A DNA stretch of 64,000 nucleotides from an uncultured Allobosea sp. (GTDB lineage Bacteria > Pseudomonadota > Alphaproteobacteria > Rhizobiales > Beijerinckiaceae), in assembly GCF_945956895.1 (NCBI RefSeq), contig NZ_CAMFJF010000015.1, positions 1 through 64,000 of the forward strand, in the 5' to 3' direction. Positions within the stretch are counted from its first letter, which is position 1, and the number at the start of each line of letters is the position of its first letter. Shown piece after piece: positions 1-64,000 of the stretch. The notes beneath the pieces are model-generated. The model was not told the DNA's origin and made no database searches. It worked only from the letters and a program-made list of their open reading frames with translations. The position numbers were made by a program, and so were the translations under genes.

Positions 1-197
1 TCCCAACCCTTATTTTAAGGGTGAGACCTGTCCGGGGAATTCGGGGGCCGTTTCATTGTACCCCTCTGCTCTTTTCTTGAAGAGGAGCTGGCCAGCATCA
101 CCCTTGTTAATAACGAATGCCAGAATGCGCCGAGAGCAACTTGACAGAAAAGGAAATCGAGCTTCCCTTGCAGCGTCACAAACTTGGGGAGCTGGAA

Positions 198-329
198 ATG
201 CTTAGGGCCTTCGTTACCATCGCCGCCGTCGTTGCTTTCAATGCTGCTGCTTGGGCTTCCTGCCCGCCCGGTACACGCTATAACTGCTCGACAGCCTTCA
301 ACGGCAAGCAGTCCTGCGGCTGCCGCTGA
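198..329 (+). CDS. Small secreted Cys-rich peptide (43 aa)
   Basis: Predicted exported peptide of 43 residues. The start at 198 is chosen because a GGGGAG ribosome site sits about 6 bases upstream and because it places a signal peptide (hydrophobic residues 4-18) at the N-terminus, with a likely cleavage after A-W-A at residue 20. The mature part of about 23 residues has four cysteines (22, 30, 40, 42), suggesting one or two disulfides in the periplasm. An upstream in-frame ATG at 117 would bury the signal sequence. A terminator follows directly, so it is probably monocistronic. Function unknown; I recognise no family. Confidence 0.6.
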   Translation: MLRAFVTIAAVVAFNAAAWASCPPGTRYNCSTAFNGKQSCGCR

Positions 330-354
330 GCAGACCATTCAATAAATTCTAATG

Positions 355-388
355 AGGGCCTCGTCATAAGTGGCGGGGCCTTTCTTTT
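355..388 (+). terminator. Rho-independent terminator after the small secreted peptide
   Basis: An 11-bp GC-rich stem with G-T pairs (left arm from 355, right arm ending at 382) is followed by a T-rich run TTTCTTTT. It lies 25 bases after the stop codon of the small secreted peptide gene. Confidence 0.6.
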
Positions 389-713
389 GTCTGCCATGCA
401 TTGATCACATTCGATCAGATGGCAGGAGGATGACGCACACCCCTGAGACTTCAAACAACTGATAGCACGCCTTTACCGGCTTTCTTAAAGCCCCTTGGAA
501 TTATCCGAGACAAAGTGGCGCGCTGGAGAGGCTCCAAGGGAGGCTCCACGTTTCAGAGAATCGAAGCAGGCGAGCATCTGGCAGTCGTGGCGACCCTGTG
601 AATCTCAAGGCCGAGAGGTCGGGAGCGCGTGAGTCTATCAGATTGAGGGGATTGTTCCGGAACATTGGCCGTCAGGTCGCATCAGCTATTGCCTTCCCGA
701 CATCCATTTTGTA
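389..713. other. Gene-free stretch, nothing recognised
   Basis: No convincing gene was seen on either strand. Reading on past the stop of the neighbouring truncated integrase on the minus strand gives no catalytic box II or tyrosine motif in any frame, so the missing C-terminus was lost and not merely frameshifted. Confidence 0.4.
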
Positions 714-1706
714 TCAATTTCTCAGGCCGATAATCTCGCCTATGCGGGCTCCCGTATCAGATTGAATAGCCGCGATATGCCGGGGAGTGTCGTCTAGTGT
801 CTTACACTCAGCCTGTATGCGCTTGAGTTCACCATTGGTGAACGTAGGGCGAGCCTTAGCGTCCTGACCATCCTTTGGAATTTTGAAGCGCAGGAATGGG
901 TTCTTGGCGTCCTTGAGGTCAAATTCATCGATGCCGTGGGTGAAGATGGCGCTCAGGGACTTGAAGTAACGCTTCACGGTGGCTGTCTTGGAGCCACTGG
1001 CGAGCATTTTGTCCCTGAGGTCATTGACGTTCTGCCTAGTGTAGGCACCCAACAGCAAATCACCATAAGCATCAGTCAGCAGTCGAACATATCGCTTGTT
1101 AGCAATATCGAACTTGTCCCCGCCGCCCTTGTGCTTGAGGTAAGAAGTCAGAACATCACTCAGGAGGATATGCTTCTGGGAGGGATCAGATAGCAGAAGG
1201 CGCGAGGCTTCTTGCTCAACGGCAGTCATCATGCTGCCGGAGTCCACCCAGTGCTGACCCTGATGCTCAAGATCGCGGGCCTCGCTGAAGGCACCTTTCG
1301 TTCGCCTGTCGACATGGTCAATGAAGACATCAATGGCGATGCCAGCCTCAGGAGTCAGGGGACCTGCCGGGCAATACGCCTCTCCAGCCTCCAGCCCTAA
1401 GAGCTTCAGAAGCTCCTTCGCCGCTGCTGTGTTCTCTGGAGTGGTCCGCCCTACCGCCCTAGCCTCAGGGGACCGCAGAGAGTCCCAGAGGCCCTCGACG
1501 CGCTTGGCTTCCTCAATGCAGAGTTTGGCGGCCTCAGCCTCGCTGTAGGTCTTCAGGCTGACTTTGTAGTGCGTCTTGCCGGGGTAGTGCTTGCGCAGGT
1601 CATCAGGGATGCGCCGCTGGTACATGTAGAGGCCCGAAGGCTTCTTCCGGGCGAGGTACTTCACGGCAACCATAAGCGGCCCAAGACGGAGGACGATTCG
1701 CGGCAC
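714..1706 (-). pseudogene. Truncated tyrosine integrase (DUF6538-type N-terminus)
   Basis: The N-terminus (YLARKKPSGLYMYQRRIPDDL) matches the arm-binding domain of DUF6538-type phage integrases. A SAM-like core-binding domain follows, and then the start of the catalytic domain with the first catalytic arginine in TGARIGEIIGLR. The protein stops four residues after that motif, so the Lys, His-x-x-Arg and Tyr elements are absent; about 100 residues are missing compared with the family. A start at 1673 (MVAVKYL) fits the family better than 1706. The 5' end lies about 80 bp from the tRNA fragment at 1788, the usual place for an integrase. I infer it belonged to another element using the same tRNA-Glu site. 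Confidence 0.75.
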
Positions 1707-1787
1707 TTGTAACCCCCATGTAACCCTGGGAGCAACCGCGTGAACACCTTAAGCGCTTGGAGGATAAGCCGAAATCGGCTTCAGCCA

Positions 1788-1833
1788 TGGCGCTCCCTAG
1801 GGGACTCGAACCCCTGTTTTCGCCGTGAGAGGG
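1788..1833 (-). repeat. Left attachment site: displaced 3' fragment of tRNA-Glu
   Basis: These 46 bases are identical to 14541-14586, the segment of tRNA-Glu from the anticodon stem through the encoded CCA. The 5' part of a tRNA is missing here, so this is not a working gene. It marks the far end of the integrated element and is one half of the duplicated core attachment site. Confidence 0.9.
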
Positions 1834-1924
1834 ACAGTTTTTCAGCAATTTTATGTCCATAACCGTCTACGACGGTCTATATAAATCAATGAGTTAGAAT
1901 GTTTGCGTCCCCCATTGTCCACCG

Positions 1925-1971
1925 ATTCACAGGTCCGTATATTACACGGATATTACACGAAACCTGTGAAT
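1925..1971. promoter_or_regulatory. Inverted repeat enclosing tandem integrase arm-like sites, overlapping int start
   Basis: Perfect 10-bp inverted repeat: ATTCACAGGT at 1925-1934 and ACCTGTGAAT at 1962-1971. Between the arms lie two direct copies of TATTACACG with a 2-bp spacer (1940-1959). The right arm covers the ATG at 1970. The TATTACACG pair recurs at the other end of the element (14473-14492). I infer combined roles as an arm-type integrase site and a control site for int, either by protein binding or by a hairpin in the mRNA leader. Confidence 0.6.
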
Positions 1972-3259
1972 GGCAGCGATGGCAAAGACCCTTTCCGAGA
2001 GCCCGATGACAACCCGCTCCGCCCGCGACAAGCTCGCGCCTGGAGTGCACTGGCGCGGCATCGATAGCGGCGTTCACCTTGGCTACCGCCGTGGCCGGCG
2101 CGGCGGGGAGTGGGTGGTGCGATGGCGCGCCGGGGCTGGCTACAAGCGGGAAGGCATCGGCGCTGCTGATGACGTGCTCGCTGCGGATGGCCAGCAGACA
2201 CTGTCCTTCGATCAAGCCTTGGCCGCAGCCCGGCGCGCCGTCGAACTGGGCCGCGCGACGGCGGCAGTCGCCGCAGCGGGGCCGATCCCGACCGTCCGCA
2301 GCGCAGTCGAAACCTATCTGACAGACCGCGAAAGCAACGAACGAGCGCAGCGCCCCGACAAGCCTCTGAAGCTGGACGGGCGCTCCAGGATGAAACGCCA
2401 CGTGCTGTCCAAGCCCGTGGCCGACAAGAACCTGCATGAGCTTGAGGAAGACGACCTGAAGGACTGGCGCGCCAGCCTGACGGGCCTAGCTGCCACGAGC
2501 GTCAAGCGCACGGTCAATGATCTGAAGGCTGCCCTGAACAAGGCAGCGGACGAGAAGCGTAAAACCCTTCCTGCGCTCTCCGGCATCGTCAAAGCTGCGT
2601 TCAAGGCGACGAAAGCGTATGCTCCCATCGCGCGGCAAGTCCAGCCGCTAAGTGACGATGAGGTGCGGGCCGTTATCGCTGCCGCCTCCAAGGTGGACGA
2701 GTGCGACGGCTGGGAAGGCGATCTCTATCGGCTGGTCCTTCTGCTGGCCGCAACGGGCGCACGCTTTGGCCAGATCGCCGCTATCCGCGTTGGTGATGTC
2801 GAGAGCGCCAGCAAGCGGATCATGGTTCCCGTGAGCAACAAGGGCCGTGGCGAGAAACAGCGCGCCGCCTTCCCCGTGCAGATTGGCGACGACGTGCTGA
2901 CGGCGCTCAAGCCGGCCATTGCCCGGCGCAGGAGCAGCGACCCCTTGCTGGAACGCTGGACCCATAAGCAGACCGGCCCCGCAACGTGGGTGCGGGAACG
3001 GCGCGGCGCGTGGCAGACAGCGAGCCAGATGACGCGAGCATGGGCCAAGATTTCCGAGGAGGCGGAGTTAGCGGCCGATGTCGTGCCCTACGTCCTTCGG
3101 CATTCCAGCATCATCCGAGGGCTTCGCGCGGGCCTCTCTGTCCGGCTGGTCGCTGACCTGCACGACACTTCGGCGAAGATGATAGAGACTCACTATTCCA
3201 AATGGATAGCTGATGCCGAGACGGAGATGGCGCGCCGCGCCATCGTTGCGCTGGCCTAG
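1970..3259 (+). CDS. int: Tyrosine-type site-specific integrase
   Basis: Catalyses integration and excision of the island at tRNA-Glu. It has an N-terminal arm-binding region (about 20-100), a SAM-like core-binding domain (about 105-200) and a catalytic domain. The first catalytic Arg is Arg265 in ATGARFGQ. Box II reads YVLRHSS (residues 374-380), with Tyr where most family members have His; I recall the same variant in related rhizobial integrases. The nucleophile is Tyr409 in THYSKW. Full length at 429 aa. The start is uncertain: ATG at 1970 lies in an inverted repeat without a clear ribosome site; 1979 and 2006 are alternatives. A terminator follows at once, so it is transcribed alone. Confidence 0.93.
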   Translation: MAAMAKTLSESPMTTRSARDKLAPGVHWRGIDSGVHLGYRRGRRGGEWVVRWRAGAGYKREGIGAADDVLAADGQQTLSFDQALAAARRAVELGRATAAVAAAGPIPTVRSAVETYLTDRESNERAQRPDKPLKLDGRSRMKRHVLSKPVADKNLHELEEDDLKDWRASLTGLAATSVKRTVNDLKAALNKAADEKRKTLPALSGIVKAAFKATKAYAPIARQVQPLSDDEVRAVIAAASKVDECDGWEGDLYRLVLLLAATGARFGQIAAIRVGDVESASKRIMVPVSNKGRGEKQRAAFPVQIGDDVLTALKPAIARRRSSDPLLERWTHKQTGPATWVRERRGAWQTASQMTRAWAKISEEAELAADVVPYVLRHSSIIRGLRAGLSVRLVADLHDTSAKMIETHYSKWIADAETEMARRAIVALA

Positions 3260-3260
3260 T

Positions 3261-3286
3261 AAAACGCATAGAAAGTTATGCGTTTT
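3261..3286 (+). terminator. Palindrome/terminator behind int
   Basis: Perfect 10-bp inverted repeat AAAACGCATA / TATGCGTTTT with a 6-base loop, starting one base after the int stop. It ends in only four T, so termination would be modest. Its centre is nearly identical to 11305-11325, so it may instead, or also, bind a protein. Confidence 0.5.
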
Positions 3287-3503
3287 CAGCAGCTTAAGTA
3301 CCGACCCCGTTGACAAGGCGAGGCGCTCATGCTCTCTTACAGTCAACCATGTACGGGGGTGCAGCGGCTGCAAGGCCGCACCTAAAGCACTGTGACAGGC
3401 GGGGTGGTGCCCTGCTTCATTGGCGAGCCGAGCCAGACCCCCGCGCGAACCCACCTGATCGGTTGACATCGGTCGTGCTGACGCACGCCTCGGAGGCTTC
3501 GCC

Positions 3504-3713
3504 ATGAGCGCCAAACCCAAAACTTCGTCGGCTAACGACGGTCGCCTTGCCTATTCGCCCGAGGAGGCGGCCCGCCTCACGGGTGTCTCCCGCGCCTTTC
3601 TGTACCTCGAAATGCAGCGCGGCAAGCTGACCAGCATCAAGATCGGCCGTCGCCGGCTTATCCGCAGGAGCGATCTGCTCGCCTGGGTTGGGGAGGCAGA
3701 GCATGCAGCCTGA
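3504..3713 (+). CDS. AlpA/excisionase-like helix-turn-helix protein
   Basis: A 69-residue DNA-binding protein with a MerR-like winged helix typical of AlpA/Xis and HTH_17 proteins: YSPEEAARLTGVSRAFLYLEMQRGKLTSIKIG, then RRLIRRSDLLAWV (residues about 17-60). In related elements such proteins steer the integrase toward excision or activate element genes. GGAGG lies 8 bases upstream of the ATG. It begins the operon that runs to the replication protein and overlaps the next gene. It is separated from int by 244 bp. Assignment to excisionase rather than regulator is inference. Confidence 0.85.
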   Translation: MSAKPKTSSANDGRLAYSPEEAARLTGVSRAFLYLEMQRGKLTSIKIGRRRLIRRSDLLAWVGEAEHAA

Positions 3714-3960
3714 AGCTCCCCCGCAGCTAGCCGCGCCCCCGAAGCTCAGCGCCGCCGGACTCGCCGCGATCATGGCCCAACCACACTGGCCATCAATCCT
3801 GACGACGGCCTCCTCGGCTGCGCCGGCCCACCCTGTCGCTTCACCTGAGATCGCCGCGCACGCCCCGCTGCTGAACCGCCCGACCAGCCGCCGCGCGAAG
3901 CGTCGCGCGCGCGGCAAAGCCAAGGAGGATCGCAATGACAGCGCTGCTTTATCTCGTTGA
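3703..3960 (+). CDS. Hypothetical basic, Ala/Pro-rich protein (85 aa)
   Basis: An 85-residue protein with no recognised domain. It is rich in Ala and Pro up to about residue 65 and ends in a strongly basic stretch (RRAKRRARGKAKEDR) that could bind nucleic acid. The start at 3703 is supported by GGGGAGG about 8 bases upstream. It overlaps the HTH gene by 11 bp and the following gene by 26 bp, which suggests translational coupling. Low complexity makes this the least certain gene of the operon. Confidence 0.45.
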   Translation: MQPEAPPQLAAPPKLSAAGLAAIMAQPHWPSILTTASSAAPAHPVASPEIAAHAPLLNRPTSRRAKRRARGKAKEDRNDSAALSR

Positions 3961-4270
3961 GCGATCCGAGGAAGGCGTCTGGCGCGTCGTCCTTCGAAGA
4001 GCCTGGCGCGATCACCTCGGCGAGCAGATGCGCCAGTATGGATGGCTCTGGCGGGAGCCGGCCAGCACCTTCCGCGACGCATTCGATGCGTACTGCTGGC
4101 AGCGATATCCGGGCGGTCCGATCTTCTACTCCGACCCCATCGGCGGAATGGTCGGAAGCGTCCAAAGCCTGGAGACGCTCCACGCCTTCGGCTTCATCCG
4201 TGCATTTGGGGAGCCAATAGAGAACGGCACCGACCCTATCGAGCTGGTGCCGTCCAATTCGCAAAGCTGA
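3935..4270 (+). CDS. Hypothetical protein (111 aa)
   Basis: A 111-residue soluble protein without a family I recognise. A perfect AAGGAGG ribosome site lies 6 bases before ATG 3935, so it is almost certainly translated. It is rich in aromatic residues (several Trp and Tyr between 15 and 60) and has no membrane segment. It sits within the operon from the AlpA-like gene to the PrimPol gene, so a role in replication, excision or control of the element is a reasonable guess and no more. Confidence 0.65.
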   Translation: MTALLYLVERSEEGVWRVVLRRAWRDHLGEQMRQYGWLWREPASTFRDAFDAYCWQRYPGGPIFYSDPIGGMVGSVQSLETLHAFGFIRAFGEPIENGTDPIELVPSNSQS

Positions 4271-4328
4271 AGACAACTACCCGCGTAGGCCTGGCCGCCG
4301 ACACGCGCTCAACCGGAGTGGCCCAATT

Positions 4329-4571
4329 ATGCAGAAAATATTTGTGAAATACAACCGCTGGCGCGGACGGATCACCTATATCGAGATCGATCCCCTGTTG
4401 GGCGCGTTGCACTACAGCGAGCCGGCTCTGGCCGAGGCCAAGCCTGAACCGCTGACGATAGCCGACGAACATCTCGGCCCGCTGATTGTTTCGCCGGATG
4501 CCCCTGGCAACCCTCGCCGCACCCTCGCTCCACCATGCGCCGTGACGCGCACGACCGCAGGGGAGCGCTGA
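4329..4571 (+). CDS. Hypothetical protein (80 aa)
   Basis: An 80-residue protein. The N-terminal half (MQKIFVKYNRWRGRITYIEID) looks folded and beta-rich; the C-terminal third is Pro/Arg-rich. A weak GGAG lies about 11 bases upstream. Its stop codon is 2 bases from the ATG of the PrimPol gene, whose ribosome site is inside it, so the two are probably coupled. No family recognised. Confidence 0.5.
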   Translation: MQKIFVKYNRWRGRITYIEIDPLLGALHYSEPALAEAKPEPLTIADEHLGPLIVSPDAPGNPRRTLAPPCAVTRTTAGER

Positions 4572-4573
4572 CC

Positions 4574-7039
4574 ATGGCTGACCGCGATCCTTTCGATAGC
4601 TGGTTCGGCGAGCGCAAAGCTCCTGAGCCCGATACTTCACCATCCGAACCGATGAGCAGCCATTACAGCGCGGCCGCGCCGCGCCGACTAGGCGGACGGA
4701 TAGAGCAGTCTACGCCCGCCGAAGATTGGGATGATGAGCCGGCCACCTCCGGACCCGTCACTATGCTGGATCATGCGTTGGCCATGATTGGAAGGGGCTG
4801 CAAGGTTATCCGCGTCCAAGCGAACACCAGGCGTCCAGTTGACGAGCGCTGGCAGAACGACGCAACCGACGACGCCGCTAAAGTGAAGGCGTGGGTTGAC
4901 GCCGGCTATAGCTACGGGATCTCGGGCGGGCACCCGCTTCCGGCCGGTGGCCACTTGCTCATTGTCGATCTGGACGTGAAGGACGGGAAAGACGGCGTCG
5001 CCGAACTCGCGAAATACGGCACCCGGCCCGAAACCTTCACCGTCCGCTCGCCGTCTGGCGGGCTTCACCTCTATTTTTCGACTTGGCAAGCGCATGGGTG
5101 CTCGCCGGGAGGTTTTCGCCGGCTAGACGAGAGCGGCCAGGACGTGAGTGGCATCGATATCCGAGGCCGTGGCGGTCAGTGTGTTGGGCCGGGCTGCATG
5201 CGGGACGGGAAGTCCTATGAGGTGGTTTGCGACGCTCCAATCGCCGAAGCCCCGGCCTGGCTGGTCAATCGGCTTCAGACCGCCCGTGAACGCGAAGGCG
5301 GCCCGGCCGTCAGCATCGACGATCCTGACGACATCGTATTCGCAATTCACTATCTCCAGAAAGACGCGCCTATCGCGGTCGAGGGACGCGGCGGCAACAA
5401 CACCACCTACGCGGTCGCGGCGCGCGTTGTCGAGATCGGGGTCTCGGCCGAGCGCGCGGCCGACCTTATGGCCGAGCACTGGAACGAGCGGTGCCTGCCA
5501 CCGTGGACCCGTGAAGAACTGCTGACCCTCTGCACGAACGCGCAGAACTATGTCCAGACCCGCCAGGGCTCGGGCGGTGTCGCCGCCGCTGCGGCCGACT
5601 GGCAAGGCGCGGTGGTGCTCCCGCCTTCCCCGCCGCCCTCCTCGGCCGCCGGCCCGATCTTCGATCCATGGCGCGAGGTGATCGTTCCCGCCCTCCCGCA
5701 GGGCTTGCTGCCTGGCTCTATCGACCGCTTCGCCTCGGAGCAGAGCACCACCATGGGGGCATGCCGAAGTGCCATCGGGCTCGCCGCGCTGGCGGCGCTC
5801 TCGGGTGCGGTCAACCATGCTACGTCGCTGCGGATGATGCGCAACGGCGGGTGGTCCGCGAGCCCGCGCCTCTGGCTGCTGCTAGCCGGGCCGCCGTCCA
5901 GCAAAAAGACGCCCATCATCGGCGAGGCCCTGCGGCCGCTGGAAAAGCTCCAGGCTCAACGCTGGCGAGCGTGGAAAGAGCATTGCGATTTCCTTGGCGA
6001 AGACGACCAGAAGCCTCCTCAACCGGCGCGGCTCGTGGCCGGCGATGTCACCATGGAGGCGTTGGCCGGCATCTTGGCGGGGCAGGATCGCGGCGTTCTG
6101 GTCAAGCGAGACGAGCTTGCGGGCTGGATTGGCAGCATGGAGAAATACGGCAGCGGTCGCGGACCAATGGCCGACCGCGCATTTTGGTTGGAGGCGTTCA
6201 ACGGCGGCCCATATACCGTGGATCGCGTTACGCGCGGCAGCATTGTCGTCCCGAACCTGTCGGTCTCCATCATAGGCGGCATCCAGCCTGACCGGCTTAC
6301 TGAGCTTCAGGGGCTCCAGTCGGACGGGCTGTTGCAGCGCTTCCTGCCGGTTTTCGTCGAGCCGGGCCGCGTTGCCGAGGATCGGCCGGTATCGAATGCC
6401 GGGTATTCGGCTCTGATCGAGAGCGCGGCCGGCCTGGACGCGATGCGCTTCGAGTTCGATGATGCAGCACTGAAGATCGCAGCGCGGTTCCGTCAGCGGA
6501 CGCATGATCTACAAATGGCGGCCGAGACCACGAGACCGGGCTTCGCTCAGTTCGTCGGCAAGCTCGATGGCTTGTTTGGCACGCTGTCACTGCTGTTTCA
6601 TGTCGCCGAGGGGCTAGAGCACTGGTTCTCGGAGCGCGTGATCAGCGAAACAGCCGAACGTGTCGAGACGCTGTTTTCGGAGTTCATCCTTCCGCACGCT
6701 TTCGAATTCTACGGCTTTGCCGATCAGGCTGCGGGAACGGACAAGCTCCGCAAGATTGCTTCGTGGGTGCTCACATCCGGGCGCGAGAGGCTGACCACCC
6801 GCGACGCCATGCGAGAGGTATCCTGCCTTCGCGACCTGGACGCCTTCAGGATCGGCCGTGAGCTTGGACCTCTTGTTGCGGGTGGATGGCTTGAGCCGGA
6901 CAACCACGGGCCGGAGAACCGCACCTGGAAGGTGCTGCCCGGCGTCTTGCCTCAGTTCGCGGAGCGCCGAGCGGCCGAGGAGCGCCGAAAGCAGGAGTTG
7001 GCTCGGCTGATGAACGGGCCACGCAGGGCAAGCGGTTAG
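4574..7039 (+). CDS. PrimPol - DUF3987 replication protein (primase/polymerase with ATPase-like module)
   Basis: Likely initiates replication of the excised element. Residues about 45-240 are a bifunctional primase/polymerase domain: metal ligands in IVDLDVKDG (Asp132, Asp134), SGGLHLYF with His165, and GIDIRGRGG. Residues about 380-800 form a DUF3987 module with a P-loop-like GPPSSKKT (439-446). Such fusions are the replication proteins of many integrated satellites and plasmids. The start at 4574 follows AGGGGAGCG; an upstream ATG at 4535 would overlap the preceding gene. At 821 aa it is full length with no frameshift. A short primosome-like helicase role for the C-terminal part is inferred from family context. 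Confidence 0.9.
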   Translation: MADRDPFDSWFGERKAPEPDTSPSEPMSSHYSAAAPRRLGGRIEQSTPAEDWDDEPATSGPVTMLDHALAMIGRGCKVIRVQANTRRPVDERWQNDATDDAAKVKAWVDAGYSYGISGGHPLPAGGHLLIVDLDVKDGKDGVAELAKYGTRPETFTVRSPSGGLHLYFSTWQAHGCSPGGFRRLDESGQDVSGIDIRGRGGQCVGPGCMRDGKSYEVVCDAPIAEAPAWLVNRLQTAREREGGPAVSIDDPDDIVFAIHYLQKDAPIAVEGRGGNNTTYAVAARVVEIGVSAERAADLMAEHWNERCLPPWTREELLTLCTNAQNYVQTRQGSGGVAAAAADWQGAVVLPPSPPPSSAAGPIFDPWREVIVPALPQGLLPGSIDRFASEQSTTMGACRSAIGLAALAALSGAVNHATSLRMMRNGGWSASPRLWLLLAGPPSSKKTPIIGEALRPLEKLQAQRWRAWKEHCDFLGEDDQKPPQPARLVAGDVTMEALAGILAGQDRGVLVKRDELAGWIGSMEKYGSGRGPMADRAFWLEAFNGGPYTVDRVTRGSIVVPNLSVSIIGGIQPDRLTELQGLQSDGLLQRFLPVFVEPGRVAEDRPVSNAGYSALIESAAGLDAMRFEFDDAALKIAARFRQRTHDLQMAAETTRPGFAQFVGKLDGLFGTLSLLFHVAEGLEHWFSERVISETAERVETLFSEFILPHAFEFYGFADQAAGTDKLRKIASWVLTSGRERLTTRDAMREVSCLRDLDAFRIGRELGPLVAGGWLEPDNHGPENRTWKVLPGVLPQFAERRAAEERRKQELARLMNGPRRASG

Positions 7040-7138
7040 GGGCTGCCGGGATCGCTTCCACGATGCGGCGATGGCGGGTAAGCCTCGATCAGGGGAATGG
7101 TGACGCGCTCCGCGTCACCGCAGGGCTATGGGCACCGT

Positions 7139-7657
7139 ATGAACCACCTTGAGCAACTCGTATCAGAGTGGCTTCAATATAGAGGCTACTTCGTGCGCCA
7201 ATCCGTTGCAGTTGGCGCACGCGCCAAAGGCGGTTTTGAAGGCGAGCTTGACGTTGTCGCGCTGAATCCGGTCACTCAGCACCTGCTACATGTTGAATGC
7301 TCGTTGGACGCCCTTTCGACTGAGCAGCGACAACTCCGGTTTTCCGGAAAATTTGAGCGCGGCCGAAAATACATAAAGGATGCATTTCGAGGCATCGAAC
7401 TGCCCGAAACGCTGGAGCAGGTGCTTGTTCTCCAGTTCGCCAGCGGCAATGTCAGGTCGATCGGTGGCGCGCGGCTCGTGACCGTCAGAGAGTTTGTCCA
7501 CGAGATGTTCGACGGCCTGAAGGGTACATCTCCCGCGAGCAAGGCCGTCCCGAGCAATCTCCCGCTACTCCGCACGATACAGCTAGCCGCCGACGCAACG
7601 CGCATTCGAGCAAACGGGCATCGTATCATCAGCGAAGCGCAGACTAGCGAGCACTAG
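7139..7657 (+). CDS. Possible restriction-endonuclease-fold protein (172 aa)
   Basis: A small protein whose N-terminal 60 residues resemble the core of the PD-(D/E)xK fold: an alpha helix (NHLEQLVSEWLQYRGYFVRQS), then GELDVVALNP (Glu36, Asp38) and LLHVECSLD (Glu53). The usual Lys after Glu53 is replaced (E-C-S), so catalysis is uncertain. The rest is helical with no other motif. The ATG at 7139 is preferred to 7097, which would add an unrelated leader. It follows the PrimPol gene by 99 bp in the same direction. It could be an element-encoded nuclease, defence effector or DNA-binding relic. Confidence 0.55.
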   Translation: MNHLEQLVSEWLQYRGYFVRQSVAVGARAKGGFEGELDVVALNPVTQHLLHVECSLDALSTEQRQLRFSGKFERGRKYIKDAFRGIELPETLEQVLVLQFASGNVRSIGGARLVTVREFVHEMFDGLKGTSPASKAVPSNLPLLRTIQLAADATRIRANGHRIISEAQTSEH

Positions 7658-7705
7658 CACGGATTGGCCGCTTTCGATGAATTGCGGAGCATTCATCGCG
7701 CCCTT

Positions 7706-7818
7706 GTCAGCATTTGTCGATACGCGAGCGCGAATAGAAACCTATTGTCTCTCTCCTTCTTCTTTCTCCCGCAACTTTGAGCATCCTTGTCCAGGCGCGC
7801 GTATCGACAAATGCTGAC
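7706..7818. repeat. Long perfect inverted repeat (2 x 21 bp, 71-bp spacer)
   Basis: The arms 7706-7726 and 7798-7818 are exact reverse complements over 21 bp (arm core CATTTGTCGATACGCG). The 71-bp spacer is pyrimidine-rich on the plus strand (a run of C/T around 7745-7770). The whole lies in a 384-bp gene-free gap (7658-8041) after the possible nuclease gene. It could be a large transcript hairpin, a replication origin, or a footprint of a small inverted-repeat insertion. No transposase is present and I see no target duplication. Confidence 0.75.
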
Positions 7819-8041
7819 GGCATTGAAGCGACGCCCATGGCCGCAAGCCGATGAAACGGCAGTTTGCAGCGGCAATAGCGCAATCCGAGAGAACCAAAGT
7901 TTGCAGGGACGGTGCCTTGGCCCGGCGTTGGGACGTGCGAAGGCGCGACGGTGCTCCGGGGATGCACTAATCCGTGCCGGGCCTCTGGACACACTTTACC
8001 CTGTGGCTTTTCATGCGACGCCTGCCGCTGGGGAATGCGCG

Positions 8042-8443
8042 ATGTCGGAGTTAGTTCCACTGGATTTGAGTTCTTCGTGGTTTCCTGATCCGCAGTTCGA
8101 AGACAGGACGGCGGAACCACGAAAGACGGCTTGGGCGGCTTATGCCCAAGCACTCACAGCCGCACTGGATCGCTACGAAACTGAGAAACTGAAAGCTCGA
8201 TCCGAGTATCTGAAAAATCGCAGGAGCTATCTGTCAGGAAGCATCCTTCGGCCGACATTGAAGCAACTGATGTATGTTTGGCCGACAGATGCACAGCTTG
8301 CCGAATTCGATGAGCTAGAGGCTGTGCACCTCGCTGAACACGAAAGAATGGTATTCAATGCTGCGCGCGAGTACGCGCGCTCTGAGCGTGATGCGTGCAT
8401 TGCTTATTGGAAAGCCACGGGGGCTTCTGAGAGGCCGGCCTAA
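8042..8443 (+). CDS. Hypothetical protein (133 aa)
   Basis: A 133-residue, mostly helical, charged protein; no domain recognised. The start at 8042 (MSELVPLDL) has GGGGAA about 7 bases upstream, and the open frame further 5' runs through the non-coding inverted-repeat region. It contains several Lys/Glu/Arg-rich helices ([35 protein letters not shown]) that could form a coiled coil. Its stop overlaps the 3' end of umuC on the other strand by 4 bp. Confidence 0.55.
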
Positions 8444-9720
8444 CAAGCCGCGATCACCGGCACCTCATCAATCCGCGTGGTCCAGCACGGCGAGCGCATC
8501 TCGAATTTCGTAGTCCACGCCTTGCGCTGACGCTCGACACCGGCAGCGGCTGGAAAGACGGTCCCGCGTCCGAACCTGGCATTGCAGGCATCGAGCGCAG
8601 CCATGAGCCGGCCACTGTGCTCGCGATCCAATGCGCCGATCAACGCGCGCTGCGATAGCTCCGGCGCGACCAGATCGACCGTCATCAGCCCGACCTTGCT
8701 GTAGCGATGGCCGCCTTTCCAGATGCGTCGCGCGCCCCATTTCGCCGCCCGGACCAGAACGAGTGTGTCATTGCTCGCCTCGGGAAAATCGACCGTGGTC
8801 GAGACGGACCTGGCCGGCCCGATGTCGTGCGGAGAGGTATGGTAGAACACCGTCACATGGTCGGTTGCGAGGCCGTGATGCCGGAGCTTTTCGCCGAGCC
8901 GAGTGGCGTGCGATGCGACGGCCTCCAGCATCGTCGCCAGATCATCCACGCGGCCGGAAAATGAGCGCGTAACGGCGCATCCTTTGCGCGTCGGGGCGAC
9001 GCTCTCCAGGTCGATGCAGGGCGTGCCGCGTAGCTCATGGATAATCCGCTCCCCGACGACCGTCATAACCTTGCGGACCTGCTTCGGATCAAGCGCCGCG
9101 ACATCCGCCGCGCTCTTGCAGCCGATGGCCGCGAGCTTGGCCTGGGAAGCCGCGCCGATGCCCCATACGTCGCCTAGCGGCATCAGCGGCAACCACTCGG
9201 CCCGTGCCGCCGGGCTGGTGAGATCGCAGACGCCGCCAAGCTGGGGCGTATCTTTCGCGATGCGATTGGCGAGCTTGGCCAGCGTCTTCGTCGGCCCGAT
9301 GCCGACGCAGGTCGGAACCCCGGTCCAGGCGGTCACGGTTGCCCGCAGATCGCGCGCCATCTCCTCGCGATGCTCTGGCGCGACTGGCGTCACGTCCAGA
9401 AAGCTCTCATCTATGGAATAGGTCTCGATCTCCGAGGCGAACCGCTCATAGACGGTGCCCATGCGCCGGCTCATGTCGCCATAAAGGGCATAGTTCGACG
9501 AGAACACCCTGACGCCGCCGCGCTTCACGATGTCCCGAATCAGGAACATCGGCGCGCCCATCTTGATCCCGAGCGCCTTGGCCTCGGCCGTGCGCGCTAC
9601 CGCGCAGCCGTCATTGTTGGACAGGACAATGACCGGCTTGCCCTTCAGCGCCGGATCAAAGACGCGCTCGCAAGAGCAATAGAAGCTGTTGCCGTCGATC
9701 AGGGCGAACGAGCGCGTCAC
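8440..9720 (-). CDS. umuC: UmuC-family Y-family DNA polymerase (Pol V catalytic subunit)
   Basis: Translesion DNA polymerase acting with UmuD' in SOS mutagenesis. The N-terminus [17 protein letters not shown] carries the first metal-binding Asp and the UmuC-type Cys pair; [10 protein letters not shown] holds the second acidic pair (near residue 100); HhH motifs and the little-finger domain follow. Its 426 residues match the usual 420-430. The ATG overlaps the umuD stop by 4 bp (ATGA), so the pair is translationally coupled and controlled by the LexA box upstream of umuD. Element-borne umuDC genes are well known on plasmids and integrative elements (RumAB, RulAB). Confidence 0.95.
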
Positions 9721-10139
9721 CGGCGAAAGCGCCGGACGGCATTGGTGATGACGCCGAAAATCTCGATATCGGCATCGGGGCCAGGCTCATAGGCGGGATA
9801 GCGTCGGTTGCCGTACGCGAGACATGGCCGGCCCCCGACTAAACGAAAGAGCTTCACGCTGCGCTCGCCATTCACGTCCACCACGATCGCATCGCCGTCG
9901 CGGGGCTTCAGGCTGCGATCCACGGTGATAAGGCTGCCGTCGAATATGCCGGCATCCATGGCGCTATCGCCCTGCACGGTCATGATGAACGTCGCCGGAG
10001 CGTTCTGGATCAAGGTTCGCGACAGGTCGATAGGCGCATCCAGATAGTCATCGGCCGGCGACGGAAAACCGGCGCAAACCGGCTTCAGGAAGCAGGGCAG
10101 AAAGCGGGGTTGCCCGATGATCGCCGGGTGAAGCTGCAT
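9717..10139 (-). CDS. umuD: UmuD-type self-cleaving translesion subunit (S24 family)
   Basis: RecA-stimulated self-cleavage would yield UmuD', the partner of UmuC. The cleavage site is Ala23-Gly24 in [12 protein letters not shown], equal in position to Cys24-Gly25 of E. coli UmuD. The catalytic Ser59 lies in [14 protein letters not shown] and Lys96 in ERSVKLF, matching the Ser60/Lys97 dyad. At 140 aa the length is normal. It is first in a two-gene operon with umuC. A LexA box lies 24 bp upstream, so it should be DNA-damage inducible. Confidence 0.95.
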
Positions 10140-10162
10140 GATGCTGATGCTCTCGCTAATGA

Positions 10163-10177
10163 GAACATAATAAGAAC
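10163..10177 (-). promoter_or_regulatory. LexA (SOS) box of umuDC
   Basis: On the minus strand the sequence is GTTC-TTATTAT-GTTC, the GTTC-N7-GTTC operator bound by LexA in Alphaproteobacteria. It lies 24 bp before the umuD start, a position that would block transcription. Chromosomal LexA would thus control an element-borne mutagenesis operon. Confidence 0.85.
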
Positions 10178-10237
10178 ATCAGTAGAGCGGCGGCTGTCAA
10201 TCGAAACATCGGAGCAGCGGTGGAAAGCCGCGCTGTG

Positions 10238-10918
10238 CTATGCTGCCATCCGCTGCAAAATGCGCTGGACCTGCACGGCCTGCCATTGCGTCTTGCCGGA
10301 TCGGGTCGGCACTCCCCGGCTGGTTAGCTCCCGCGCGATGGCCCCGGCCGATGTTGCGCCGGTCTCGGCTCGCACTGTCTCGATAGCGGCAGCTAGATCG
10401 GCCGCGAAGGTCTGCGCCTTGGCCGTGCGAGCCGTATTGCCGAGGTTGCGCACGGCTTCGGAGATCATCGCCCCGCGATGGCCGCCAAGCTTCACGCCAC
10501 GCGCCTTCGCTGCCGCGAGCGCGGATTTGGTCCGGGCGCTAATCATCTTGCGCTCGGCTTGAGCCATAACCGCCATGATTTGCACAACCAGTTCATTCGC
10601 TTCCGGCATGTCTGCCGCGACGAATGGCACCCCGGCATTTTGTAGCCCGATCAGGAAGTGAGCATCGCGCGACAAGCGGTCGAGCTTTGCGATGACCAGC
10701 CGCGCCCCGTAGACGCGGCAAGCCTGGAGCGCCTTGGCCAATTCAGCACGGTCGTTGCGCTTGCCGCTCTCGATCTCTGTGAACTCGGCTTGCAGACGCC
10801 AATCGCCTCCGTTCAGGAACGACCGTACGGCCTCGCGCTGGGCTTCAAGCCCCAAGCCTGACCGGCCCTGCTTCGCGGTCGAGACGCGGTAATAGGCCAC
10901 GAAAGCACCTGTTGCCAT
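10238..10918 (-). CDS. Serine recombinase, resolvase/invertase family
   Basis: Small serine recombinase of 226 aa. The catalytic N-terminal domain begins FVAYYRVSTAKQGRSGLGLEAQ (Ser13 in the YRVST motif), followed by ARLVIAKLDRLSRD (the conserved Lys-Asp-Arg-Ser segment) and the dimer helix around MAQAERKMISARTKSAL. The C-terminal part, with a recombinase-like region ending TRSGKTQWQAVQVQRIL, resembles the start of larger recombinases' DNA-binding domains. It may resolve dimers of the element, act as an invertase, or be an independent passenger. It is upstream of and in the same direction as umuDC, separated by 98 bp holding the LexA box. Confidence 0.88.
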   Translation of the reverse strand: MATGAFVAYYRVSTAKQGRSGLGLEAQREAVRSFLNGGDWRLQAEFTEIESGKRNDRAELAKALQACRVYGARLVIAKLDRLSRDAHFLIGLQNAGVPFVAADMPEANELVVQIMAVMAQAERKMISARTKSALAAAKARGVKLGGHRGAMISEAVRNLGNTARTAKAQTFAADLAAAIETVRAETGATSAGAIARELTSRGVPTRSGKTQWQAVQVQRILQRMAA

Positions 10919-11412
10919 GCCTTACACTCCAATCGACGAACCTTGATTGAAATGTAATGCCCTCGGATTCGCGTGGTCAAGCGCTTTGTCTGTGCTAGGC
11001 TTTGCTGCCTGGCGTGCAGAGCCTGCCGGATGGCATGCGATGCCATCGCCATTGGTGGTGCGCGCAAGCCCCCCACTCGCGACCCGAGCCAGCGGCAATG
11101 CCGCGCCGGCCGGTCGGCTGAACTCATGCGGGAATCGAGCACAACGGATTGCGAATTTCGCCCCCCGGTAGGCCCCAAAGCCAGCCCAACGTCGCCGCGC
11201 GGTATCGCGTACCCATAGTTCCGGTTATTTGGCGCTGCTAACAATAGTTTGCAAGTTACGAGAACTACTTTTCCCATCGACGCGCAATACAACGACGCGG
11301 ATGTAATGCATAACTTTCCATGCGTAATACAAAAACGGTCGAATACAAATTTTATGCTTCACGAAGCGTCGTTTTAACGTTACGCTCCGGCGAAATTCAT
11401 TGGAGCTTCGCC
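10919..11412. other. Non-coding, A/T-rich control region between divergent units
   Basis: This 494-bp gap lies between the leftward serine recombinase gene and the rightward unknown operon. Its right part (11230-11400) is clearly more A/T-rich than its surroundings. It holds AATACAA three times (11286, 11326, 11342) and the palindrome at 11305-11325 related to the one behind int. No coding frame looks real. Probable promoter and operator region of the operon starting at 11413. Confidence 0.5.
11305..11325. repeat. Palindrome nearly identical to that at 3264-3284
   Basis: Read on the minus strand this segment matches 3264-3284 at 19 of 21 positions (shared core GAAAGTTATGC flanked by ACGCAT). 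Two copies of one imperfect palindrome in one 13-kb element, one behind int and one before the unknown operon, suggest a binding site for an element-encoded protein. Confidence 0.55.
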
Positions 11413-12090
11413 GTGTCCGCCGCAGTGTCTGCATCACTCGCCAAGTCCGGCCCCCGCTCTGCGCGGGAACAACTCGCTCGCCAGGCTTCCGCACTCGAAA
11501 GCCAGTGTCAGAAGCTCGGGCTGGCGGTCGGCGACGCCCGCGCCGAGTGCAACCGTGCGACGGCGCGCGCCGCCACGGACGGAAGCAAGATCGCCAGTGA
11601 GGCCAAGGCTTCAGCCACTGACTCAGTCGTCCGGGCCGAGGCCGAACTGAAGGCCGCGCAGGACGCGCTCCAGCAGGTGCAGGCCGATTTGTCAGCGCTC
11701 GACGCGAAACGCGCCAGCGCGGCCGAGGCCCCCAAGCTCAAGGCAGCCGGCGCGGCCGTGCAATCGCTTATCCAGCACGCCGAGAAAGCCGACCGGGCGG
11801 CGGTCGAGTTCGCCAAGAGCTTCCAAGCGCTGGTCGAGGAAGTCGGCCGGCTCTACGCCGTGATGCCGCCTCATCTGAAGGAGCCCGTCTTTGGCGGGGG
11901 GCAGAACCTCGGGGCGCAGGCTCTGCTAAGCACGGCGTCCTATCTCATCTCCAAGTCGAGCGTCATTCCCCGGCCGCTGCACGCGCCGTCCGAACACCGC
12001 CAATCGCTGGCCTCGCTGGTGGCCTATTTCGGCAAGCCGGTGCTGGACGAAGCCGCCGCCGCTCCGCAGCCGGAAACCGAATGGGAGTGA
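11413..12090 (+). CDS. Coiled-coil protein of unknown function (225 aa)
   Basis: The GTG at 11413 with GGAG about 8 bases upstream is preferred to an ATG at 11320, which lies in the A/T-rich control region. Residues about 10-130 are Ala/Glu/Lys/Gln-rich with heptad character (REQLARQASALESQCQKLG; AEAELKAAQDALQQVQADLSALDAK), predicting a long coiled coil. A compact C-terminal region has the motif RLYAVMPPHLKEPVF. No signal peptide or membrane segment. Its stop overlaps the next gene's ATG (ATGA), so the two are coupled. Family not recognised; a structural or scaffold-like role is only a guess. Confidence 0.65.
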   Translation: MSAAVSASLAKSGPRSAREQLARQASALESQCQKLGLAVGDARAECNRATARAATDGSKIASEAKASATDSVVRAEAELKAAQDALQQVQADLSALDAKRASAAEAPKLKAAGAAVQSLIQHAEKADRAAVEFAKSFQALVEEVGRLYAVMPPHLKEPVFGGGQNLGAQALLSTASYLISKSSVIPRPLHAPSEHRQSLASLVAYFGKPVLDEAAAAPQPETEWE

Positions 12091-12533
12091 TGGCCATGGG
12101 CTACAGCCCTGCCGAAGCGGCGCTCTATTGGGCGTCGGACCATGCCCAGCCCGGCGCGGCTGTTGAAGTCCTTCTATCGCCCGGCGAGCGCCTGCATGTT
12201 CGTGTCGTGGCACCATACAGCCGGCGCGCAGAGCGTCGCTTTCGGGAAGCCGTGCTGCACGTCAACGCCGATGACGACGACCTGACTGCCTCGCCGCCGG
12301 CTGAAGCCCATCTCAGCGTCACCCTTCGCAGTACGGCCTTCGGCGCAAGCGACACAGCCCCGCTGTCTCTGAGCCTGCCGCCAGAGGTTGCGCTGGTCAT
12401 CCTGCCGGCCGCTGGCCATCTCGTGCATGCCCGTCCCGAGCCGAAGGAACTGACGGTTGAATGCCCCGCGCTACCGGCGTGTGCCAGGCAGGACCGCCAG
12501 CGCGCCGCCCCCAACGCTTTCGCTCAACTCTGA
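12090..12533 (+). CDS. Hypothetical beta-rich protein (147 aa)
   Basis: The start at 12090 overlaps the preceding stop codon by one base, with GGAG 3 bases upstream of the ATG inside the previous gene. The sequence alternates hydrophobic and polar residues (AAVEVLLSPGERLHVRVVAPY; EAHLSVTLRSTAFG; LSLSLPPEVALVIL), which predicts beta strands and a compact sandwich-like fold. No known motif and no signal peptide. It is the middle gene of a tight three-gene cluster on the island; partner proteins are probably its neighbours. Confidence 0.6.
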   Translation: MAMGYSPAEAALYWASDHAQPGAAVEVLLSPGERLHVRVVAPYSRRAERRFREAVLHVNADDDDLTASPPAEAHLSVTLRSTAFGASDTAPLSLSLPPEVALVILPAAGHLVHARPEPKELTVECPALPACARQDRQRAAPNAFAQL

Positions 12534-12539
12534 AAGGCA

Positions 12540-13262
12540 ATGACTATGTCCGAAGCCCCGATCCCGACCAGCCAGGCCCCGGCCGCGCACGAGCCCGCCG
12601 GCTATGCTCCGATCGGCACCACCGCGAGCCGTTCGGCCGCCCCGAGCGTGGAACAGCTTGCTGCCATGGACGCCCTGACCGCCAGGATGGCCGGCATGGA
12701 CCGTGATCCGGCCGGGCGCGAGCGACTGATGAAAGCGGTGCACGACGAAATCACGGCCGGCGGCAGCGGTCTCGTCGCGCTAGGTGTGGACCCGGCCCGC
12801 ACGGCCGCCGAGGCGCAGCACAGGACTATCGCGGACCAATCTGGCGACGCGGCGGCAGCCGGCACGACCCCGGCGGCCGAGTACACCGTGCTTGCTCCCC
12901 ACGCTTTCCAGGATGCGAACGAAAGAGACGCCTTTGGCGCGGCAGCGAGCGCGGCAGGCCTTGATGTGCGCGTTGTGGCGTCTCTCGTCGCCGGGGTCGC
13001 CGGCGACAAGCGCATCGCTGATGCAATTGCAGCCGGTAATGCAGGCATGGACAGAAGGGTTGCCGAGGTTCGCCAGTTTTTTGCCCGGCAACCCGGAGGC
13101 TTGGACGAGCTGCGACTAGCGGTGGCTTTTGGCGAAAGCCTGGTGGCGAAAGACGCACGCCTGCAAGCCAGCTTTGATGCGGCGATCCTCTCTGAAGACG
13201 CTCTCTTCAGCCTCGCGGCAGAAGCGCGACGGCTCGGATTTGCCGCGCCGGATCGCAGATGA
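12540..13262 (+). CDS. Hypothetical protein (240 aa), faint resemblance to phage scaffold-type proteins
   Basis: Third gene of the cluster, 6 bp after the previous stop, with GAAAGG upstream. Residues 1-110 are low-complexity Ala/Pro/Thr-rich and likely disordered. Residues about 115-240 are folded and helical: EYTVLAPHAFQDANERDAFGAAASAAGLDVRVVASLV, then a helical tail ending DALFSLAAEARRLGF. The first helix set recalls the pattern in some phage head-scaffold proteins, where a short strand is followed by two helices. That likeness is weak and from memory. No enzymatic motif is visible. Confidence 0.6.
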   Translation: MTMSEAPIPTSQAPAAHEPAGYAPIGTTASRSAAPSVEQLAAMDALTARMAGMDRDPAGRERLMKAVHDEITAGGSGLVALGVDPARTAAEAQHRTIADQSGDAAAAGTTPAAEYTVLAPHAFQDANERDAFGAAASAAGLDVRVVASLVAGVAGDKRIADAIAAGNAGMDRRVAEVRQFFARQPGGLDELRLAVAFGESLVAKDARLQASFDAAILSEDALFSLAAEARRLGFAAPDRR

Positions 13263-13350
13263 TCTAGCGGCCGGCTGCCCGCTTAGAGCGGGCACAGAGG
13301 GTCCGTCTAGACGGACTGGATCACCGGAAGCTTTTCAGCATGCCGGTGGC

Positions 13351-14373
13351 ATGCAAAGTCTTGCCACCATGAACGACGCTCCCGCCCGAAATAGCGACGA
13401 CCTGGCTCGCCTCATCCAAGAAACTCTGAGCGAGTTGGGATACGCGGCGGATGCAAAGGCTATTGCTGAGCGCGTCGTTGGGTTGAATCGTGGCCTGCCG
13501 GCAGAGGACGAGTTCAGCGTTATATGTAGTTGGCTGGGTCGAACCACGCTCATCCATAAGCTCGACCAGGTGCAAGCGCCAGCATCATCACGCGCGACGT
13601 ATCAAGTTCCAGACCTGTTCGCGAATTTCAAAGACGCCGGCCCCTGCCTTGTTGAAGTGAAGGTCAGCAAAGATCAAACAATCTCATTTCGACCCGACTA
13701 TATGGGAAAGATCAAGGCTTACGCCGATCTAATCGGCCGCCCACTCCTGATTGCCTGGAAATATAATTCCATTTGGATGCTTTTTGAAGCGCGGCACATG
13801 CGCCTTGCAAACGTCAACTTTAACATTAGCCTCTCGGAGGCATTGCGACAAAATCTGCTCGGCGTTTTGGTTGGAGATGTAGCTTTCGGCATATCCGAAA
13901 AATCTGGCGTTCATTTTGAGTGCGCCAAAGAAGAATTGCTTCATACCGAGAAACGCGATGATGATTCTGGCATTAGCTTTTCGGAGCAATGGCGGATGAG
14001 AATATCTGATGTATACTTTACTGACCGAGAAGGACAGCGTCGTAACGACCTTCATCCTGAAACGCAACAGATTTTCACTGGGCTGGAGCTTGAGTCGGAC
14101 GAAGAGCATTTTCCAGATCGCATCAAACTGAGCTTCCGCCCTCGCGAAGATCAAATGCAGTTCGCGCACACCGCTTTGGTTCACCTGCTTAACTGGGAGC
14201 GTTCAGGGGAGCAGCCGCAAAATTGGCGACACCTATTGCATGCGCCAACAGTGATCCGCTCGATTGAGAATTTCGGCCACGCTCTCGAACGCGCCCTGTC
14301 TGAGAAGGTTGTGCGGCTGATTCTCCATCAGCAGCCTGTGGACTGGCCCGAGTTCCTGCCGCGACGACCGTGA
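13351..14373 (+). CDS. PD-(D/E)xK nuclease-fold protein of unknown function (340 aa)
   Basis: Residues 1-75 are helical. Then comes a clear PD-(D/E)xK core: VPDLFANF (Pro87, Asp88), 13 residues, and VEVKVS (Glu102, Lys104), followed by a helix (YMGKIKAYADLIGRPLLIAWK) as in Holliday-junction resolvase and restriction folds. A long C-terminal region (about 170-340) has no recognised domain. Start 13351 or 13369; neither has a strong ribosome site. It is 88 bp behind the three-gene cluster. Codon use is A/T-richer than its neighbours, suggesting separate acquisition. It may be a restriction, anti-phage or element-processing nuclease. Confidence 0.75.
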   Translation: MQSLATMNDAPARNSDDLARLIQETLSELGYAADAKAIAERVVGLNRGLPAEDEFSVICSWLGRTTLIHKLDQVQAPASSRATYQVPDLFANFKDAGPCLVEVKVSKDQTISFRPDYMGKIKAYADLIGRPLLIAWKYNSIWMLFEARHMRLANVNFNISLSEALRQNLLGVLVGDVAFGISEKSGVHFECAKEELLHTEKRDDDSGISFSEQWRMRISDVYFTDREGQRRNDLHPETQQIFTGLELESDEEHFPDRIKLSFRPREDQMQFAHTALVHLLNWERSGEQPQNWRHLLHAPTVIRSIENFGHALERALSEKVVRLILHQQPVDWPEFLPRRP

Positions 14374-14472
14374 CCGGCGACCAGGGCTGGTGCGCGGCAC
14401 ACCTGAAGCCGCCACCGGCGAAAAAGGTGTCTGCCGGCATTGATTGGAATCCACCGAAAGCCACCGCCGTCT

Positions 14473-14492
14473 TATTACACGGATATTACACG
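14473..14492. repeat. Right-end arm-like sites (TATTACACG twice)
   Basis: Identical over 20 bp to 1940-1959 at the other end of the element: two direct TATTACACG copies with a 2-bp spacer. It lies 48 bp from the core repeat. In the excised circle the two pairs would flank the 46-bp core, the usual layout of a tyrosine-integrase attP. Confidence 0.65.
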
Positions 14493-14540
14493 CCCCGAAG
14501 GGCGCAACCCGCTAAATCATTGATTTAATTGAAAAAACGG

Positions 14541-14586
14541 TGGCGCTCCCTAGGGGACTCGAACCCCTGTTTTCGCCGTGAGAGGG
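14541..14586 (-). repeat. Right attachment site within tRNA-Glu
   Basis: The second copy of the 46-bp core repeat, covering the tRNA from the anticodon stem to CCA. The identity to 1788-1833 ends exactly after CCA. Strand exchange within the anticodon-loop region is usual for this integrase class. Confidence 0.9.
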
Positions 14587-14616
14587 CGACGTCCTAGACC
14601 GCTAGACGAAGGGAGC
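14541..14616 (-). tRNA. tRNA-Glu (anticodon CTC)
   Basis: A 76-nt cloverleaf with an encoded CCA. Acceptor stem GCTCCCT/AGGGAGC, D arm with TCTAGCGGTCTAGGA, anticodon stem TCGCC/GGCGA around loop CTCTCAC (anticodon CTC, reads GAG), T arm AGGGG-TTCGAGT-CCCCT. It is intact because the island restored its 3' part on insertion. Its 3' end faces the island. Confidence 0.96.
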
Positions 14617-14941
14617 AGCGCTGGCCGAGGGCGCCTATGTAGTCGGACAACCGCGCCGCCGCAACAGCTTTTTGCATCGCCCCGGCATAAAGATGCAAAA
14701 CGGGATAAACACGCAGCGAAAAGCCCTTCTCTCTGGGGATAACGGCTCGTATTTTGCGCGTTTTCTCGCTGATCACCGCCGAACACCCGCTCTCCGCGTC
14801 ACCCGGGTCGGGGGGAGCACGCCATCGAAAACCATTCAGGATGGCCCATCGGCAGTTGTCCTTCTCTGGATGAAGCCCGATGCTCATCCGGTCCGGGACG
14901 GTATCGGCCGGCCCGCTTCAAGCTGGGATAGCGACGCAGCC
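14617..14941. other. Gene-free stretch between tRNA-Glu and comF
   Basis: 325 bp holding the tRNA-Glu promoter on the minus strand and the comF promoter on the plus strand. The open frame of comF extends upstream here, but without a ribosome site or family similarity before 14942. No other element seen. Confidence 0.4.
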
Positions 14942-15823
14942 ATGGCTGAGTGGCGGATCGAGACGGCTGATGGCGAGACAGCGCCCGATCAGGAGCACGC
15001 GCCATCAACGGCCAACGCAGCCGAGGGGGCGCGACCGGCAGCAGCGCTTTGGCGGAAGCCCGTGGGGCATGCTCGTCTCGCCCTGCGATCCGGTTGGCGC
15101 GGACTGGTTGGCATCGTCTACCCGCCGACCTGCATCGCCTGTCGAGCTGCCACTGGCGAAGCCCAGGCACTGTGCCCGGCCTGCTGGCGCGGCATCGGTT
15201 TCATCGAGCGCCCCTATTGCGAGCGCCTGGGCACGCCCTTCCCCGTCGATCTCGGCCCCGGCCTGCTCTCGCCTGCCGCGATCGCCGATCCGCCGGTCTT
15301 CGCCCGGGCGCGCGCCGTCTGCCGCTTCGACGGCACGGCGCGGGAGCTGGTCCACCGCTTGAAATACGGCGACCGCGTCGAGCTCTCGCTGACACTGGGC
15401 CGGATGATGACGCAGGCCGGGCGCGAGCTCACCGCCGATGCCGATCTTGTCCTGCCGGTACCTCTCCACCGAACGCGGCTCTGGCGTCGGCGTTTCAACC
15501 AGGCTGCCGCCCTGGCGCAGCTGATCGCCCGCGAAACCGGGCTGCCGTTCGCCGCCACGGCGCTGACACGAATTCGACGCACCCGCCAGCAGATCGGGCT
15601 GACGCGCCCCCAGCGTGCCGAGAATTTGCAAGGAGCTTTCCATGTCCCTGTGGCGATGCGCCAGCTGATAGAAGGCCGACGCATCCTGCTGGTGGACGAT
15701 GTGCTGACCACGGGCGCGACGGTCAATGCCGCCTCGCGCGCCCTGCTGCGGGCCGGCGCGAGCGCTGTTGACGTGCTGACCTTCGCGCGGGTCGTGACGG
15801 ATGGCCGGGAAGGCACTACATGA
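14942..15823 (+). CDS. comF: ComF family amidophosphoribosyltransferase-like protein
   Basis: PRTase-fold protein related to ComF/GntX, linked to DNA uptake and DNA metabolism in other bacteria. After a variable N-terminus come the double zinc-knuckle CIACRAATGEAQALCPACW (about residues 65-85), the conserved LKYGDR motif, PVPLHRTRLWRRRFNQA, and the PRPP-binding loop ILLVDDVLTTGAT near residue 250. The start at 14942 (MAEWRIE) is the first ATG near the family's usual length (293 aa). It is followed 28 bp later by grxC, and this comF-grxC order is common in Rhizobiales. Confidence 0.9.
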   Translation: MAEWRIETADGETAPDQEHAPSTANAAEGARPAAALWRKPVGHARLALRSGWRGLVGIVYPPTCIACRAATGEAQALCPACWRGIGFIERPYCERLGTPFPVDLGPGLLSPAAIADPPVFARARAVCRFDGTARELVHRLKYGDRVELSLTLGRMMTQAGRELTADADLVLPVPLHRTRLWRRRFNQAAALAQLIARETGLPFAATALTRIRRTRQQIGLTRPQRAENLQGAFHVPVAMRQLIEGRRILLVDDVLTTGATVNAASRALLRAGASAVDVLTFARVVTDGREGTT

Positions 15824-15851
15824 GGCGGATCGAAACGAGAGACGCGTCCCG

Positions 15852-16109
15852 ATGCCGCCGGTCACGATCTACACCACCTCCTGGTGCCCCTATTGCAAGG
15901 CCGCCAAAGCCCTGTTAACCCGCAAGGGCGTGGTCTTCGCCGAGATCGATGTCGACGGCAAGCCTGAGCTGCGCCAGGCCATGACCGCGCGCGCTGGCGG
16001 CCGCACCTCGGTTCCGCAGATCTTCATCGGCGAGAAGCATGTCGGCGGCTCGGACGATATCCATTCGCTCGACGCCCGCGGCAAGCTCGACGAGCTCCTG
16101 GCCGCCTGA
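15852..16109 (+). CDS. grxC: Glutaredoxin 3
   Basis: An 85-residue dithiol glutaredoxin that reduces disulfides and glutathione adducts in the cytoplasm. The active site is CPYC (Cys12, Cys15). The cis-proline loop SVPQIFI and the C-terminal GGSDDIHSLD glutathione-binding segment are present. The start at 15852 gives the family's standard length; an earlier in-frame start at 15801 would overlap comF. Likely co-transcribed with comF and the DUF1178 gene downstream. Confidence 0.95.
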   Translation: MPPVTIYTTSWCPYCKAAKALLTRKGVVFAEIDVDGKPELRQAMTARAGGRTSVPQIFIGEKHVGGSDDIHSLDARGKLDELLAA

Positions 16110-16189
16110 GTCAGAGCAGGCCACCCCCGCCTCAGTGTTCCGCCACTAGCCATTTGCCTTGGCGGCTGCGCGCCACCATCTATGACGAC

Positions 16190-16678
16190 ATGATCCGTTA
16201 CGCCCTCATCTGCGACAACGCCCATGAATTCGAGAGCTGGTTCGCCTCCTCGGCCGGCTTCGAGGATCAGGTGAGGCGCGGCTTCGTCACCTGCCCCGTC
16301 TGCAACAGCGCGAAGGTCGAGCGCGCCATCATGGCGCCCAATGTCGCCCGCACCGACCTCGATCCGAAGGCACCGGGGCCGGGGCCGGGACTGGCGGTGG
16401 AGGCTTCCGCCCCTGCGGCAGCCGCGCCGGCGCCGGTCGCGTTGATGAGCGAGAAGGAACACGCCTTCCGCGAGATGGTAACGGCGCTGCATCGGCATGT
16501 CAGTGAGAATGCCGAGCATGTCGGCAAGCGTTTCGCCGACGAGGCACTGAAGATCCATCATGGCGAGGCCGAAGAGCGCGCGATCTACGGCGAGGCGACG
16601 CCTGACGACGCCCGGATGCTGCATGAGGAAGGCGTCGAGTTCCTGCCGCTGCCGCGCCTGCCCGGCTCGGGGAACTGA
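16190..16678 (+). CDS. DUF1178 family zinc-ribbon protein
   Basis: A protein of 162 aa typical of Alphaproteobacteria, found behind grxC in many genomes. The N-terminus MIRYALICDNAHEFESWF has Cys8 and His12, and CPVC supplies Cys35 and Cys38, forming a probable zinc site. A Pro/Ala linker (residues 60-85) is followed by a helical C-terminal half with HHGEAEERAIYGEA. Start 16190 matches the family; an upstream ATG at 16154 would add 12 residues. Function unknown. Confidence 0.9.
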   Translation: MIRYALICDNAHEFESWFASSAGFEDQVRRGFVTCPVCNSAKVERAIMAPNVARTDLDPKAPGPGPGLAVEASAPAAAAPAPVALMSEKEHAFREMVTALHRHVSENAEHVGKRFADEALKIHHGEAEERAIYGEATPDDARMLHEEGVEFLPLPRLPGSGN

Positions 16679-16991
16679 CGCACCTCTCGATCGGTTCCGA
16701 TCACGAAACCGCGCTCGCGACGGCTTTCATCAGTGCCGGCATTACGATTTTGACAACCTATGGGAAGCGGCCCGGACGAAATTTTTCGATGTGGCATCAC
16801 GATCTTTTTCGTTTTGTAACAAGGCGGTATCAGCCGGGCGCCTCCTGTCGCGAGACGCTCGAAGGCCCTTCGCTCCGCCTCCCCCCTTCCTTCCCGGATT
16901 AACTTTCTGTTATGGAATTCGCGGTTCCTTGCCGGCAATCCCGGTTTGCCGCCCTCGGCGATCACGGGTCCGGAACTCAGGAGGTTGCCGC
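16679..16991. other. Intergenic region before the SleB-type hydrolase gene
   Basis: 313 bp without a credible gene. It should contain the promoter of the hydrolase gene; I could not identify one with confidence. Confidence 0.35.
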
Positions 16992-17912
16992 ATGAAGCGG
17001 ACCACGATCGCTGCGCATGGTCTTCGTTCCGGTGAGAAATCCCGGCATGGCAGCAAGGCGATCCCGCTTCTGATCGTGCTGGCCGCTCCCGCTCTCGGCG
17101 CTTGCAGCATGTCCCCGGTCGAGACGGCCGCGACCTCCGCTGCCGCCCCAGCCGTGAAAGAACCCGCCAAGGCCCGCAAGCACGCCGTGACGCTGGCCAA
17201 GGCCGATCCGCGCGAGAAGGAATGCCTCGTCCGCGCGATGTATTTCGAATCGAACCGCTCGAGCGAATCGGGCCTGCTCGGCGTCGGCACGGTCGTGATG
17301 AACCGGGTCGAATCGGCGCGCTATCCGGAAACGATCTGTGGCGTGGTCGGCGCTCCCCGCCAGTTCGCCGCCGGCGTCCTCACTCGCCCGATGCCGGAAC
17401 GCACCCGGCCGCAGATCGAAGCCCTTGCCGAGGACATCCTCAATGGCCGCCGCAACGAGGCGGTCGGATCGGCCAAGCATTTCCATATGGCCGGGATGCG
17501 CTTCAACTATCCCAACATGCATTATGTGACGGTCGCCGGCGGCAACGCCTTCTACCTCAAGGGCGAGCGTCCCGAGCGCCGCCGCATCGAGGAGCCGACG
17601 ATCCAGCTCGCCTCGGCCTCCACGACCTCCATCCCGCTCACGACGGCGTCTTCGTCGGCAACCGCCGCGGCTTCCTTCGCCGCGGCGCCGCTCGCCTTCG
17701 CGCCTGAGGCGCCCGCGCCGAAGCTGCCGGCGCTAGAGAGCCCGATGGTCACCCTGGTCCGGAACGCACCGCTGCCCCCCGGCCGGCCGCTCGATCTCGA
17801 CCTGCCCAAGGCGCCCTTGCGGGCTTTTGTCGCCCCGCCGAAGGATGATCGTCGCGTGGCGCTTCTGTCGACGGCCGATATCAGGGGCAGCCTCTCCTCG
17901 CGCTCGCGCTGA
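16992..17912 (+). CDS. SleB-type cell wall hydrolase, putative lipoprotein
   Basis: Hydrolase_2 (SleB-like) peptidoglycan hydrolase of 306 aa. The signal sequence is long with a lipobox ALGAC (Cys38), so it is probably a lipoprotein. The catalytic domain spans about residues 78-190: LVRAMYFESNRSSESGLLGVGTVVMNR, with the conserved Glu in YFESN, and a C-terminal GNAFY motif typical of the family. A Pro/Ala/Ser-rich tail of 110 residues follows. AGGAGG sits 8 bases upstream of ATG 16992. Likely acts in the envelope on glycan strands during growth; substrate specificity is not evident. Confidence 0.88.
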   Translation: MKRTTIAAHGLRSGEKSRHGSKAIPLLIVLAAPALGACSMSPVETAATSAAAPAVKEPAKARKHAVTLAKADPREKECLVRAMYFESNRSSESGLLGVGTVVMNRVESARYPETICGVVGAPRQFAAGVLTRPMPERTRPQIEALAEDILNGRRNEAVGSAKHFHMAGMRFNYPNMHYVTVAGGNAFYLKGERPERRRIEEPTIQLASASTTSIPLTTASSSATAAASFAAAPLAFAPEAPAPKLPALESPMVTLVRNAPLPPGRPLDLDLPKAPLRAFVAPPKDDRRVALLSTADIRGSLSSRSR

Positions 17913-18115
17913 GCGCCCGGAACTCACTGGAACCATCGGCAGGCTTCGTCCTAAGACGCAGAGCATCGGCTTGCGTTTCGATGATGCCGCCCGAATCGAG
18001 CCCAAGCTCGCCCCAGCCGTCGTCAGCCTAACGTCGCAGGGGACATAACCGAAGCTCTGGCGTTATCTTCGCCGCAGTGCAACATTCAGATTGCTCTGCA
18101 ATACGGGGAGACGCC

Positions 18116-20104
18116 ATGACCGCGACGGACCGAGGCGGCCGGGAAACGGCCCAGCGCGACAAGCCGTGGATCTTCCGCACCTATGCGGGCCATTCCGACG
18201 CGGCGGAGTCCAACAGGCTCTACCGGACCAATCTCGCCAAGGGCCAGACCGGCCTCTCCGTCGCCTTCGACCTGCCGACCCAGACCGGCTACGACCCCGA
18301 CCACGTCCTGGCGCGCGGCGAGGTCGGCAAGGTCGGCGTGCCGATCTCCCATCTCGGCGACATGCGGGCCCTGTTCGACCAGATCCCGCTGGCGCAGATG
18401 AACACCTCGATGACGATCAACGCGACGGCAGCCTGGCTGCTCTCGCTCTATATCGCCGTCGCCGACGAGCAGGGCGCCGACCGCAAGCTGCTGCAGGGCA
18501 CGACCCAGAACGACCTCGTGAAAGAGTATCTGTCGCGCGGCACCTATGTCTTCCCGCCGCGCCCCTCGATGCAGCTCACCACCGATATCGTCGTGTTCAC
18601 GGCCAGCGAGTTGCCGAAATGGAACCCGACGAATGTCTGTTCCTACCATCTGCAGGAGGCCGGCGCTTCGCCGGTGCAGGAACTCTCCTTCGCGCTGGCG
18701 ACGGCGATCGCCCTGCTCGATTCCATTCGCGCCCGGCCGGAAGTCTCGGCGGAGGAATTCCCCGGCACGGTCGGCCGCATCTCCTTCTTCGTGAATGCCG
18801 GGATGCGCTTCGTCACCGAGCTCTGCAAGATGCGGGCTTTCGTCGAACTCTGGGACGAGATCACGCTCGGCCGCTATGGCATCGCCGATGAGGCGATGCG
18901 GCGCTTCCGCTATGGCGTGCAGGTCAATTCGCTGGGCCTGACCGAGCCGCAGCCGGAAAACAACGTCTACCGCATCCTGATCGAGATGCTCGCCGTCACG
19001 CTGTCGAAGAAGGCCCGCGCGCGGGCCGTGCAGCTCCCGGCCTGGAACGAGGCGCTCGGCCTGCCCCGCCCCTTCGACCAGCAATGGTCGCTGCGCATGC
19101 AGCAGGTTCTGGCCTATGAGACCGACCTGCTCGAATTCGGCGACATCTTCGACGGCTCGACCGTGATCGACACCAAGGTAGCCGCGCTCAAGGCGGCCGC
19201 GCTCGAAGAGCTGGCGAAGATCGACGACATGGGCGGCGCGCTCGCCGCCGTCGAGAGCGGCTACATGAAGCAGGCGCTGGTCGAGAATGGCGCGCGCCGG
19301 ATCGAGGCGATCGAGCGCGGCGAGCAGGTCGTCGTCGGCGTCAACAAGTTCACCAGCAGCGAGCCCTCCCCGCTTTCGGCCGGCGACGGCGCCGTCGTCA
19401 CCGTGCCGGATTCGGTCGAGACCGAGGCGATCGCCCGGCTCAAGGCCTGGCGCTCGGCCCGCGATGCCAAGGCGGCCGAGACAGCGCTCACCGAACTCGC
19501 CGCCAGCGCCCGCGAGAACCGCAATGTCATGCCGGCCTCGATCGCCTGCGCCAAGGCTGGCGTCACCACCGGCGAATGGGCGCAGACCCTGCGTGAGATC
19601 TTCGGCGAATACCGCGCACCGACCGGCGTCGACACGACGAAGCTGGGGGATGCGACAGGCCTCGCCACCGCGAAAGCCGCTGTCGAGAAGGCGACCGAAC
19701 GCTTGGGCCGCGCCCCGCGCTTCCTCGTCGGCAAGCCCGGTCTCGACGGCCATTCCAACGGCGCCGAGCAGATCGCCGTGCGCGCCCGCGATGCCGGAAT
19801 GAGCGTCAGCTATGGCGGCATCCGCCAGACGCCGGAGGAGATCGTCAGCGAGGCCCGCGAGCAGCAGGCCGACATCATCGGGCTCTCGATCCTCTCCGGC
19901 TCGCATCTGCCGCTGGTGCGCGATGTCACCGCGCGGCTGCGCGTCGCCGGCATGGATGTGCCGGTCGTGGTCGGCGGCATCATCCCGCCCGACGACGAGA
20001 ACGCGCTGCGCAACATGGGCGTGGCGCGGGTCTATACGCCCAAGGATTTCGCGCTGGACGGCATCATCGCCGATGTCGCGGGACTGGCGGCGAAAGCCAA
20101 CTGA
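18116..20104 (+). CDS. meaA: Ethylmalonyl-CoA mutase / MeaA-type methylmalonyl-CoA mutase homologue
   Basis: Adenosylcobalamin-dependent carbon-skeleton mutase of 662 aa in one chain. In alphaproteobacteria MeaA (Ecm) converts ethylmalonyl-CoA to methylsuccinyl-CoA in the ethylmalonyl-CoA pathway. The catalytic barrel spans about residues 15-500 (WIFRTYAGHSDAAESNRLYRTNLAKGQTGLSVAFDLPTQTGYD). The C-terminal B12 domain has DGHSNG (base-off motif DxHxxG), GLSILSGSH and VVVGGIIP. GGGGAG lies 6 bases before the ATG. It stands alone, with a palindromic repeat behind it. A generic methylmalonyl-CoA mutase is less likely, given the single-chain MeaA-type sequence. Confidence 0.93.
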   Translation: MTATDRGGRETAQRDKPWIFRTYAGHSDAAESNRLYRTNLAKGQTGLSVAFDLPTQTGYDPDHVLARGEVGKVGVPISHLGDMRALFDQIPLAQMNTSMTINATAAWLLSLYIAVADEQGADRKLLQGTTQNDLVKEYLSRGTYVFPPRPSMQLTTDIVVFTASELPKWNPTNVCSYHLQEAGASPVQELSFALATAIALLDSIRARPEVSAEEFPGTVGRISFFVNAGMRFVTELCKMRAFVELWDEITLGRYGIADEAMRRFRYGVQVNSLGLTEPQPENNVYRILIEMLAVTLSKKARARAVQLPAWNEALGLPRPFDQQWSLRMQQVLAYETDLLEFGDIFDGSTVIDTKVAALKAAALEELAKIDDMGGALAAVESGYMKQALVENGARRIEAIERGEQVVVGVNKFTSSEPSPLSAGDGAVVTVPDSVETEAIARLKAWRSARDAKAAETALTELAASARENRNVMPASIACAKAGVTTGEWAQTLREIFGEYRAPTGVDTTKLGDATGLATAKAAVEKATERLGRAPRFLVGKPGLDGHSNGAEQIAVRARDAGMSVSYGGIRQTPEEIVSEAREQQADIIGLSILSGSHLPLVRDVTARLRVAGMDVPVVVGGIIPPDDENALRNMGVARVYTPKDFALDGIIADVAGLAAKAN

Positions 20105-20109
20105 CCGCT

Positions 20110-20242
20110 GTCATCCCGTGCCCGCTGCGGCGTGTAACGCCGCTGCGCAGACACGGGACCGTTCTCAGGAAAAGGCGCCCTATGGTCATACGGTCCCGCA
20201 TCTGCGCAGCGGCACTGCGTGCCGCAGCGCGCGCGGGATGAC
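20110..20242. repeat. Palindromic intergenic repeat (GTCATCCCG type)
   Basis: Begins GTCATCCCG and ends CGGGATGAC, with internal complementary segments (CCGCTGCG / CGCAGCGG), so the whole can fold into a long hairpin. Lies between meaA and the J-domain gene, converging. It may help end transcription from both sides. Confidence 0.7.
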
Positions 20243-20256
20243 GGCGCCCCTTCCCG

Positions 20257-20874
20257 TCACACCATTCCCACGCTCTTGAGCTGCTGGTACGCCTTCAGGA
20301 TTTCCTGAAGCGTGCCCTCGCGCGAGCGGTCGCCACCATTGGCGTCCGGGTGGAAGCGCTTCACCAGTTCCTTGTAGCGCGCCTTGATCGCGACGGAATC
20401 GGCGGTGTCGTCGAGGCCGAGCGTATCCAGCGCCTTGCGCGCCACAATGCCGACGCGCGATTCCGGCTGGGCCGCCTGCTGCTTGTTGCGCGCGCCGAAC
20501 AGGTTGAAGGCATCGTGCATGTCGGCACTGGCCTCGCCATTGGCCTTGCGCCCGCGCTGCGACATCCGCGCTGCCTTGGAATTGACGCCGAGCTTCCAGG
20601 TCGGCCGGTGGCCGATCTCCTCCTGCTTGGCGTAGGCGGCGAGCGCCTCGTCATCCATGCCGGCGAAATAATTGTAGGTCGCGTTATAGGCCTTCACATG
20701 GTCCATGCAGAACCGGAAGAACTGGCCCTCGCGACCGCGGCCCTTCGGCGCCCGGAACTCGCCGCCGCGCGCGCAACCGGGATGATCGCAGCGCGGCCCG
20801 TCGCTTTCCAGCGGCGCCTCCGCCTCGGAGGCTCCGATCCTGATGCTGTCGAAAAGGCGAGAGTTGATGTTCAT
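20257..20874 (-). CDS. J-domain (DnaJ-like) protein
   Basis: A 205-residue co-chaperone-like protein with its J domain at the C-terminus (about 150-205): ALDTLGLDDTADSVAIKARYKELVKRFHPDANGGDRSREG, with the HPD motif that stimulates DnaK. The N-terminal half contains a zinc-like CDHPGCARGGEFRAP and aromatic segments. Start 20874 (MNINSRLFDSIRIG) agrees with the common family start; an upstream frame to 20952 overlaps the divergent promoter. The pairing of this gene with divergent bolA is conserved in Rhizobiales. Confidence 0.93.
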   Translation of the reverse strand: MNINSRLFDSIRIGASEAEAPLESDGPRCDHPGCARGGEFRAPKGRGREGQFFRFCMDHVKAYNATYNYFAGMDDEALAAYAKQEEIGHRPTWKLGVNSKAARMSQRGRKANGEASADMHDAFNLFGARNKQQAAQPESRVGIVARKALDTLGLDDTADSVAIKARYKELVKRFHPDANGGDRSREGTLQEILKAYQQLKSVGMV

Positions 20875-20970
20875 CGTCGACGGGTTATGAGACGCAAGGG
20901 CTAGTGCCGGCAAGTGCGATGCAGCACATCGCCGAACCGACAGAACAATCATGGCAACGGTGGCGCGATC

Positions 20971-21243
20971 ATGACCTCAATCAGCGAAAGAATCACGCAA
21001 AAGCTGACCGCGGCCTTTGCGCCACAGGCGCTCAGGGTCATCGATGAATCGCACCAGCATCAGGGCCATGGCGGCTGGCGCGAGGGCGGCGAGACTCATT
21101 TCAGGGTCGATATCGTGTCGGAAACCTTCGCCGGCAAGAGCCGGCTCGAGCGCCACCGCCTCGTCAACGCCGCCCTGGCGCAAGAACTGGCCGACCGCGT
21201 CCACGCCCTGGCGATCGCGGCAAAGGCTCCGGGTGAGGTGTAG
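20971..21243 (+). CDS. bolA: BolA family protein
   Basis: A 90-residue BolA-like protein: ITQKLTAAFAPQALRVIDESHQHQGHGGWREGGETHFRVDIVSETFAGKSRLERHRLVNAALAQEL, with the FAGKSRLERHR signature and a conserved His for Fe-S ligation. BolA proteins work with monothiol glutaredoxins in iron-sulfur handling. Transcribed divergently from the J-domain gene over a 96-bp shared promoter region. Start 20971 (MTSISERI) gives the usual length. Confidence 0.95.
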   Translation: MTSISERITQKLTAAFAPQALRVIDESHQHQGHGGWREGGETHFRVDIVSETFAGKSRLERHRLVNAALAQELADRVHALAIAAKAPGEV

Positions 21244-21249
21244 ACCCCT

Positions 21250-22443
21250 CTAGCGCTTCGGCCGCGCCGGCGACAGCGCGTAGATCGCGACCGAGGCCAG
21301 CAGCAGCGCGGCGAAGGCCCAGTGCAGGTTGGCGAAGGTCGTAGCCGCATCGAGCCCTGCGGCACGCTGCTCGGCGATGAACCAGCCGGAGGCCGACTGA
21401 ACCGCCGCCGCACCGGCGATGAAGAGGAAGTTCACGAAGGTCATGCCGCGCCCGATCAGATGCTCGGGGAAGAACTGCCGCGCATGCGCCATCAGGATGG
21501 CGTAGGTGAAGCCCGCCGCACCGACGAGCGAGAACAACGCCACCGCGGTCAGATGCGATTGCTGCCCGCTCAGCGCCAGCGCGGCGAAGCCGAGCACTGT
21601 GAGCAGTGTCCCCCAGGTGACGATCGTCTTGGCCCGGCCGGTGCGGCTTTCGAGCCAGCCATAGACGAAGGCACCGGCGATCATGACGGCCGCCATGATC
21701 GAGGCCGCATGGCCGGCCGATACCGGATCGAAGCCATGGACCTGCGTCATGAACGGCCCGATCCAGAGCCCACGCGCCGTAGCGGCGATGGCATAGCCCG
21801 TGATGGTCAGGGGCGCGATCAGCCAGAGCGGCTTCAGGGCGAGGATGCTGGCGAGCCCCTGCAGCAGCCCCTCGTCGGGCGTGGCGGAAGCCGGTCGCGG
21901 CGGCGGGTCGCGCACCAGCGTCACCGCCAGCACGGTCGCGACGAGGAAGCCCACCGCCATCGCCATCATCGCGCCGCGCCAGCCGAAATGCCCGGCGGCG
22001 ATGGCGAGCGGCGCGGCGCCCGCGATATTGCCGAGCGAGCCCAGCGCGATGAAGAGCGAGGTCAGCAGGCCGAAGCGCTCCGGCGCGGCATTGCGCGCGA
22101 ACAGGAACAGCGAGGACATGAAGACCGGCGAGCAGCCGATGCCGATCAGCGCCATCGCGAAACCGGCGGTCGCGGCGCTGCCGGCCTGTGTCAGCAGGAA
22201 GGCGCCGACGGTGCCGATCGCCATCGCGAAGGCCACAGTCCGGCGTGGCCCGAGCCGGTCGAGTGCCCAGCCGACCGGGAACTGCGCCAGCGCGAAGGCG
22301 ATGAACCAGGCGGCGCCGAGCAGGCCGAAGGCGGCCGGGCCGATGCCGAGATCGGCCATGACAGGCCCGGCGATCACGCTCAGGAAGGAGCGGTAGAAGA
22401 TCGAGAGGACATAGGCCGGCAGAAGCGCAATGAAGACGATCAC
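21250..22443 (-). CDS. MFS transporter
   Basis: A 397-residue major facilitator with about 12 hydrophobic segments. The loop between helices 2 and 3 carries the family motif WALDRLGPRRT (residues about 58-68), and a related GWLESRTGRAKT lies in the second half. No residues define the substrate. It lies 35 bp behind the thiolase gene on the same strand, so it may be co-transcribed and carry an organic acid related to the thiolase's pathway; that is inference only. It converges with bolA. Confidence 0.88.
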   Translation of the reverse strand: MIVFIALLPAYVLSIFYRSFLSVIAGPVMADLGIGPAAFGLLGAAWFIAFALAQFPVGWALDRLGPRRTVAFAMAIGTVGAFLLTQAGSAATAGFAMALIGIGCSPVFMSSLFLFARNAAPERFGLLTSLFIALGSLGNIAGAAPLAIAAGHFGWRGAMMAMAVGFLVATVLAVTLVRDPPPRPASATPDEGLLQGLASILALKPLWLIAPLTITGYAIAATARGLWIGPFMTQVHGFDPVSAGHAASIMAAVMIAGAFVYGWLESRTGRAKTIVTWGTLLTVLGFAALALSGQQSHLTAVALFSLVGAAGFTYAILMAHARQFFPEHLIGRGMTFVNFLFIAGAAAVQSASGWFIAEQRAAGLDAATTFANLHWAFAALLLASVAIYALSPARPKR

Positions 22444-22478
22444 GTCGGGAGTTCCGCTTCTGCCGGCCGGTAGGAGGC

Positions 22479-23648
22479 TTACTTGATCCGTTCGAGCACG
22501 GAGACGTAATTGGCGACCGCAGCCCCGCCCATGTTGAAGATGCCGCCGAGACGCGGCTCGCTGAGCTGCATGCCCTCCGGCGCTTCCCCAGTGAGCTGCA
22601 TGGCCGAGAGCACATGCATCGAGACGCCGGTCGCGCCGATCGGGTGCCCCTTGGCCTTGAGGCCGCCGGAGACGTTGACCGGCAGCTTGCCGTCCTTCTG
22701 GGTCCAGCCTTCCTTGATCGCGCGGGCGCCGTCGCCCTCCTTGGTCAGGCCCATCGCCTCGTATTCGATGAGTTCCGCGACGGTGAAGCAGTCATGCGTT
22801 TCGACAAAGGAGAGATCGTCGAGCGTCACGTTCGCCTTGGCCAGCGCCTGCTTCCAGGCGAGCGCGCCGCCCTCGAATTTCAGGATGTCGCGCTTCGACA
22901 TCGGCAGGAAATCCTGGACATGGGCCATGCCGCGGAAGCCGACGGCGCGGCGCATCCGGAGCGCGGTTTCCTCGTCGGCCAGCACCAGCGCGGCGGCGCC
23001 GTCCGAGACCAGCGAGCAGTCGGTGCGCTTCAACGGCCCGGCGACATAGGGGTTCTTCTCGCTCTCCTCGCGGCAGAAGGCGTAGCCGAGGTCCTTGCGC
23101 ATCTGCGCATAGGGGTTCGCGACGCCGTTCTTGTGGTTCTTCGCCGCGATCATCGCCAGCGCATCGGACTGGTCGCCATGGCGCTGGAAGTAGGCGGCGG
23201 CGATCTTGCCGAAGACGCCGGCAAAGCCACCCTGCACTTCACTATCTTCCGGCAGATAGGAGGCCTTCAGCAGGTTCTTGCCGATCTCGGGGCCGGGCGT
23301 CTTGGTCATCTGCTCGACACCGACGACGAGCACGACCTTGGCGTCGCCAGCCCTGATCGCGCGCACGCCCTGATGCACGGCGGCCGAACCGGTGGCGCAG
23401 GCATTCTCGACGCGGGTCGTCGGCTTGAAGCGCAGGGCCGGATCGGCCTGCAGCACCAGCGATGCAGTGAAATCCTGCGCCGAGAAGCCAGCGTTGTAGT
23501 GGCCGAGCACGATCTCGTCGACCTCGTCGGCGGTGATGCCGGCATCGACGAGGGCCTCGACCGCCACCCTCACGATCAGGCTTTCGACAGTCTCGGCATC
23601 CTGCTTGCCGAACGGCGTATGGGCCCAGCCCACGATCGCAGCGCTCAT
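22479..23648 (-). CDS. Thiolase family protein (SCP-2/acetyl-CoA acetyltransferase-like)
   Basis: A thiolase of 389 aa. The nucleophilic Cys lies in VENACATGSAAV (near residue 85), and the catalytic His in GGLKAKGHPIGATG (near 340). The C-terminal loop reads GGIFNMGGAAVANYV, without the second catalytic Cys (CGGG) of classical biosynthetic or degradative thiolases, so it belongs to the SCP-x-like group. The reaction could be thiolytic cleavage of an unusual 3-oxoacyl-CoA, or a different acyl transfer. First gene of a probable operon with the MFS gene. Confidence 0.88.
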   Translation of the reverse strand: MSAAIVGWAHTPFGKQDAETVESLIVRVAVEALVDAGITADEVDEIVLGHYNAGFSAQDFTASLVLQADPALRFKPTTRVENACATGSAAVHQGVRAIRAGDAKVVLVVGVEQMTKTPGPEIGKNLLKASYLPEDSEVQGGFAGVFGKIAAAYFQRHGDQSDALAMIAAKNHKNGVANPYAQMRKDLGYAFCREESEKNPYVAGPLKRTDCSLVSDGAAALVLADEETALRMRRAVGFRGMAHVQDFLPMSKRDILKFEGGALAWKQALAKANVTLDDLSFVETHDCFTVAELIEYEAMGLTKEGDGARAIKEGWTQKDGKLPVNVSGGLKAKGHPIGATGVSMHVLSAMQLTGEAPEGMQLSEPRLGGIFNMGGAAVANYVSVLERIK

Positions 23649-23786
23649 GACGGTTACTCCCTTGATGTGCAGCTACACGTTATCTTGGCAGCCTTGTGCC
23701 ACCCGGCAAGCCGGTATCCGCGCATGGTGGCCGTGCACGGATCGGCTGGCGGGGCCTGTGCTTTCAGAACTAGCCGGCCCCTTGCC

Positions 23787-24692
23787 TCACCGCAATGCCA
23801 GCGAGAGCAGCAGCCCGACCCCGCCGACGATCATCGCCATGCCCAGCATTTCGCGCCGGCTCGTGCCTTCCGCGAACAGCTTGCGCGAGGCGATCTGCGC
23901 CAGCGGCACCTCGATCAGCGCGAGCGTCCGGACATTGGCGGCCGTCGTCAGCGAGAAGCCGATGAACCAGAACTGCGAGGCCGCGGCGCCGAGGAAGCCG
24001 GCCGAGAGCGAGCGACGCCAGCTCTTCAGGCTGAGGATCAGCGCTTGCCGGTCGGCGATGAGCATATAGGCGATCAGCAGCAGGGTCTGGAGCCCGAGGC
24101 CGAGGACGAGAATGGTCGAAGCACGGATCAGGAATGAGCCCTCCGGCAAGGCCTGGATGCCACCGCGGAAGCCGATCGCCGAGAGCGCGAAAAAGGCGCC
24201 GGAGACGATGCCGAGCACGGCCGGCCTCAAGCCGGCGCGGGTCAGTTTCTCGCCGGGCTTCCATGACACCGCGATCACGCCGGCGGTCGCGATGGCGATG
24301 GCGAGGAACTTCAGCGGCGTCAGCGCGTCGCCAAGCAGCGCCGCGCCGAACAGCGCAACCTGCACCGGCTCGGTCTTGGTATAGGCGGTGGTGACCGCGA
24401 AGGAGCGTTCGCGCATCGCCGCCAGCATCAGCGCGGTGGCCGCGATCTGCGTCAGCGCGCCCCAGAGCGTGTAGCCGAGCGAGGCCATGCCGATCGCCGG
24501 CGGCAGGCGTTGCAGGCCGAGGCAGGCGAGCGCCAGGAACAGCATCGCGAAAGGCAGGCCGAACAGAAAGCGCACCTGCGTCGCGCCGACGACGCCGATA
24601 GTCTCGGTAAGCGAGCGCTGCGCCAGGTTGCGCGCAGTCTGCAAGAGCGAGGCGGCGATGGTCGCCGGTATCCAGAGAAGGCCGAAAGCCAC
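23787..24692 (-). CDS. EamA-family (DMT) transporter
   Basis: A drug/metabolite-type transporter of about 301 aa with ten predicted membrane helices in two EamA repeats; the first repeat ends with AAMRERSFAVTTAYTKTEPVQVALFGAALLGD. A GTG at 24692 (VAFGLLWIP) places the first helix at the N-terminus and has AAGG upstream; an ATG at 24767 would add 25 hydrophilic residues. Substrate unknown. It reads away from the D,D-carboxypeptidase gene, sharing a promoter gap of about 216 bp. Confidence 0.87.
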   Translation of the reverse strand: MAFGLLWIPATIAASLLQTARNLAQRSLTETIGVVGATQVRFLFGLPFAMLFLALACLGLQRLPPAIGMASLGYTLWGALTQIAATALMLAAMRERSFAVTTAYTKTEPVQVALFGAALLGDALTPLKFLAIAIATAGVIAVSWKPGEKLTRAGLRPAVLGIVSGAFFALSAIGFRGGIQALPEGSFLIRASTILVLGLGLQTLLLIAYMLIADRQALILSLKSWRRSLSAGFLGAAASQFWFIGFSLTTAANVRTLALIEVPLAQIASRKLFAEGTSRREMLGMAMIVGGVGLLLSLALR

Positions 24693-24908
24693 GCGACAAG
24701 CCTTGGAGAAGCGGAACAGTCCTCCGCTTGTGGACCGCCCGCCGCAGCTAGGCAAATCGCTCCGCAAGGGGTAGGTATGCGTTCCAGGGCAGACGAATGT
24801 GGCGGCCGTCTCGAAATTGCCGCATGCGTCGCGTTGAACCCTGCGCCGTCGTCACCGGCCAAGCTACCCGCAAGACCGTTCCGAGCAAGACAGGTTCAGA
24901 CCCGCCCG

Positions 24909-26471
24909 ATGATCGCTTCCCGCCTCGCAGCCGCCCTCGCCCTCGGTGCCGCTCTGACGGGGCCGGCCTATGCCGGAGCCAGCCTCGTCATCGACGCGTC
25001 CAGCGGCGCGGTGCTGTCGAGCGAGAACGCGACGCAAGCCTGGCGCCCGGCCTCCACGACCAAGATGATGACGATCTATCTCGCGCTGAAGGCGGTGCGG
25101 GAGGGGCGTCTCGGCCTGGAGACCGCGATTCCCGTCTCGAAGCTCGCCGCCAGCCAGCCGCGCGTGAAGGTCTATGCCCGGCCCGGCCAGGAGATCACGC
25201 TCGACAACGCGCTGCGCATCATGATGGTGAAATCGGCCAACGACATCGCCTATGTCGTGGCCGAGGGCGTCGGCGGCGACGTCCCGACCTTCGTTGCCAT
25301 GATGAACGCCGAAGCGCAGCGCCTCGGCATGCGCGACACCCGCTTCGTCAACCCCAATGGCTGGGACCATCCCGACCAGCAGACCAGCGCCCGCGACCTC
25401 GCCGTGCTCGCCATGGCGCTGATGCATGATTTCTCGCAATATTCCGATTACTGGGGCACCTCGGCCGTGCAACTCGGCAAGCAGGTGATGCACAACACCA
25501 ACGGGCTGGTCGGGCGCTATTCCGGTATCGGCGGCATGAAGACCGGCTTCACCTGCGCCTCCGGCTTCAACGTCGTCGCGACCGCGAACCGCGGCGGGCG
25601 CACACTGATCGCCGTCGTCCTGGGCTCGCTCTCCGGCACCGACCGGACGGTCAAGGCCGCCCAGCTCCTCGATGAGGGGTTCTCCGCCTGGGGCGGGTCG
25701 GGCTACAGCGTCTCCTCGATGCCGCCGAGCGGCACCCGCGCTCCCAATATCTGCGACGACGTCCGCCATCGCGGCGGCGGCACCGCGCTCGCCGACGATG
25801 CCGACGCCCCAGGGCCGATCGCAGCCGCGCCGATCCCCGGCCGCGATGCCGATGACGGCCGCTTCCCGGTCTATGCGACCCAGTCTGCCGGCACGCTGGC
25901 GACACGCACGCCGCGCGGGCGACTGACCCTCGGCCCGCGCGCCGAGACGGTGCCGGTGCAGGTCTCGTTCGGCCGCACAGCCGGCTCCGCCGGCGCCCCG
26001 CTCGCCGCCAATGCGACGGCCCAGCCGAGCTCGCGCGTCGCCCGCGGCACGCCGACCATCGAGCCGGAAGCGCCCGTCGCCGCCGGTCTCGCTCTGCCGC
26101 CCACCCGTCGGACGGCTTCGAGCAATGGCTCGATCCCGCGCGGCACCACGGCCTTCGCGCCTGCGAGCGCGCCGGTCCAGCCCTCAACTGATGCCTTCGA
26201 AGGCGGCCCGCTGCGCCTCCAGGGCTCCGTCCAGCCCGGCAAGGCCAATGCCGCAAGCCTGCGCCCCGGCGCCGCCGCCGGCATCAAGCCGGCCGCGCGC
26301 AATGCGAAGACTGACAAGACACAGTCCGCCAAGTCTCAGCCGGCGAAGGCCGTGCCCCTCAAGACTCTACCCGCCCGCACCGCACCGGCCAAGCCGAAGC
26401 CCGCCGAAGCCGCCGTGAAGCCGTCGACGGGCAAGCCCGGCGCCAAGACCAAGCCCGCCAACGACGCCTGA
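24909..26471 (+). CDS. D-alanyl-D-alanine carboxypeptidase (penicillin-binding protein, S11 family)
   Basis: Trims the terminal D-Ala from peptidoglycan stem peptides in the periplasm. A signal peptide ends near AYA (residue 22). Serine-peptidase motifs: Ser49-x-x-Lys52 (STTK), SAN in MMVKSANDIAY, and KTG in GGMKTGFTC. The catalytic domain covers about 24-270. The remaining 250 residues are a Pro/Ala/Thr/Lys-rich low-complexity tail that likely interacts with the cell wall; such tails are common in rhizobial homologues. Start at 24909 has no strong ribosome site. It is close to the following EamA gene (7 bp). Confidence 0.9.
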   Translation: MIASRLAAALALGAALTGPAYAGASLVIDASSGAVLSSENATQAWRPASTTKMMTIYLALKAVREGRLGLETAIPVSKLAASQPRVKVYARPGQEITLDNALRIMMVKSANDIAYVVAEGVGGDVPTFVAMMNAEAQRLGMRDTRFVNPNGWDHPDQQTSARDLAVLAMALMHDFSQYSDYWGTSAVQLGKQVMHNTNGLVGRYSGIGGMKTGFTCASGFNVVATANRGGRTLIAVVLGSLSGTDRTVKAAQLLDEGFSAWGGSGYSVSSMPPSGTRAPNICDDVRHRGGGTALADDADAPGPIAAAPIPGRDADDGRFPVYATQSAGTLATRTPRGRLTLGPRAETVPVQVSFGRTAGSAGAPLAANATAQPSSRVARGTPTIEPEAPVAAGLALPPTRRTASSNGSIPRGTTAFAPASAPVQPSTDAFEGGPLRLQGSVQPGKANAASLRPGAAAGIKPAARNAKTDKTQSAKSQPAKAVPLKTLPARTAPAKPKPAEAAVKPSTGKPGAKTKPANDA

Positions 26472-26478
26472 GGCGGGC

Positions 26479-27390
26479 TTGAACCCAGGCAGCCCCGACC
26501 GGAGCCGGACTGACGAGCGACAGGGCCTCGCCCTGGCTCTGGCCTCGGCCGCAGCCTTCGGCACCAATATCGTCAGCGCCCAGATCGCCGGCCAAGCGGG
26601 CCTCAGCGGTCCGCTTCTCGTCTTCTACCGCGTCCTGCTGATGCTCGTCCTCGTTGGCGGCGCCGCTCTTGTCTGGCGCGGCTCGCTCGCCTTGCGGCGC
26701 GGCGAGCGGCAGCCCGTCCTGCTCTTCGGCCTGATGACGGCACTGGTCGGCATCGCCTATCTCTCCTCGGTCGCCTTCGTGCCCGTATCGGTCGCGGCGG
26801 TGGTGTTCTACACCTTCCCGGTCCTGATCGTGCTGGCCGAACCCGTCTTCACGCCGGCCCCCTTCCGAGCCGACAGGCTCGCGATCGCACTCGCAGCCTT
26901 TCTCGGTATCGCTCTCGTCGTCGGCCCTGATCTTCACGGACTTGATCCACGCGGCCTTGCGCTCGCGATGCTGGCAAGCGTCAGTGCGGCCGCGCAGTTC
27001 TTCGCCGCTGCCCGCTGCGCGGAGACGCCGACACTGCCCAAACTGTTCTGGTCGCATGTCGTCATCCTGCCGGTGGCGGCGCTGGTGCTGCTGTTGACCG
27101 GCGGCTTCCTGCCGCCCCAGACCTTCCTGCTCGCCCCCGTCGCCGTCGCCATCACCTATGGCGGCTATATCGTCGGCTTCCTGTTCCAGATCCTGGCGCT
27201 GGCCCGCGTCGCGCCCGGCCCCGCCGGCCTCGCCTTCTGCGCCGAGCCCGTCTTCGCCGTCATCATCGCCGCCATCGTTCTCGCCGAGCGGCTGGGCCCG
27301 CTGCAATATGCCGGTTGCACCCTTGTCATCGCGGCCATCGCCACTAATGTAATATTAGAACAAACGAGGCGGCGCGTCGTGTCTGCCTAG
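26479..27390 (+). CDS. EamA-family (DMT) transporter
   Basis: A 303-aa transporter with ten predicted helices and two EamA domains (about 15-150 and 165-295). TTG at 26479 is used as start because it is preceded by GAGGCGGG and no suitable ATG exists before the first helix. It follows the carboxypeptidase gene by 7 bp, so co-transcription is likely. It is not closely similar to the EamA protein at 23787-24692. Substrate unknown. Confidence 0.85.
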   Translation: MNPGSPDRSRTDERQGLALALASAAAFGTNIVSAQIAGQAGLSGPLLVFYRVLLMLVLVGGAALVWRGSLALRRGERQPVLLFGLMTALVGIAYLSSVAFVPVSVAAVVFYTFPVLIVLAEPVFTPAPFRADRLAIALAAFLGIALVVGPDLHGLDPRGLALAMLASVSAAAQFFAAARCAETPTLPKLFWSHVVILPVAALVLLLTGGFLPPQTFLLAPVAVAITYGGYIVGFLFQILALARVAPGPAGLAFCAEPVFAVIIAAIVLAERLGPLQYAGCTLVIAAIATNVILEQTRRRVVSA

Positions 27391-27435
27391 ACTCCCCCGC
27401 GCCCTTCGGGACGCGGGGTGATCTCTCCCTTTGAT

Positions 27436-27461
27436 AGGATATCGGATTGATCCGATATCCT
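27436..27461. promoter_or_regulatory. Perfect palindrome upstream of the CobW-type GTPase gene
   Basis: 11-bp arms AGGATATCGGA and TCCGATATCCT separated by TTGA, 16 bp before the ATG. Position and symmetry suggest an operator. A terminator for the preceding EamA gene is less likely because no T run follows. The regulator is not identified; a metal-responsive one would suit the His-rich metallochaperone downstream. Confidence 0.6.
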
Positions 27462-27477
27462 AGAGGCTTTGCGATCC

Positions 27478-28599
27478 ATGACCGGCGACCCTGCCCGCCC
27501 CCTGCCCGTCCCGCTGACCTTGCTGACCGGCTTCCTCGGCGCCGGCAAGACCACCTTGCTGAACCGCCTGCTGAAGGACCCCGCGCTCGCCGGCACGCTC
27601 GTGCTCATCAACGAGTTCGGCGAGATCGGCCTCGACCATCTGATGATCGAGGGCGTCGAGGAGAACATGATCCTCCTCGAGTCCGGCTGCCTCTGCTGCA
27701 CCATCCGCGACGACCTCATCGTCACGCTGGAGGACTTGTTGCGCCGGCGCGACAATGGCCGCATCGCTGCCTTCTCGCGCCTCGTCATCGAGACGACCGG
27801 GCTCGCCGATCCCGCGCCGATCCTCAACGTCCTGATCAACCACCCCTATCTCGCCATGCGCTTCCGGCTCGACGGTGTGGTCACGTTGGTCGATGCGGTC
27901 AACGGCATGGCGACGCTCGATGCCCATGAGGAGGCCCGCCGGCAGGTCGTCGCGGCCGACCGGCTCGTCCTGACCAAGACCGAACTCGCCGCTCCCGAAG
28001 CCGTGGCCGCCCTGCGCGAACGCCTCGACGGCCTCAATCCCGGAATCGCCATCCTCGCGCCGGACGCGCCGGCCAACGATCTGATCGGTGCTGGTCTTTA
28101 TGATCTCGCGCAGCAGCCGCAGGCGCTGCGCCACTGGCTGGCCGAGGATGTGCTGCCCGGCGGCCATCATCATCACGGCCACCATCATAGCGATCATCAC
28201 CACCATGGGCATGACCATGCCCATGGCCAGGACCCGCATGACGTCAATCGCCACGACGCCTCGATCCGCGCCTTCGCCCTGACCGCCGACCAGCCAGTCG
28301 CGCGCACCACCTTCGACCTGTTCTGGACCCTGCTGCGCTCGATCCATGGCCCCCGCCTGCTGCGGCTCAAGGGGCTGGTGGACATCGCCGGAGAGCCAGG
28401 GCGGCCGCTGCTCGTCCACGCGGTCCAGCAGATCCTGCATCCGCCGATCCAGCTCGAAGCCTGGCCGGATGCCGACCACCGCTCGCGCCTCGTCCTGATC
28501 GTCAAGGACATCGAGGAAGACACCGTGCGCAAGCTCTGGGCGGCTTTCCTCGGGCAGGTCTCGGAGGCGACAGACCAAGAGCGTCATGCTCGGGTTTGA
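27478..28599 (+). CDS. CobW/COG0523 family GTP-dependent metallochaperone
   Basis: G3E-family GTPase of 373 aa thought to deliver metals (zinc, cobalt or others) to client enzymes. Motifs: Walker A GFLGAGKTT (18-26), the metal-binding CLCC (Cys71, Cys73, Cys74), ETTGLADP, and a G-box-like LTKTEL. A His-rich loop with about 16 histidines sits around residues 228-255. The C-terminal CobW_C domain follows. Start at 27478; the perfect palindrome just upstream suggests control. The last codons (ERHARV-stop) lie inside a palindromic repeat, so the repeat supplies the natural stop. Confidence 0.92.
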   Translation: MTGDPARPLPVPLTLLTGFLGAGKTTLLNRLLKDPALAGTLVLINEFGEIGLDHLMIEGVEENMILLESGCLCCTIRDDLIVTLEDLLRRRDNGRIAAFSRLVIETTGLADPAPILNVLINHPYLAMRFRLDGVVTLVDAVNGMATLDAHEEARRQVVAADRLVLTKTELAAPEAVAALRERLDGLNPGIAILAPDAPANDLIGAGLYDLAQQPQALRHWLAEDVLPGGHHHHGHHHSDHHHHGHDHAHGQDPHDVNRHDASIRAFALTADQPVARTTFDLFWTLLRSIHGPRLLRLKGLVDIAGEPGRPLLVHAVQQILHPPIQLEAWPDADHRSRLVLIVKDIEEDTVRKLWAAFLGQVSEATDQERHARV

Positions 28600-28675
28600 C
28601 CCGAGCATCTCTTGCCGAAAAACGCGCCGGAGCCTCTCCTTCACGAGATTCTCGGGTCAAGCCCGAGAATGACGC
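28583..28675. repeat. Pair of palindromic repeats between cobW-like and acyl-CoA synthetase genes
   Basis: Two hairpin units, GCTCGGGTTTGACCCGAGC and TTCTCGGGTCAAGCCCGAGAA, framed by GTCAT and ATGAC. It overlaps the final 17 bp of the CobW-type gene and lies between two converging genes. Confidence 0.75.
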
Positions 28676-28682
28676 CCGGCCC

Positions 28683-30302
28683 CTATGCTTCGGCCCGCAG
28701 CAGCCGACGGATGATCTTGCCGGTCGTCGTCAGCGGCAGCTCGTCGCGGAAGGCGATCTCGCGGGGATATTCATGCGCCGACAGCCGCGCCCGCACGAAA
28801 CCCTGCAGCTCGGAGACCAGAGCCGGCGAGCCATGATAGGCAGGCTTCAGCACGACGAAGGCCTTGACGATCTCGGTGCGCAGCGGATCCGGCTTGCCAA
28901 CCGCCGCCGCCAGCGCCACCGCCGGATGGCGCAGCAGGCAATCCTCGATCTCGCCCGGCCCGATACGATAACCCGACGAGGTGATCACGTCGTCGTCGCG
29001 CCCGATGAACCGGACATAGCCCTCCTCGTCCTGCACGCCTTCGTCGCCGGTCGTCATCCAGTCGCCAACGAACTTGGCCGCCGTAGCCTCGGGGTTGCGC
29101 CAGTATTCCAGGAACATCACCGGGTCGGGCCGGCGCACCGCGATCTGCCCTTCCTCGCCGGCCGCGCAGACCGTGCCGTCCGGCCGGATGATCGCGACCT
29201 CGTGGCCGGGCACGGCCTTGCCGATCGCGCCGGGACGGCTGACGCCGAGCGCCGCGCTCGACGCCAGCACGAGATTGCACTCGGTCTGGCCATAGGCCTC
29301 GTTGATGGTCAGCCCCAGAGCCTCGCGCCCCCATTCCAGGGTCTCGGCACCGAGCGCCTCGCCTGCCGCCGCGACGGTGCGCAGGTTGAGATTCCAGCGC
29401 CCCTGTGGGCTGCCGGCGCCACGCATCATCCTGAGCGCGGTCGGCGGCACGAAGGCGTTGCGGATGCCAAGATCCTGGATCAGCCGGTAGGCCTCCTCCG
29501 GCTCGAAGCGCGTCACCGGCCGCGCCACCACCGCCACGCCGAAATGCAGCGCCGGCAACAGCATGTTGAGCAATCCGCCGGCCCAGGCCCAGTCGGCCGG
29601 CGTCCAGGCAAGGTCGCCCGGCCGCGGCATGAATTCATGCGGCATCTGCACGCCCGGCAAATGGCCGGGCAGCACGCGGTGGCCATGCAGCGCACCCTTC
29701 GGGTTGCCCGTCGTACCCGAGGTGTAGATCATCAGCGCCGGATCATCCGGAGCGGTATCGACCGGAATGAAATCCGGGCTGCCCTCGGCCAGCAGCCCGT
29801 CCCAATCTTCGACACCGCCATCGGCGCCGTCGGTCGAGATGCGTAGCGCGAGCTCTGGCAGAGGCTGGGTGATCTGGCCGAGCTTCACCAGCCCGCCGGC
29901 ATTGGTGATCACGGCCTTCGCAGCGGAATCGGTCAGTCGGTAGGCCAGCGCATCGACGCCGAACAGCGCCGCCAGGGGCACCGCGATGGCACCGAGCTTG
30001 TAGGCGGCGAGATGTGCTGTCAGCACCGCCCGCCCTTGCGGCAGAAGGATCGCGATACGGTCGCCCCGGCCGACGCCGCGGGCTCGCAATGCATTCGCCA
30101 GCCGGTTGGAATGCTCGCGCAACCAGCCGAAGCTGACCGGGTTGACCTGCCAGTCCTGCGAGACCTCGATGATGGCGGGACGATCAGCCTCGACCGCGGC
30201 CCAGCGATCACAGACGTCGACGGCGATGTTGTAGCGGCCCGGAATGCGCCAGCGGAAACTCTCGCGCAGCGCGGCGTAATCGGTCAGGTCTGGCAGGATC
30301 AA
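28683..30302 (-). CDS. AMP-dependent acyl-CoA synthetase
   Basis: A 539-aa ANL-superfamily ligase that activates a carboxylic acid to its CoA thioester. P-loop motif YTSGTTGNPKGALHGH (about residues 192-207), aromatic motif NEAYGQTE, the hinge TGDEG...YVRFIGRDDDVITSSGYRIGPGEIE, and the C-terminal Lys in TTTGKIIRR. The layout is typical of medium-chain or acetyl-like synthetases. Substrate not determinable here. Stands alone, converging with the CobW-type gene. Confidence 0.92.
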   Translation of the reverse strand: MILPDLTDYAALRESFRWRIPGRYNIAVDVCDRWAAVEADRPAIIEVSQDWQVNPVSFGWLREHSNRLANALRARGVGRGDRIAILLPQGRAVLTAHLAAYKLGAIAVPLAALFGVDALAYRLTDSAAKAVITNAGGLVKLGQITQPLPELALRISTDGADGGVEDWDGLLAEGSPDFIPVDTAPDDPALMIYTSGTTGNPKGALHGHRVLPGHLPGVQMPHEFMPRPGDLAWTPADWAWAGGLLNMLLPALHFGVAVVARPVTRFEPEEAYRLIQDLGIRNAFVPPTALRMMRGAGSPQGRWNLNLRTVAAAGEALGAETLEWGREALGLTINEAYGQTECNLVLASSAALGVSRPGAIGKAVPGHEVAIIRPDGTVCAAGEEGQIAVRRPDPVMFLEYWRNPEATAAKFVGDWMTTGDEGVQDEEGYVRFIGRDDDVITSSGYRIGPGEIEDCLLRHPAVALAAAVGKPDPLRTEIVKAFVVLKPAYHGSPALVSELQGFVRARLSAHEYPREIAFRDELPLTTTGKIIRRLLRAEA

Positions 30303-30395
30303 GATGGGTGTCCGGTGGGAGGCGCGGCACGATAGGCAAGCGCCCGGCCGCTGTCACCCGCCCCGGGCGCCCCCTCTCCAAACGTCACGATGCAC

Positions 30396-31458
30396 TCAGA
30401 ACATGCGTTCGCCGGCCGGGGGCAGGAATGCGTCGGTAAACGCATCGCCTGCCCGTGCCTTGTCACGGAAGCTCCCGGCAAGGGCGAGCTGGTCCAGCGC
30501 CTGCGCCCAGCGCTCGCTGTCGACCCCACCCAGACCATGCGCCCGCACATAGGGCGTCAGGATGTTGCGCTCGATCACGGCAACGAGCTTGTCGCGCTCC
30601 ACCTCGACTTGCGCGCCCTCGTTGCGCCGCAGGACGACTTGCGCCCCAGCAGCAGGATTGGCGACGGTGTCGCGGATGCCGCGCATCATCGCGCGCACGA
30701 GCCCGCGCACCGCATCCGGCTTGCTGGCGATGAGCTTGCCGGAAACGATTACGGCGCTGCCATAGAGCAGGAGGCCGTGCTCTGCCATTTCCATCAGCAC
30801 GATATCCTCGCCCGGCACGCCGCGCGCCTGGAGCGAGACCGCGGTCGAGGGGCCGAAGGCGAAGAGGGCATCGATCTCGCCCGAGGCCAGCATCGGCTCG
30901 CGCACCGGCAGGCCGATGGTCTCGATCCTGATCTTGCTGTCGTCGATCTTGTTGAGGCTCTTGAACAGCGGCCATTGCGCGAAGCTGGCATCGATGCTGG
31001 CCGTGCCGAGCTTGCGGCCCTCCAGACTCGCCGGCGCGGCCGAAATCCCCCGGCTCTTGCGGCCGATCAAGGCGTAGCCCGGCCGATCATGGATGATCAT
31101 CACCGCCTTGAGATCGGCGCTGGGATTCTCGTCGCGGAAGCGGATCAGCGCGTTGATATCGCCGAAGCCGGCATCCTGCGCGCCCGCCGCCAGGCGCTGC
31201 AGCATGGCGCGCGCGCCATTGCCCGGCTCGATCACGACATCGAGCCCTTCGGAGCCGAAATAGCCCTTGTCCTGCGCCGCCAGGAACGGCGCCGTCAGCG
31301 CGTCGATACGCCGGTCCAGCGCAAAGCGAACGGGCGTGTTTCCCTCCGCATGAACCGCCCGCCCCCCCCACGAAACAGGCCGCCACCGCCCCGATCGCGA
31401 ACTGTCCGAATCCACGGCGGCTCAGCATCGGGAAACGAGAGGGCGAAGCGATCGACAT
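30396..31458 (-). pseudogene. ABC transporter substrate-binding protein (NMT1/ThiY-like), frameshifted in the signal peptide
   Basis: The mature part (VRFALDRRIDALTAPFLAAQDKGYFGSEGLDVVIEPGNG... ending at 30396) is an intact periplasmic binding protein of the NMT1/SsuA/ThiY group. The Tat signal peptide (SIASPSRFPMLSRRGFGQFAIGAVAACFVGG), starting at ATG 31458 with GGAGG upstream, is in another frame. The frames meet at eight G on the minus strand (C8 at 31362-31369). With seven G the reading becomes continuous and ends the signal with AVHA, an ideal cleavage site. So this is a one-base frameshift, either genuine, phase-variable, or a sequencing error. No permease or ATPase genes are adjacent. 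Confidence 0.8.
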
Positions 31459-31662
31459 GTCGAGCCTCCGGGCGCCTTGCTGGCTTCAACACGGCACATC
31501 CGTGCGTCCAGTCTTCCTGACATCATAAGATGTTGAAATGCCGTCAACATGACGGAAGTTCCGTTACGATTTCGGATCGCGTCGGCCCTCGCTCTTCCCT
31601 CAGGGAGGGAAGCCCGCGCCATTCTCGCAGCAAGCCGCTTATAATCCCTCCTGCAAACGAAC

Positions 31663-31682
31663 GAGGGGCCGAACGGCCCCTC
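31663..31682 (-). terminator. Hairpin terminator behind the Old Yellow Enzyme gene
   Basis: Arms GAGGGGCC and GGCCCCTC with a 4-base loop, 32 bp downstream of the oxidoreductase stop on the minus strand, followed by GTTCGTTTG. The T content is only moderate. Confidence 0.5.
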
Positions 31683-31713
31683 ATCGCATCGCCGCGGTTT
31701 TCGGATGAAGCCC

Positions 31714-32814
31714 TCAGGCGGCGCGATAGCGCGCCAGCCAATGCGCATAGGGCGCCGGCAGGGTCGCCCAGGCCGGATTGTCGACGCCGAGCGCCTGCGC
31801 CGCCGCATAAGGCCAGTGCGGGTCAGCCAGCAGAGGCCGGCCCAGCGTCACCAGATCGACCTTGCCTTCGCGGATCAACGCATCAGCCTGCTCGGGCTTG
31901 CTGATATACCAGCTCGTCGAAGCCGGCAGGCCGGTCTCGCGTCGCACCCGCTCTGCGACCGGCCCCAGGAACGCCGGCCCCCACGGAATCTTCGCCTCGG
32001 TGGTCGAGAAGCCGACGCTGACATCGATGAAGTCGAGCCCCTCGGCCTTGAGGCGCTTCACCAGTTCGATCGCCTCGGCGAGCGTCTCCTCGTCGCGCCC
32101 GTCATATTCGATCACGCCGAGCCGGGCGGAGAGCGGCCGGTTCTCGGGCCAGACCTTGCGGACGGCGGCCAGCGTCTCGATCAGGAAGCGGCTGCGGTTC
32201 TCGAAGCTGCCGCCATAGGCATCCTCGCGCTTGTTGGCATGGATCGAGAGGAAGCTCTGCGCAAGGTAGCCGTGGGCGAAATGCAGCTTCAGCCACTCGA
32301 TGCCGATATCGCGAGCGCGCTCCGCCGCCGCGACAAAGTCGTTCCGCACGCGCGCGATATCGGCCGTGGTCATCGCCCGCGGCACACGCGGCAGCCCGCC
32401 GCCATGCGCGACCGCGGACGGCGCGATCGTCTCCCAACCACGTTCGTCATTAGCCGGGATGTGATCGTCGCCTTCCCAGGGCAGGTTGGCGCTGGCCTTG
32501 CGCCCGGCATGGCCGATCTGGATGCCGGTGACGGCGCCGGCCTTGCGCATCTCGGCGGCGATCGGCGCCAGTGCCTCCGCCTGCCCGTCATTCCAGAGCC
32601 CGAGGCAGCCGGGCGTGATCCGCCCCTCCGGCGAGACGCCGGTCGCCTCGATCACGACAAGACCAGCGCCGCCACGCGCCAGACCGGCGAGATGCGCCCG
32701 GTGCCATTCGTTGGCAACGCCGTCCTGCGCCATGTACTGGCACATCGGCGAGGCGATGATACGATTGCGAAGGGTGATGCCCTTCAGGCTGAAGGGGTCG
32801 AACAGGCCAGGCAT
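31714..32814 (-). CDS. NADH:flavin oxidoreductase of the Old Yellow Enzyme family (NamA/YqjM-like)
   Basis: FMN-dependent ene-reductase of 366 aa acting on activated C=C bonds, as in electrophile detoxification. Motifs: SPMCQYMAQDG with the redox-tuning Cys near residue 25, GIQIGHAGRKA, KLHFAHGYLAQSFLS, and the phosphate-binding GRPLLADPHW at the C-terminus, all typical of the YqjM/XenA group. It is divergent from an ArsR-type regulator, with paired palindromes in the shared 93-bp gap, so repression relieved by an electrophile or metal is a likely mode of control. Confidence 0.92.
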   Translation of the reverse strand: MPGLFDPFSLKGITLRNRIIASPMCQYMAQDGVANEWHRAHLAGLARGGAGLVVIEATGVSPEGRITPGCLGLWNDGQAEALAPIAAEMRKAGAVTGIQIGHAGRKASANLPWEGDDHIPANDERGWETIAPSAVAHGGGLPRVPRAMTTADIARVRNDFVAAAERARDIGIEWLKLHFAHGYLAQSFLSIHANKREDAYGGSFENRSRFLIETLAAVRKVWPENRPLSARLGVIEYDGRDEETLAEAIELVKRLKAEGLDFIDVSVGFSTTEAKIPWGPAFLGPVAERVRRETGLPASTSWYISKPEQADALIREGKVDLVTLGRPLLADPHWPYAAAQALGVDNPAWATLPAPYAHWLARYRAA

Positions 32815-32852
32815 GATGGAGCTCCACGCGGGTGGGTTTCTATATTTCGATA

Positions 32853-32882
32853 GTTCGATATTTTTCGAACTTTGGCAAGTTC
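32853..32882. promoter_or_regulatory. Overlapping palindromes between OYE and arsR-type genes
   Basis: GTTCGA-N6-TCGAAC (32853-32870) overlaps GAACTT-N4-AAGTTC (32867-32882) in the gap between the divergent starts. A direct repeat TTCGATA lies at 32846 and 32854. Position and symmetry suit the operator of the adjacent ArsR-type repressor. Confidence 0.6.
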
Positions 32883-32907
32883 AAAACCCTGTGATAAGCT
32901 TTGCCCC

Positions 32908-33213
32908 ATGCGCCATGCCCGCTTGCCTGCCTCCGATGAGATCGCGCTCGAAGACGTCTTCCATGCGCTGAGCGACCCTTTCCGGCTCGAAGTCGTGCGC
33001 CGCCTCGCGGTCGAGGGCGAGCAGAGCTGCCAGGCGTTGGAGGGCGACCGGCCGAAGTCGAGCGTCTCGCATCATTTCCGCGTGTTGCGCGAGGCCGGAC
33101 TGATCCGCACCCGCAACGAGGGCGTGACGCGGATGAACGCGTTGCGCCGCGACGATATCGAGCAGCGCTTCCCCGGCCTGCTCGCCTGCGTGATGCCCCG
33201 ATCGAACGATTGA
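32908..33213 (+). CDS. ArsR-type winged-helix transcriptional regulator
   Basis: A 101-residue regulator. The winged helix covers about residues 15-90: LEDVFHALSDPFRLEVVRRLAVEGEQSCQAL, recognition region KSSVSHHFRVLREAGLIRTRNEG, wing TRMNALRRDDIEQRFPG. The metal-binding Cys pair of classical ArsR (CVC) is absent; only Cys34 (in EQSCQAL) and one near the C-terminus are seen, so it may sense a small molecule or redox state. Start 32908 gives the family length. Probably represses itself and the divergent oxidoreductase gene. Confidence 0.9.
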   Translation: MRHARLPASDEIALEDVFHALSDPFRLEVVRRLAVEGEQSCQALEGDRPKSSVSHHFRVLREAGLIRTRNEGVTRMNALRRDDIEQRFPGLLACVMPRSND

Positions 33214-33259
33214 TCTGCAAGCGGTTCCGCTTGGCGTAGCGTCGCCCTATGCTCGCGCC

Positions 33260-33754
33260 ATGAGCCTCCCCTACCGTCCCAATGTCGGGGTCGCCCTGTT
33301 CAATGCCCAGGGCCTCGTCTTTGCCGGCCGCTCGCACAGCGCCGGCCCCGAGATCGTGCTGCCCGGCTTCGACTGGCAGATGCCACAGGGCGGCATCGAC
33401 CCCGACGAGGATATCGTCGCCGCCGCCCGCCGCGAACTGGAGGAGGAGACCGGCGTCACGCAGGCCGAACTTCTCGCCGTGACGCAGGAGTGGTGGAGCT
33501 ACGATTTCCCGCCTTATGACGGCCCCTGGCACAAGCTCGCCGCCTTCCGCGGCCAGCGCCAGCGCTGGGTCGCCTTCCGCTTCACCGGCAGCGAGAGCGG
33601 GATGGATATCGGCAAGCCCAATGGCGACGAGCCGCCGGAATTCAGCGAATGGCGCTGGCACCCGCTCGCCGAGATGCCGGGCCTGGTCGTGCCGTTCAAG
33701 CGGCCGGTCTACGAGAAGGTGGCGCAGGCCTTCGCGGCTTTCGCGACGACCTGA
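33260..33754 (+). CDS. rppH: RNA pyrophosphohydrolase (Nudix)
   Basis: Removes pyrophosphate from 5'-triphosphorylated RNA ends and so starts mRNA decay; also called IalA in related genera. The Nudix box GGIDPDEDIVAAARRELEEETGV lies at about residues 44-66, preceded by the RppH-type DWQMPQGG. The ending WHPLAEMPGLVVPFKRPVYEKV is typical. At 164 aa the length is normal. Start 33260 is the first ATG before the conserved YRPNVGVAL motif. Confidence 0.95.
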   Translation: MSLPYRPNVGVALFNAQGLVFAGRSHSAGPEIVLPGFDWQMPQGGIDPDEDIVAAARRELEEETGVTQAELLAVTQEWWSYDFPPYDGPWHKLAAFRGQRQRWVAFRFTGSESGMDIGKPNGDEPPEFSEWRWHPLAEMPGLVVPFKRPVYEKVAQAFAAFATT

Positions 33755-33764
33755 GGACAGAGCG

Positions 33765-33859
33765 CGTCATTCTCGAGCGGAGCGAAGCGCAGACCCGAGA
33801 ATCTCATGCAAGATCAGGCCTTTCTTCCAGAGATGCTCGGGTCGAGCCCGAGCATGACG
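33765..33859. repeat. Pair of palindromic repeats behind rppH
   Basis: Starts CGTCATTCTCG and ends GAGCATGACG, with two hairpin units (TTCTCG...CGAGAA and GCTCGGGTCGAGCCCGAGC). Lies between converging rppH and atpC, next to the terminator. Confidence 0.75.
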
Positions 33860-33881
33860 GCAGCTTGGCCCGATCAACTAA

Positions 33882-33905
33882 AAAGGGCCGCTCGCGCGGC
33901 CCTTT
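33882..33905. terminator. Bidirectional terminator between rppH and the atp operon
   Basis: Perfect 10-bp stem AAAGGGCCGC / GCGGCCCTTT with loop TCGC. On the minus strand it is followed by TTTTT-rich sequence, the end of the atp operon; on the plus strand it can also serve rppH. Confidence 0.85.
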
Positions 33906-33930
33906 CCAAATTCCAAAGCTCAAGCGCGGA

Positions 33931-34344
33931 TCACGCCGCCTTGCGCTGTTCGAAGACGTGCTTGAACTCGTGCAGCTGCACCAACGTGTCCTGCAGGCGC
34001 TTCTTTTCGTCCTCGTTATGCGACCCGGCGAGACGGGTCTCGGCGGTCAGGATCTCGGCGTCGAGAACGGCGGTGTCGACATCCTCGAGAAAGCGGCCCT
34101 GCTCAGCCAGGATCGTCGTCGTCGCCTGATTGACCTCGACGAGGCCGCCATTGACGAAGAATTCCTTGCCGTTCTGGTCGGTCGTCTGGACGAAGACGAT
34201 GCCGGCCTTGAGCGTCGCAACCAGCGGCGCGTGGCCCGCGAGAACGGTCATCTCGCCCTCGACCGAAGGGACGATGACGCTGACGACGTCGCCCGAGAAC
34301 AGGATGCGCTCCGGCGAGACGAGTTCGAACTTGAAGGTGGCCAT
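33931..34344 (-). CDS. atpC: F1F0 ATP synthase epsilon subunit
   Basis: Central-stalk subunit that couples rotation and restrains ATP hydrolysis. At 137 aa it has the N-terminal beta-sandwich: FELVSPERILFSGDVVSVIVPSVEGEMTVLAGHAPLVATLKAG, the family signature. The C-terminal helices (AEILTAETRLAGSHNEDEKKRLQDTLVQLHEF) are short as in alphaproteobacteria. Last gene of the atpHAGDC operon, 113 bp from atpD because a palindromic repeat is inserted. Confidence 0.97.
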   Translation of the reverse strand: MATFKFELVSPERILFSGDVVSVIVPSVEGEMTVLAGHAPLVATLKAGIVFVQTTDQNGKEFFVNGGLVEVNQATTTILAEQGRFLEDVDTAVLDAEILTAETRLAGSHNEDEKKRLQDTLVQLHEFKHVFEQRKAA

Positions 34345-34364
34345 CGTTTCATTCTCCCCGGCTC

Positions 34365-34446
34365 GTCATGGCCGGGCTTGAGCCCTGCCATCTCGGAAAC
34401 CAGCAGTTTCTGGTCATGAGATCCCCGGGCGAGCCCGGGGATGACG
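34365..34446. repeat. Palindromic repeat between atpD and atpC
   Basis: Starts GTCATGGCCGGGC and ends CCCGGGGATGAC, with inner arms that can pair (CCCGGGCGAGCCCGGGG). Lies inside an operon, so it would form a hairpin in the atp mRNA without necessarily ending it. Confidence 0.7.
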
Positions 34447-34457
34447 CATTCGGTCGC

Positions 34458-35957
<1,500 letters not shown>

Positions 35958-36016
35958 CTAGCGCATTCGGATGTGACGGCTGCCGGCGGCTCGCGCCACC
36001 GGCGAAGATTAGGCGG

Positions 36017-36886
36017 TTAGAGCGCTTCCGCGCCGGAGATGATCTCGATCAGTTCCTTCGTGATCATCGCCTGGCGCGAGCGGTTATAGAGCTGCGTCTG
36101 CTTCTTGATCATCTCGCCGGCGTTGCGCGTGGCGGAATCCATCGCCGACATGCGCGCGCCCTGCTCGGAAGCAGCGTTTTCAAGCAACCCGCGCAGGACC
36201 TGGACGGTCAGGTTGCGCGGCAACAGCGCTTCCAGGATCTCGCCCTCGTCCGGCTCGTAATCGTAGACGGCATCGGTCTGCTTCGTCCCTTCCGGAATCT
36301 CGGCCGGGATGATGCGCTGCGCCGTCGGGATCTGGGCGATCACCGAGCGGAACTTCGAGAAGAACAGGGTCGCGACGTCGAACTCGCCGTTCGCGAAACG
36401 GGCCAGTACGTTCTGGGCGATCGCCTCGGCATTGGCGAAGCCGACCTGCTTGAACTCGCGCAAGTCGACGAACTCGATGATCTCCGACGCGAACTGGCGA
36501 CGCAGGATATCGTAGCCCTTCTTGCCGACGCAGATGATCTTGACCGTCTTGCCGTCGGCCTTCAGCGCATTCGCCTTGTCACGCGCCAGACGCGCGATCG
36601 ACGAGTTGAAGGCGCCGCACAGGCCGCGCTCGGCGGTCAGTACCAGCAGCAGATGCACCTTGTCGGAGCCCGTGCCGGCGATGAGGCGCGGCGTGCTCGA
36701 ACCGGACACGCCGGAAGCGAGGTTCGACAGCACCGTCTCCATGCGCTCGGCATAGGGGCGCGCGGCCTCGGCGGCCGTCTGCGCCCGGCGCAGCTTCGCA
36801 GCCGCGACCATCTGCATGGCCTTGGTGATCTTCTGCGTCGCCTTCACCGAGGCGATGCGGTTTCTAAGATCCTTCAAAGAAGGCAT
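36017..36886 (-). CDS. atpG: F1F0 ATP synthase gamma subunit
   Basis: Rotor shaft of the F1 part, 289 aa. The N-terminal helix [35 protein letters not shown] and the C-terminal helix [41 protein letters not shown] form the coiled coil, with the family signature at the end. Lies between atpA and atpD. Confidence 0.97.
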
Positions 36887-36901
36887 GTGGCGCTCTCACC
36901 C

Positions 36902-37010
36902 CGTCATGGTCGACCTTGTGTCGACCATTCACGTCTGGAACCTCATTCTCATCTCCCACGCCCGCCGCACTCGCGGCGAAGACGTGGATGGTCGGGACAA
37001 GCCCGACCAG
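36902..37010. repeat. Palindromic repeat between atpA and atpG
   Basis: Two hairpin units: CATGGTCGACC...GGTCG-type on the left and GGTCGGGACAAGCCCGACC on the right, framed by CACGTC / GACGTGG. A second repeat interrupting the atp operon. Confidence 0.7.
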
Positions 37011-37022
37011 AACGCCCGCTGA

Positions 37023-38555
37023 TCAGGCGAAGGACTTCGCGAAGCCCGCGACGATGTCCTTGAGCTTGGCGGCGTTGGCGTCCGACAGATCCTTGGTCGA
37101 GCCGATCTCGTTGAGCATATCGGCATGCTTGCCGCGCACCAGCGAGAGCAGGCCGTCCTCGAAGGCGCGGACCTTGGTGACCGGCAGCGCGTCGAGATAG
37201 CCGTTCACGCCGGCATAGATCACGACAACCTGCTCTTCCATCTTCAGCGGCGAGAACTGCGGCTGCTTCAGGAGCTCGGTCAGGCGGGCGCCGCGGTTGA
37301 GCAGGCGCTGCGTGACCGCGTCGAGGTCCGAGCCGAACTGCGCGAAGGCGGCCATCTCGCGATACTGGGCGAGCTCGCCCTTGATCTTGCCGGCGACCTT
37401 CTTGGTCGCCTTGGTCTGCGCCGAAGAGCCGACGCGCGACACCGAGAGGCCGACGTTCACCGCCGGGCGGATACCCTGGTAGAACAGGTCCGTCTCCAGG
37501 AAGATCTGGCCGTCGGTGATCGAGATCACGTTGGTCGGGATGTAGGCGGAGACGTCGTTGGCCTGGGTCTCGATGACCGGCAGCGCCGTCAGCGAGCCGA
37601 GGCCGGCGGCCTCGCCCATCTTCGCCGCGCGCTCGAGCAGGCGGGAGTGAAGATAGAACACGTCGCCCGGATAGGCTTCGCGGCCCGGCGGGCGGCGCAG
37701 CAGCAGCGACATCTGGCGGTAGGCGACGGCCTGCTTGGAAAGGTCGTCATAGATGATGACGGCGTGCATGCCGTTGTCGCGGAAGAACTCGCCCATGGCG
37801 CAGCCGGCGAAGGGTGCCAGAAACTGCATCGGGGCGGCGTCCGAGGCGGTCGCAGCCACGACGATCGAGTACTCGAGAGCGCCACGCTCCTCCAGGACCT
37901 TCACGAACTGCGCAACCGTGGAGCGCTTCTGGCCGACGGCGACGTAGACGCAGTAGAGCTTCTGGCTCTCCGGCGAACCTTCGCCGTTCAGCGACTTCTG
38001 GTTCAGGATGGTGTCGAGCGCGACGGCGGTCTTGCCGGTCTGGCGGTCGCCGATGATGAGCTCGCGCTGGCCGCGGCCGATCGGGATCAGGGCGTCGATC
38101 GCCTTGAGGCCGGTCGCCATCGGCTCATGCACCGACTTGCGCGGGATGATACCGGGGGCCTTGACGTCGACGCGGGCGCGCTTGGCGGCCTTGATCGGGC
38201 CCTTGCCGTCGATCGGGTTGCCGAGCGCGTCGACGACGCGGCCGAGCAGCTCCTTGCCGACGGGGACGTCGACGATGGCGCCGGTGCGCTTGACTGTCTG
38301 GCCTTCCTTGATCTCGCGGTCGGAACCGAAGATCACAACGCCGACATTGTCGCTCTCGAGGTTGAGCGCCATGCCGCGCACGCCGGACTCGAACTCGACC
38401 ATCTCACCGGCCTGGACCTTGTCGAGGCCGTAGACGCGGGCGATGCCGTCACCGACGGAGAGAACCTGGCCGACTTCGGTAACCGAAGCTTCCGAGCCGA
38501 AATTCGAGATCTGAGCCTTCAGGATGGCGGAGATTTCAGCGGGGCGGATGTCCAT
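37023..38555 (-). CDS. atpA: F1F0 ATP synthase alpha subunit
   Basis: Non-catalytic nucleotide-binding subunit, 510 aa. N-terminus [44 protein letters not shown]; Walker [11 protein letters not shown] (near 170); signature [15 protein letters not shown]. The start overlaps the atpH stop (TGATG), so the two are coupled. Confidence 0.98.
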
Positions 38556-39145
38556 CAGCCGACCTCTTTCATGGCAAGACGAATTGAATTGAGCTTGGTT
38601 TTCAGCGAGGCGTCGACCATGCGGGAGCCCATCTTGACGATGAGCCCGCCGATCAGGGTCGGGTCGATCTTGATCGCGACGTCGACATCCTTGCCGGCGA
38701 CGCCCTTCAGCGCCGCGCGGATCTCGTCGACGCGCTTGGCCGTCGGCTGCTCGGCGACCGTCACCTCGGCGGAGACGATACCCTTGGCCTCGGCGACCAG
38801 ACGCTTGTAGCCGGCGATCATGCCCGGCAGCGCGAAAAGGCGGCGCTTGCTGGCAACGAGGCCGATAAAATTGGCGGCAATGCCGGTGATGCCGGCCTTC
38901 TCGAGCACGACCTTGATCGCCGCGACCTGCTCCTCGGCGGTGAAGGCCGGGCTCTCGATCAGGCGGGTGAGGTCGGCGCTCTCGGCGAGCAGACCGTTGA
39001 AGCTATCCAGAGCGGCCGCGACGGTGTCGATCGCACCCGCCTCCTCAGCCAGCTCGAACAGAGCGGTGGCATAGCGCTGAGCTACGCCCGACACCAATGT
39101 CCCCTGCGATCCGCCTTCAGCCACGCTTCCCGTCTCTCGTTTCAA
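38555..39145 (-). CDS. atpH: F1F0 ATP synthase delta subunit
   Basis: Peripheral-stalk subunit, 196 aa by the ATG at 39145. The conserved part begins [22 protein letters not shown], and the C-terminal signature is [33 protein letters not shown] at 39124 with GGGAAG upstream is an alternative start, giving 189 aa. First gene of the operon; F0 genes are not in the window, as is usual for alphaproteobacteria. An inverted repeat lies 69-92 bp upstream. Confidence 0.95.
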
Positions 39146-39213
39146 GGAACCACACCGGCGACCTTCGGAACGAAGGTGGAGTGCATGGTCCCGGCGCTGC
39201 GAGTATCTTAGGC

Positions 39214-39237
39214 GCGAAGTCGGCTAGACGACTTCGC
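39214..39237. promoter_or_regulatory. Inverted repeat between priA and atpH
   Basis: Perfect 9-bp arms GCGAAGTCG / CGACTTCGC with a 6-base loop. It could be an operator or leader hairpin of the atp operon, or a weak end signal for priA. There is no T run on the minus strand. Confidence 0.4.
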
Positions 39238-39332
39238 GACCGAAATGTGGCGGTGCACTAGCATGTGGTTCCGGACCGCGCAATCGCTGATTGGCCATCA
39301 TAAGCGGCGATTTTGCCGCGCCTTTCAGCCGT

Positions 39333-41537
39333 TCAAAGGAAGCTTTGCGGATCGACATCGACCGCGACGCGGACCGAGCCCTTCGGCCGGGGCGCCCGTT
39401 TCAGCCAGGCGCGCAGGTAATCCTGCAGGTTGATCTCGCGCGCCGTCTTGACGATCAGGCGCATGCGATGGCGCCCGCGCAGCACCGCTAAAGGCGCTTC
39501 CGCCGGCCCCAGCACCATGATTCCGTCACCAGCCTCGGCCGAGCGCGCCAAAGCCCTAGCATGGCTTTCGGCCTCGGCCTGACTGTTGGCGGAGACGATC
39601 AGCGCCGCCAGTCGCCCGAAGGGTGGCAGGCCCGCCGCCTCCCGCGAGGCCTCCTCTGCGGCATAAAACCGCTCCGGATCCCCCGAGATCAGGGCTTTCA
39701 GCACGGGGTGCTCGGGGTCATGCGTCTGAAGCAGGGCGCGGCCCGGCTTCTCGCCCCGCCCTGCGCGTCCTGTGACCTGCCGCAACGCCTGGAAGGTCCG
39801 TTCCGCCGCGCGCGGATCGCCGGACGTCAAGCCGAGATCGGCGTCGATCACCCCGACCAGTGTCATTCCGGGGAAATTATGGCCCTTGGCGACGAGCTGC
39901 GTGCCGATGACGATGTCGAATTCCCCCTCGGCCACCGCCATCAGCTCCGTCTTCAGCCGTTCCGTCCCGCCCGGAAAATCGCTGGAGAGCACGATCGAAC
40001 GCGCCTGTGGAAAAAGTGTCGCGACCTCCTCGGCGAGACGCTCGACGCCAGGCCCGCAGGCCACGAGGCTCTCGGGCTTGTGGCAGGCAGGGCATTCATG
40101 CGGCCGGCGCTCGACATGGCCGCAATGATGGCAGACCAGCGCGCGCCGGAAGCGATGGTCGACCAGCCACGCCGAGCAGTTCGGGCACTGGAAGCGATGG
40201 CCGCAATCGCGGCACAGCGTCAGCGGTGCATAGCCGCGCCGGTTGAGGAAGAGCAGCGACTGCTCCTTGGCCTCCAGATTGACCTCGACCGCCTTGATCA
40301 GCGCGCCCGAGAGCCAGCGCCCGCGCTCCGGCTTGTCGCGGCGCAGATCAACGAGACCGAGCTGCGGCAACTCACGCCCACCGAAGCGCTCCGGCAGCTT
40401 GAGATGGGCATAGCGCCCACGCTCGGCATTGACGCGGGTCTCCAGCGAGGGCGTCGCGGAAGCCAGCACGACCGGCGCATTCTCGATGCGCCCCCGGACC
40501 ACCGCCATGTCCCGGGCATGATAGGAGACGCCGTCCTCCTGCTTGTAGGCGCTCTCATGCTCCTCATCGACGACGATGAGGCCGAGATCGCTATAGGGCA
40601 GGAACAGGGCCGAGCGGGCGCCGGCCACGACCTTGGCCTCCCCGCTCGCAATTGCCGCTTGCAAACGCTCGCGCTTGCGGCCGGTCACCGCCGAATGCCA
40701 CAGGCCGGGCCTGACGCCGAAACGGGCCTCGAACCGGTCGATGAACTGCGCGGTCAGCGCGATCTCCGGCATCAGGATCAGGCTCTGGCGGCCGAGCCGG
40801 ATCGCCTCCGCCACCGCCTCGAAATAGACCTCCGTCTTGCCCGAACCGGTGACGCCTTCGAGCAGCGAGACGCCGAACGCTCTAGCCTGCACCGACTTGA
40901 CCAGCGCCTGCGCGACCTCGCCTTGCCCTTCCGAGAGTTCAGGCACGGCATGATCGGGATCGGGCAGGGCCGCAATCGCCTCGCGCGGCAGGGGCACGAC
41001 GATGAAGGTACCGGCATCGACGAGCGAATCGATCACCGCAGCGCTGACGGAAGCTGCCTCGGCCAGCGCCGATTTCGCGATCAGCAGGCCGCCCTCCGCC
41101 GCAGCGATGGCGCGCGCCCGCGCCGGCGTCATCCGCCCCGGCGGCGGACCGGCGAGCCTGACGCCGAGCTTGGGCCGCTCCGGCGTGTCGTCCGGCTGGC
41201 GCCGCAGTGCCAAGGCCAGCACCGAGCCCTTGGGCGCGAGCGTATACCAGGCCACCCAGTCGACGAGCTTGCGCAGCGCCGGATCGAGCGGCGGCATGTC
41301 GTATTTGCCGGCGACCTTCTTGAGATTGCCGCCGCGCCCGGATCCGACCTCCCAGACCACACCGACAGTCTCGCGCGGGCCGAGCGGCACCTGCACGACA
41401 TCGCCGGGCTTGAGCACGAGCCCGGCCGGCACGGCATAGCTATAAGCCTGGTCGAGCCCGAGCGGGATCAGCACGTCGACCGTCCCGGCCGGCGCCTCTT
41501 CACTCATGTCGTCGTTGATCAGGTCGAACTGCGCCAT
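39333..41537 (-). CDS. priA: Primosomal protein N' (PriA helicase)
   Basis: Superfamily 2 helicase that restarts stalled replication forks. N-terminal 3'-end binding domain (VDVLIPLGLDQAYSYAVPAG); Walker A GVTGSGKTEVY; Walker B VVDEEHESAYKQ; and the four-pair zinc module CRDCGHRFQCPNC...CHHCGHVERRPHECPACH. About 735-742 aa, normal. The start is uncertain: ATG 41561 lies in a palindromic repeat, 41537 is used here, and 41507 (MSEEAPAG) is also possible; none has a clear ribosome site. The priA-atpHAGDC order is conserved in Rhizobiales. Confidence 0.95.
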   Translation of the reverse strand: MAQFDLINDDMSEEAPAGTVDVLIPLGLDQAYSYAVPAGLVLKPGDVVQVPLGPRETVGVVWEVGSGRGGNLKKVAGKYDMPPLDPALRKLVDWVAWYTLAPKGSVLALALRRQPDDTPERPKLGVRLAGPPPGRMTPARARAIAAAEGGLLIAKSALAEAASVSAAVIDSLVDAGTFIVVPLPREAIAALPDPDHAVPELSEGQGEVAQALVKSVQARAFGVSLLEGVTGSGKTEVYFEAVAEAIRLGRQSLILMPEIALTAQFIDRFEARFGVRPGLWHSAVTGRKRERLQAAIASGEAKVVAGARSALFLPYSDLGLIVVDEEHESAYKQEDGVSYHARDMAVVRGRIENAPVVLASATPSLETRVNAERGRYAHLKLPERFGGRELPQLGLVDLRRDKPERGRWLSGALIKAVEVNLEAKEQSLLFLNRRGYAPLTLCRDCGHRFQCPNCSAWLVDHRFRRALVCHHCGHVERRPHECPACHKPESLVACGPGVERLAEEVATLFPQARSIVLSSDFPGGTERLKTELMAVAEGEFDIVIGTQLVAKGHNFPGMTLVGVIDADLGLTSGDPRAAERTFQALRQVTGRAGRGEKPGRALLQTHDPEHPVLKALISGDPERFYAAEEASREAAGLPPFGRLAALIVSANSQAEAESHARALARSAEAGDGIMVLGPAEAPLAVLRGRHRMRLIVKTAREINLQDYLRAWLKRAPRPKGSVRVAVDVDPQSFL

Positions 41538-41556
41538 CGCCAAAAACACCACCGCC

Positions 41557-41662
41557 GTCATCCCGGACGGAGCGAAGCGGAGATCCGGGATCCATCATAG
41601 GGTGCCGCGCTCTACGATGGATCCCGGATCGGCGCCGCTGACGCGGCTTGTCCGGGATGACC
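41557..41662. repeat. Palindromic repeat between priA and xerC
   Basis: GTCATCCCGGACGGAGCGAA...TCCGGGATGAC with inner arms GATCCGGGATCCAT / ATGGATCCCGGATC. Lies between divergent genes and overlaps possible upstream starts of priA and xerC, which argues against those starts. Confidence 0.75.
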
Positions 41663-41731
41663 GCGTGTTTCGCTCGCCAGTGTCTAGCACCGATTCGGCT
41701 GCTGTTAAGGCAGGAGAGTCATGCTTCCCTT

Positions 41732-42658
41732 ATGACCGATTTCGACTCCTTCCGGCGCGACTGGCTTTCGCATCTCGCGGCCGAGCGGCGCCTCTCGCCG
41801 AAGACGCTGGAGGCCTATTCTCGCGATCTCGGCCAGTTCCACGCTTTCCTCACCGGGCACCTCGGCGGCGCGCCCTCGCTTTCCGACATCGCCGCGCTGA
41901 AGCCCGTCGACCTGCGCGCCTTCCTCGGCCAGCGCCGACGCGACAATGTTGGCAACCGCACCCTGATGCGCCAGCTCGCGGCGCTGCGCTCCTTCGCCCG
42001 CTTCGGCGAGCGCCAGGGCAAGCTCACCGCCGCCGCCTTCGCCGCGACGCGAGGTCCGCGCCTCGGCAAGTCGCTGCCACGCCCCCTCGAACCCTCGGCC
42101 GCGCGCGCCGTCACCCAAGCCGATACCCGCGCCGGCGAGGAGCGCGAGCAATGGATCCTCGCCCGCGATGCTGCCGTGCTCGGCCTGCTCTATGGCAGCG
42201 GGCTGCGCATCTCGGAGGCGCTCTCGCTCGCCCGCGCCCAGGCCCCGCAACAGGCCGGGGACACGCTGACCGTCATCGGTAAGGGCAGCAAGACGCGGAT
42301 GGTGCCGGTGCTACCCGTCGTGGTCACGGCGATCGCGGAATATCTCAAGCTCTGCCCCTGGCGCCTGCCACTGGGCGGCCCACTCTTCGTCGGCGCCAAG
42401 GGCGGGCCGCTCTCGCCGCGCATCATCCAGCTCGCGGTCGAGGGCTTGCGCGGCGCACTCGGCCTGCCCTCCTCGGCCACGCCGCATTCCCTGCGCCATT
42501 CCTTCGCGACGCATCTGCTCGGGCGCGGCGGCGACCTGCGCGCCATCCAGGAATTGCTCGGCCACGCCTCGCTCTCAACGACGCAGATCTATACCCGCAT
42601 CGATTCGGCCCGGCTGATGGCGGCCTATGACGCCGCCCATCCCCGCGCCGGGCACTGA
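41732..42658 (+). CDS. xerC: Tyrosine recombinase XerC
   Basis: Resolves chromosome dimers at dif with XerD. 308 aa. N-terminal SAM-like domain (WLSHLAAERRLSPKTLEAYSRDLGQF); catalytic residues in YGSGLRISEAL (Arg), GKGSKTRMVP (Lys), TPHSLRHSFATHLL (His-x-x-Arg), LLGHASLSTTQIYTRI (His, Tyr287). Start 41732 (MTDFDSFRRDW) matches the family. This is the housekeeping enzyme and not related to the island's integration. Confidence 0.95.
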   Translation: MTDFDSFRRDWLSHLAAERRLSPKTLEAYSRDLGQFHAFLTGHLGGAPSLSDIAALKPVDLRAFLGQRRRDNVGNRTLMRQLAALRSFARFGERQGKLTAAAFAATRGPRLGKSLPRPLEPSAARAVTQADTRAGEEREQWILARDAAVLGLLYGSGLRISEALSLARAQAPQQAGDTLTVIGKGSKTRMVPVLPVVVTAIAEYLKLCPWRLPLGGPLFVGAKGGPLSPRIIQLAVEGLRGALGLPSSATPHSLRHSFATHLLGRGGDLRAIQELLGHASLSTTQIYTRIDSARLMAAYDAAHPRAGH

Positions 42659-42724
42659 ACGCATCCCTCTTGATGCCGCAACGGAACACCCTCACAAGGC
42701 GCCAGCCACCCTGGGGATGATTCG

Positions 42725-43285
42725 ATGTCAGGCCATGTCGAGACGCCGGAAAACGGCAACAAGAAGATCGCGCTGCTGATTGCCGTGCTGGCGCTGCTGC
42801 TGGCGCTGGCCGAGATCGGCGGCAAGAACGCCGAGAACGAGGCGGTCGCCAAGAATATCGAGGCCTCCAACCTCTGGGCCTTCTTCCAGGCGAAGACGAT
42901 CCGCGGCACCGTCGTGCGCACAGCGACGGAGGCGATGGAGCTCGATCTCGCCGATACCACCGACGCTGCCGCGCGCGAACGGCTACAGAAGCGCATCGAG
43001 GCCTGGAAGGCGACGGCGACCCGCTACGACACCGAGCCCGAAACCAATGAAGGCCGCAAGGAGCTGGCCGCACGGGCCAAGGCGGCCGAGCAGAAGCGCG
43101 ACGACTACAAGGCCCGCAACGAGAATTTCGAGATCGCCTCGGGCCTGCTCCAGATCGGCATCGTCGTGGTCTCGGCCTCGATCATCACCGGCGTGACGCT
43201 GCTCGCCTTCGTCGGCGGCGGCCTGGGCGCCGCTGCGATCGGCTTCATGGGCCTCGCGCTCTTCGCACCGCATCTGCTGTTCTGA
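42725..43285 (+). CDS. DUF4337-like membrane protein
   Basis: A 186-aa protein with an N-terminal membrane helix (KIALLIAVLALLLALAEIGG, about 14-33), a charged helical middle region (residues 40-135), and two C-terminal hydrophobic segments (LLQIGIVVVSASIITGVTLLAFVGGG; AAAIGFMGLALFAPHLLF). This layout and the motif KNIEASNLWAFFQAKTIR match DUF4337 proteins. Function unknown. Converges with the ABC permease genes. Confidence 0.87.
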   Translation: MSGHVETPENGNKKIALLIAVLALLLALAEIGGKNAENEAVAKNIEASNLWAFFQAKTIRGTVVRTATEAMELDLADTTDAAARERLQKRIEAWKATATRYDTEPETNEGRKELAARAKAAEQKRDDYKARNENFEIASGLLQIGIVVVSASIITGVTLLAFVGGGLGAAAIGFMGLALFAPHLLF

Positions 43286-43300
43286 GGGCGCGCGGCGACC

Positions 43301-44161
43301 TCACCGGGCGCGCCGCAAGCGCGGATCAACCGCGTCGCGCAGACCGTCGCCCAGCAAGTTGAAGCCCAGCACGGTCAAGGCGATCGCGGCCCCCGGAAAG
43401 ATCGCGAGCCAGGGCTGTGTCGCCATGAAGGTCTGCGCCTCGTTGAGCATCCGTCCCCAGGACGGATTCGGCGGCTGCGTGCCGAGGCCGAGATAGGACA
43501 GCCCCGCCTCGGCCAGCACCGCGAGCGCGAACTGGATCGTCGCCTGCACCACCAGGATGCCGGCGATATTCGGCAGGACATGGCGCAGTGTGATCTGCCG
43601 GTTGTTCAGGCCCGCCGCCCGCGCCGCCTGGATGAAATCCTGCGCCCAGACCTGCAAGGCCGCCCCGCGCGAGAGCCGCGCGAAATAGGGCAGGTTCAGA
43701 ACGGCGATGGCGACGATCGCGTTGAGCATGCCCGGCCCCGCGATCGCGGTCATCATGATCGCGGTCAGCACGGCCGGAAAGGCATGCGTGAAATCGGCCG
43801 TGCGCATGATGATGTGGTCGAGGATACCGTCACGCCGGACGGACGCGGCCAGCCCCAGCGCCGTGCCTGCGACCATGCCGATGCCGACCGCGCCCAGCCC
43901 CACCGCCAGCGAATTGCGCGCGCCGACCATGATCATCGAGAACACGTCGCGGCCGAACTGGTCCGTGCCGAACCAATTCGCGGCGGAGGGCCCCTTCAGC
44001 CGGTTCAGAATCATCATCTGCGTCGGCTGGTAGGGCGTCCAGACGTAAGACGTCAGCGCCGCCGCAACGACGAGCATGGCCAGCACGATGCCGATCACGA
44101 AGGAGGGCGCGAGCCACCAGTGTCGCTTGCCGCCGGGCGCCTTGTCCTGAACCGCGCTCAT
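43301..44161 (-). CDS. ABC transporter permease, DppC/OppC type
   Basis: A 286-aa inner-membrane permease with about six helices and the inner-loop EAA motif region GAALQVWAQDFIQAARAAGLNNRQITLRHVLPNIAG. Pairs with the DppB-type protein encoded upstream, overlapping it by 4 bp. No ATP-binding subunit gene follows: the next gene is unrelated and on the other strand. Confidence 0.9.
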   Translation of the reverse strand: MSAVQDKAPGGKRHWWLAPSFVIGIVLAMLVVAAALTSYVWTPYQPTQMMILNRLKGPSAANWFGTDQFGRDVFSMIMVGARNSLAVGLGAVGIGMVAGTALGLAASVRRDGILDHIIMRTADFTHAFPAVLTAIMMTAIAGPGMLNAIVAIAVLNLPYFARLSRGAALQVWAQDFIQAARAAGLNNRQITLRHVLPNIAGILVVQATIQFALAVLAEAGLSYLGLGTQPPNPSWGRMLNEAQTFMATQPWLAIFPGAAIALTVLGFNLLGDGLRDAVDPRLRRAR

Positions 44162-45102
44162 GATTGCCTCAGGCGCGGATCGATCAGCCCATAGAGCAAT
44201 TCGACCGCAAAATTGATCAGGATCGCCAGCCCGGCAAAGAGCATGACGAGGTCCTTGACCACGATCAGGTCATGCTGGGCGATGGCCTGGAAGACCAACC
44301 GTCCCAGCCCCGGCAGCGCGAAGACGTTCTCGATGATGATCGCCCCCGCGATCAGCACCGAAAACTGAAGGCCGAGGATGGTGACGACCGGGATCAGCGC
44401 GTTGCGCAGCGCATGCCGACGCATTGTCGTGCCTTCGCTCAGCCCCTTGGCGCGGGCAGTGCGGACGAAATCCTCCTGCAGCGTGTCGAGCATCGAGGAG
44501 CGCGTCACCCGCGCGATGATCGCGGCCTGCGGCAGGGCGAGCGCCAAGGCCGGCATCAATAGCGCCTTGAGGGAGACGCCGATCCCCGCCTGCCAGCCCG
44601 GGAAGCCGCCGGCCGGCAGCCAGCCGAGCCCGACCGCGAAGACGAGCACGAGCAGAAGGCCGAACCAGAAATTCGGGATGGCGAGCCCGGCCTGCGCGAA
44701 GGCCATCACGCCGGCGTCAGTGAGCCTGCCATGGCGCGAAGCCGCGAGCATGCCGAGCGGAATGCCGATCGCCGTCGCCAACGCGATCGCCATCAGCGCC
44801 AGCGGCAGCGTCACCGCCATGCGCTCGGCAATGAGCTGCAGCACCGGCACGCGATAGGTATAGCTCTGGCCGAGATCGCCGGTGGCGAGCCCGCCCAGCC
44901 AGAGCAAGAAGCGCAGCACCGCCGGCTTGTCGAGGCCCATCTCGGCCCGAAGAGCGGCCAGCGCCTCCGGCGCGGCATTGAGGCCGAGCGTCACCGCCGC
45001 CGGATCGCCCGGCAGGATTTCGAGCACGACGAAGATCACCACCGCCGCCGCGAGCAGGGTCAGGCCCAGCGCGGCGAGACGGCGCAGGATATAGCCGATC
45101 AC
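44158..45102 (-). CDS. ABC transporter permease, DppB/OppB type
   Basis: A 314-aa permease. N-terminal MIGYILRRLAALGLTLLAAAVVIFVVLEILPGDPA is characteristic of DppB-like subunits. EAA-loop region STMLDTLQEDFVRTARAKGLSEGTTMRRHALRNALIPV-like segment near residue 200. Co-transcribed with the DppC-type gene; separated from the binding-protein gene by a palindromic repeat. Confidence 0.9.
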   Translation of the reverse strand: MIGYILRRLAALGLTLLAAAVVIFVVLEILPGDPAAVTLGLNAAPEALAALRAEMGLDKPAVLRFLLWLGGLATGDLGQSYTYRVPVLQLIAERMAVTLPLALMAIALATAIGIPLGMLAASRHGRLTDAGVMAFAQAGLAIPNFWFGLLLVLVFAVGLGWLPAGGFPGWQAGIGVSLKALLMPALALALPQAAIIARVTRSSMLDTLQEDFVRTARAKGLSEGTTMRRHALRNALIPVVTILGLQFSVLIAGAIIIENVFALPGLGRLVFQAIAQHDLIVVKDLVMLFAGLAILINFAVELLYGLIDPRLRQS

Positions 45103-45121
45103 GCCCCACCCCTCTCCACGC

Positions 45122-45232
45122 CGTCATCCCGGACAAGCCGCGCAGCGGCGCCGATCCGGGATCCATGCCGGAGCGCTTCTGGCAAAGGTTCAGGCATGGA
45201 TCCCGGGTCTCCCTCCGGTCGCCCGGGATGAC
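45122..45232. repeat. Palindromic repeat within the ABC importer operon
   Basis: CGTCATCCCGGACAAGCCG...GCCCGGGATGAC with inner arms GGATCCATGCC / GGCATGGATCC. Lies between binding-protein and permease genes, where a stable mRNA hairpin could raise the level of the binding-protein message relative to the permeases. Confidence 0.75.
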
Positions 45233-45256
45233 CCGGCTGGGTCCATGACGGTGGGA

Positions 45257-46753
45257 TCACCGCCAGCGCAACTCAGCCAACGGCGTCACCGGCAGCGGCC
45301 AGTCCGTCCACATGCCCTCGAGCGCGGCATTCACCACCGTGATCTTCGGCAGGATGAACAGGAAGCCGTTGACGGCATCCTGCGCCAGCTTGCGCTGCGC
45401 CTGCTTGTAGAGCTCGTTGCGGGCGCCATCGTCCAGCGTCTCCGAAATCTTGGCGATCAGCGCCTTGAACTCGGGGTTCTTGTACTGGAAGTAGTAGCCG
45501 TCGCGCGCGTAGATATCGATGTCGAGCGGCTCGGTATGGGCGATGATGCTGAGGTCGTAATCCTTGTTGCGGAAGACGCGCTCCAGCCATTGCGGAAATT
45601 CCAGCGGCTCGATCGCCGCGTTGATGCCGATCTGCGCGAGCAGTGCGGCGACGATCTCGCCGGAGCGGCGGGCATAGGAGGGCGGCGGCAGCTTCAGCGT
45701 GCAGTTGAAGCCGTTGGGGAAGCCGGCCTCAGCCAGCAGCGCCTTGGCCTTGGCGGGATCGTAAGGGTAGGTGCCGGTCAGGTCGACATAGGCCGGGTGC
45801 AGCGGCGAGAAATGGCTGCCGATCAACGGCACGTCGAAACCGTAGACGCCGAGCGCGATGGTCTTGCGGTCGAGCGCATGGGCAATCGCCTGCCGCACCT
45901 TGAGATTGTCGAAGGGCGGCTTGGCATTGTTGGTGGCGAGCACCGTCTCGCCCTCGGTGCCGCCAATCGTGACCTTGAGCTTGGCATCGGCCTTGAGCTG
46001 CGGCACGGCTTCCGGCGCCGAGAGATTGGTATGGGCGTCGACATCGCCGGCCCTGAGCGCCGCGACCTGCGCCTGCGGATCGGACATGAAGCGGAAGGTC
46101 GCCTTGGCCAGCGCCGGCTTCTCGCCCCAGTAGCCGTCGTTGCGGGCGAGTTCGAGCCGGTCGCCGCGGTTCCAGCGCACGAATTTGAACGGGCCGGTGC
46201 CGACCGGATTGGTCTTGTTGCTGGCGGCCGTGGCCGGCGCCACGATCACCGCATCGCCCCAGGCGAGGCCGAAGAGGAAATTCGCCGTCGGCTGCTTGAG
46301 CTTGATCACCACGGTTGCCGGGTCCGGCGTCGTGATCTCGGCGATCGGCGTGAAGAGCTGGCGTTGGGCGTTGGTCGAGTCGGCTGCGACCGCCCGCTCG
46401 AAGGAGAACTTCACCTGCTCGGCGGTGAAGGGCGTGCCGTCATGGAATTTCGCGCCCTGCCGCAGCTTGAAGCGATAGGTGACGTTGTCGTCGGCGATCT
46501 GCCAGCTTTCGGCGAGGCAGGGCTGGATCTTGCCGGTGCGGTCGACCTTGACCAGGCCCTCGAAGATGTTCTGCAGCGTCACCTCGCGGATCGCCTGCGC
46601 GGCGCCCGAGGTCGGGTCCAGCGTCGGCGGCTCCAGCGTCTGGGCGATGGTCACGCTGTCCTTCGCCTGGGCCAGCGCGACGACGGGAAGCTGCGCCGCC
46701 AGCGCTGCCAGTCCCGCCCCTGCCAGGAGTTCACGCCGCGTCGTCATATCCAT
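45257..46753 (-). CDS. ABC transporter substrate-binding protein, peptide/nickel family (SBP_bac_5)
   Basis: Periplasmic binding protein of 498 aa. Tat-type signal TTRRELLAGAGLAALAAQLPVVALAQA, start at ATG 46753 (or 46747). The fold starts DSVTIAQTLEPPTLDPTSGAAQAIREVTLQNIFEGLVKVD and includes YRFKLRQGAKFHDGTPFTAEQVKFSFERA, a hallmark of the family. Divergent from uxaC over 158 bp that contain a hexuronate-type operator, so the substrate might be a uronide and not a peptide (inference). Confidence 0.92.
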   Translation of the reverse strand: MDMTTRRELLAGAGLAALAAQLPVVALAQAKDSVTIAQTLEPPTLDPTSGAAQAIREVTLQNIFEGLVKVDRTGKIQPCLAESWQIADDNVTYRFKLRQGAKFHDGTPFTAEQVKFSFERAVAADSTNAQRQLFTPIAEITTPDPATVVIKLKQPTANFLFGLAWGDAVIVAPATAASNKTNPVGTGPFKFVRWNRGDRLELARNDGYWGEKPALAKATFRFMSDPQAQVAALRAGDVDAHTNLSAPEAVPQLKADAKLKVTIGGTEGETVLATNNAKPPFDNLKVRQAIAHALDRKTIALGVYGFDVPLIGSHFSPLHPAYVDLTGTYPYDPAKAKALLAEAGFPNGFNCTLKLPPPSYARRSGEIVAALLAQIGINAAIEPLEFPQWLERVFRNKDYDLSIIAHTEPLDIDIYARDGYYFQYKNPEFKALIAKISETLDDGARNELYKQAQRKLAQDAVNGFLFILPKITVVNAALEGMWTDWPLPVTPLAELRWR

Positions 46754-46855
46754 CGCTCCGATGCCGTTACGGCGAGAGGATGGCGCGGGAAACAGGCCGA
46801 ACGCAAGCCCGCTTCCGATGCAATCCCCGTTGGGCACGAAGCGCTCTCTGGCGCA

Positions 46856-46867
46856 CTAGTATACCAG
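46856..46867. promoter_or_regulatory. GntR (UxuR/ExuR)-like operator before uxaC
   Basis: CTAGTATACCAG, a near-perfect palindrome around GTATAC, resembling the E. coli ExuR/UxuR site (TTGGTATACCAA). It lies 45 bp before the uxaC start and 103 bp before the divergent binding-protein gene, so one regulator could serve both. Confidence 0.55.
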
Positions 46868-46911
46868 GCAATTGACCCGTACTGCAGCCGGCTCTAGAGA
46901 TCGTTCGACCG

Positions 46912-48327
46912 ATGGAGATGCCCATGTTGCTGCACGACGATCGCCTCTTCCCCGCCGATCCGGTGACGCGCGGCATCGCGCGCCGGCTCTTCGCCACGGT
47001 CCGCGACCTGCCGATCATCTCGCCACACGGGCATACCGATCCGCGCTGGTATGCCGAGGACAATGCCTTTCCCGATCCGGCGACCCTCTTCGTCAAGCCG
47101 GACCATTATATCTTCCGCATGCTCTATTCGCAGGGCGTCCGGCTGGAGGAGCTCGGCATCGCCCGCAAGGATGGCGGAGAGGTCGAGACCGATCCGCGCA
47201 AGATCTGGAAGCTCTTCGCCGATCACTGGCATCTCTTCCGGGGCACGCCGACGCGGCTCTGGTTCGAGCATGCAACCTCGACCGTCTTCGGCATCAACGA
47301 GCGCCTGACGCCTGAGAATGCCGACAAGATCTACGACAGAATCGCCGCCAAGCTGGAAGAGCCGGAGCTTCGGCCCCGTGCCCTGTTCAAGCGCTTCAAC
47401 ATCGAGGCGATCAGCACGACCGAAGGCGCGCTCGACGATCTGCGTTGGCACGATAGGGTCCGCGAGTCCGGCTGGGACGGCAAGGTCGTCACCGCCTACC
47501 GGCCCGACGGCGTCGTTGATCCCGAGTTCGAGGGCTTTTCGGACAATCTCGAAAAATTCGGCGAGTTGACGGGCGAGGATATCGGCTCCTGGACCGGCTA
47601 TCTCGACGCCCATCGCAAGCGGCGCGCCTATTTCAAGGAGCGCGGCGCCACCTCCTCCGACCATGGCCATGCCACCGCCCGCACCGCCAATCTCTCGGAT
47701 GCGGAGGCCGAGAAGCTCTATGCCAAGATCCTCAAGGGCAAGGTCTCGGCCAAGGATGCCGACCTGTTCCGCGGCCAGATGCTGACCGAGATGGCGAAGA
47801 TGAGCCTCGATGACGGGCTCGTCCTGCAGATTCACCCCGGCTCCCATCGCAACCACAACGCCGCGCTGTTCGAGCATTTCGGCCGCGACATGGGCTGCGA
47901 TATTCCGACGCAGACCAATTATGTCGAAGCGCTGAAGCCGCTGCTCGACGCCGTCGGCAACGAACGCAACCTCACCGTCATCGCCTTCACCCTCGACGAG
48001 ACAGCCTATTCGCGCGAGCTCGCTCCCCTCGCCGGACACTACCCGGCGCTGCGGCTCGGACCGGGCTGGTGGTTCCTCGACGCGCCTGAAGCGATGCTGC
48101 GCTTCCGCGAACTGACGACCGAGACAGCCGGCTTCTACAACACCGTCGGCTTCAACGACGACACCCGCGCCTATCTCTCGATCCCGGCCCGCCACGACGT
48201 CGCGCGCCGCGTCGACTGCGCCTATCTCGCCAAGCTCGTCGCCGAGCACCGGCTCGAAGAGGACGAGGCGGCCGAGGTCGCCCATGACCTCGCCTATCGC
48301 CTCGCCAAGGAGGCCTACAAGCTGTGA
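46912..48327 (+). CDS. uxaC: Glucuronate (uronate) isomerase
   Basis: Converts D-glucuronate to D-fructuronate and D-galacturonate to D-tagaturonate. 471 aa, with the N-terminal metal-site region SPHGHTDPRWYAEDNAFPDPATLFVKPDHYIFRMLYSQGV and LQIHPGSHRNHNAALFEHFGRDMGCDIP, GPGWWFLDAPEAM, and a C-terminal helix region SIPARHDVARRVDCAYLAKLV. It forms a two-gene operon with uxuB, whose start overlaps the uxaC stop. Confidence 0.96.
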   Translation: MEMPMLLHDDRLFPADPVTRGIARRLFATVRDLPIISPHGHTDPRWYAEDNAFPDPATLFVKPDHYIFRMLYSQGVRLEELGIARKDGGEVETDPRKIWKLFADHWHLFRGTPTRLWFEHATSTVFGINERLTPENADKIYDRIAAKLEEPELRPRALFKRFNIEAISTTEGALDDLRWHDRVRESGWDGKVVTAYRPDGVVDPEFEGFSDNLEKFGELTGEDIGSWTGYLDAHRKRRAYFKERGATSSDHGHATARTANLSDAEAEKLYAKILKGKVSAKDADLFRGQMLTEMAKMSLDDGLVLQIHPGSHRNHNAALFEHFGRDMGCDIPTQTNYVEALKPLLDAVGNERNLTVIAFTLDETAYSRELAPLAGHYPALRLGPGWWFLDAPEAMLRFRELTTETAGFYNTVGFNDDTRAYLSIPARHDVARRVDCAYLAKLVAEHRLEEDEAAEVAHDLAYRLAKEAYKL

Positions 48328-49793
48328 CCCGCCTCTCCGCCTCCACCCTCGCCGGCCTGCCGGCCTCGGTCCGCCGTCCGGCCTATGACCGCGCCGCGCT
48401 GAAAGCCGGCATCGTCCATCTCGGCCTCGGTGCCTTCGCCCGCGGCCATCTCGCCGAATATACCGAGGACGCGCTGGAGAAGCGCTTCGGTGCGTGGGGC
48501 ATTGTGGGCGCCAGCCTCCAGCGTCCCGACCAGCGCGACCGACTGAAGCCGCAGGACGGGCTCTACACCCTGCTCAAGCTCGCGCCGACCGGACCGGAAC
48601 TGCGCGTCATCGGCTCGGTGCTTGATGTCCTCGTCGCGCCCGAAAGTCCTGCCGCTCTCATCGCGAAGCTCACCGCGCCCGAGATCCGCATCGTCTCGCT
48701 CACCGTCACCGAGAAGGGCTATTGCCACGATCCCGCGACCGGCAGGCTCAAGGCCGATCATCCCGACATCGTCCATGACCTCGCCAATCCCCATGCGCCG
48801 CGCTCCGCCGTCGGCATCCTCGTCGCCGGTCTGAAGGCGCGCCGCGATGCGGGCTTGGGACCCTTCACCGCGCTCTGCTGCGACAACCTCCCGTCCAACG
48901 GCCATGTCCTGCGCGGCCTCGTCCGCGACTTCGCGGCGCTGACCGACGACAAGCTCGCCGCCTGGATCGAGGCCAACGGCGCCTTCCCGGCGACGATGGT
49001 CGACCGCATCGTCCCCGCCACGACCGATGCTGACATCGCCGAGGTGGCTCGCCTGACCGGACGTGAGGATGCCGCGCCCGTCATCGGCGAGCCCTTCCGG
49101 CAATGGGCGATCGAGGATGTCTTCGCCGCCGGCCGCCCGGACTGGCATGAGGTTGGCGCCCAGATGGTCTCCGAGGTCGCGCCCTTCGAGTTCATGAAGC
49201 TCAGGATGCTGAACGGCGCGCATTCCTCACTCGCCTATCTCGGCTATCTCGCCGGCCACGAGACGGTGGCAGAGGCCAGCGGCGATCCCGTCCTTGCCCG
49301 CTTTCTGCAAGGCCTTTGGGCCGAGATCATTCCGACCGTACCGGCCCCGCAAGGTGTCGTGCTGGCGGATTACGCGAAGGCGCTGCTCGTCCGCTTCCAG
49401 AACCCGGCCATCCGCCACCGCACCTGGCAGATCGCCATGGACGGCTCGCAGAAGCTGCCGCAGCGCCTGCTCGGCACCATCCGCGAGCGGCTGAAGGCCG
49501 GCGGCGGAATCGACCATCTCGCGCTCGGCGTCGCCGCCTGGATGCGCTATGTCACCGGCACCGACGAGAAGGGCGGCGCGATCGACGTCCGCGATCCGCT
49601 GGCCGCCGAACTCAAACGCCGCACGGAAGCTGCCGGGCGTGATGCGAGCGCGCTGGTCGCCGCGTTGACCGGGATCGAGGCGATCTTCGGGACCGATCTG
49701 CCGGGCGATGAGCGGTTCACGAAGCCGGTCACCGCCCGCCTCGCTGCGCTCTTCGACAAGGGCGCCAAGGCGGCGGCGGCGAGCCTGGGCTGA
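48324..49793 (+). CDS. uxuB: Mannitol dehydrogenase-family oxidoreductase, probable fructuronate reductase
   Basis: NAD-dependent long-chain polyol dehydrogenase of 489 aa. N-terminal GIVHLGLGAFARGHLAEYTEDAL binds the nucleotide; SLTVTEKGYCHDPATG and LCCDNLPSNGHVLRGLV follow; the catalytic Lys lies in FEFMKLRMLNGAHSSLAYLGYL. Start GTG 48324 overlaps the uxaC stop TGA by 3 bp. Next to uxaC the natural substrate is D-fructuronate, reduced to D-mannonate. uxuA and kdgK are not in the window. Confidence 0.92.
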   Translation: MTRLSASTLAGLPASVRRPAYDRAALKAGIVHLGLGAFARGHLAEYTEDALEKRFGAWGIVGASLQRPDQRDRLKPQDGLYTLLKLAPTGPELRVIGSVLDVLVAPESPAALIAKLTAPEIRIVSLTVTEKGYCHDPATGRLKADHPDIVHDLANPHAPRSAVGILVAGLKARRDAGLGPFTALCCDNLPSNGHVLRGLVRDFAALTDDKLAAWIEANGAFPATMVDRIVPATTDADIAEVARLTGREDAAPVIGEPFRQWAIEDVFAAGRPDWHEVGAQMVSEVAPFEFMKLRMLNGAHSSLAYLGYLAGHETVAEASGDPVLARFLQGLWAEIIPTVPAPQGVVLADYAKALLVRFQNPAIRHRTWQIAMDGSQKLPQRLLGTIRERLKAGGGIDHLALGVAAWMRYVTGTDEKGGAIDVRDPLAAELKRRTEAAGRDASALVAALTGIEAIFGTDLPGDERFTKPVTARLAALFDKGAKAAAASLG

Positions 49794-49802
49794 TCGCTCG
49801 GC

Positions 49803-50030
49803 CGCCTTCCCTTCTCCCCTTGCGGGAGAAGGTGGCCCGGAGGGCCGGATGAGGGGCCGCGCTGCGCTATCCGTCATTGCGAGCGCAGCGAAGCAATCCA
49901 GGGGACGTCGAGCGCTACGTCCCCTGGATTGCTTCGTCGCTTCGCTCCTCGCAATGACGGGAAACGTCGCGCGACCCCTCACCCCAACCCTCTCCCGCAA
50001 GGGGAGAGGGGGCCGGGCCCACATGTCCCT
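49803..50030. repeat. Nested composite palindrome
   Basis: The inner hairpin at 49872-49959 runs CGTCATTGCGAGCGCAGCGA...CTCGCAATGACG with a long near-perfect stem around GGGGACGT/ACGTCCCC. It is framed by CTTCTCCCCTTGCGGGAGAAG on the left and CTCTCCCGCAAGGGGAGAG on the right, which can pair with each other. At least two repeat types seem to have nested. No gene lies inside. Confidence 0.7.
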
Positions 50031-50075
50031 CCTCGGCCCTTGATCCGCATCGGCATCCCACGCCACATAGGCGCG

Positions 50076-50903
50076 ATGCTTCGCGCGCTCACTCTTGCGG
50101 TCTCGCTCCTCACCGCCGCCACCGCCCTGGCGCAGGAGCCGCCGCGCATCGCCATCCCCAATCTCTGGGACCCGCGTATCCGGCTCGACCGGCCGGAGCC
50201 CGGCCCGCCGCGCGTCGTGCGCTTCCTCGCCGATGACGATTACCCGCCCTTCCATTTCGCCGGGCCGGACGGGGCGCTGACCGGCTTCTCGGTCGAGCTC
50301 GCCCGCGCCGCCTGCGACAAGCTGGCCTGGACCTGCACGATCCAGCCACGCCGCTTCGATACGCTCGCCGACTCGCTGGCCGAGGGCCGGGGCGACGTGC
50401 TCGCGGCGGCGATGAACCTGACGCCCGCCCTGCGCGAGCGCTTCGCCGCAAGCCATCTCTATTTTCGCGCCCCCGCCCGCTTCATGACCACGCGCGGCAA
50501 CGCCCGGCCAGCGCTAGACGGCGCGACCCTGCTGGGACGCCGGGTCGCAGTCGTCTCCGGCACGGCCCATCAGGCCTTCCTCGAACAGCTCATGCCCTTC
50601 GTGCAGCGCCGCGAGAGCGCCAATCTCAATGCTGCGATCGCGGCGCTCCGCAGCGGCGAGGCGGAATATGTCTTCGGCGGCGGCGTGGCCCTGTCGCTGG
50701 CGCTCGCCGGCAGCGGCGGCGAGTTTGCCTTTTCGGGCGGCCCCTATCTGGAGAGCCGCTATTTCGGCGAGGGCGTCGCCTTCCTGCTGCGCAAGGACGA
50801 CCCTGCCCTGAAGCGCGCCATCGACTACGCGCTGCAAGGTCTCTGGGACGACGGAACCTACGCCCGCCTCTATCTGCGCTTCTTCCCGGTCAGTCCGTAT
50901 TGA
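50076..50903 (+). CDS. Periplasmic substrate-binding protein, polar amino acid type (SBP_bac_3)
   Basis: A 275-aa secreted binding protein. Signal peptide MLRALTLAVSLLTAATALAQ. Fold motifs: VRFLADDDYPPFHFAGPDGALTGFSVELARAACDKL, AAMNLTPALRERFAASHLYF, and the C-terminal FLLRKDDPALKRAIDYALQGLWDDGTYARLYLRFF. Start 50076 places the signal peptide correctly. No permease or ATPase genes nearby, so it is an orphan receptor here. Confidence 0.87.
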   Translation: MLRALTLAVSLLTAATALAQEPPRIAIPNLWDPRIRLDRPEPGPPRVVRFLADDDYPPFHFAGPDGALTGFSVELARAACDKLAWTCTIQPRRFDTLADSLAEGRGDVLAAAMNLTPALRERFAASHLYFRAPARFMTTRGNARPALDGATLLGRRVAVVSGTAHQAFLEQLMPFVQRRESANLNAAIAALRSGEAEYVFGGGVALSLALAGSGGEFAFSGGPYLESRYFGEGVAFLLRKDDPALKRAIDYALQGLWDDGTYARLYLRFFPVSPY

Positions 50904-50918
50904 GGCACGAAACCCCGC

Positions 50919-51068
50919 CGTCTTTCCGGGGCATTGCGCAGCAATGAGCCCGGAACCCAGAACCGATGCCGCCGATCGGAGAAACGAACCGAACGGCTGA
51001 GCCCTTGCGACCAGCAGCATCGGCTCTGGATTCCGGGCTCGGGTCTGCGGCCCGCCCCGGAATGACGA
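50919..51068. repeat. Palindromic repeat between converging genes
   Basis: CCGTCTTTCCGGGGCATT...CCCCGGAATGACGAGG, with inner pairs GGAACCCAGAACCGATG / ATCGGCTCTGGATTCC. About 150 bp, the most diverged of the set. Confidence 0.6.
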
Positions 51069-51081
51069 GGAGGTAGCTGCT

Positions 51082-52233
51082 TTACGGCGCGTTGCTGGCC
51101 AGCGCCTGCTTGGCCACCGCCGCGAGCCAGCCGGAAGCCGCAGGCAGGATCGCGTCGTTGAAATCGTAGCGATCATTGTGCAAGGCGCCGCCGTTCACCG
51201 CGGGGCCATTGCCCATCCAGATGTAGCAGCCCGGGCGCTTTTCCAGGAAATAGGCGAAATCCTCGCCGGTCGTGCTCGCTTTCATGTCGCGCCGGACGGG
51301 CAGCCCCGCGGCCTCGCCGGCGGCGGCGGCCATGTCCTCTTCCGCAGGCGTGTTGATCGTGGCGACGCCATAGTTGTATTCCACCGCCGCCGTCATCTCG
51401 AAGGTCGCGGCGATGTTCTCGGCAATGCCCTTGAGCCGCGCCAGCAAACGGTCGCGCACCGCCGGCACGAACGTGCGGAACGTGCCCTCGATGAAGACAT
51501 TGGTCGGGATCTGGTTGGAGGCGAGCCCGCCATGCACCTGGCCGATCGAGACCACCGCCGATTCCATCGGATCGACATTGCGCGAGACGATCGTCTGCAA
51601 CGCCACGATGAGATGCCCCATCGCCACGATCGGGTCATGGGTCTGCTCGGGCAGGGCCGCGTGGCCGGCCTTGCCGGTCAGCGTGACCTTGAAGCGCCCG
51701 GCCTCCGACATCACCGGCCCGCGATGCACGGCGACGGTACCGGCCTCCAGCCCCGGCCAGTTATGCAGCGCGAAGACACGTTCCATCGGGAAGCGCTCCA
51801 GCACGCCGTCATCCAGCATCGCGAGCGCGCCGCCGGTTCCCTCCTCCGCCGGCTGGAAGACGAACTGCACCGTGCCGCTCCAGCCCTCGTCGGCCTTGAG
51901 GAGCGCCGCCGCGCCCAGCAGCGAGGTGGTGTGGCCGTCATGGCCGCAGGCATGCATCACATTCGGCGTCTTCGACTTGTAAGCAACGTCGTTGACCTCC
52001 TGGATCGGCAGCGCGTCCATGTCCGCGCGCAGACCCACCGTGCGCTCGGACGATCCGCGCGTCAGCGTCGCGACCACGCCATAGCCACCGACATTGGCCA
52101 CGAAGGGCACGCCGAGCTCGGTCAGCTTCTCCTGCACGAAAGCGCTGGTCAGCTTCTCGTGGCGCCCGAGTTCGGGATGGGCGTGGAGATGTCGTCGCCA
52201 TGCGGTCAGCTTGTCGAGCAGGTCGCGGTCCAA
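51082..52233 (-). CDS. M20-family amidohydrolase (hippurate hydrolase-like)
   Basis: Zinc-dependent peptidase/amidohydrolase of 383 aa. Metal ligand regions: [34 protein letters not shown] (Cys, His pair), [17 protein letters not shown], and the late His in [23 protein letters not shown]. The Cys-Gly-His-Asp-Gly-His segment is typical of HipO/IAA-amino-acid hydrolases. Substrate likely an N-acyl amino acid. Confidence 0.92.
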
Positions 52234-52447
52234 GGCGGCATCCTTTCAAGGCATCATCGAACTGGAAAAAGACGAGGCAGACCCTATACGGTCATGCCGA
52301 GCCGGCAAGGCGCTTTGCGCGGGGGCCGCACCCTCGTTTGCCGCATTTCAACCGCCTTCTCGCATTGACGACGGCCTTCGCAATCTGCGAAAGCCGTTCT
52401 TCGCTTTTGCGATATGGCTTTTCACTCAGGAGAGGACACCGCCCCTC

Positions 52448-54157
52448 ATGCCCGCCTTCGACGCAGCCCTCGTTGACGCCGCCCAGCGTTCGGCCGCCTG
52501 GCCGTTCGAGGAGGCGCGCAAGCTCGTGGCCCGCATCGAGAAATCCGGCAAGAAATCGGTGATCTTCGAAACCGGCTACGGCCCCTCGGGCCTGCCGCAT
52601 ATCGGCACTTTCGGCGAGGTCGCGCGCACCTCGATGGTCCGCCATGCCTTCCAGGTGCTGACCGGCAACACCATCCCGACCCGGCTCGTCGCCTTCTCCG
52701 ACGACATGGACGGCCTGCGCAAGGTGCCGGACAACGTGCCGAACAAGGAGCTGCTCGCCAACAATCTCGGCAAGCCGCTGACCGAGGTGCCGGACCCGTT
52801 CGGCACGCATGACTCGTTCGGCCGCCACAACAATGCGCGGCTCTGCGCCTTCCTCGACAGCTTCGGCTTCGACTACGAGTTCAAGTCCTCGACCGACTCG
52901 TATCGCGCCGGCGAATTCGACGCGACACTGCTCAAGATGCTCGCGCGCTACGATGCCATGATGAAGATCATGCTGCCGACTTTGCGCGAGGAGCGGGCCG
53001 CGACCTATTCGCCCTTCCTGCCGATCCACCCGAAGACGCGCGTCGTCATGCAGGTGCCGATCGGCGAGGTCGATGTCGAGGCCGGCACCATCGCCTGGAC
53101 CGATCCGGAGACCAAGGAGCGGTTCGTCACCCCGGTCACCGGCGGCAACGTCAAGCTGCAGTGGAAGCCCGACTGGGCGATGCGCTGGGTCGCGCTCGGC
53201 GTCGATTACGAGATGGCCGGCAAGGACCTGATCGACTCGGTCAAGGTCTCCTCGCAGATCGCCCGCGCGCTCGACGGCACACCGCCGGAAGGCTTCAACT
53301 ACGAGCTCTTCCTCGACGAGCAGGGCCAGAAGATCTCGAAGTCGAAGGGCAACGGCCTGACCATCGAGGAATGGCTGACCTATGGCCCGCCGGAGAGCCT
53401 GGCGCTCTACATGTTCCAGCGCCCGCGCGAGGCCAAGAAGCTGCATTTCGACGTGATCCCGCGCGCGGTCGACGAGTATCTCCAGTTCCTCGGCGGCTAC
53501 GAGAAGCAGGACTGGAAGAACCGCCTCGGCAACCCGGTCTGGCACATCCACAACGGCAACCCGCCGGCGCCGGAGGTGATCGCCTCGGGCGAGGGCGACA
53601 ACGCGGTCAGGACGCAGGTCACCTTCGGCCTGCTGATGAACCTCGTCGCCGTCGCCAATTCCGAGGACAAGGCCGTGCTCTGGGGCTTCCTCCAGCGCTA
53701 TGCGCCCGGCATGTCGCCGGACACCCATCCGCGCCTCGATGCGCTGGTCGGCTACGCGATCGCCTATTTCCGCGATTTCGTGAAGCCGGCGAAGAGCTAC
53801 CGCCCGGCCGACGAGGTCGAGCGCGACGCCTTCACCAAGCTCGACACGGCGCTAGCGGCCCTGCCGGCCGATCCGACGCCCGAGATGGTGCAGGACACGG
53901 CGCTCGACGTCGCCCGTGCCATCCCGCGCTACCAGAACCTCACCGCCAAGAACGCGACGCCGGAGCGGCCGGGCGTCTCCGGCGACTGGTGGAAGGCAAT
54001 CTACCAGGTGATGTTCGGCGAGGATCAGGGCCCGCGCTTCGGCTCCTTCGCCGCGATCTACGGCCTGCCCAATACCCGCGCCCTGATCGCCAAGGCGCTG
54101 GCCGGCGACCTGGTCAAGGAACACGCCGCATTCCTCGCGGCGCGCAAAGCCGACTGA
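52448..54157 (+). CDS. lysS: Lysyl-tRNA synthetase, class I
   Basis: Charges tRNA-Lys; the class I form is used by archaea and most alphaproteobacteria. 569 aa. HIGH-like PHIGTFGEV (His51), KMSKS-like KISKSK (Lys295-Lys298), and the typical alpha-helical anticodon cage at the C-terminus. Start 52448 ([26 protein letters not shown]) fits the family; the upstream open frame overlaps the M20 gene. The symbol lysK is also used for this form. Confidence 0.95.
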
Positions 54158-54176
54158 CGAGCCGACGGAGCCTGCC

Positions 54177-55562
54177 ATGCCCCTTCCCGACGACGCGCTC
54201 GCGGCGCTGGCGGAGGTGGTCGGCTCCGGCGGCCTGCGCAGCGGCGAGGCGATCCCCGCCCGCAACCGCAAAGACGCCTCCGACACGCCGGAAGGCCTCC
54301 CGGCGCTCCTCGTCGCCCCGCGGACGACCGAGGAGGTCGCCGCAGTGCTGGCGATCTGCGCGCGGCATGCGCTGCCTGTCGTCGTCCAGGGTGGCATGAC
54401 CGGGCTTGCCGGCGGCGCCACGCCGCAGGCGGGCGAGGTCGCGCTCTCGCTCGAACGCATGACCGGCGTCGAGGAGATCGATCCGGTGGCGCGGACGATG
54501 ACCGTGCTCGCCGGCACGCCGCTCGCGGTCGTGCAGGAGAAGGCGGCGGAAGCCGGCTTCCTCTACGGCGTCGATCTCGGTGCGCGCGGGACCTGCACCA
54601 TCGGCGGCAATGTCGCGACCAATGCCGGCGGCGTGCAGGTGCTGCGCTACGGCATGACCCGCCGCAACGTGTTCGGCCTCGAAGCGGTGATGGCCGATGG
54701 CCGTATCGTCAGCCATCTCAAGAAGGTGGTGAAGAACAATGCCGGCTATGACTGGACGCAGCTCTTCATCGGCAGCGAGGGCACGCTCGGCGTCGTCACC
54801 CGCGTGCTACTCGCCTTGCAGCCGGCGGTCAACGGCACGCAGACCGCGCTCTGCGCCGCCGGCAGTGTCGGCAACGCGCTCGCGGCGCTCAACCGTCTCG
54901 AAGCCCGGCTCGGCGGCGGTCTGCTCGCCTTCGAGGCAATGTGGTCGGAATACATGAAGGCCGCGACCGAGCAGAGCGGCCTGCCCGTTCCCTTTGCCGC
55001 AGAGCCCGAACTCGTGCTCGTCATCGAGGCCGCGATGGGGCCAAGCAGCACCGGCGAGGAAAGCTTCGCGGAAGCGCTTGCCGAGTTGGCGGAGGAAGGT
55101 CTGCTGGACGATGCCCTGATCGCGCAATCCGGCCGCGACCGGCAGCGCTTCTGGGCCTATCGCGAGGCGAATTACGAGTTCTACCGCGACCTGCCGCCCG
55201 GCATCCATTTCGACGTCAGCATTCCCCTGGGATCGATGGCAGATGCCGTTGCGCTGCTGCGCCAGAGGGTCAAGGCCCGCAGTGGCACGGCCTTCCCGAT
55301 CGTCTTCGGCCACCTCGCCGACAGCAACCTGCACCTCTCGCTCCATGACGAGACGGGGGACTTCTCCGGCTTCGCCGAGATCGTCTACGAGCTGGTCCGC
55401 GAGAAGCAGGGCAGCATCTCGGCCGAGCACGGCGTCGGCATTCTCAAGAGACCTTATCTCGGCATGAGCCGCTCGGAAGCCGAGCTCGCGCTGATGACAT
55501 CGCTGAAGCGGACGCTCGACCCCGGCAACATCCTCAATCGCGGGCGCATCCTGCCAGCCTGA
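54177..55562 (+). CDS. FAD-linked oxidase (GlcD/D-2-hydroxyacid dehydrogenase-like)
   Basis: A 461-aa flavoprotein of the VAO/PCMH group. FAD-binding region VVVQGGMTGLAGGATPQ, GARGTCTIGGNVATNAGGVQVLRYGMTRRNVFGLEAVMADG, FIGSEGTLGVVTR; C-terminal metal-site-like FGHLADSNLHLSLH and SAEHGVGILKRPYL. Similar to D-lactate, D-2-hydroxyglutarate and glycolate dehydrogenases; the substrate cannot be fixed from sequence. Lies 19 bp behind lysS. Confidence 0.9.
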   Translation: MPLPDDALAALAEVVGSGGLRSGEAIPARNRKDASDTPEGLPALLVAPRTTEEVAAVLAICARHALPVVVQGGMTGLAGGATPQAGEVALSLERMTGVEEIDPVARTMTVLAGTPLAVVQEKAAEAGFLYGVDLGARGTCTIGGNVATNAGGVQVLRYGMTRRNVFGLEAVMADGRIVSHLKKVVKNNAGYDWTQLFIGSEGTLGVVTRVLLALQPAVNGTQTALCAAGSVGNALAALNRLEARLGGGLLAFEAMWSEYMKAATEQSGLPVPFAAEPELVLVIEAAMGPSSTGEESFAEALAELAEEGLLDDALIAQSGRDRQRFWAYREANYEFYRDLPPGIHFDVSIPLGSMADAVALLRQRVKARSGTAFPIVFGHLADSNLHLSLHDETGDFSGFAEIVYELVREKQGSISAEHGVGILKRPYLGMSRSEAELALMTSLKRTLDPGNILNRGRILPA

Positions 55563-55632
55563 GCGCTGGCGATCGGCTATGGCGCCGGGCCTTTGGCTAT
55601 GCCAGACTCCCGGACCGTCACGGAGCCCGGGG

Positions 55633-56334
55633 ATGCGGTGCATGATCGACGAGATGACGCCTGACCAAGCCATCGAGCGCGCCATCCGTGCGCGCCGCGC
55701 GATCCGCGCCTTCCTGCACGACCCGGTCGACCCAGCCCTTATCCGCCACCTGATCGATCTCGCCGCGCAGGCGCCCTCAGGCACCAACATGCAGCCCTGG
55801 AAGCTCCGGTTGATCGGCACGCAGTCTCGTGCCCGCCTCGAAACCGCACTGCTCACGGCGCTCGATGCCGGCGAGCGCCCCGGCGTCGAGGAGTACCGCT
55901 ATTACCCCGCGCAGTTCCGCGAGCCCTATCTGGCGCGCCGCCGCAAGGTCGGCTGGGACCTCTATGGCCTCTTGGGCGTGGTGAGAGGCGATACCGAGGG
56001 CATGAAGCGCCAGACCGCCGCGAACCTGCGCTTCTTCGATGCGCCGGTCGCGTTGATGCTGAACATCGACCGCGATCTGGAGATCGGCTCCTGGCTCGAT
56101 CTCGGCATGTTCATCCAGACCCTGCTGATCGCCGCCCAGGGCCATGGCCTCGATTCCTGCCCGCAGGCGATCTTCGCGCAGTTCCACCCGATCGTGCGGC
56201 GCGAGCTCGCGATCCCCGAGGACGAGGTCGTGGTCTGTGGCATCGCCATCGGCAAGGCCGATCCCGATGCCCCGGCCAACCGCCTCGTGCCCGAGCGCGA
56301 GCCGGTCGAGGGCTTCACCACCTGGCTGGATTAG
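55633..56334 (+). CDS. Nitroreductase family protein
   Basis: FMN-dependent oxidoreductase of about 233 aa. ERAIRARRAIRAFLHDPVDPALIRHLIDLAAQAPSGTNMQPWK binds FMN phosphate (Arg-Arg-x-x-Arg and SGTNMQPW); IFAQFHPIVRRELAIPEDEVVVCGIAIGKADPDAPANRL is the conserved C-terminal part. Start 55633 has CGGAG upstream; 55642 and 55654 are close alternatives. Natural substrate unknown. Confidence 0.9.
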   Translation: MRCMIDEMTPDQAIERAIRARRAIRAFLHDPVDPALIRHLIDLAAQAPSGTNMQPWKLRLIGTQSRARLETALLTALDAGERPGVEEYRYYPAQFREPYLARRRKVGWDLYGLLGVVRGDTEGMKRQTAANLRFFDAPVALMLNIDRDLEIGSWLDLGMFIQTLLIAAQGHGLDSCPQAIFAQFHPIVRRELAIPEDEVVVCGIAIGKADPDAPANRLVPEREPVEGFTTWLD

Positions 56335-56340
56335 CTCACC

Positions 56341-56432
56341 GTCATGGTCGGGCTTGTCCCGACCATCCACGTCTCCATGGATGCCGTGCGGTGTTCGAGA
56401 CGTGGATGCGCGCCACAAGGGCGAGCATGACG
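56341..56432. repeat. Palindromic repeat between converging genes
   Basis: GTCATGGTCGGGCTTGTCCCGACCATCCACGTC unit followed by GACGTGGAT...GAGCATGAC; close in sequence to the repeat at 36902-37010. Confidence 0.75.
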
Positions 56433-56434
56433 CC

Positions 56435-57505
56435 TTATGAACCACGCCCGCCATCAGGCAAGGGCTTCCCGGCATCCTTCCGGAACAGCTTCACCACCGG
56501 CCCGACCAGCCAGTGCATCGCGACGATGGTGAGACCGCCGACGACCACTCCGAACACGGCCGCCAGCACCGCCCCGGCCAGCCATTCACCGGCACCCGAG
56601 AGCGCTGCCGGCAGCGCGCGCCCTGCCGCGACCGCGAGACCATGCACGCCATGGCCGAGACCGGCGAGGCCATATTCTTCCAGCCCATGGATGATGATGC
56701 CGCCGCCGACCCAGAGCATCGCCGCCGTGCCGACCACACCGAGCAGGTTCAGGAAATGCGGCATGGCGACGACGAGGCCGCGCCCGAAGGGCTGCGTCAT
56801 CCAGGACAGCGCGTGGTCGAGTGCTCCCGCCTCGCCCAGCTCCAGCCGGCGCAAGCCGAGCAGGCTCGCCGCCGGCCGCGGGTTGGCGGCGAGCGCGACG
56901 CCGACATCGTCCGCCTTCACGATCAGCGCGACGACGCCGTAGACCGCGGCGGTGATACCGATGCCGACGATGGCGAGCACTGCAGCCTTCATCCAGAAGG
57001 ACTGGCCGGAGACGCCGGCCAGCGTGATCGCCATGATCTCGGCAGAGAGGATGAAATCCGTCTTCACCGCGCCAGCGATCTTCTGTTGTTCGAGCGCCGC
57101 CGGATCTCCGGTCGCTTCGCTCGCCTGGCCCTCGCCATGGGCGCCATGCGGCATGACCAGCTCCATGAGCTTCTCGGCGCCCTCGAAGCAGAGGAAGATG
57201 CCGCCCGCCATCAGGAGCGGCGTGATCGCCCAGGGAGCAACCAGCGCCAGCACGAGCGCGCCCGGCAGCAGGATGAGCAGCTTGTTGCGCAGTGAGCCCA
57301 TTGCGATCCGCCAGATGATCGGCAGTTCGCGCGCCGCTGCGAAGCCGACGGCATAGCGCGGCGTCACCGCCGCGTCGTCGATGACGACGCCCGCAGCCTT
57401 GGCTCCGGCCTTGCCGGCCTGCGCCACGACATCGTCAACGGAGGACGCCGCGATCTTGGCGATGCCGGCAACGTCGTCCAGCAGCGCAAACAAACCCGAA
57501 GCCAA
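56435..57505 (-). CDS. DUF808 family membrane protein (YedI-like)
   Basis: A 356-aa inner-membrane protein. N-terminal ASGLFALLDDVAGIAKIAASSVDDVVAQAGKAGAKAAGVVIDDAAVTPRYAVG is the DUF808 signature. About seven to eight hydrophobic segments follow, including LLILLPGALVLALVAPWAITPLLMAGGIFLCFEGAEK. Function unknown. Confidence 0.92.
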   Translation of the reverse strand: MASGLFALLDDVAGIAKIAASSVDDVVAQAGKAGAKAAGVVIDDAAVTPRYAVGFAAARELPIIWRIAMGSLRNKLLILLPGALVLALVAPWAITPLLMAGGIFLCFEGAEKLMELVMPHGAHGEGQASEATGDPAALEQQKIAGAVKTDFILSAEIMAITLAGVSGQSFWMKAAVLAIVGIGITAAVYGVVALIVKADDVGVALAANPRPAASLLGLRRLELGEAGALDHALSWMTQPFGRGLVVAMPHFLNLLGVVGTAAMLWVGGGIIIHGLEEYGLAGLGHGVHGLAVAAGRALPAALSGAGEWLAGAVLAAVFGVVVGGLTIVAMHWLVGPVVKLFRKDAGKPLPDGGRGS

Positions 57506-57561
57506 GCGGGTCTCCTCGGAAGATTATCGGATCGGGCGAGGATAAAGCGGTTTCCACCTGC

Positions 57562-57666
57562 CGTCATTCTCGGGCGGAGCAAAGCGGAGACCCGAGAATC
57601 TCAGGCAGAAGAAGGCGCCAGAACCCCTTCCGGCAAGAGATGCTCGGGTCAAGCCCGAGCACGACG
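57562..57666. repeat. Pair of palindromic repeats upstream of the DUF808 gene
   Basis: CGTCATTCTCGGGCGGAGC...CCCGAGAATCTC unit and GCTCGGGTCAAGCCCGAGC unit, as at 28583-28675 and 33765-33859. Confidence 0.75.
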
Positions 57667-57677
57667 AACCGATCCGG

Positions 57678-59750
57678 TCACCCTTTCAGGCTCGCGAAAC
57701 CCTTGCCTTCGGCCGCGAGGCGCCTGAGCAATGGCGCCGGCTCCAGCGCCTTGTCGCCGATCTCGGCGGCCAGCGCTTCCAGCCGCTTGACGATCACGTC
57801 GAGCCCGACGCTGTCGGCCCAGAACATCGGCCCGCCCCGCCAGGCCGGCCAGTTGTAGCCGTTGATCCAGACGATATCGATGTCGCCCGGCCGCGCCGCG
57901 ATGCCCGCTTCCAGGATGCGCGCGCCCTCGTTCACCATCGGGTCGAGCAGGCGCGCGAGAATCTCCTCCTGCGTGAAGGAGCGCCGCGTCACGCCCTGCT
58001 CGGCCGAGATGCGGGCGATCAGCGCCTCGACCTCCGGGCAGCGCTGCCCGGCGCGCGCGCCTTGCGGATAGATGTAATAGCCGCGCCCGGTCTTCTGGCC
58101 GAACCAGCCTGCCTCGCAGATCGCATCGGCCACGGCAGCCTTCAGGCCGCGCGCCTTGCGCGAGCGCCAGCCGATATCGTTGCCGGCGAGATCGGCCATG
58201 GCGAAGGGACCCATCTTGAAGCCAAAGCCGACCAGCGTCGCATCGACCTCATGCGGCAGGGCGCCGGCGACCAGCAGGCGCTCGGCGGCGCGGGTGCGCT
58301 GTTCCAGCATGCGGTTGCCGACGAAGCCGAAGCCGTTGCCGACCACGACCGGCACCTTGCCGAGCTTGCGGCCGAGCATGACAGCCGTCGCGATCGCATC
58401 GTCGGCCGCGCCTTTCGGCCGCACGATCTCCAAGAGCTTCATGACATTGGCCGGGCTGAAAAAATGCATCCCGATCACGTCCTGCGGGCGCTTCGTTGCC
58501 GCCGCGATCGTGGGCACGTCGAGATAGGAGGTATTGCTGGCGAGGATCGCGCCGAGCTTGGCCACCTTGTCGAGTTCGCCGAAAATCTGCTGCTTGACGC
58601 CCATCTCCTCGAAAGCGGCCTCGACGACGATATCGGCGCCGGCCGCAGCGGCAAGGCCGACCGCCGGCTTGATCAGCGCCATGCGCCCGGCCTTCGCTTC
58701 CGGCGTCAGCGATCCCCGCGACACCGAGATGTCGTAGATCGCACCGATGCGTTTGACGCCGTTGTCGAGCGCGGCCTGCGCCGTCTCGATCAGCGTCACC
58801 GGGATGCCGGCATTGGCGAAGCACATGGCGATGCCGCCGCCCATCGTACCGGCGCCGATCACGGCAGCGCTCGATATCTCCCGCGGCTTCACCTCCGGCC
58901 CGATGCCCGGCACCTTCGCGACCTCGCGCTCGGCGAAGAAGACATGGCGCAGCGCCTTCGAACGCTCGTCGACGAGCAGCGACAGGAAGAGCTTGCGCTC
59001 CACCGCCGCGCCCTCAGCGAAAGGCAGCGTGAAGCTCGCGCGCACGGCCTCGACCAGCGCCGGCACGTTCGGCATGCCCTCGGCCTTCTTCACGGCATCC
59101 TTGGCCAGGGCCTCGAAGGCCTCGCGATCGGCCTCTATCAATTCGCCGGTGGCCGCGCTCGTGACCGGACGCCGCCCTTCGGCTGCCAGCGCGTCGGCCA
59201 GCCGGATCGCGGCGGCCACGACGTCGCTGGAGACGACCTCGTCGAGGAGCCCGTATTCAAGCGCCTTGCCGGCCGAGATCGGCTCGCCCGAGAGCATCAT
59301 CGGGAAGGCCTTGGCCGCCCCGATCAGGCGCGGCAGGCGCTGCGTCCCCCCGGCGCCGGGGATGAGGCCCAGCTTGATCTCGGGCAGGCCGAGCTTCGCG
59401 GCCGGCAGGGCTACTCTGGCGTGGCAGGCGAGCGCGACTTCCAAGCCCCCGCCCAGCGCGACGCCCTGGATCGCCGCAACGACCGGCTTCGCCGAGCCCT
59501 CGATCGCGTCGAGCACATCCGGCAGGTTGGGCGGAGCCGGCGGCTTGCCGAACTCGCTGATATCAGCGCCAGCAATGAAGGCCTTGCCGGCGGAGGCGAT
59601 CACGATCGCGACCACGGCAGCATCGGCATTGGCCTGCTTGATAGCGCTCGCCAGCCCTTCGCGGACGGCGGCGCCCAACGCATTCACCGGCGGATTGTCG
59701 ATGGTGGCGATCGCGACCTTGCCGCGCACCTCGAGCTGAACCTTCGTCAT
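57678..59750 (-). CDS. Bifunctional enoyl-CoA hydratase / 3-hydroxyacyl-CoA dehydrogenase (FadJ-like)
   Basis: Carries out two steps of fatty acid beta-oxidation in one chain of 690 aa. Residues about 1-180 are a crotonase domain (oxyanion loops AFIAGADISEFG and GVALGGGLEVALACHARVA; Glu in PEIKLGLIPGAGGTQRLPRLIG). Residues about 290-690 are a hydroxyacyl-CoA dehydrogenase with NAD fold AAVIGAGTMGGGIAMCFANAG, GMHFFSPANVMKLLEIV and a C-terminal duplicated helical domain. Start 59750 (MTKVQLEVRGKVAIATIDNPP) fits the family. A thiolase partner is not adjacent. Confidence 0.94.
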   Translation of the reverse strand: MTKVQLEVRGKVAIATIDNPPVNALGAAVREGLASAIKQANADAAVVAIVIASAGKAFIAGADISEFGKPPAPPNLPDVLDAIEGSAKPVVAAIQGVALGGGLEVALACHARVALPAAKLGLPEIKLGLIPGAGGTQRLPRLIGAAKAFPMMLSGEPISAGKALEYGLLDEVVSSDVVAAAIRLADALAAEGRRPVTSAATGELIEADREAFEALAKDAVKKAEGMPNVPALVEAVRASFTLPFAEGAAVERKLFLSLLVDERSKALRHVFFAEREVAKVPGIGPEVKPREISSAAVIGAGTMGGGIAMCFANAGIPVTLIETAQAALDNGVKRIGAIYDISVSRGSLTPEAKAGRMALIKPAVGLAAAAGADIVVEAAFEEMGVKQQIFGELDKVAKLGAILASNTSYLDVPTIAAATKRPQDVIGMHFFSPANVMKLLEIVRPKGAADDAIATAVMLGRKLGKVPVVVGNGFGFVGNRMLEQRTRAAERLLVAGALPHEVDATLVGFGFKMGPFAMADLAGNDIGWRSRKARGLKAAVADAICEAGWFGQKTGRGYYIYPQGARAGQRCPEVEALIARISAEQGVTRRSFTQEEILARLLDPMVNEGARILEAGIAARPGDIDIVWINGYNWPAWRGGPMFWADSVGLDVIVKRLEALAAEIGDKALEPAPLLRRLAAEGKGFASLKG

Positions 59751-59812
59751 CGACGTCTCCGCAATCCCTGTCCTGCGCCCGACTCGCAAGCCAGGGCAGT
59801 GAAGGCGCTATA

Positions 59813-59858
59813 GCATCGGACCGAAAAGTGGATTCCACTTTTCGGAAAAATCCGATGC
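59813..59858. repeat. Palindromic intergenic element (CCGAAAAGTGG type)
   Basis: Inner arms CCGAAAAGTGG / CCACTTTTCGG with a 3-base loop, framed by GCATCGGA / TCCGATGC. This motif is very frequent between genes of many Rhizobiales. It differs in sequence from the GTCAT-type repeats. Lies upstream of the FadJ-like gene. Confidence 0.8.
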
Positions 59859-60040
59859 GATGCCAAATTGATAGATCATCGTTATCGCGTCCAGCAGGAC
59901 GCGCGATGATCTGGGCAGGCAAGGGAGAATCCGCACCGCGCGATGTCAAGCGCCGGCCGGCAACGAAAGGCGCATCCGGCCTCGCTTGACCCCCGGCGAA
60001 GGCGCATGCGATCCCGGCACGGCAATCAGGGAGCGGACCG

Positions 60041-60787
60041 ATGAGCGAAGTGCTGAGCGAAACCGTCGCGGCCGGCGTGGTGCAGATCACCATGAACCGA
60101 CCGGATCGCAAGAACGCGCTCGACCGGGCCAGCTATGCTGGGCTGATCACAGCGATCGCCGCCGCCGAGGCTGATGCCTCCGTTCGCGCGATCCTGCTGA
60201 CCGGTGCCGGTGGCACCTTCACCAGCGGCAACGACATCAAGGATTTCGCCATAGCTGCCGCGGCCGGCGAAGGCCCCCGCGTCGCCATCGATTTCCTCGC
60301 GGTGATCTCGGCCGCGAAGAAGCCGATCGTCGCGGCGGTCGAGGGCTTCGCGGTCGGCATCGGCACGACGATGCTGCTGCATTGCGACCTCGCCTTCGCC
60401 GCCCGCTCCGCCACCTTCCGCCTGCCCTTCGTCACGCTCGGCCTCTGCCCCGAGGGTGGATCGAGCCACCTGCTGCCGCTCGTCGCCGGCTCGAAGAAGG
60501 CGGCGGAATTGCTGATGCTCGGCGAAGCCTTCAATGCCGAGGCCGCCGCCGCCGCCGGCCTCGTCAACGCCGTCACCGAGGACGGCACAGCGCTGGAAAC
60601 CGGCCTCGCCAAGGCGAAGGCGCTCGCGGCACTGCCGCCAGAATCGCTGGCGCTCACCAAGATGCTGCTCAAGCGCGGCTCGGCCCAGGCGGTCGCCGAG
60701 ACGATCGCGACCGAGGCGCGCCATTTCGGCGAACGCCTGAAATCCCCGGAGGCCATGGCCGCCTTCATGGCCTTCCTGAAGAAATAG
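60041..60787 (+). CDS. Enoyl-CoA hydratase/isomerase family protein
   Basis: A 248-aa crotonase-fold protein. Oxyanion-hole segments [15 protein letters not shown] and [23 protein letters not shown]; the usual catalytic-acid segment reads [19 protein letters not shown], with Glu only in PEGGSS, as in many isomerase-type members. Divergent from the FadJ-like gene, which hints at related fatty or organic acid degradation. Start 60041. Confidence 0.92.
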
Positions 60788-60969
60788 GCCTCTCCCGCGT
60801 TCCGGCAGCACTGCGCAGCCGCTGGCCCAGCTCCCGGGGCGCTACCTGCATTCGCATGACTTGAACGCGCGCGGCACGGTGATAGCCTGCCGGCCCCGTC
60901 TCACGCCGTCATCGGCCTGAAGCCATGTCCGGCGATCCTGGCCGGGCCGATCGACGAAGAGGACCGACG

Positions 60970-63900
60970 ATGACCCTGCTTTCCCGTCTCGCGCTCGCCC
61001 TCTCGCTCACGCTGGCGGCCGCCCCCGCCTTCGCCCAGAAGGCCTATGTCCGCAATGACCTGCTGGCCGATGGGCAGCGCCTGGAAGAGCGGCTGAAGCG
61101 CGAGGTTGCGGCCGGCAACCGCTCCGCTGTGGACGCGATCCGCGCCGGCGAGGTCGCACTCGGCCGCGGCGATGCCCGCTCCGCCCTGCCACAGGCCAAT
61201 GCCGCGATCGTCGCCGATTCCGCCAATGCCGCCGGCTGGCGCCTGATGGCGCGCGCCGCCAACGCGATCGAGCCGCGCGACTATCGCGAGCGCTGGGAAC
61301 TGCGCGAGCGCGCGGTTGCCGCCGCCTATCTCGCCTATCAGCGCTCGACCAACCGCAATGACGAGGCGGCGTCGCTCGGCGTGCTCGCCCGCACCTTCGA
61401 GAAGAACGAGCTCTGGCGCCCGGCGCTGACCACCTATCGGCTCAGCCTCGACCTCGCCGCCAATCCCGCCCTGCAAAGCTCCTATGAAAGCCTGCGCGAA
61501 AAACGCGGCTTCCGCCTGCTCTCGAACAAGACCGATTCCGACGCCGCAAGCCCGCGCGCCTGCTTCGAGTTCTCCGAGGCGCTGGCGCGCGGCCGCGTCG
61601 ATTTCGCGCCTTATGTCGCGATCTCCGGCGGCAGGAACACGCAAGGATCGGGCGATTTCGCCGTCAGCGCCGAGGACCGCCAGATCTGTGTCGACGGCCT
61701 CAAGCATGGCGAGCGCTATGCCATCGTCATTCGCCAGGGCGTGCCCTCCGCCATCCCCGATGAGACCCTGCTGAAATCGGCTGATTACGAGATTTATGTC
61801 CGCGACCGCACCCCCTCCGTGCGCTTCACCGGCAAGAACTACGTCCTGCCGCGCACCGGCCAGCAGGGCGTGCCCGTAGTCTCGGTCAATTCCGGCAAGC
61901 TCGACCTCGAAGTCATGCGGATCGGCGATCGCAACCTGATCAACTCCGTCCATTCCGAGGATTTCCTCAGCCAGATCGGCTCCTATTCCGCCCGGCAGAT
62001 CTCCAGCGACAAGGGCCAGACCGTCTGGACCGGCACGATGGACGTGAAGTCGGAGCTGAACCAGGACGTGATCACCGCCTTCCCGGTGACCGAAGCGGTC
62101 GGCAGCCTGAAGCCCGGCGTCTACGTGATGTTCGCCAAGCCTTCAGGCGGGCCAGCCACAGCGCCCGCGAGCGACGACGGCGATTCCTACGATGACGGCT
62201 CGACACGGGCGACGCAGTGGTTCGTCGTCTCCGATCTCGGGCTGACCTCCTTCACCGGCCCGGATGGCGTGCATGTGCTCGCCCGCTCGCTGGCCGATGC
62301 CAAGCCGATCGCCAATGCGACCTTGAGCCTGATCGCCCGCAACAACGAGGTGCTCGGCACGGCCAAGACCGACGGCAACGGCTATGCCCGCTTCGATGCC
62401 GGCCTCGGCAAGGGCCAGGGCGGCAATGCGCCCGGCCTCGTCACCGCCTCGCTCGCCGAGGATTACGGCTTCCTCGACCTCAAGCAGACCGCCTTCGACC
62501 TCTCCGATCGCGGCGTAAAGGGCCGCGTCGCGCCCTCGGGCCTCGACGCCTATCTCTATACCGAGCGCGGCGTCTATCGCTCGGGCGAGACGGTCTATCT
62601 GACCTCGCTGCTGCGCGACGCCAAGGGAGCGGCCGTCACGGGCCTGCCGCTGACCATCGTGGTCAAGCGCCCGGACGGCGTGGAGTATCGCCGCCGTCAG
62701 GTCGAGGACCAGGGTGCGGGCGGGCGCGCCCATTCGATCCAGCTCGTTTCCGGCGCCGCGACCGGCACCTGGCGCGTCCTCGCCTATTCCGACCCCAAGG
62801 GGCAGGCGATCGGCGAGACCTCCTTCCTTGTCGAGGACTATGTGCCCGAACGGCTGGAGCTGACGCTGACACCGAAGGCCCCGCTGCTCCAGGCCGGCCA
62901 GCCGGCCGAACTCGACGTCAACGCGCGCTATCTCTACGGCGCGCCGGGCTCCGAGCTCGACGTCACCGGCTCGATGACGATCCGTGCCGCCGATGCCAGC
63001 GCTATCCCCGGCTTCAAGGACTATCAGGTCGGCCTCACCGACGAGGCTTTCGAGCCGGTCCAGAGCGAATTCGAGGAAAGCACCACGACCGACGCCGCCG
63101 GCAAGGCGACGATCACCAATCCGGTCCAGCAGCCCGACACCAACCGCCCGCTCGAAGTCGAGATGACCGTGCGCGTCGGAGAGCCCGGCGGGCGCGCCAT
63201 CGCCCGCTCGGTCACCTTGCCGATCGTGCCGAAGGGCGCCGCCATCGGCGTGAAGAAGCTGTTCAAGGACGGCGATCTCGGTAACGGCCAGACCGCCAAT
63301 TTCGAAGTCATCATGGCGACCGGCGATGGCAAGCGCCTCGCCCGGCCCGGCGTGAAATGGGTGCTGTCCAAGGTCCGCCGCAACTACCAGTGGTTCTTCC
63401 AGGACGGCCGCTGGAACTATGAGGGCGTCAAGACCACTCGCCGCGTCGCCGATGGCGAGATCGCGGTGGCGGAGGCTGCCGGCGCCAAGATCGCCGCGCC
63501 CGTCGAATGGGGCAATTACCGGCTCGACGTGACCTCGGACGGCAACGAGGCGGCCGAGACCTCGGTCTCCTTCAGCGTCGGCTATGAGAGCGACAAGACC
63601 GCCGATACGCCGGATGTGCTCGATGTCGCCTTGGACAAGGCGTCCTATGCCGATGGCGAGAGCCTACAGGTCCGCCTGTCGCCGCGCTTCGCCGGCAAGG
63701 CGACCCTCGCCGTCGTCACCGACAAGGTCGCGGATATCCGCACCATCGACATCGCCGAGGGCGGCACCTCCGCCAGCATTCCCGTGAAGGCCGAATGGGG
63801 CGCCAGCGCCTATCTCGTCGTGCTCGCCCATCGCCCGATGGACGCCGCCGCCAAGCGCCTGCCCGGCCGCGCCATCGGCCTCTCCTGGTTCCAGATCGGC

Positions 63901-64000
63901 AAGGAGACGCGCACGCTGGCGCTCGATCTCGGCGCGCCCAAGCTGGTGCGCCCGCTCACGACGCTGTCGCTGCCGGTCAAGGTCACCGGCATGAAGGCGG
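60970..64000 (+). CDS. Bacterial alpha-2-macroglobulin family protein, 5' part (cut by window end)
   Basis: A periplasmic protease trap or envelope-guard protein. The frame is open from ATG 60970 (GAGGA upstream) to the window end, at least 1010 codons; the full family length is about 1600-1900. Signal peptide LALALSLTLAAAPAFA. Residues 24-170 are a helical, TPR-like region; then macroglobulin beta-sandwich domains, with conserved YLYTERGVYRSGETVYLTSLLRDAKG (MG2/MG3 region). The thioester and receptor-like parts lie beyond the window. A penicillin-binding protein 1C gene often follows such genes; it cannot be seen here. Confidence 0.9.
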   Translation, partial: MTLLSRLALALSLTLAAAPAFAQKAYVRNDLLADGQRLEERLKREVAAGNRSAVDAIRAGEVALGRGDARSALPQANAAIVADSANAAGWRLMARAANAIEPRDYRERWELRERAVAAAYLAYQRSTNRNDEAASLGVLARTFEKNELWRPALTTYRLSLDLAANPALQSSYESLREKRGFRLLSNKTDSDAASPRACFEFSEALARGRVDFAPYVAISGGRNTQGSGDFAVSAEDRQICVDGLKHGERYAIVIRQGVPSAIPDETLLKSADYEIYVRDRTPSVRFTGKNYVLPRTGQQGVPVVSVNSGKLDLEVMRIGDRNLINSVHSEDFLSQIGSYSARQISSDKGQTVWTGTMDVKSELNQDVITAFPVTEAVGSLKPGVYVMFAKPSGGPATAPASDDGDSYDDGSTRATQWFVVSDLGLTSFTGPDGVHVLARSLADAKPIANATLSLIARNNEVLGTAKTDGNGYARFDAGLGKGQGGNAPGLVTASLAEDYGFLDLKQTAFDLSDRGVKGRVAPSGLDAYLYTERGVYRSGETVYLTSLLRDAKGAAVTGLPLTIVVKRPDGVEYRRRQVEDQGAGGRAHSIQLVSGAATGTWRVLAYSDPKGQAIGETSFLVEDYVPERLELTLTPKAPLLQAGQPAELDVNARYLYGAPGSELDVTGSMTIRAADASAIPGFKDYQVGLTDEAFEPVQSEFEESTTTDAAGKATITNPVQQPDTNRPLEVEMTVRVGEPGGRAIARSVTLPIVPKGAAIGVKKLFKDGDLGNGQTANFEVIMATGDGKRLARPGVKWVLSKVRRNYQWFFQDGRWNYEGVKTTRRVADGEIAVAEAAGAKIAAPVEWGNYRLDVTSDGNEAAETSVSFSVGYESDKTADTPDVLDVALDKASYADGESLQVRLSPRFAGKATLAVVTDKVADIRTIDIAEGGTSASIPVKAEWGASAYLVVLAHRPMDAAAKRLPGRAIGLSWFQIGKETRTLALDLGAPKLVRPLTTLSLPVKVTGMKA

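Follow-up and report, generated by a model that had tools for sequence, protein, structure and literature searches.

PICMI are phage satellites of Vibrionaceae whose excision and replication, according to the part of the description available to us, depend on int, alpA and a DUF3987 primase (PMC10803314). In the same part, PICMI115 measures 6.1 kb and the average element 6.7 kb; it also calls the fis site a PICMI hallmark, and reports iolg overlaps of 1, 4 or 13 nt (PMC10803314); the words "iteron" and "inverted repeat" are absent from its text. As far as the excerpt covers them, the origin of PICI/SaPI elements directly follows the replication gene on its 3' side and consists of an AT-rich spacer flanked by two groups of short repeats (PMC6092414). 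In the section seen on pRN1, a stem-loop is required for replication and the terminator is dispensable (PMC4234260). VEIMEs and tycheposons integrate into the genomes of environmental bacteria, and the passages available treat them as likely satellites (PMC11389934, PMC10803314). DUF3987 itself appears in these partial sources as a named domain of unknown function and as one primase family used in finding satellites, and no replication origin for DUF3987 proteins was found in the literature searched.

Herein, we analyzed a window (the whole stretch of DNA under study) of 64,000 nt from an uncultured Allobosea sp. (GCF_945956895.1, contig NZ_CAMFJF010000015.1, positions 1-64,000, forward strand). 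The host is an environmental bacterium (GTDB: Alphaproteobacteria; Rhizobiales; Beijerinckiaceae). The initial annotation had described a complete integrative element whose ends are exact, bounded by a perfect 46-bp direct repeat with one copy in an intact tRNA-Glu and one displaced. The features at the ends and in the integration region are the following.

714..1706, minus strand: truncated DUF6538-type integrase, outside the element (DUF6538 above cut-off, Int_N below)
1788..1833, no strand: displaced 46-bp copy, outer end of the element (exact repeat)
1940..1959, plus strand: candidate integrase arm site, two 9-mers 11 bp apart (sequence word)
1970..3259, plus strand: int, tyrosine recombinase (PF00589, 40 bits, cut-off 27.1)
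14473..14492, plus strand: candidate arm site, the same 20-bp word, 48 bp from the tRNA (sequence word)
14541..14586, no strand: second 46-bp copy, within the tRNA gene (exact repeat)
14541..14616, minus strand: tRNA-Glu(ctc), intact, integration site (tRNA search)

The repeat and its placement were confirmed: the two copies are identical and correspond to the 3' 46 nt of tRNA-Glu(ctc), the one tRNA detected in the window, and positions 1700-1900 matched the 4.9-Mb genome at the two repeat places only. The unit length between the repeats is 12,753 bp, and the excised circle would join 14586 to 1834. The G+C content is 62.7% for the element and 67.6% for the right core. The paired 9-bp words sit 106 bp inward of the displaced copy and 48 bp inward of the tRNA copy, and the identical 20-bp word occurs in two other genomes, next to a tRNA-Glu and a tRNA-Arg, at a distance of 47-48 bp. 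We read these words as the integrase arm sites, and their sharing between genomes gives new support for ends that may be functional; an arm word kept across two tRNA kinds would reveal the way in which a single type of integrase passes from one tRNA site to another. Residues R265, K291, R377, H398 and Y409 are invariant across the five integrases compared. The box-II residue of tyrosine recombinases is usually His; Tyr374 takes this position in the element's integrase, and the same was seen in all five. A complete element is thus backed, beyond the repeat, by the paired arm-type words at both ends, by the conserved integrase residues and by two complete relatives of the same layout in another genus. 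These relatives (12,340 and 12,036 bp) lie in tRNA-Arg, are bounded by 51-bp repeats and carry the same family-less genes. In addition, 5 of 25 A1 homologs (A1 is listed below) are on contigs of 13,127-13,597 bp; the width used in testing this clustering was that of the observed cluster, picked after the cluster had been seen. In the relative G250, the interior from alpA to A1 has the opposite orientation to that in G167 when int and the ends are aligned. A search of the breakpoints gave no convincing inverted sites, and we do not claim that the serine recombinase caused this inversion, which is no more than an idea.

The genes named in the initial annotation (tyrosine integrase, AlpA-like HTH_17, Prim-Pol with DUF3987, umuD/umuC, serine recombinase and unknown ORFs) were all recovered. 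The interior of the element, apart from int, contains:

3504..3713, plus strand: alpA-like excisionase/regulator (PF12728 47.2 bits, cut-off 27; TIGR01764)
3935..4270, plus strand: ORF without family match (ORF list, family search)
4574..7039, plus strand: PrimPol-DUF3987 replication protein (PF09250; PF13148 150.4 bits)
7097..7657, plus strand: ORF without family match (ORF list, family searches)
7706..7818, no strand: inverted repeat, candidate replication origin (21-bp perfect stem, 71-nt loop)
8042..8443, plus strand: ORF with a G250 homolog, 66% over 132 aa (sequence comparison)
8440..9720, minus strand: umuC, cargo (profile searches)
9717..10139, minus strand: umuD, cargo (profile searches)
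10163..10177, minus strand: LexA-box-like GTTCN7GTTC upstream of umuD (motif match)
10238..10918, minus strand: serine recombinase, resolvase/invertase type (profile searches)
11413..12090, plus strand: coil, predicted long helical hairpin, block member (structure model)
12081..12533, plus strand: b3, small block protein, about 39-40% to relatives (sequence comparison)
12540..13262, plus strand: A1, helical block protein (homolog search, structure model)
13369..14373, plus strand: Hjc-like nuclease-domain protein, possibly cargo (PF01870 30.8 bits, cut-off 21.1)

A conserved block follows int-alpA-PrimPol(DUF3987) in the order serine recombinase, helical-hairpin protein (coil), small protein(s) and helical A1. 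The block proteins gave no match, except weakly, in the family libraries; no locus of A1 or coil was confirmed in IMG/VR, and none of A1 in 50,697 phage records. The cargo varies, being umuDC here and a SIR2 defence gene or a PIN toxin in relatives. The sequence upstream of umuD fits GTTCN7GTTC, a LexA-box consensus, and it is the position of this site that backs it, because 34 of 100 shuffles match as often in the window. The Hjc-like protein fell below the cut-off in a further family search. With PHROGs, the 18 window ORFs gave weak coil matches only (tape measure, E 0.0027; major head, E 0.034) and otherwise none of the portal, capsid, terminase or tail genes of a prophage; no relaxase, the mark of an integrative mobilizable element, was found in the 19 ORFs scanned with Pfam.

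Collectively, the best explanation, to which we assign a probability of roughly 0.55, is an excisable, self-replicating, tRNA-specific satellite-type element that is probably packaged by a helper phage. The integrase would recombine the two 46-bp copies via the paired 9-bp arm sites into the 12,753-bp circle, with AlpA as its putative directionality factor. PrimPol-DUF3987 would start replication at the dyad at 7706-7818, the serine recombinase may resolve multimers, and a helper phage would package the element DNA. The coil-b3-A1 block would act after replication, in packaging, capsid interaction or interference, and umuDC would be exchangeable cargo. Between the phage satellite and the non-conjugative island left side by side in the initial annotation, the satellite, presumably dependent on a helper, is favored because of the gene order, the candidate origin, the narrow size range and the absence of both a relaxase and clear structural genes of a phage. 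The same genome contains a prophage whose genes include portal, major head, terminase and tape-measure genes and which could be a helper. Element and prophage region have no clear common sequence (best E 0.06) and no common gene at E 0.01, and the element has no recognised gene for phage packaging or capsid remodelling.

This last result would suit a plasmid-like integrative element, or a cargo island, able to excise and replicate but moving by the conjugation of others or by chance transduction, as would the lack of a recognised phage-interference gene. In favor of this reading, umuDC is common on plasmids and gave nearly all plasmid matches, and an iteron-like dyad and a serine recombinase suit a plasmid equally. 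We consider it rather unlikely: no relaxase was found in the 19 ORFs scanned, a search of 72,556 plasmid records did not turn up coil, the best plasmid record spans 13% of the element and none reaches 80%, the size range is narrow, and the order int-alpA-primase is that of satellites.

The dyad, the candidate origin, was compared across DUF3987 loci. At E 0.01, the PrimPol-DUF3987 protein matched only PF09250 and PF13148 when an SF3 helicase and winged helix were sought. An inverted repeat is present at 15 of 24 DUF3987 loci, mostly directly after the stop codon, against 0.05 expected; this count uses stems of at least 15, lowered from at least 17 after the first scan, and includes close relatives (e.g. 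L116 and L117) as well as the window and G250, from which the idea arose. At a stem of at least 17, the dyad was also seen in G040, G139, G448 and G444 and not in G046, G405 and G198. The 15 loci outside this first scan had a dyad in 7 cases at the lower threshold and in 2 at the higher. The window dyad (loop 51% AT) lies 666 bp past the stop codon, the greatest distance among the 15 loci. It belongs to the GATACGCG kind, and the CTTGCGCGC-type pattern is absent from the element's own genome. In the eight listed dyads, loops are 52-89 nt with a spacer of 46-57% AT, the best period of the arms is 9 in seven (mostly tandem 9-bp words), and the arm sequence differs in each. A frequent-6-mer iteron test was significant in only 7 of the 24 loci. 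We consider the dyad 3' of DUF3987 genes a likely replication origin common to many related elements, which would make the origin testable in many of them together.

That the dyad instead is a transcription terminator or regulatory RNA would fit its start, which in 13 of the 15 dyad-bearing loci falls between 20 bp before and 88 bp past the end of the gene's stop codon. Loops of this length, the 9-bp period and the divergent arms argue against such a role, as does Rfam, which matched nothing besides tRNA in the window, G250 and G167 regions; the similar structure of pRN1 points the same way, being required there whereas the terminator is dispensable, as far as the excerpt describes it (PMC4234260). 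We judge the terminator or RNA improbable.

The gene at 714-1706 begins about 80 bp outside the displaced copy and ends just past the first catalytic Arg motif, with no C-terminal part seen in the other two frames, and looks like a remnant of another, neighbouring element. The neighbouring DNA had been taken as core, but the left side, where this second tyrosine-recombinase gene lies, is not plain core, and the contig starts at window position 1, so the true left core is out of view. The lack of palindromes offered as boundary evidence proved to carry no weight: each recurrent palindromic motif that was found has 3 occurrences in the 49.4 kb of core, which predicts 0.8 in 12.7 kb, against 0 seen (not significant). 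Nor was a clean empty site found among the 17 tRNA-Glu loci compared, which form a hotspot with variable content on the element's side. The older integrase remnant, together with a relative (G001) decayed to fragments, could suggest a dead relic, formerly mobile and now fixed in the tRNA gene; with identical 46-bp copies, a perfectly paired dyad and open int, alpA, PrimPol, serine recombinase, coil, b3 and A1 genes, we consider this unlikely. A small autonomous virus whose particle is built by the coil-b-A1 block would account for proteins matching hardly any family and for a block conserved along with unit size, but is very improbable, as neither a packaging ATPase nor a portal nor any known capsid fold was recognised and the A1 and coil models are helical with no convincing structural match.

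Beyond the satellite reading itself, we tentatively propose, as possible rather than probable, that three things hold jointly: these elements would represent an undescribed satellite family of this bacterial order, defined by a serine recombinase/coil-b-A1 block acting on the helper particle; the inverted 9-bp iteron pair 3' of the primase would be a general DUF3987 origin, the bacterial counterpart of that of pRN1; and iteron sequence and initiator would change together, so that co-resident elements are compatible. The coil-b-A1 block provides a handle for finding further members, and the role of its proteins, which have no known relatives, is testable by gene removal.

Within the available parts of the sources, the element resembles PICMI in the order int-alpA-PrimPol(DUF3987), in being a small integrative element with direct-repeat ends, and in carrying an integrase (PF00589), AlpA (PF12728 or PF05930) and a DUF3987 primase (PF13148). 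In the relatives G167 and G250, int shares 1 nt with an overlapping ORF (TGATG in G167), one of the reported iolg overlaps, whereas no int-overlapping ORF is present in the window. The element differs further in its site (tRNA-Glu, not fis), in its size (12,753 bp, double the PICMI size and outside about 6-7 kb) and in the extra serine recombinase and coil-b-A1 block. Like PICI/SaPI elements, as excerpted, it combines an integrase, an excision function and a replication gene with a candidate origin on the 3' side, in which short repeats form two groups on either side of a spacer (PMC6092414); in the window this dyad lies 666 bp from the gene and has a loop of 51% AT. In contrast, its primase is PrimPol-DUF3987, the spacers of the eight listed dyads are only 46-57% AT, and no capsid-size, terS or interference gene was recognised in the 18 window ORFs with PHROGs, although such genes may escape recognition. 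With VEIMEs and tycheposons it shares, by description rather than gene by gene, integration, an environmental host and likely satellite status. Unlike pRN1, in the part described, the elements here are bacterial and integrative, DUF3987 replaces the SF3 helicase/winged-helix part of ORF904, and the dyad arms are mostly tandem 9-bp words (PMC4234260). The likeness to pRN1/ORF904 lies in a stem-loop 3' of the PrimPol gene, with a 21-nt stem and a loop of several tens of nucleotides, kept in structure and not in sequence (PMC4234260). An origin at this dyad would link bacterial satellites with archaeal PrimPol plasmids.

The initial annotation had proposed a 46-bp direct repeat as the boundary of an integrative element and had listed the genes inside, and both claims were borne out. 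The window is the first part of contig C15 in a draft genome of 4.9 Mb. A genome-wide search found the repeat, which is the 3' end of tRNA-Glu(ctc), as exact copies at two places only, and the listed genes were confirmed in the element. The main features are as follows.

714-1706 (-), truncated DUF6538-type tyrosine integrase
1788-1833, displaced (left) 46-bp copy
7706-7818, dyad (inverted repeat) near the DUF3987 gene, a candidate origin
11413-12090, coil, conserved block
12081-12533, b3, conserved block
12540-13262, A1, conserved block
14541-14586, second 46-bp copy
14541-14616 (-), tRNA-Glu(ctc)

The core (14617-64000) holds a few palindromic motifs with three occurrences each, e.g. GATCCCGGATC.

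Inside both ends of the element lies TATTACACGGATATTACACG, a pair of 9-mers spaced by 11 bp; with up to 3 mismatches allowed, the two end copies were its only matches in the window (expected, 0). Beyond the window's own genome, a scan of the fetched loci of at least 1 kb found it only in two others.

G070, TATTACACGGATATTACACG beside tRNA-Arg(ccg)
G001, TATTACACGGATATTACACG beside tRNA-Glu(ctc)

The gap between word and tRNA is 47-48 bp in G070, G001, and the window alike. G250 and G167, which carry complete relatives of the element in another genus, have an integrase of another type and a different word, GGTAGCTA, close to both ends, partly as pairs spaced by 11 bp. The end words look as integrase arm sites would be expected to look, with one word per integrase type that is retained when the tRNA changes. 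The integrase residues R265, K291, R377, H398, and Y409 were invariant in the five sequences compared, and all five also have Tyr374 at a position where histidine is the usual residue.

The tRNA-Glu site seems to have been used earlier, because the truncated DUF6538-type integrase, likely a remnant of an older neighbour element, lies just outside the left copy. The tRNA-Glu is a hotspot. In G032, the same tRNA-Glu carries an 18.6-kb stretch bounded by two identical 49-bp copies (L083, G032:C2:946800-966700), and G001 retains remnants of the window's element family with a SIR2 gene nearby. The G032 element also has umuC remnants and a serine recombinase that shares 69% identity with the one in G250. 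Integrase-like ORFs of one cluster were found within 118 bp of the site in 7 of the 17 relatives with a fetched flank; one of the seven, tested against Pfam, scored 26.6 bits for PF00589 (cut-off, 27.1). The suggested comparison of tRNA-Glu loci yielded no clean empty site among these 17 flanks.

Within the order, 3 of 397 genomes gave a match to the coil profile (the window's, G167, and G250), and in the second family 2 of 12 did, again G167 and G250. Of 67 genomes from the genus, 4 matched A1, two of these by fragments alone. Named homologs of A1 and coil occur in Bosea sp. BE271 and AK1, and the host is accordingly a probable Bosea. The units of G167 (12,340 bp) and G250 (12,036 bp) have 51-bp repeats at their ends and occupy tRNA-Arg(acg). 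Common to all three elements are an integrase, an alpA-like HTH protein, PrimPol, a serine recombinase, coil, b3, and A1. The further small block proteins b1 and b2 occur in G167, G250, and G070, and a search for them in the window found neither. The second half of PrimPol has been exchanged (DUF3987 in the window and G250, AAA_25 in G167), as has the cargo: umuDC in the window, SIR2 matching PDC-S65, and PIN. A LexA-like box lying upstream of umuD, at a distance of 23 bp, may place umuDC under host SOS control. At such element sites of two genera, SIR2-domain proteins (L056:12648-14393 (-) and L068:7281-9053 (-)) match PDC-S65, a candidate defence family, over almost their full length. In a comparison of L067 (G250) with L068 (G167), which have a 3.3-kb block in common at 95.6% identity, the interior segment running from alpA through A1 has opposite orientations with respect to int and the ends.

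The coil-b-A1 block lies at the tRNA side in the window, G167, G070, and, represented by fragments of A1, G001; in G250 it is inverted. By eye, A1 has an N-terminal EAPIPT-like peptide and coil a C-terminal TEWE-like peptide, each tied to the remainder of its protein through a variable linker, which suggests docking within an assembly. Our guess is that the block acts on a helper.

Among the 25 A1 homologs, the longest contig measured 13,127-13,597 bp in five, and none fell within 8,226-13,127 bp or 13,597-34,006 bp. Under smoothed resampling, 15 of 20,000 draws clustered as strongly, the cluster width having been chosen post hoc. Two of the five lengths, 13,142 and 13,181 bp, recur among coil and PrimPol homologs, and this equality suggests that complete units had assembled by themselves, as expected for circles or packaged DNA.

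The window's dyad has a 21-bp perfect stem and a 71-nt loop (z -7.1, DNA folding). The G250 dyad has the same geometry and different outer letters, with GATACGCG beside the loop identical. The DUF3987 family was present in 19 of 297 genomes of the order; 20 loci from this search, some of them within longer stretches, and 4 others were examined for a stem of at least 15 and a loop of at most 130, from 30 bp before to 800 bp after the stop codon. Such an inverted repeat was found at 15 of the 24 loci (0.05 in shuffles), and inverted repeats within DUF3987 genes numbered 3 per 54,351 bp. Several loci below these limits appeared similar by eye and were left out of the count. Thirteen of the 15 dyads begin no more than 88 bp from the stop; the other two begin at 179 (L121) and 666 (the window). 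In the eight dyads listed, arm pairing is interrupted by one mismatch at most and no two arm sequences are the same; seven have a best arm period of 9, and the window's is a weak 10. G167, of the AAA_25 type, has instead numerous TGCGCA words and an AT-rich stretch farther downstream of its PrimPol gene (L068:6640-7000), a possible iteron origin; a 6-mer test of the 400 bp after the primase stop was not significant.

The window's genome carries a candidate helper, a prophage that follows tRNA-Ser(gct) on contig C9 (L138, G000:C9:115500-134799, 4717-17868, near the contig end) and encodes integrase, portal, major head, terminase, and tape-measure proteins; comparison with the element revealed no clear shared sequence. 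In the IMG/VR viral contigs L042-L050, seven of nine being 38-44 kb, the first half of PrimPol resembles that of the window, and these viruses may be the lineage from which the replication gene came, or its helper lineage.

A limited literature search, including part of PMC10803314, returned no description of a DUF3987 origin. According to PMC4234260, plasmid pRN1 requires a stem-loop of ~100 bp (21-nt stem, 58-nt loop) that begins 54 bp past its PrimPol gene and is kept across the pRN1 family in structure, not in sequence. The PICI origin, as described in PMC6092414, lies directly 3' of the replication gene and consists of an AT-rich region flanked by two iteron sets. According to PMC10803314, PICMI115 excision requires int, alpA, and iolg, full replication requires the primase, and alpA expression alone triggers activation; a relaxed PICMI model of the same authors recovered 135 elements, 67 in Vibrionaceae and 68 elsewhere. 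From pRN1, PICI, and PICMI115 we derive, by analogy, the best explanation of the window's element, a satellite-type cycle in which int and AlpA would excise it, PrimPol-DUF3987 would replicate it at the dyad, and a helper phage would package it.
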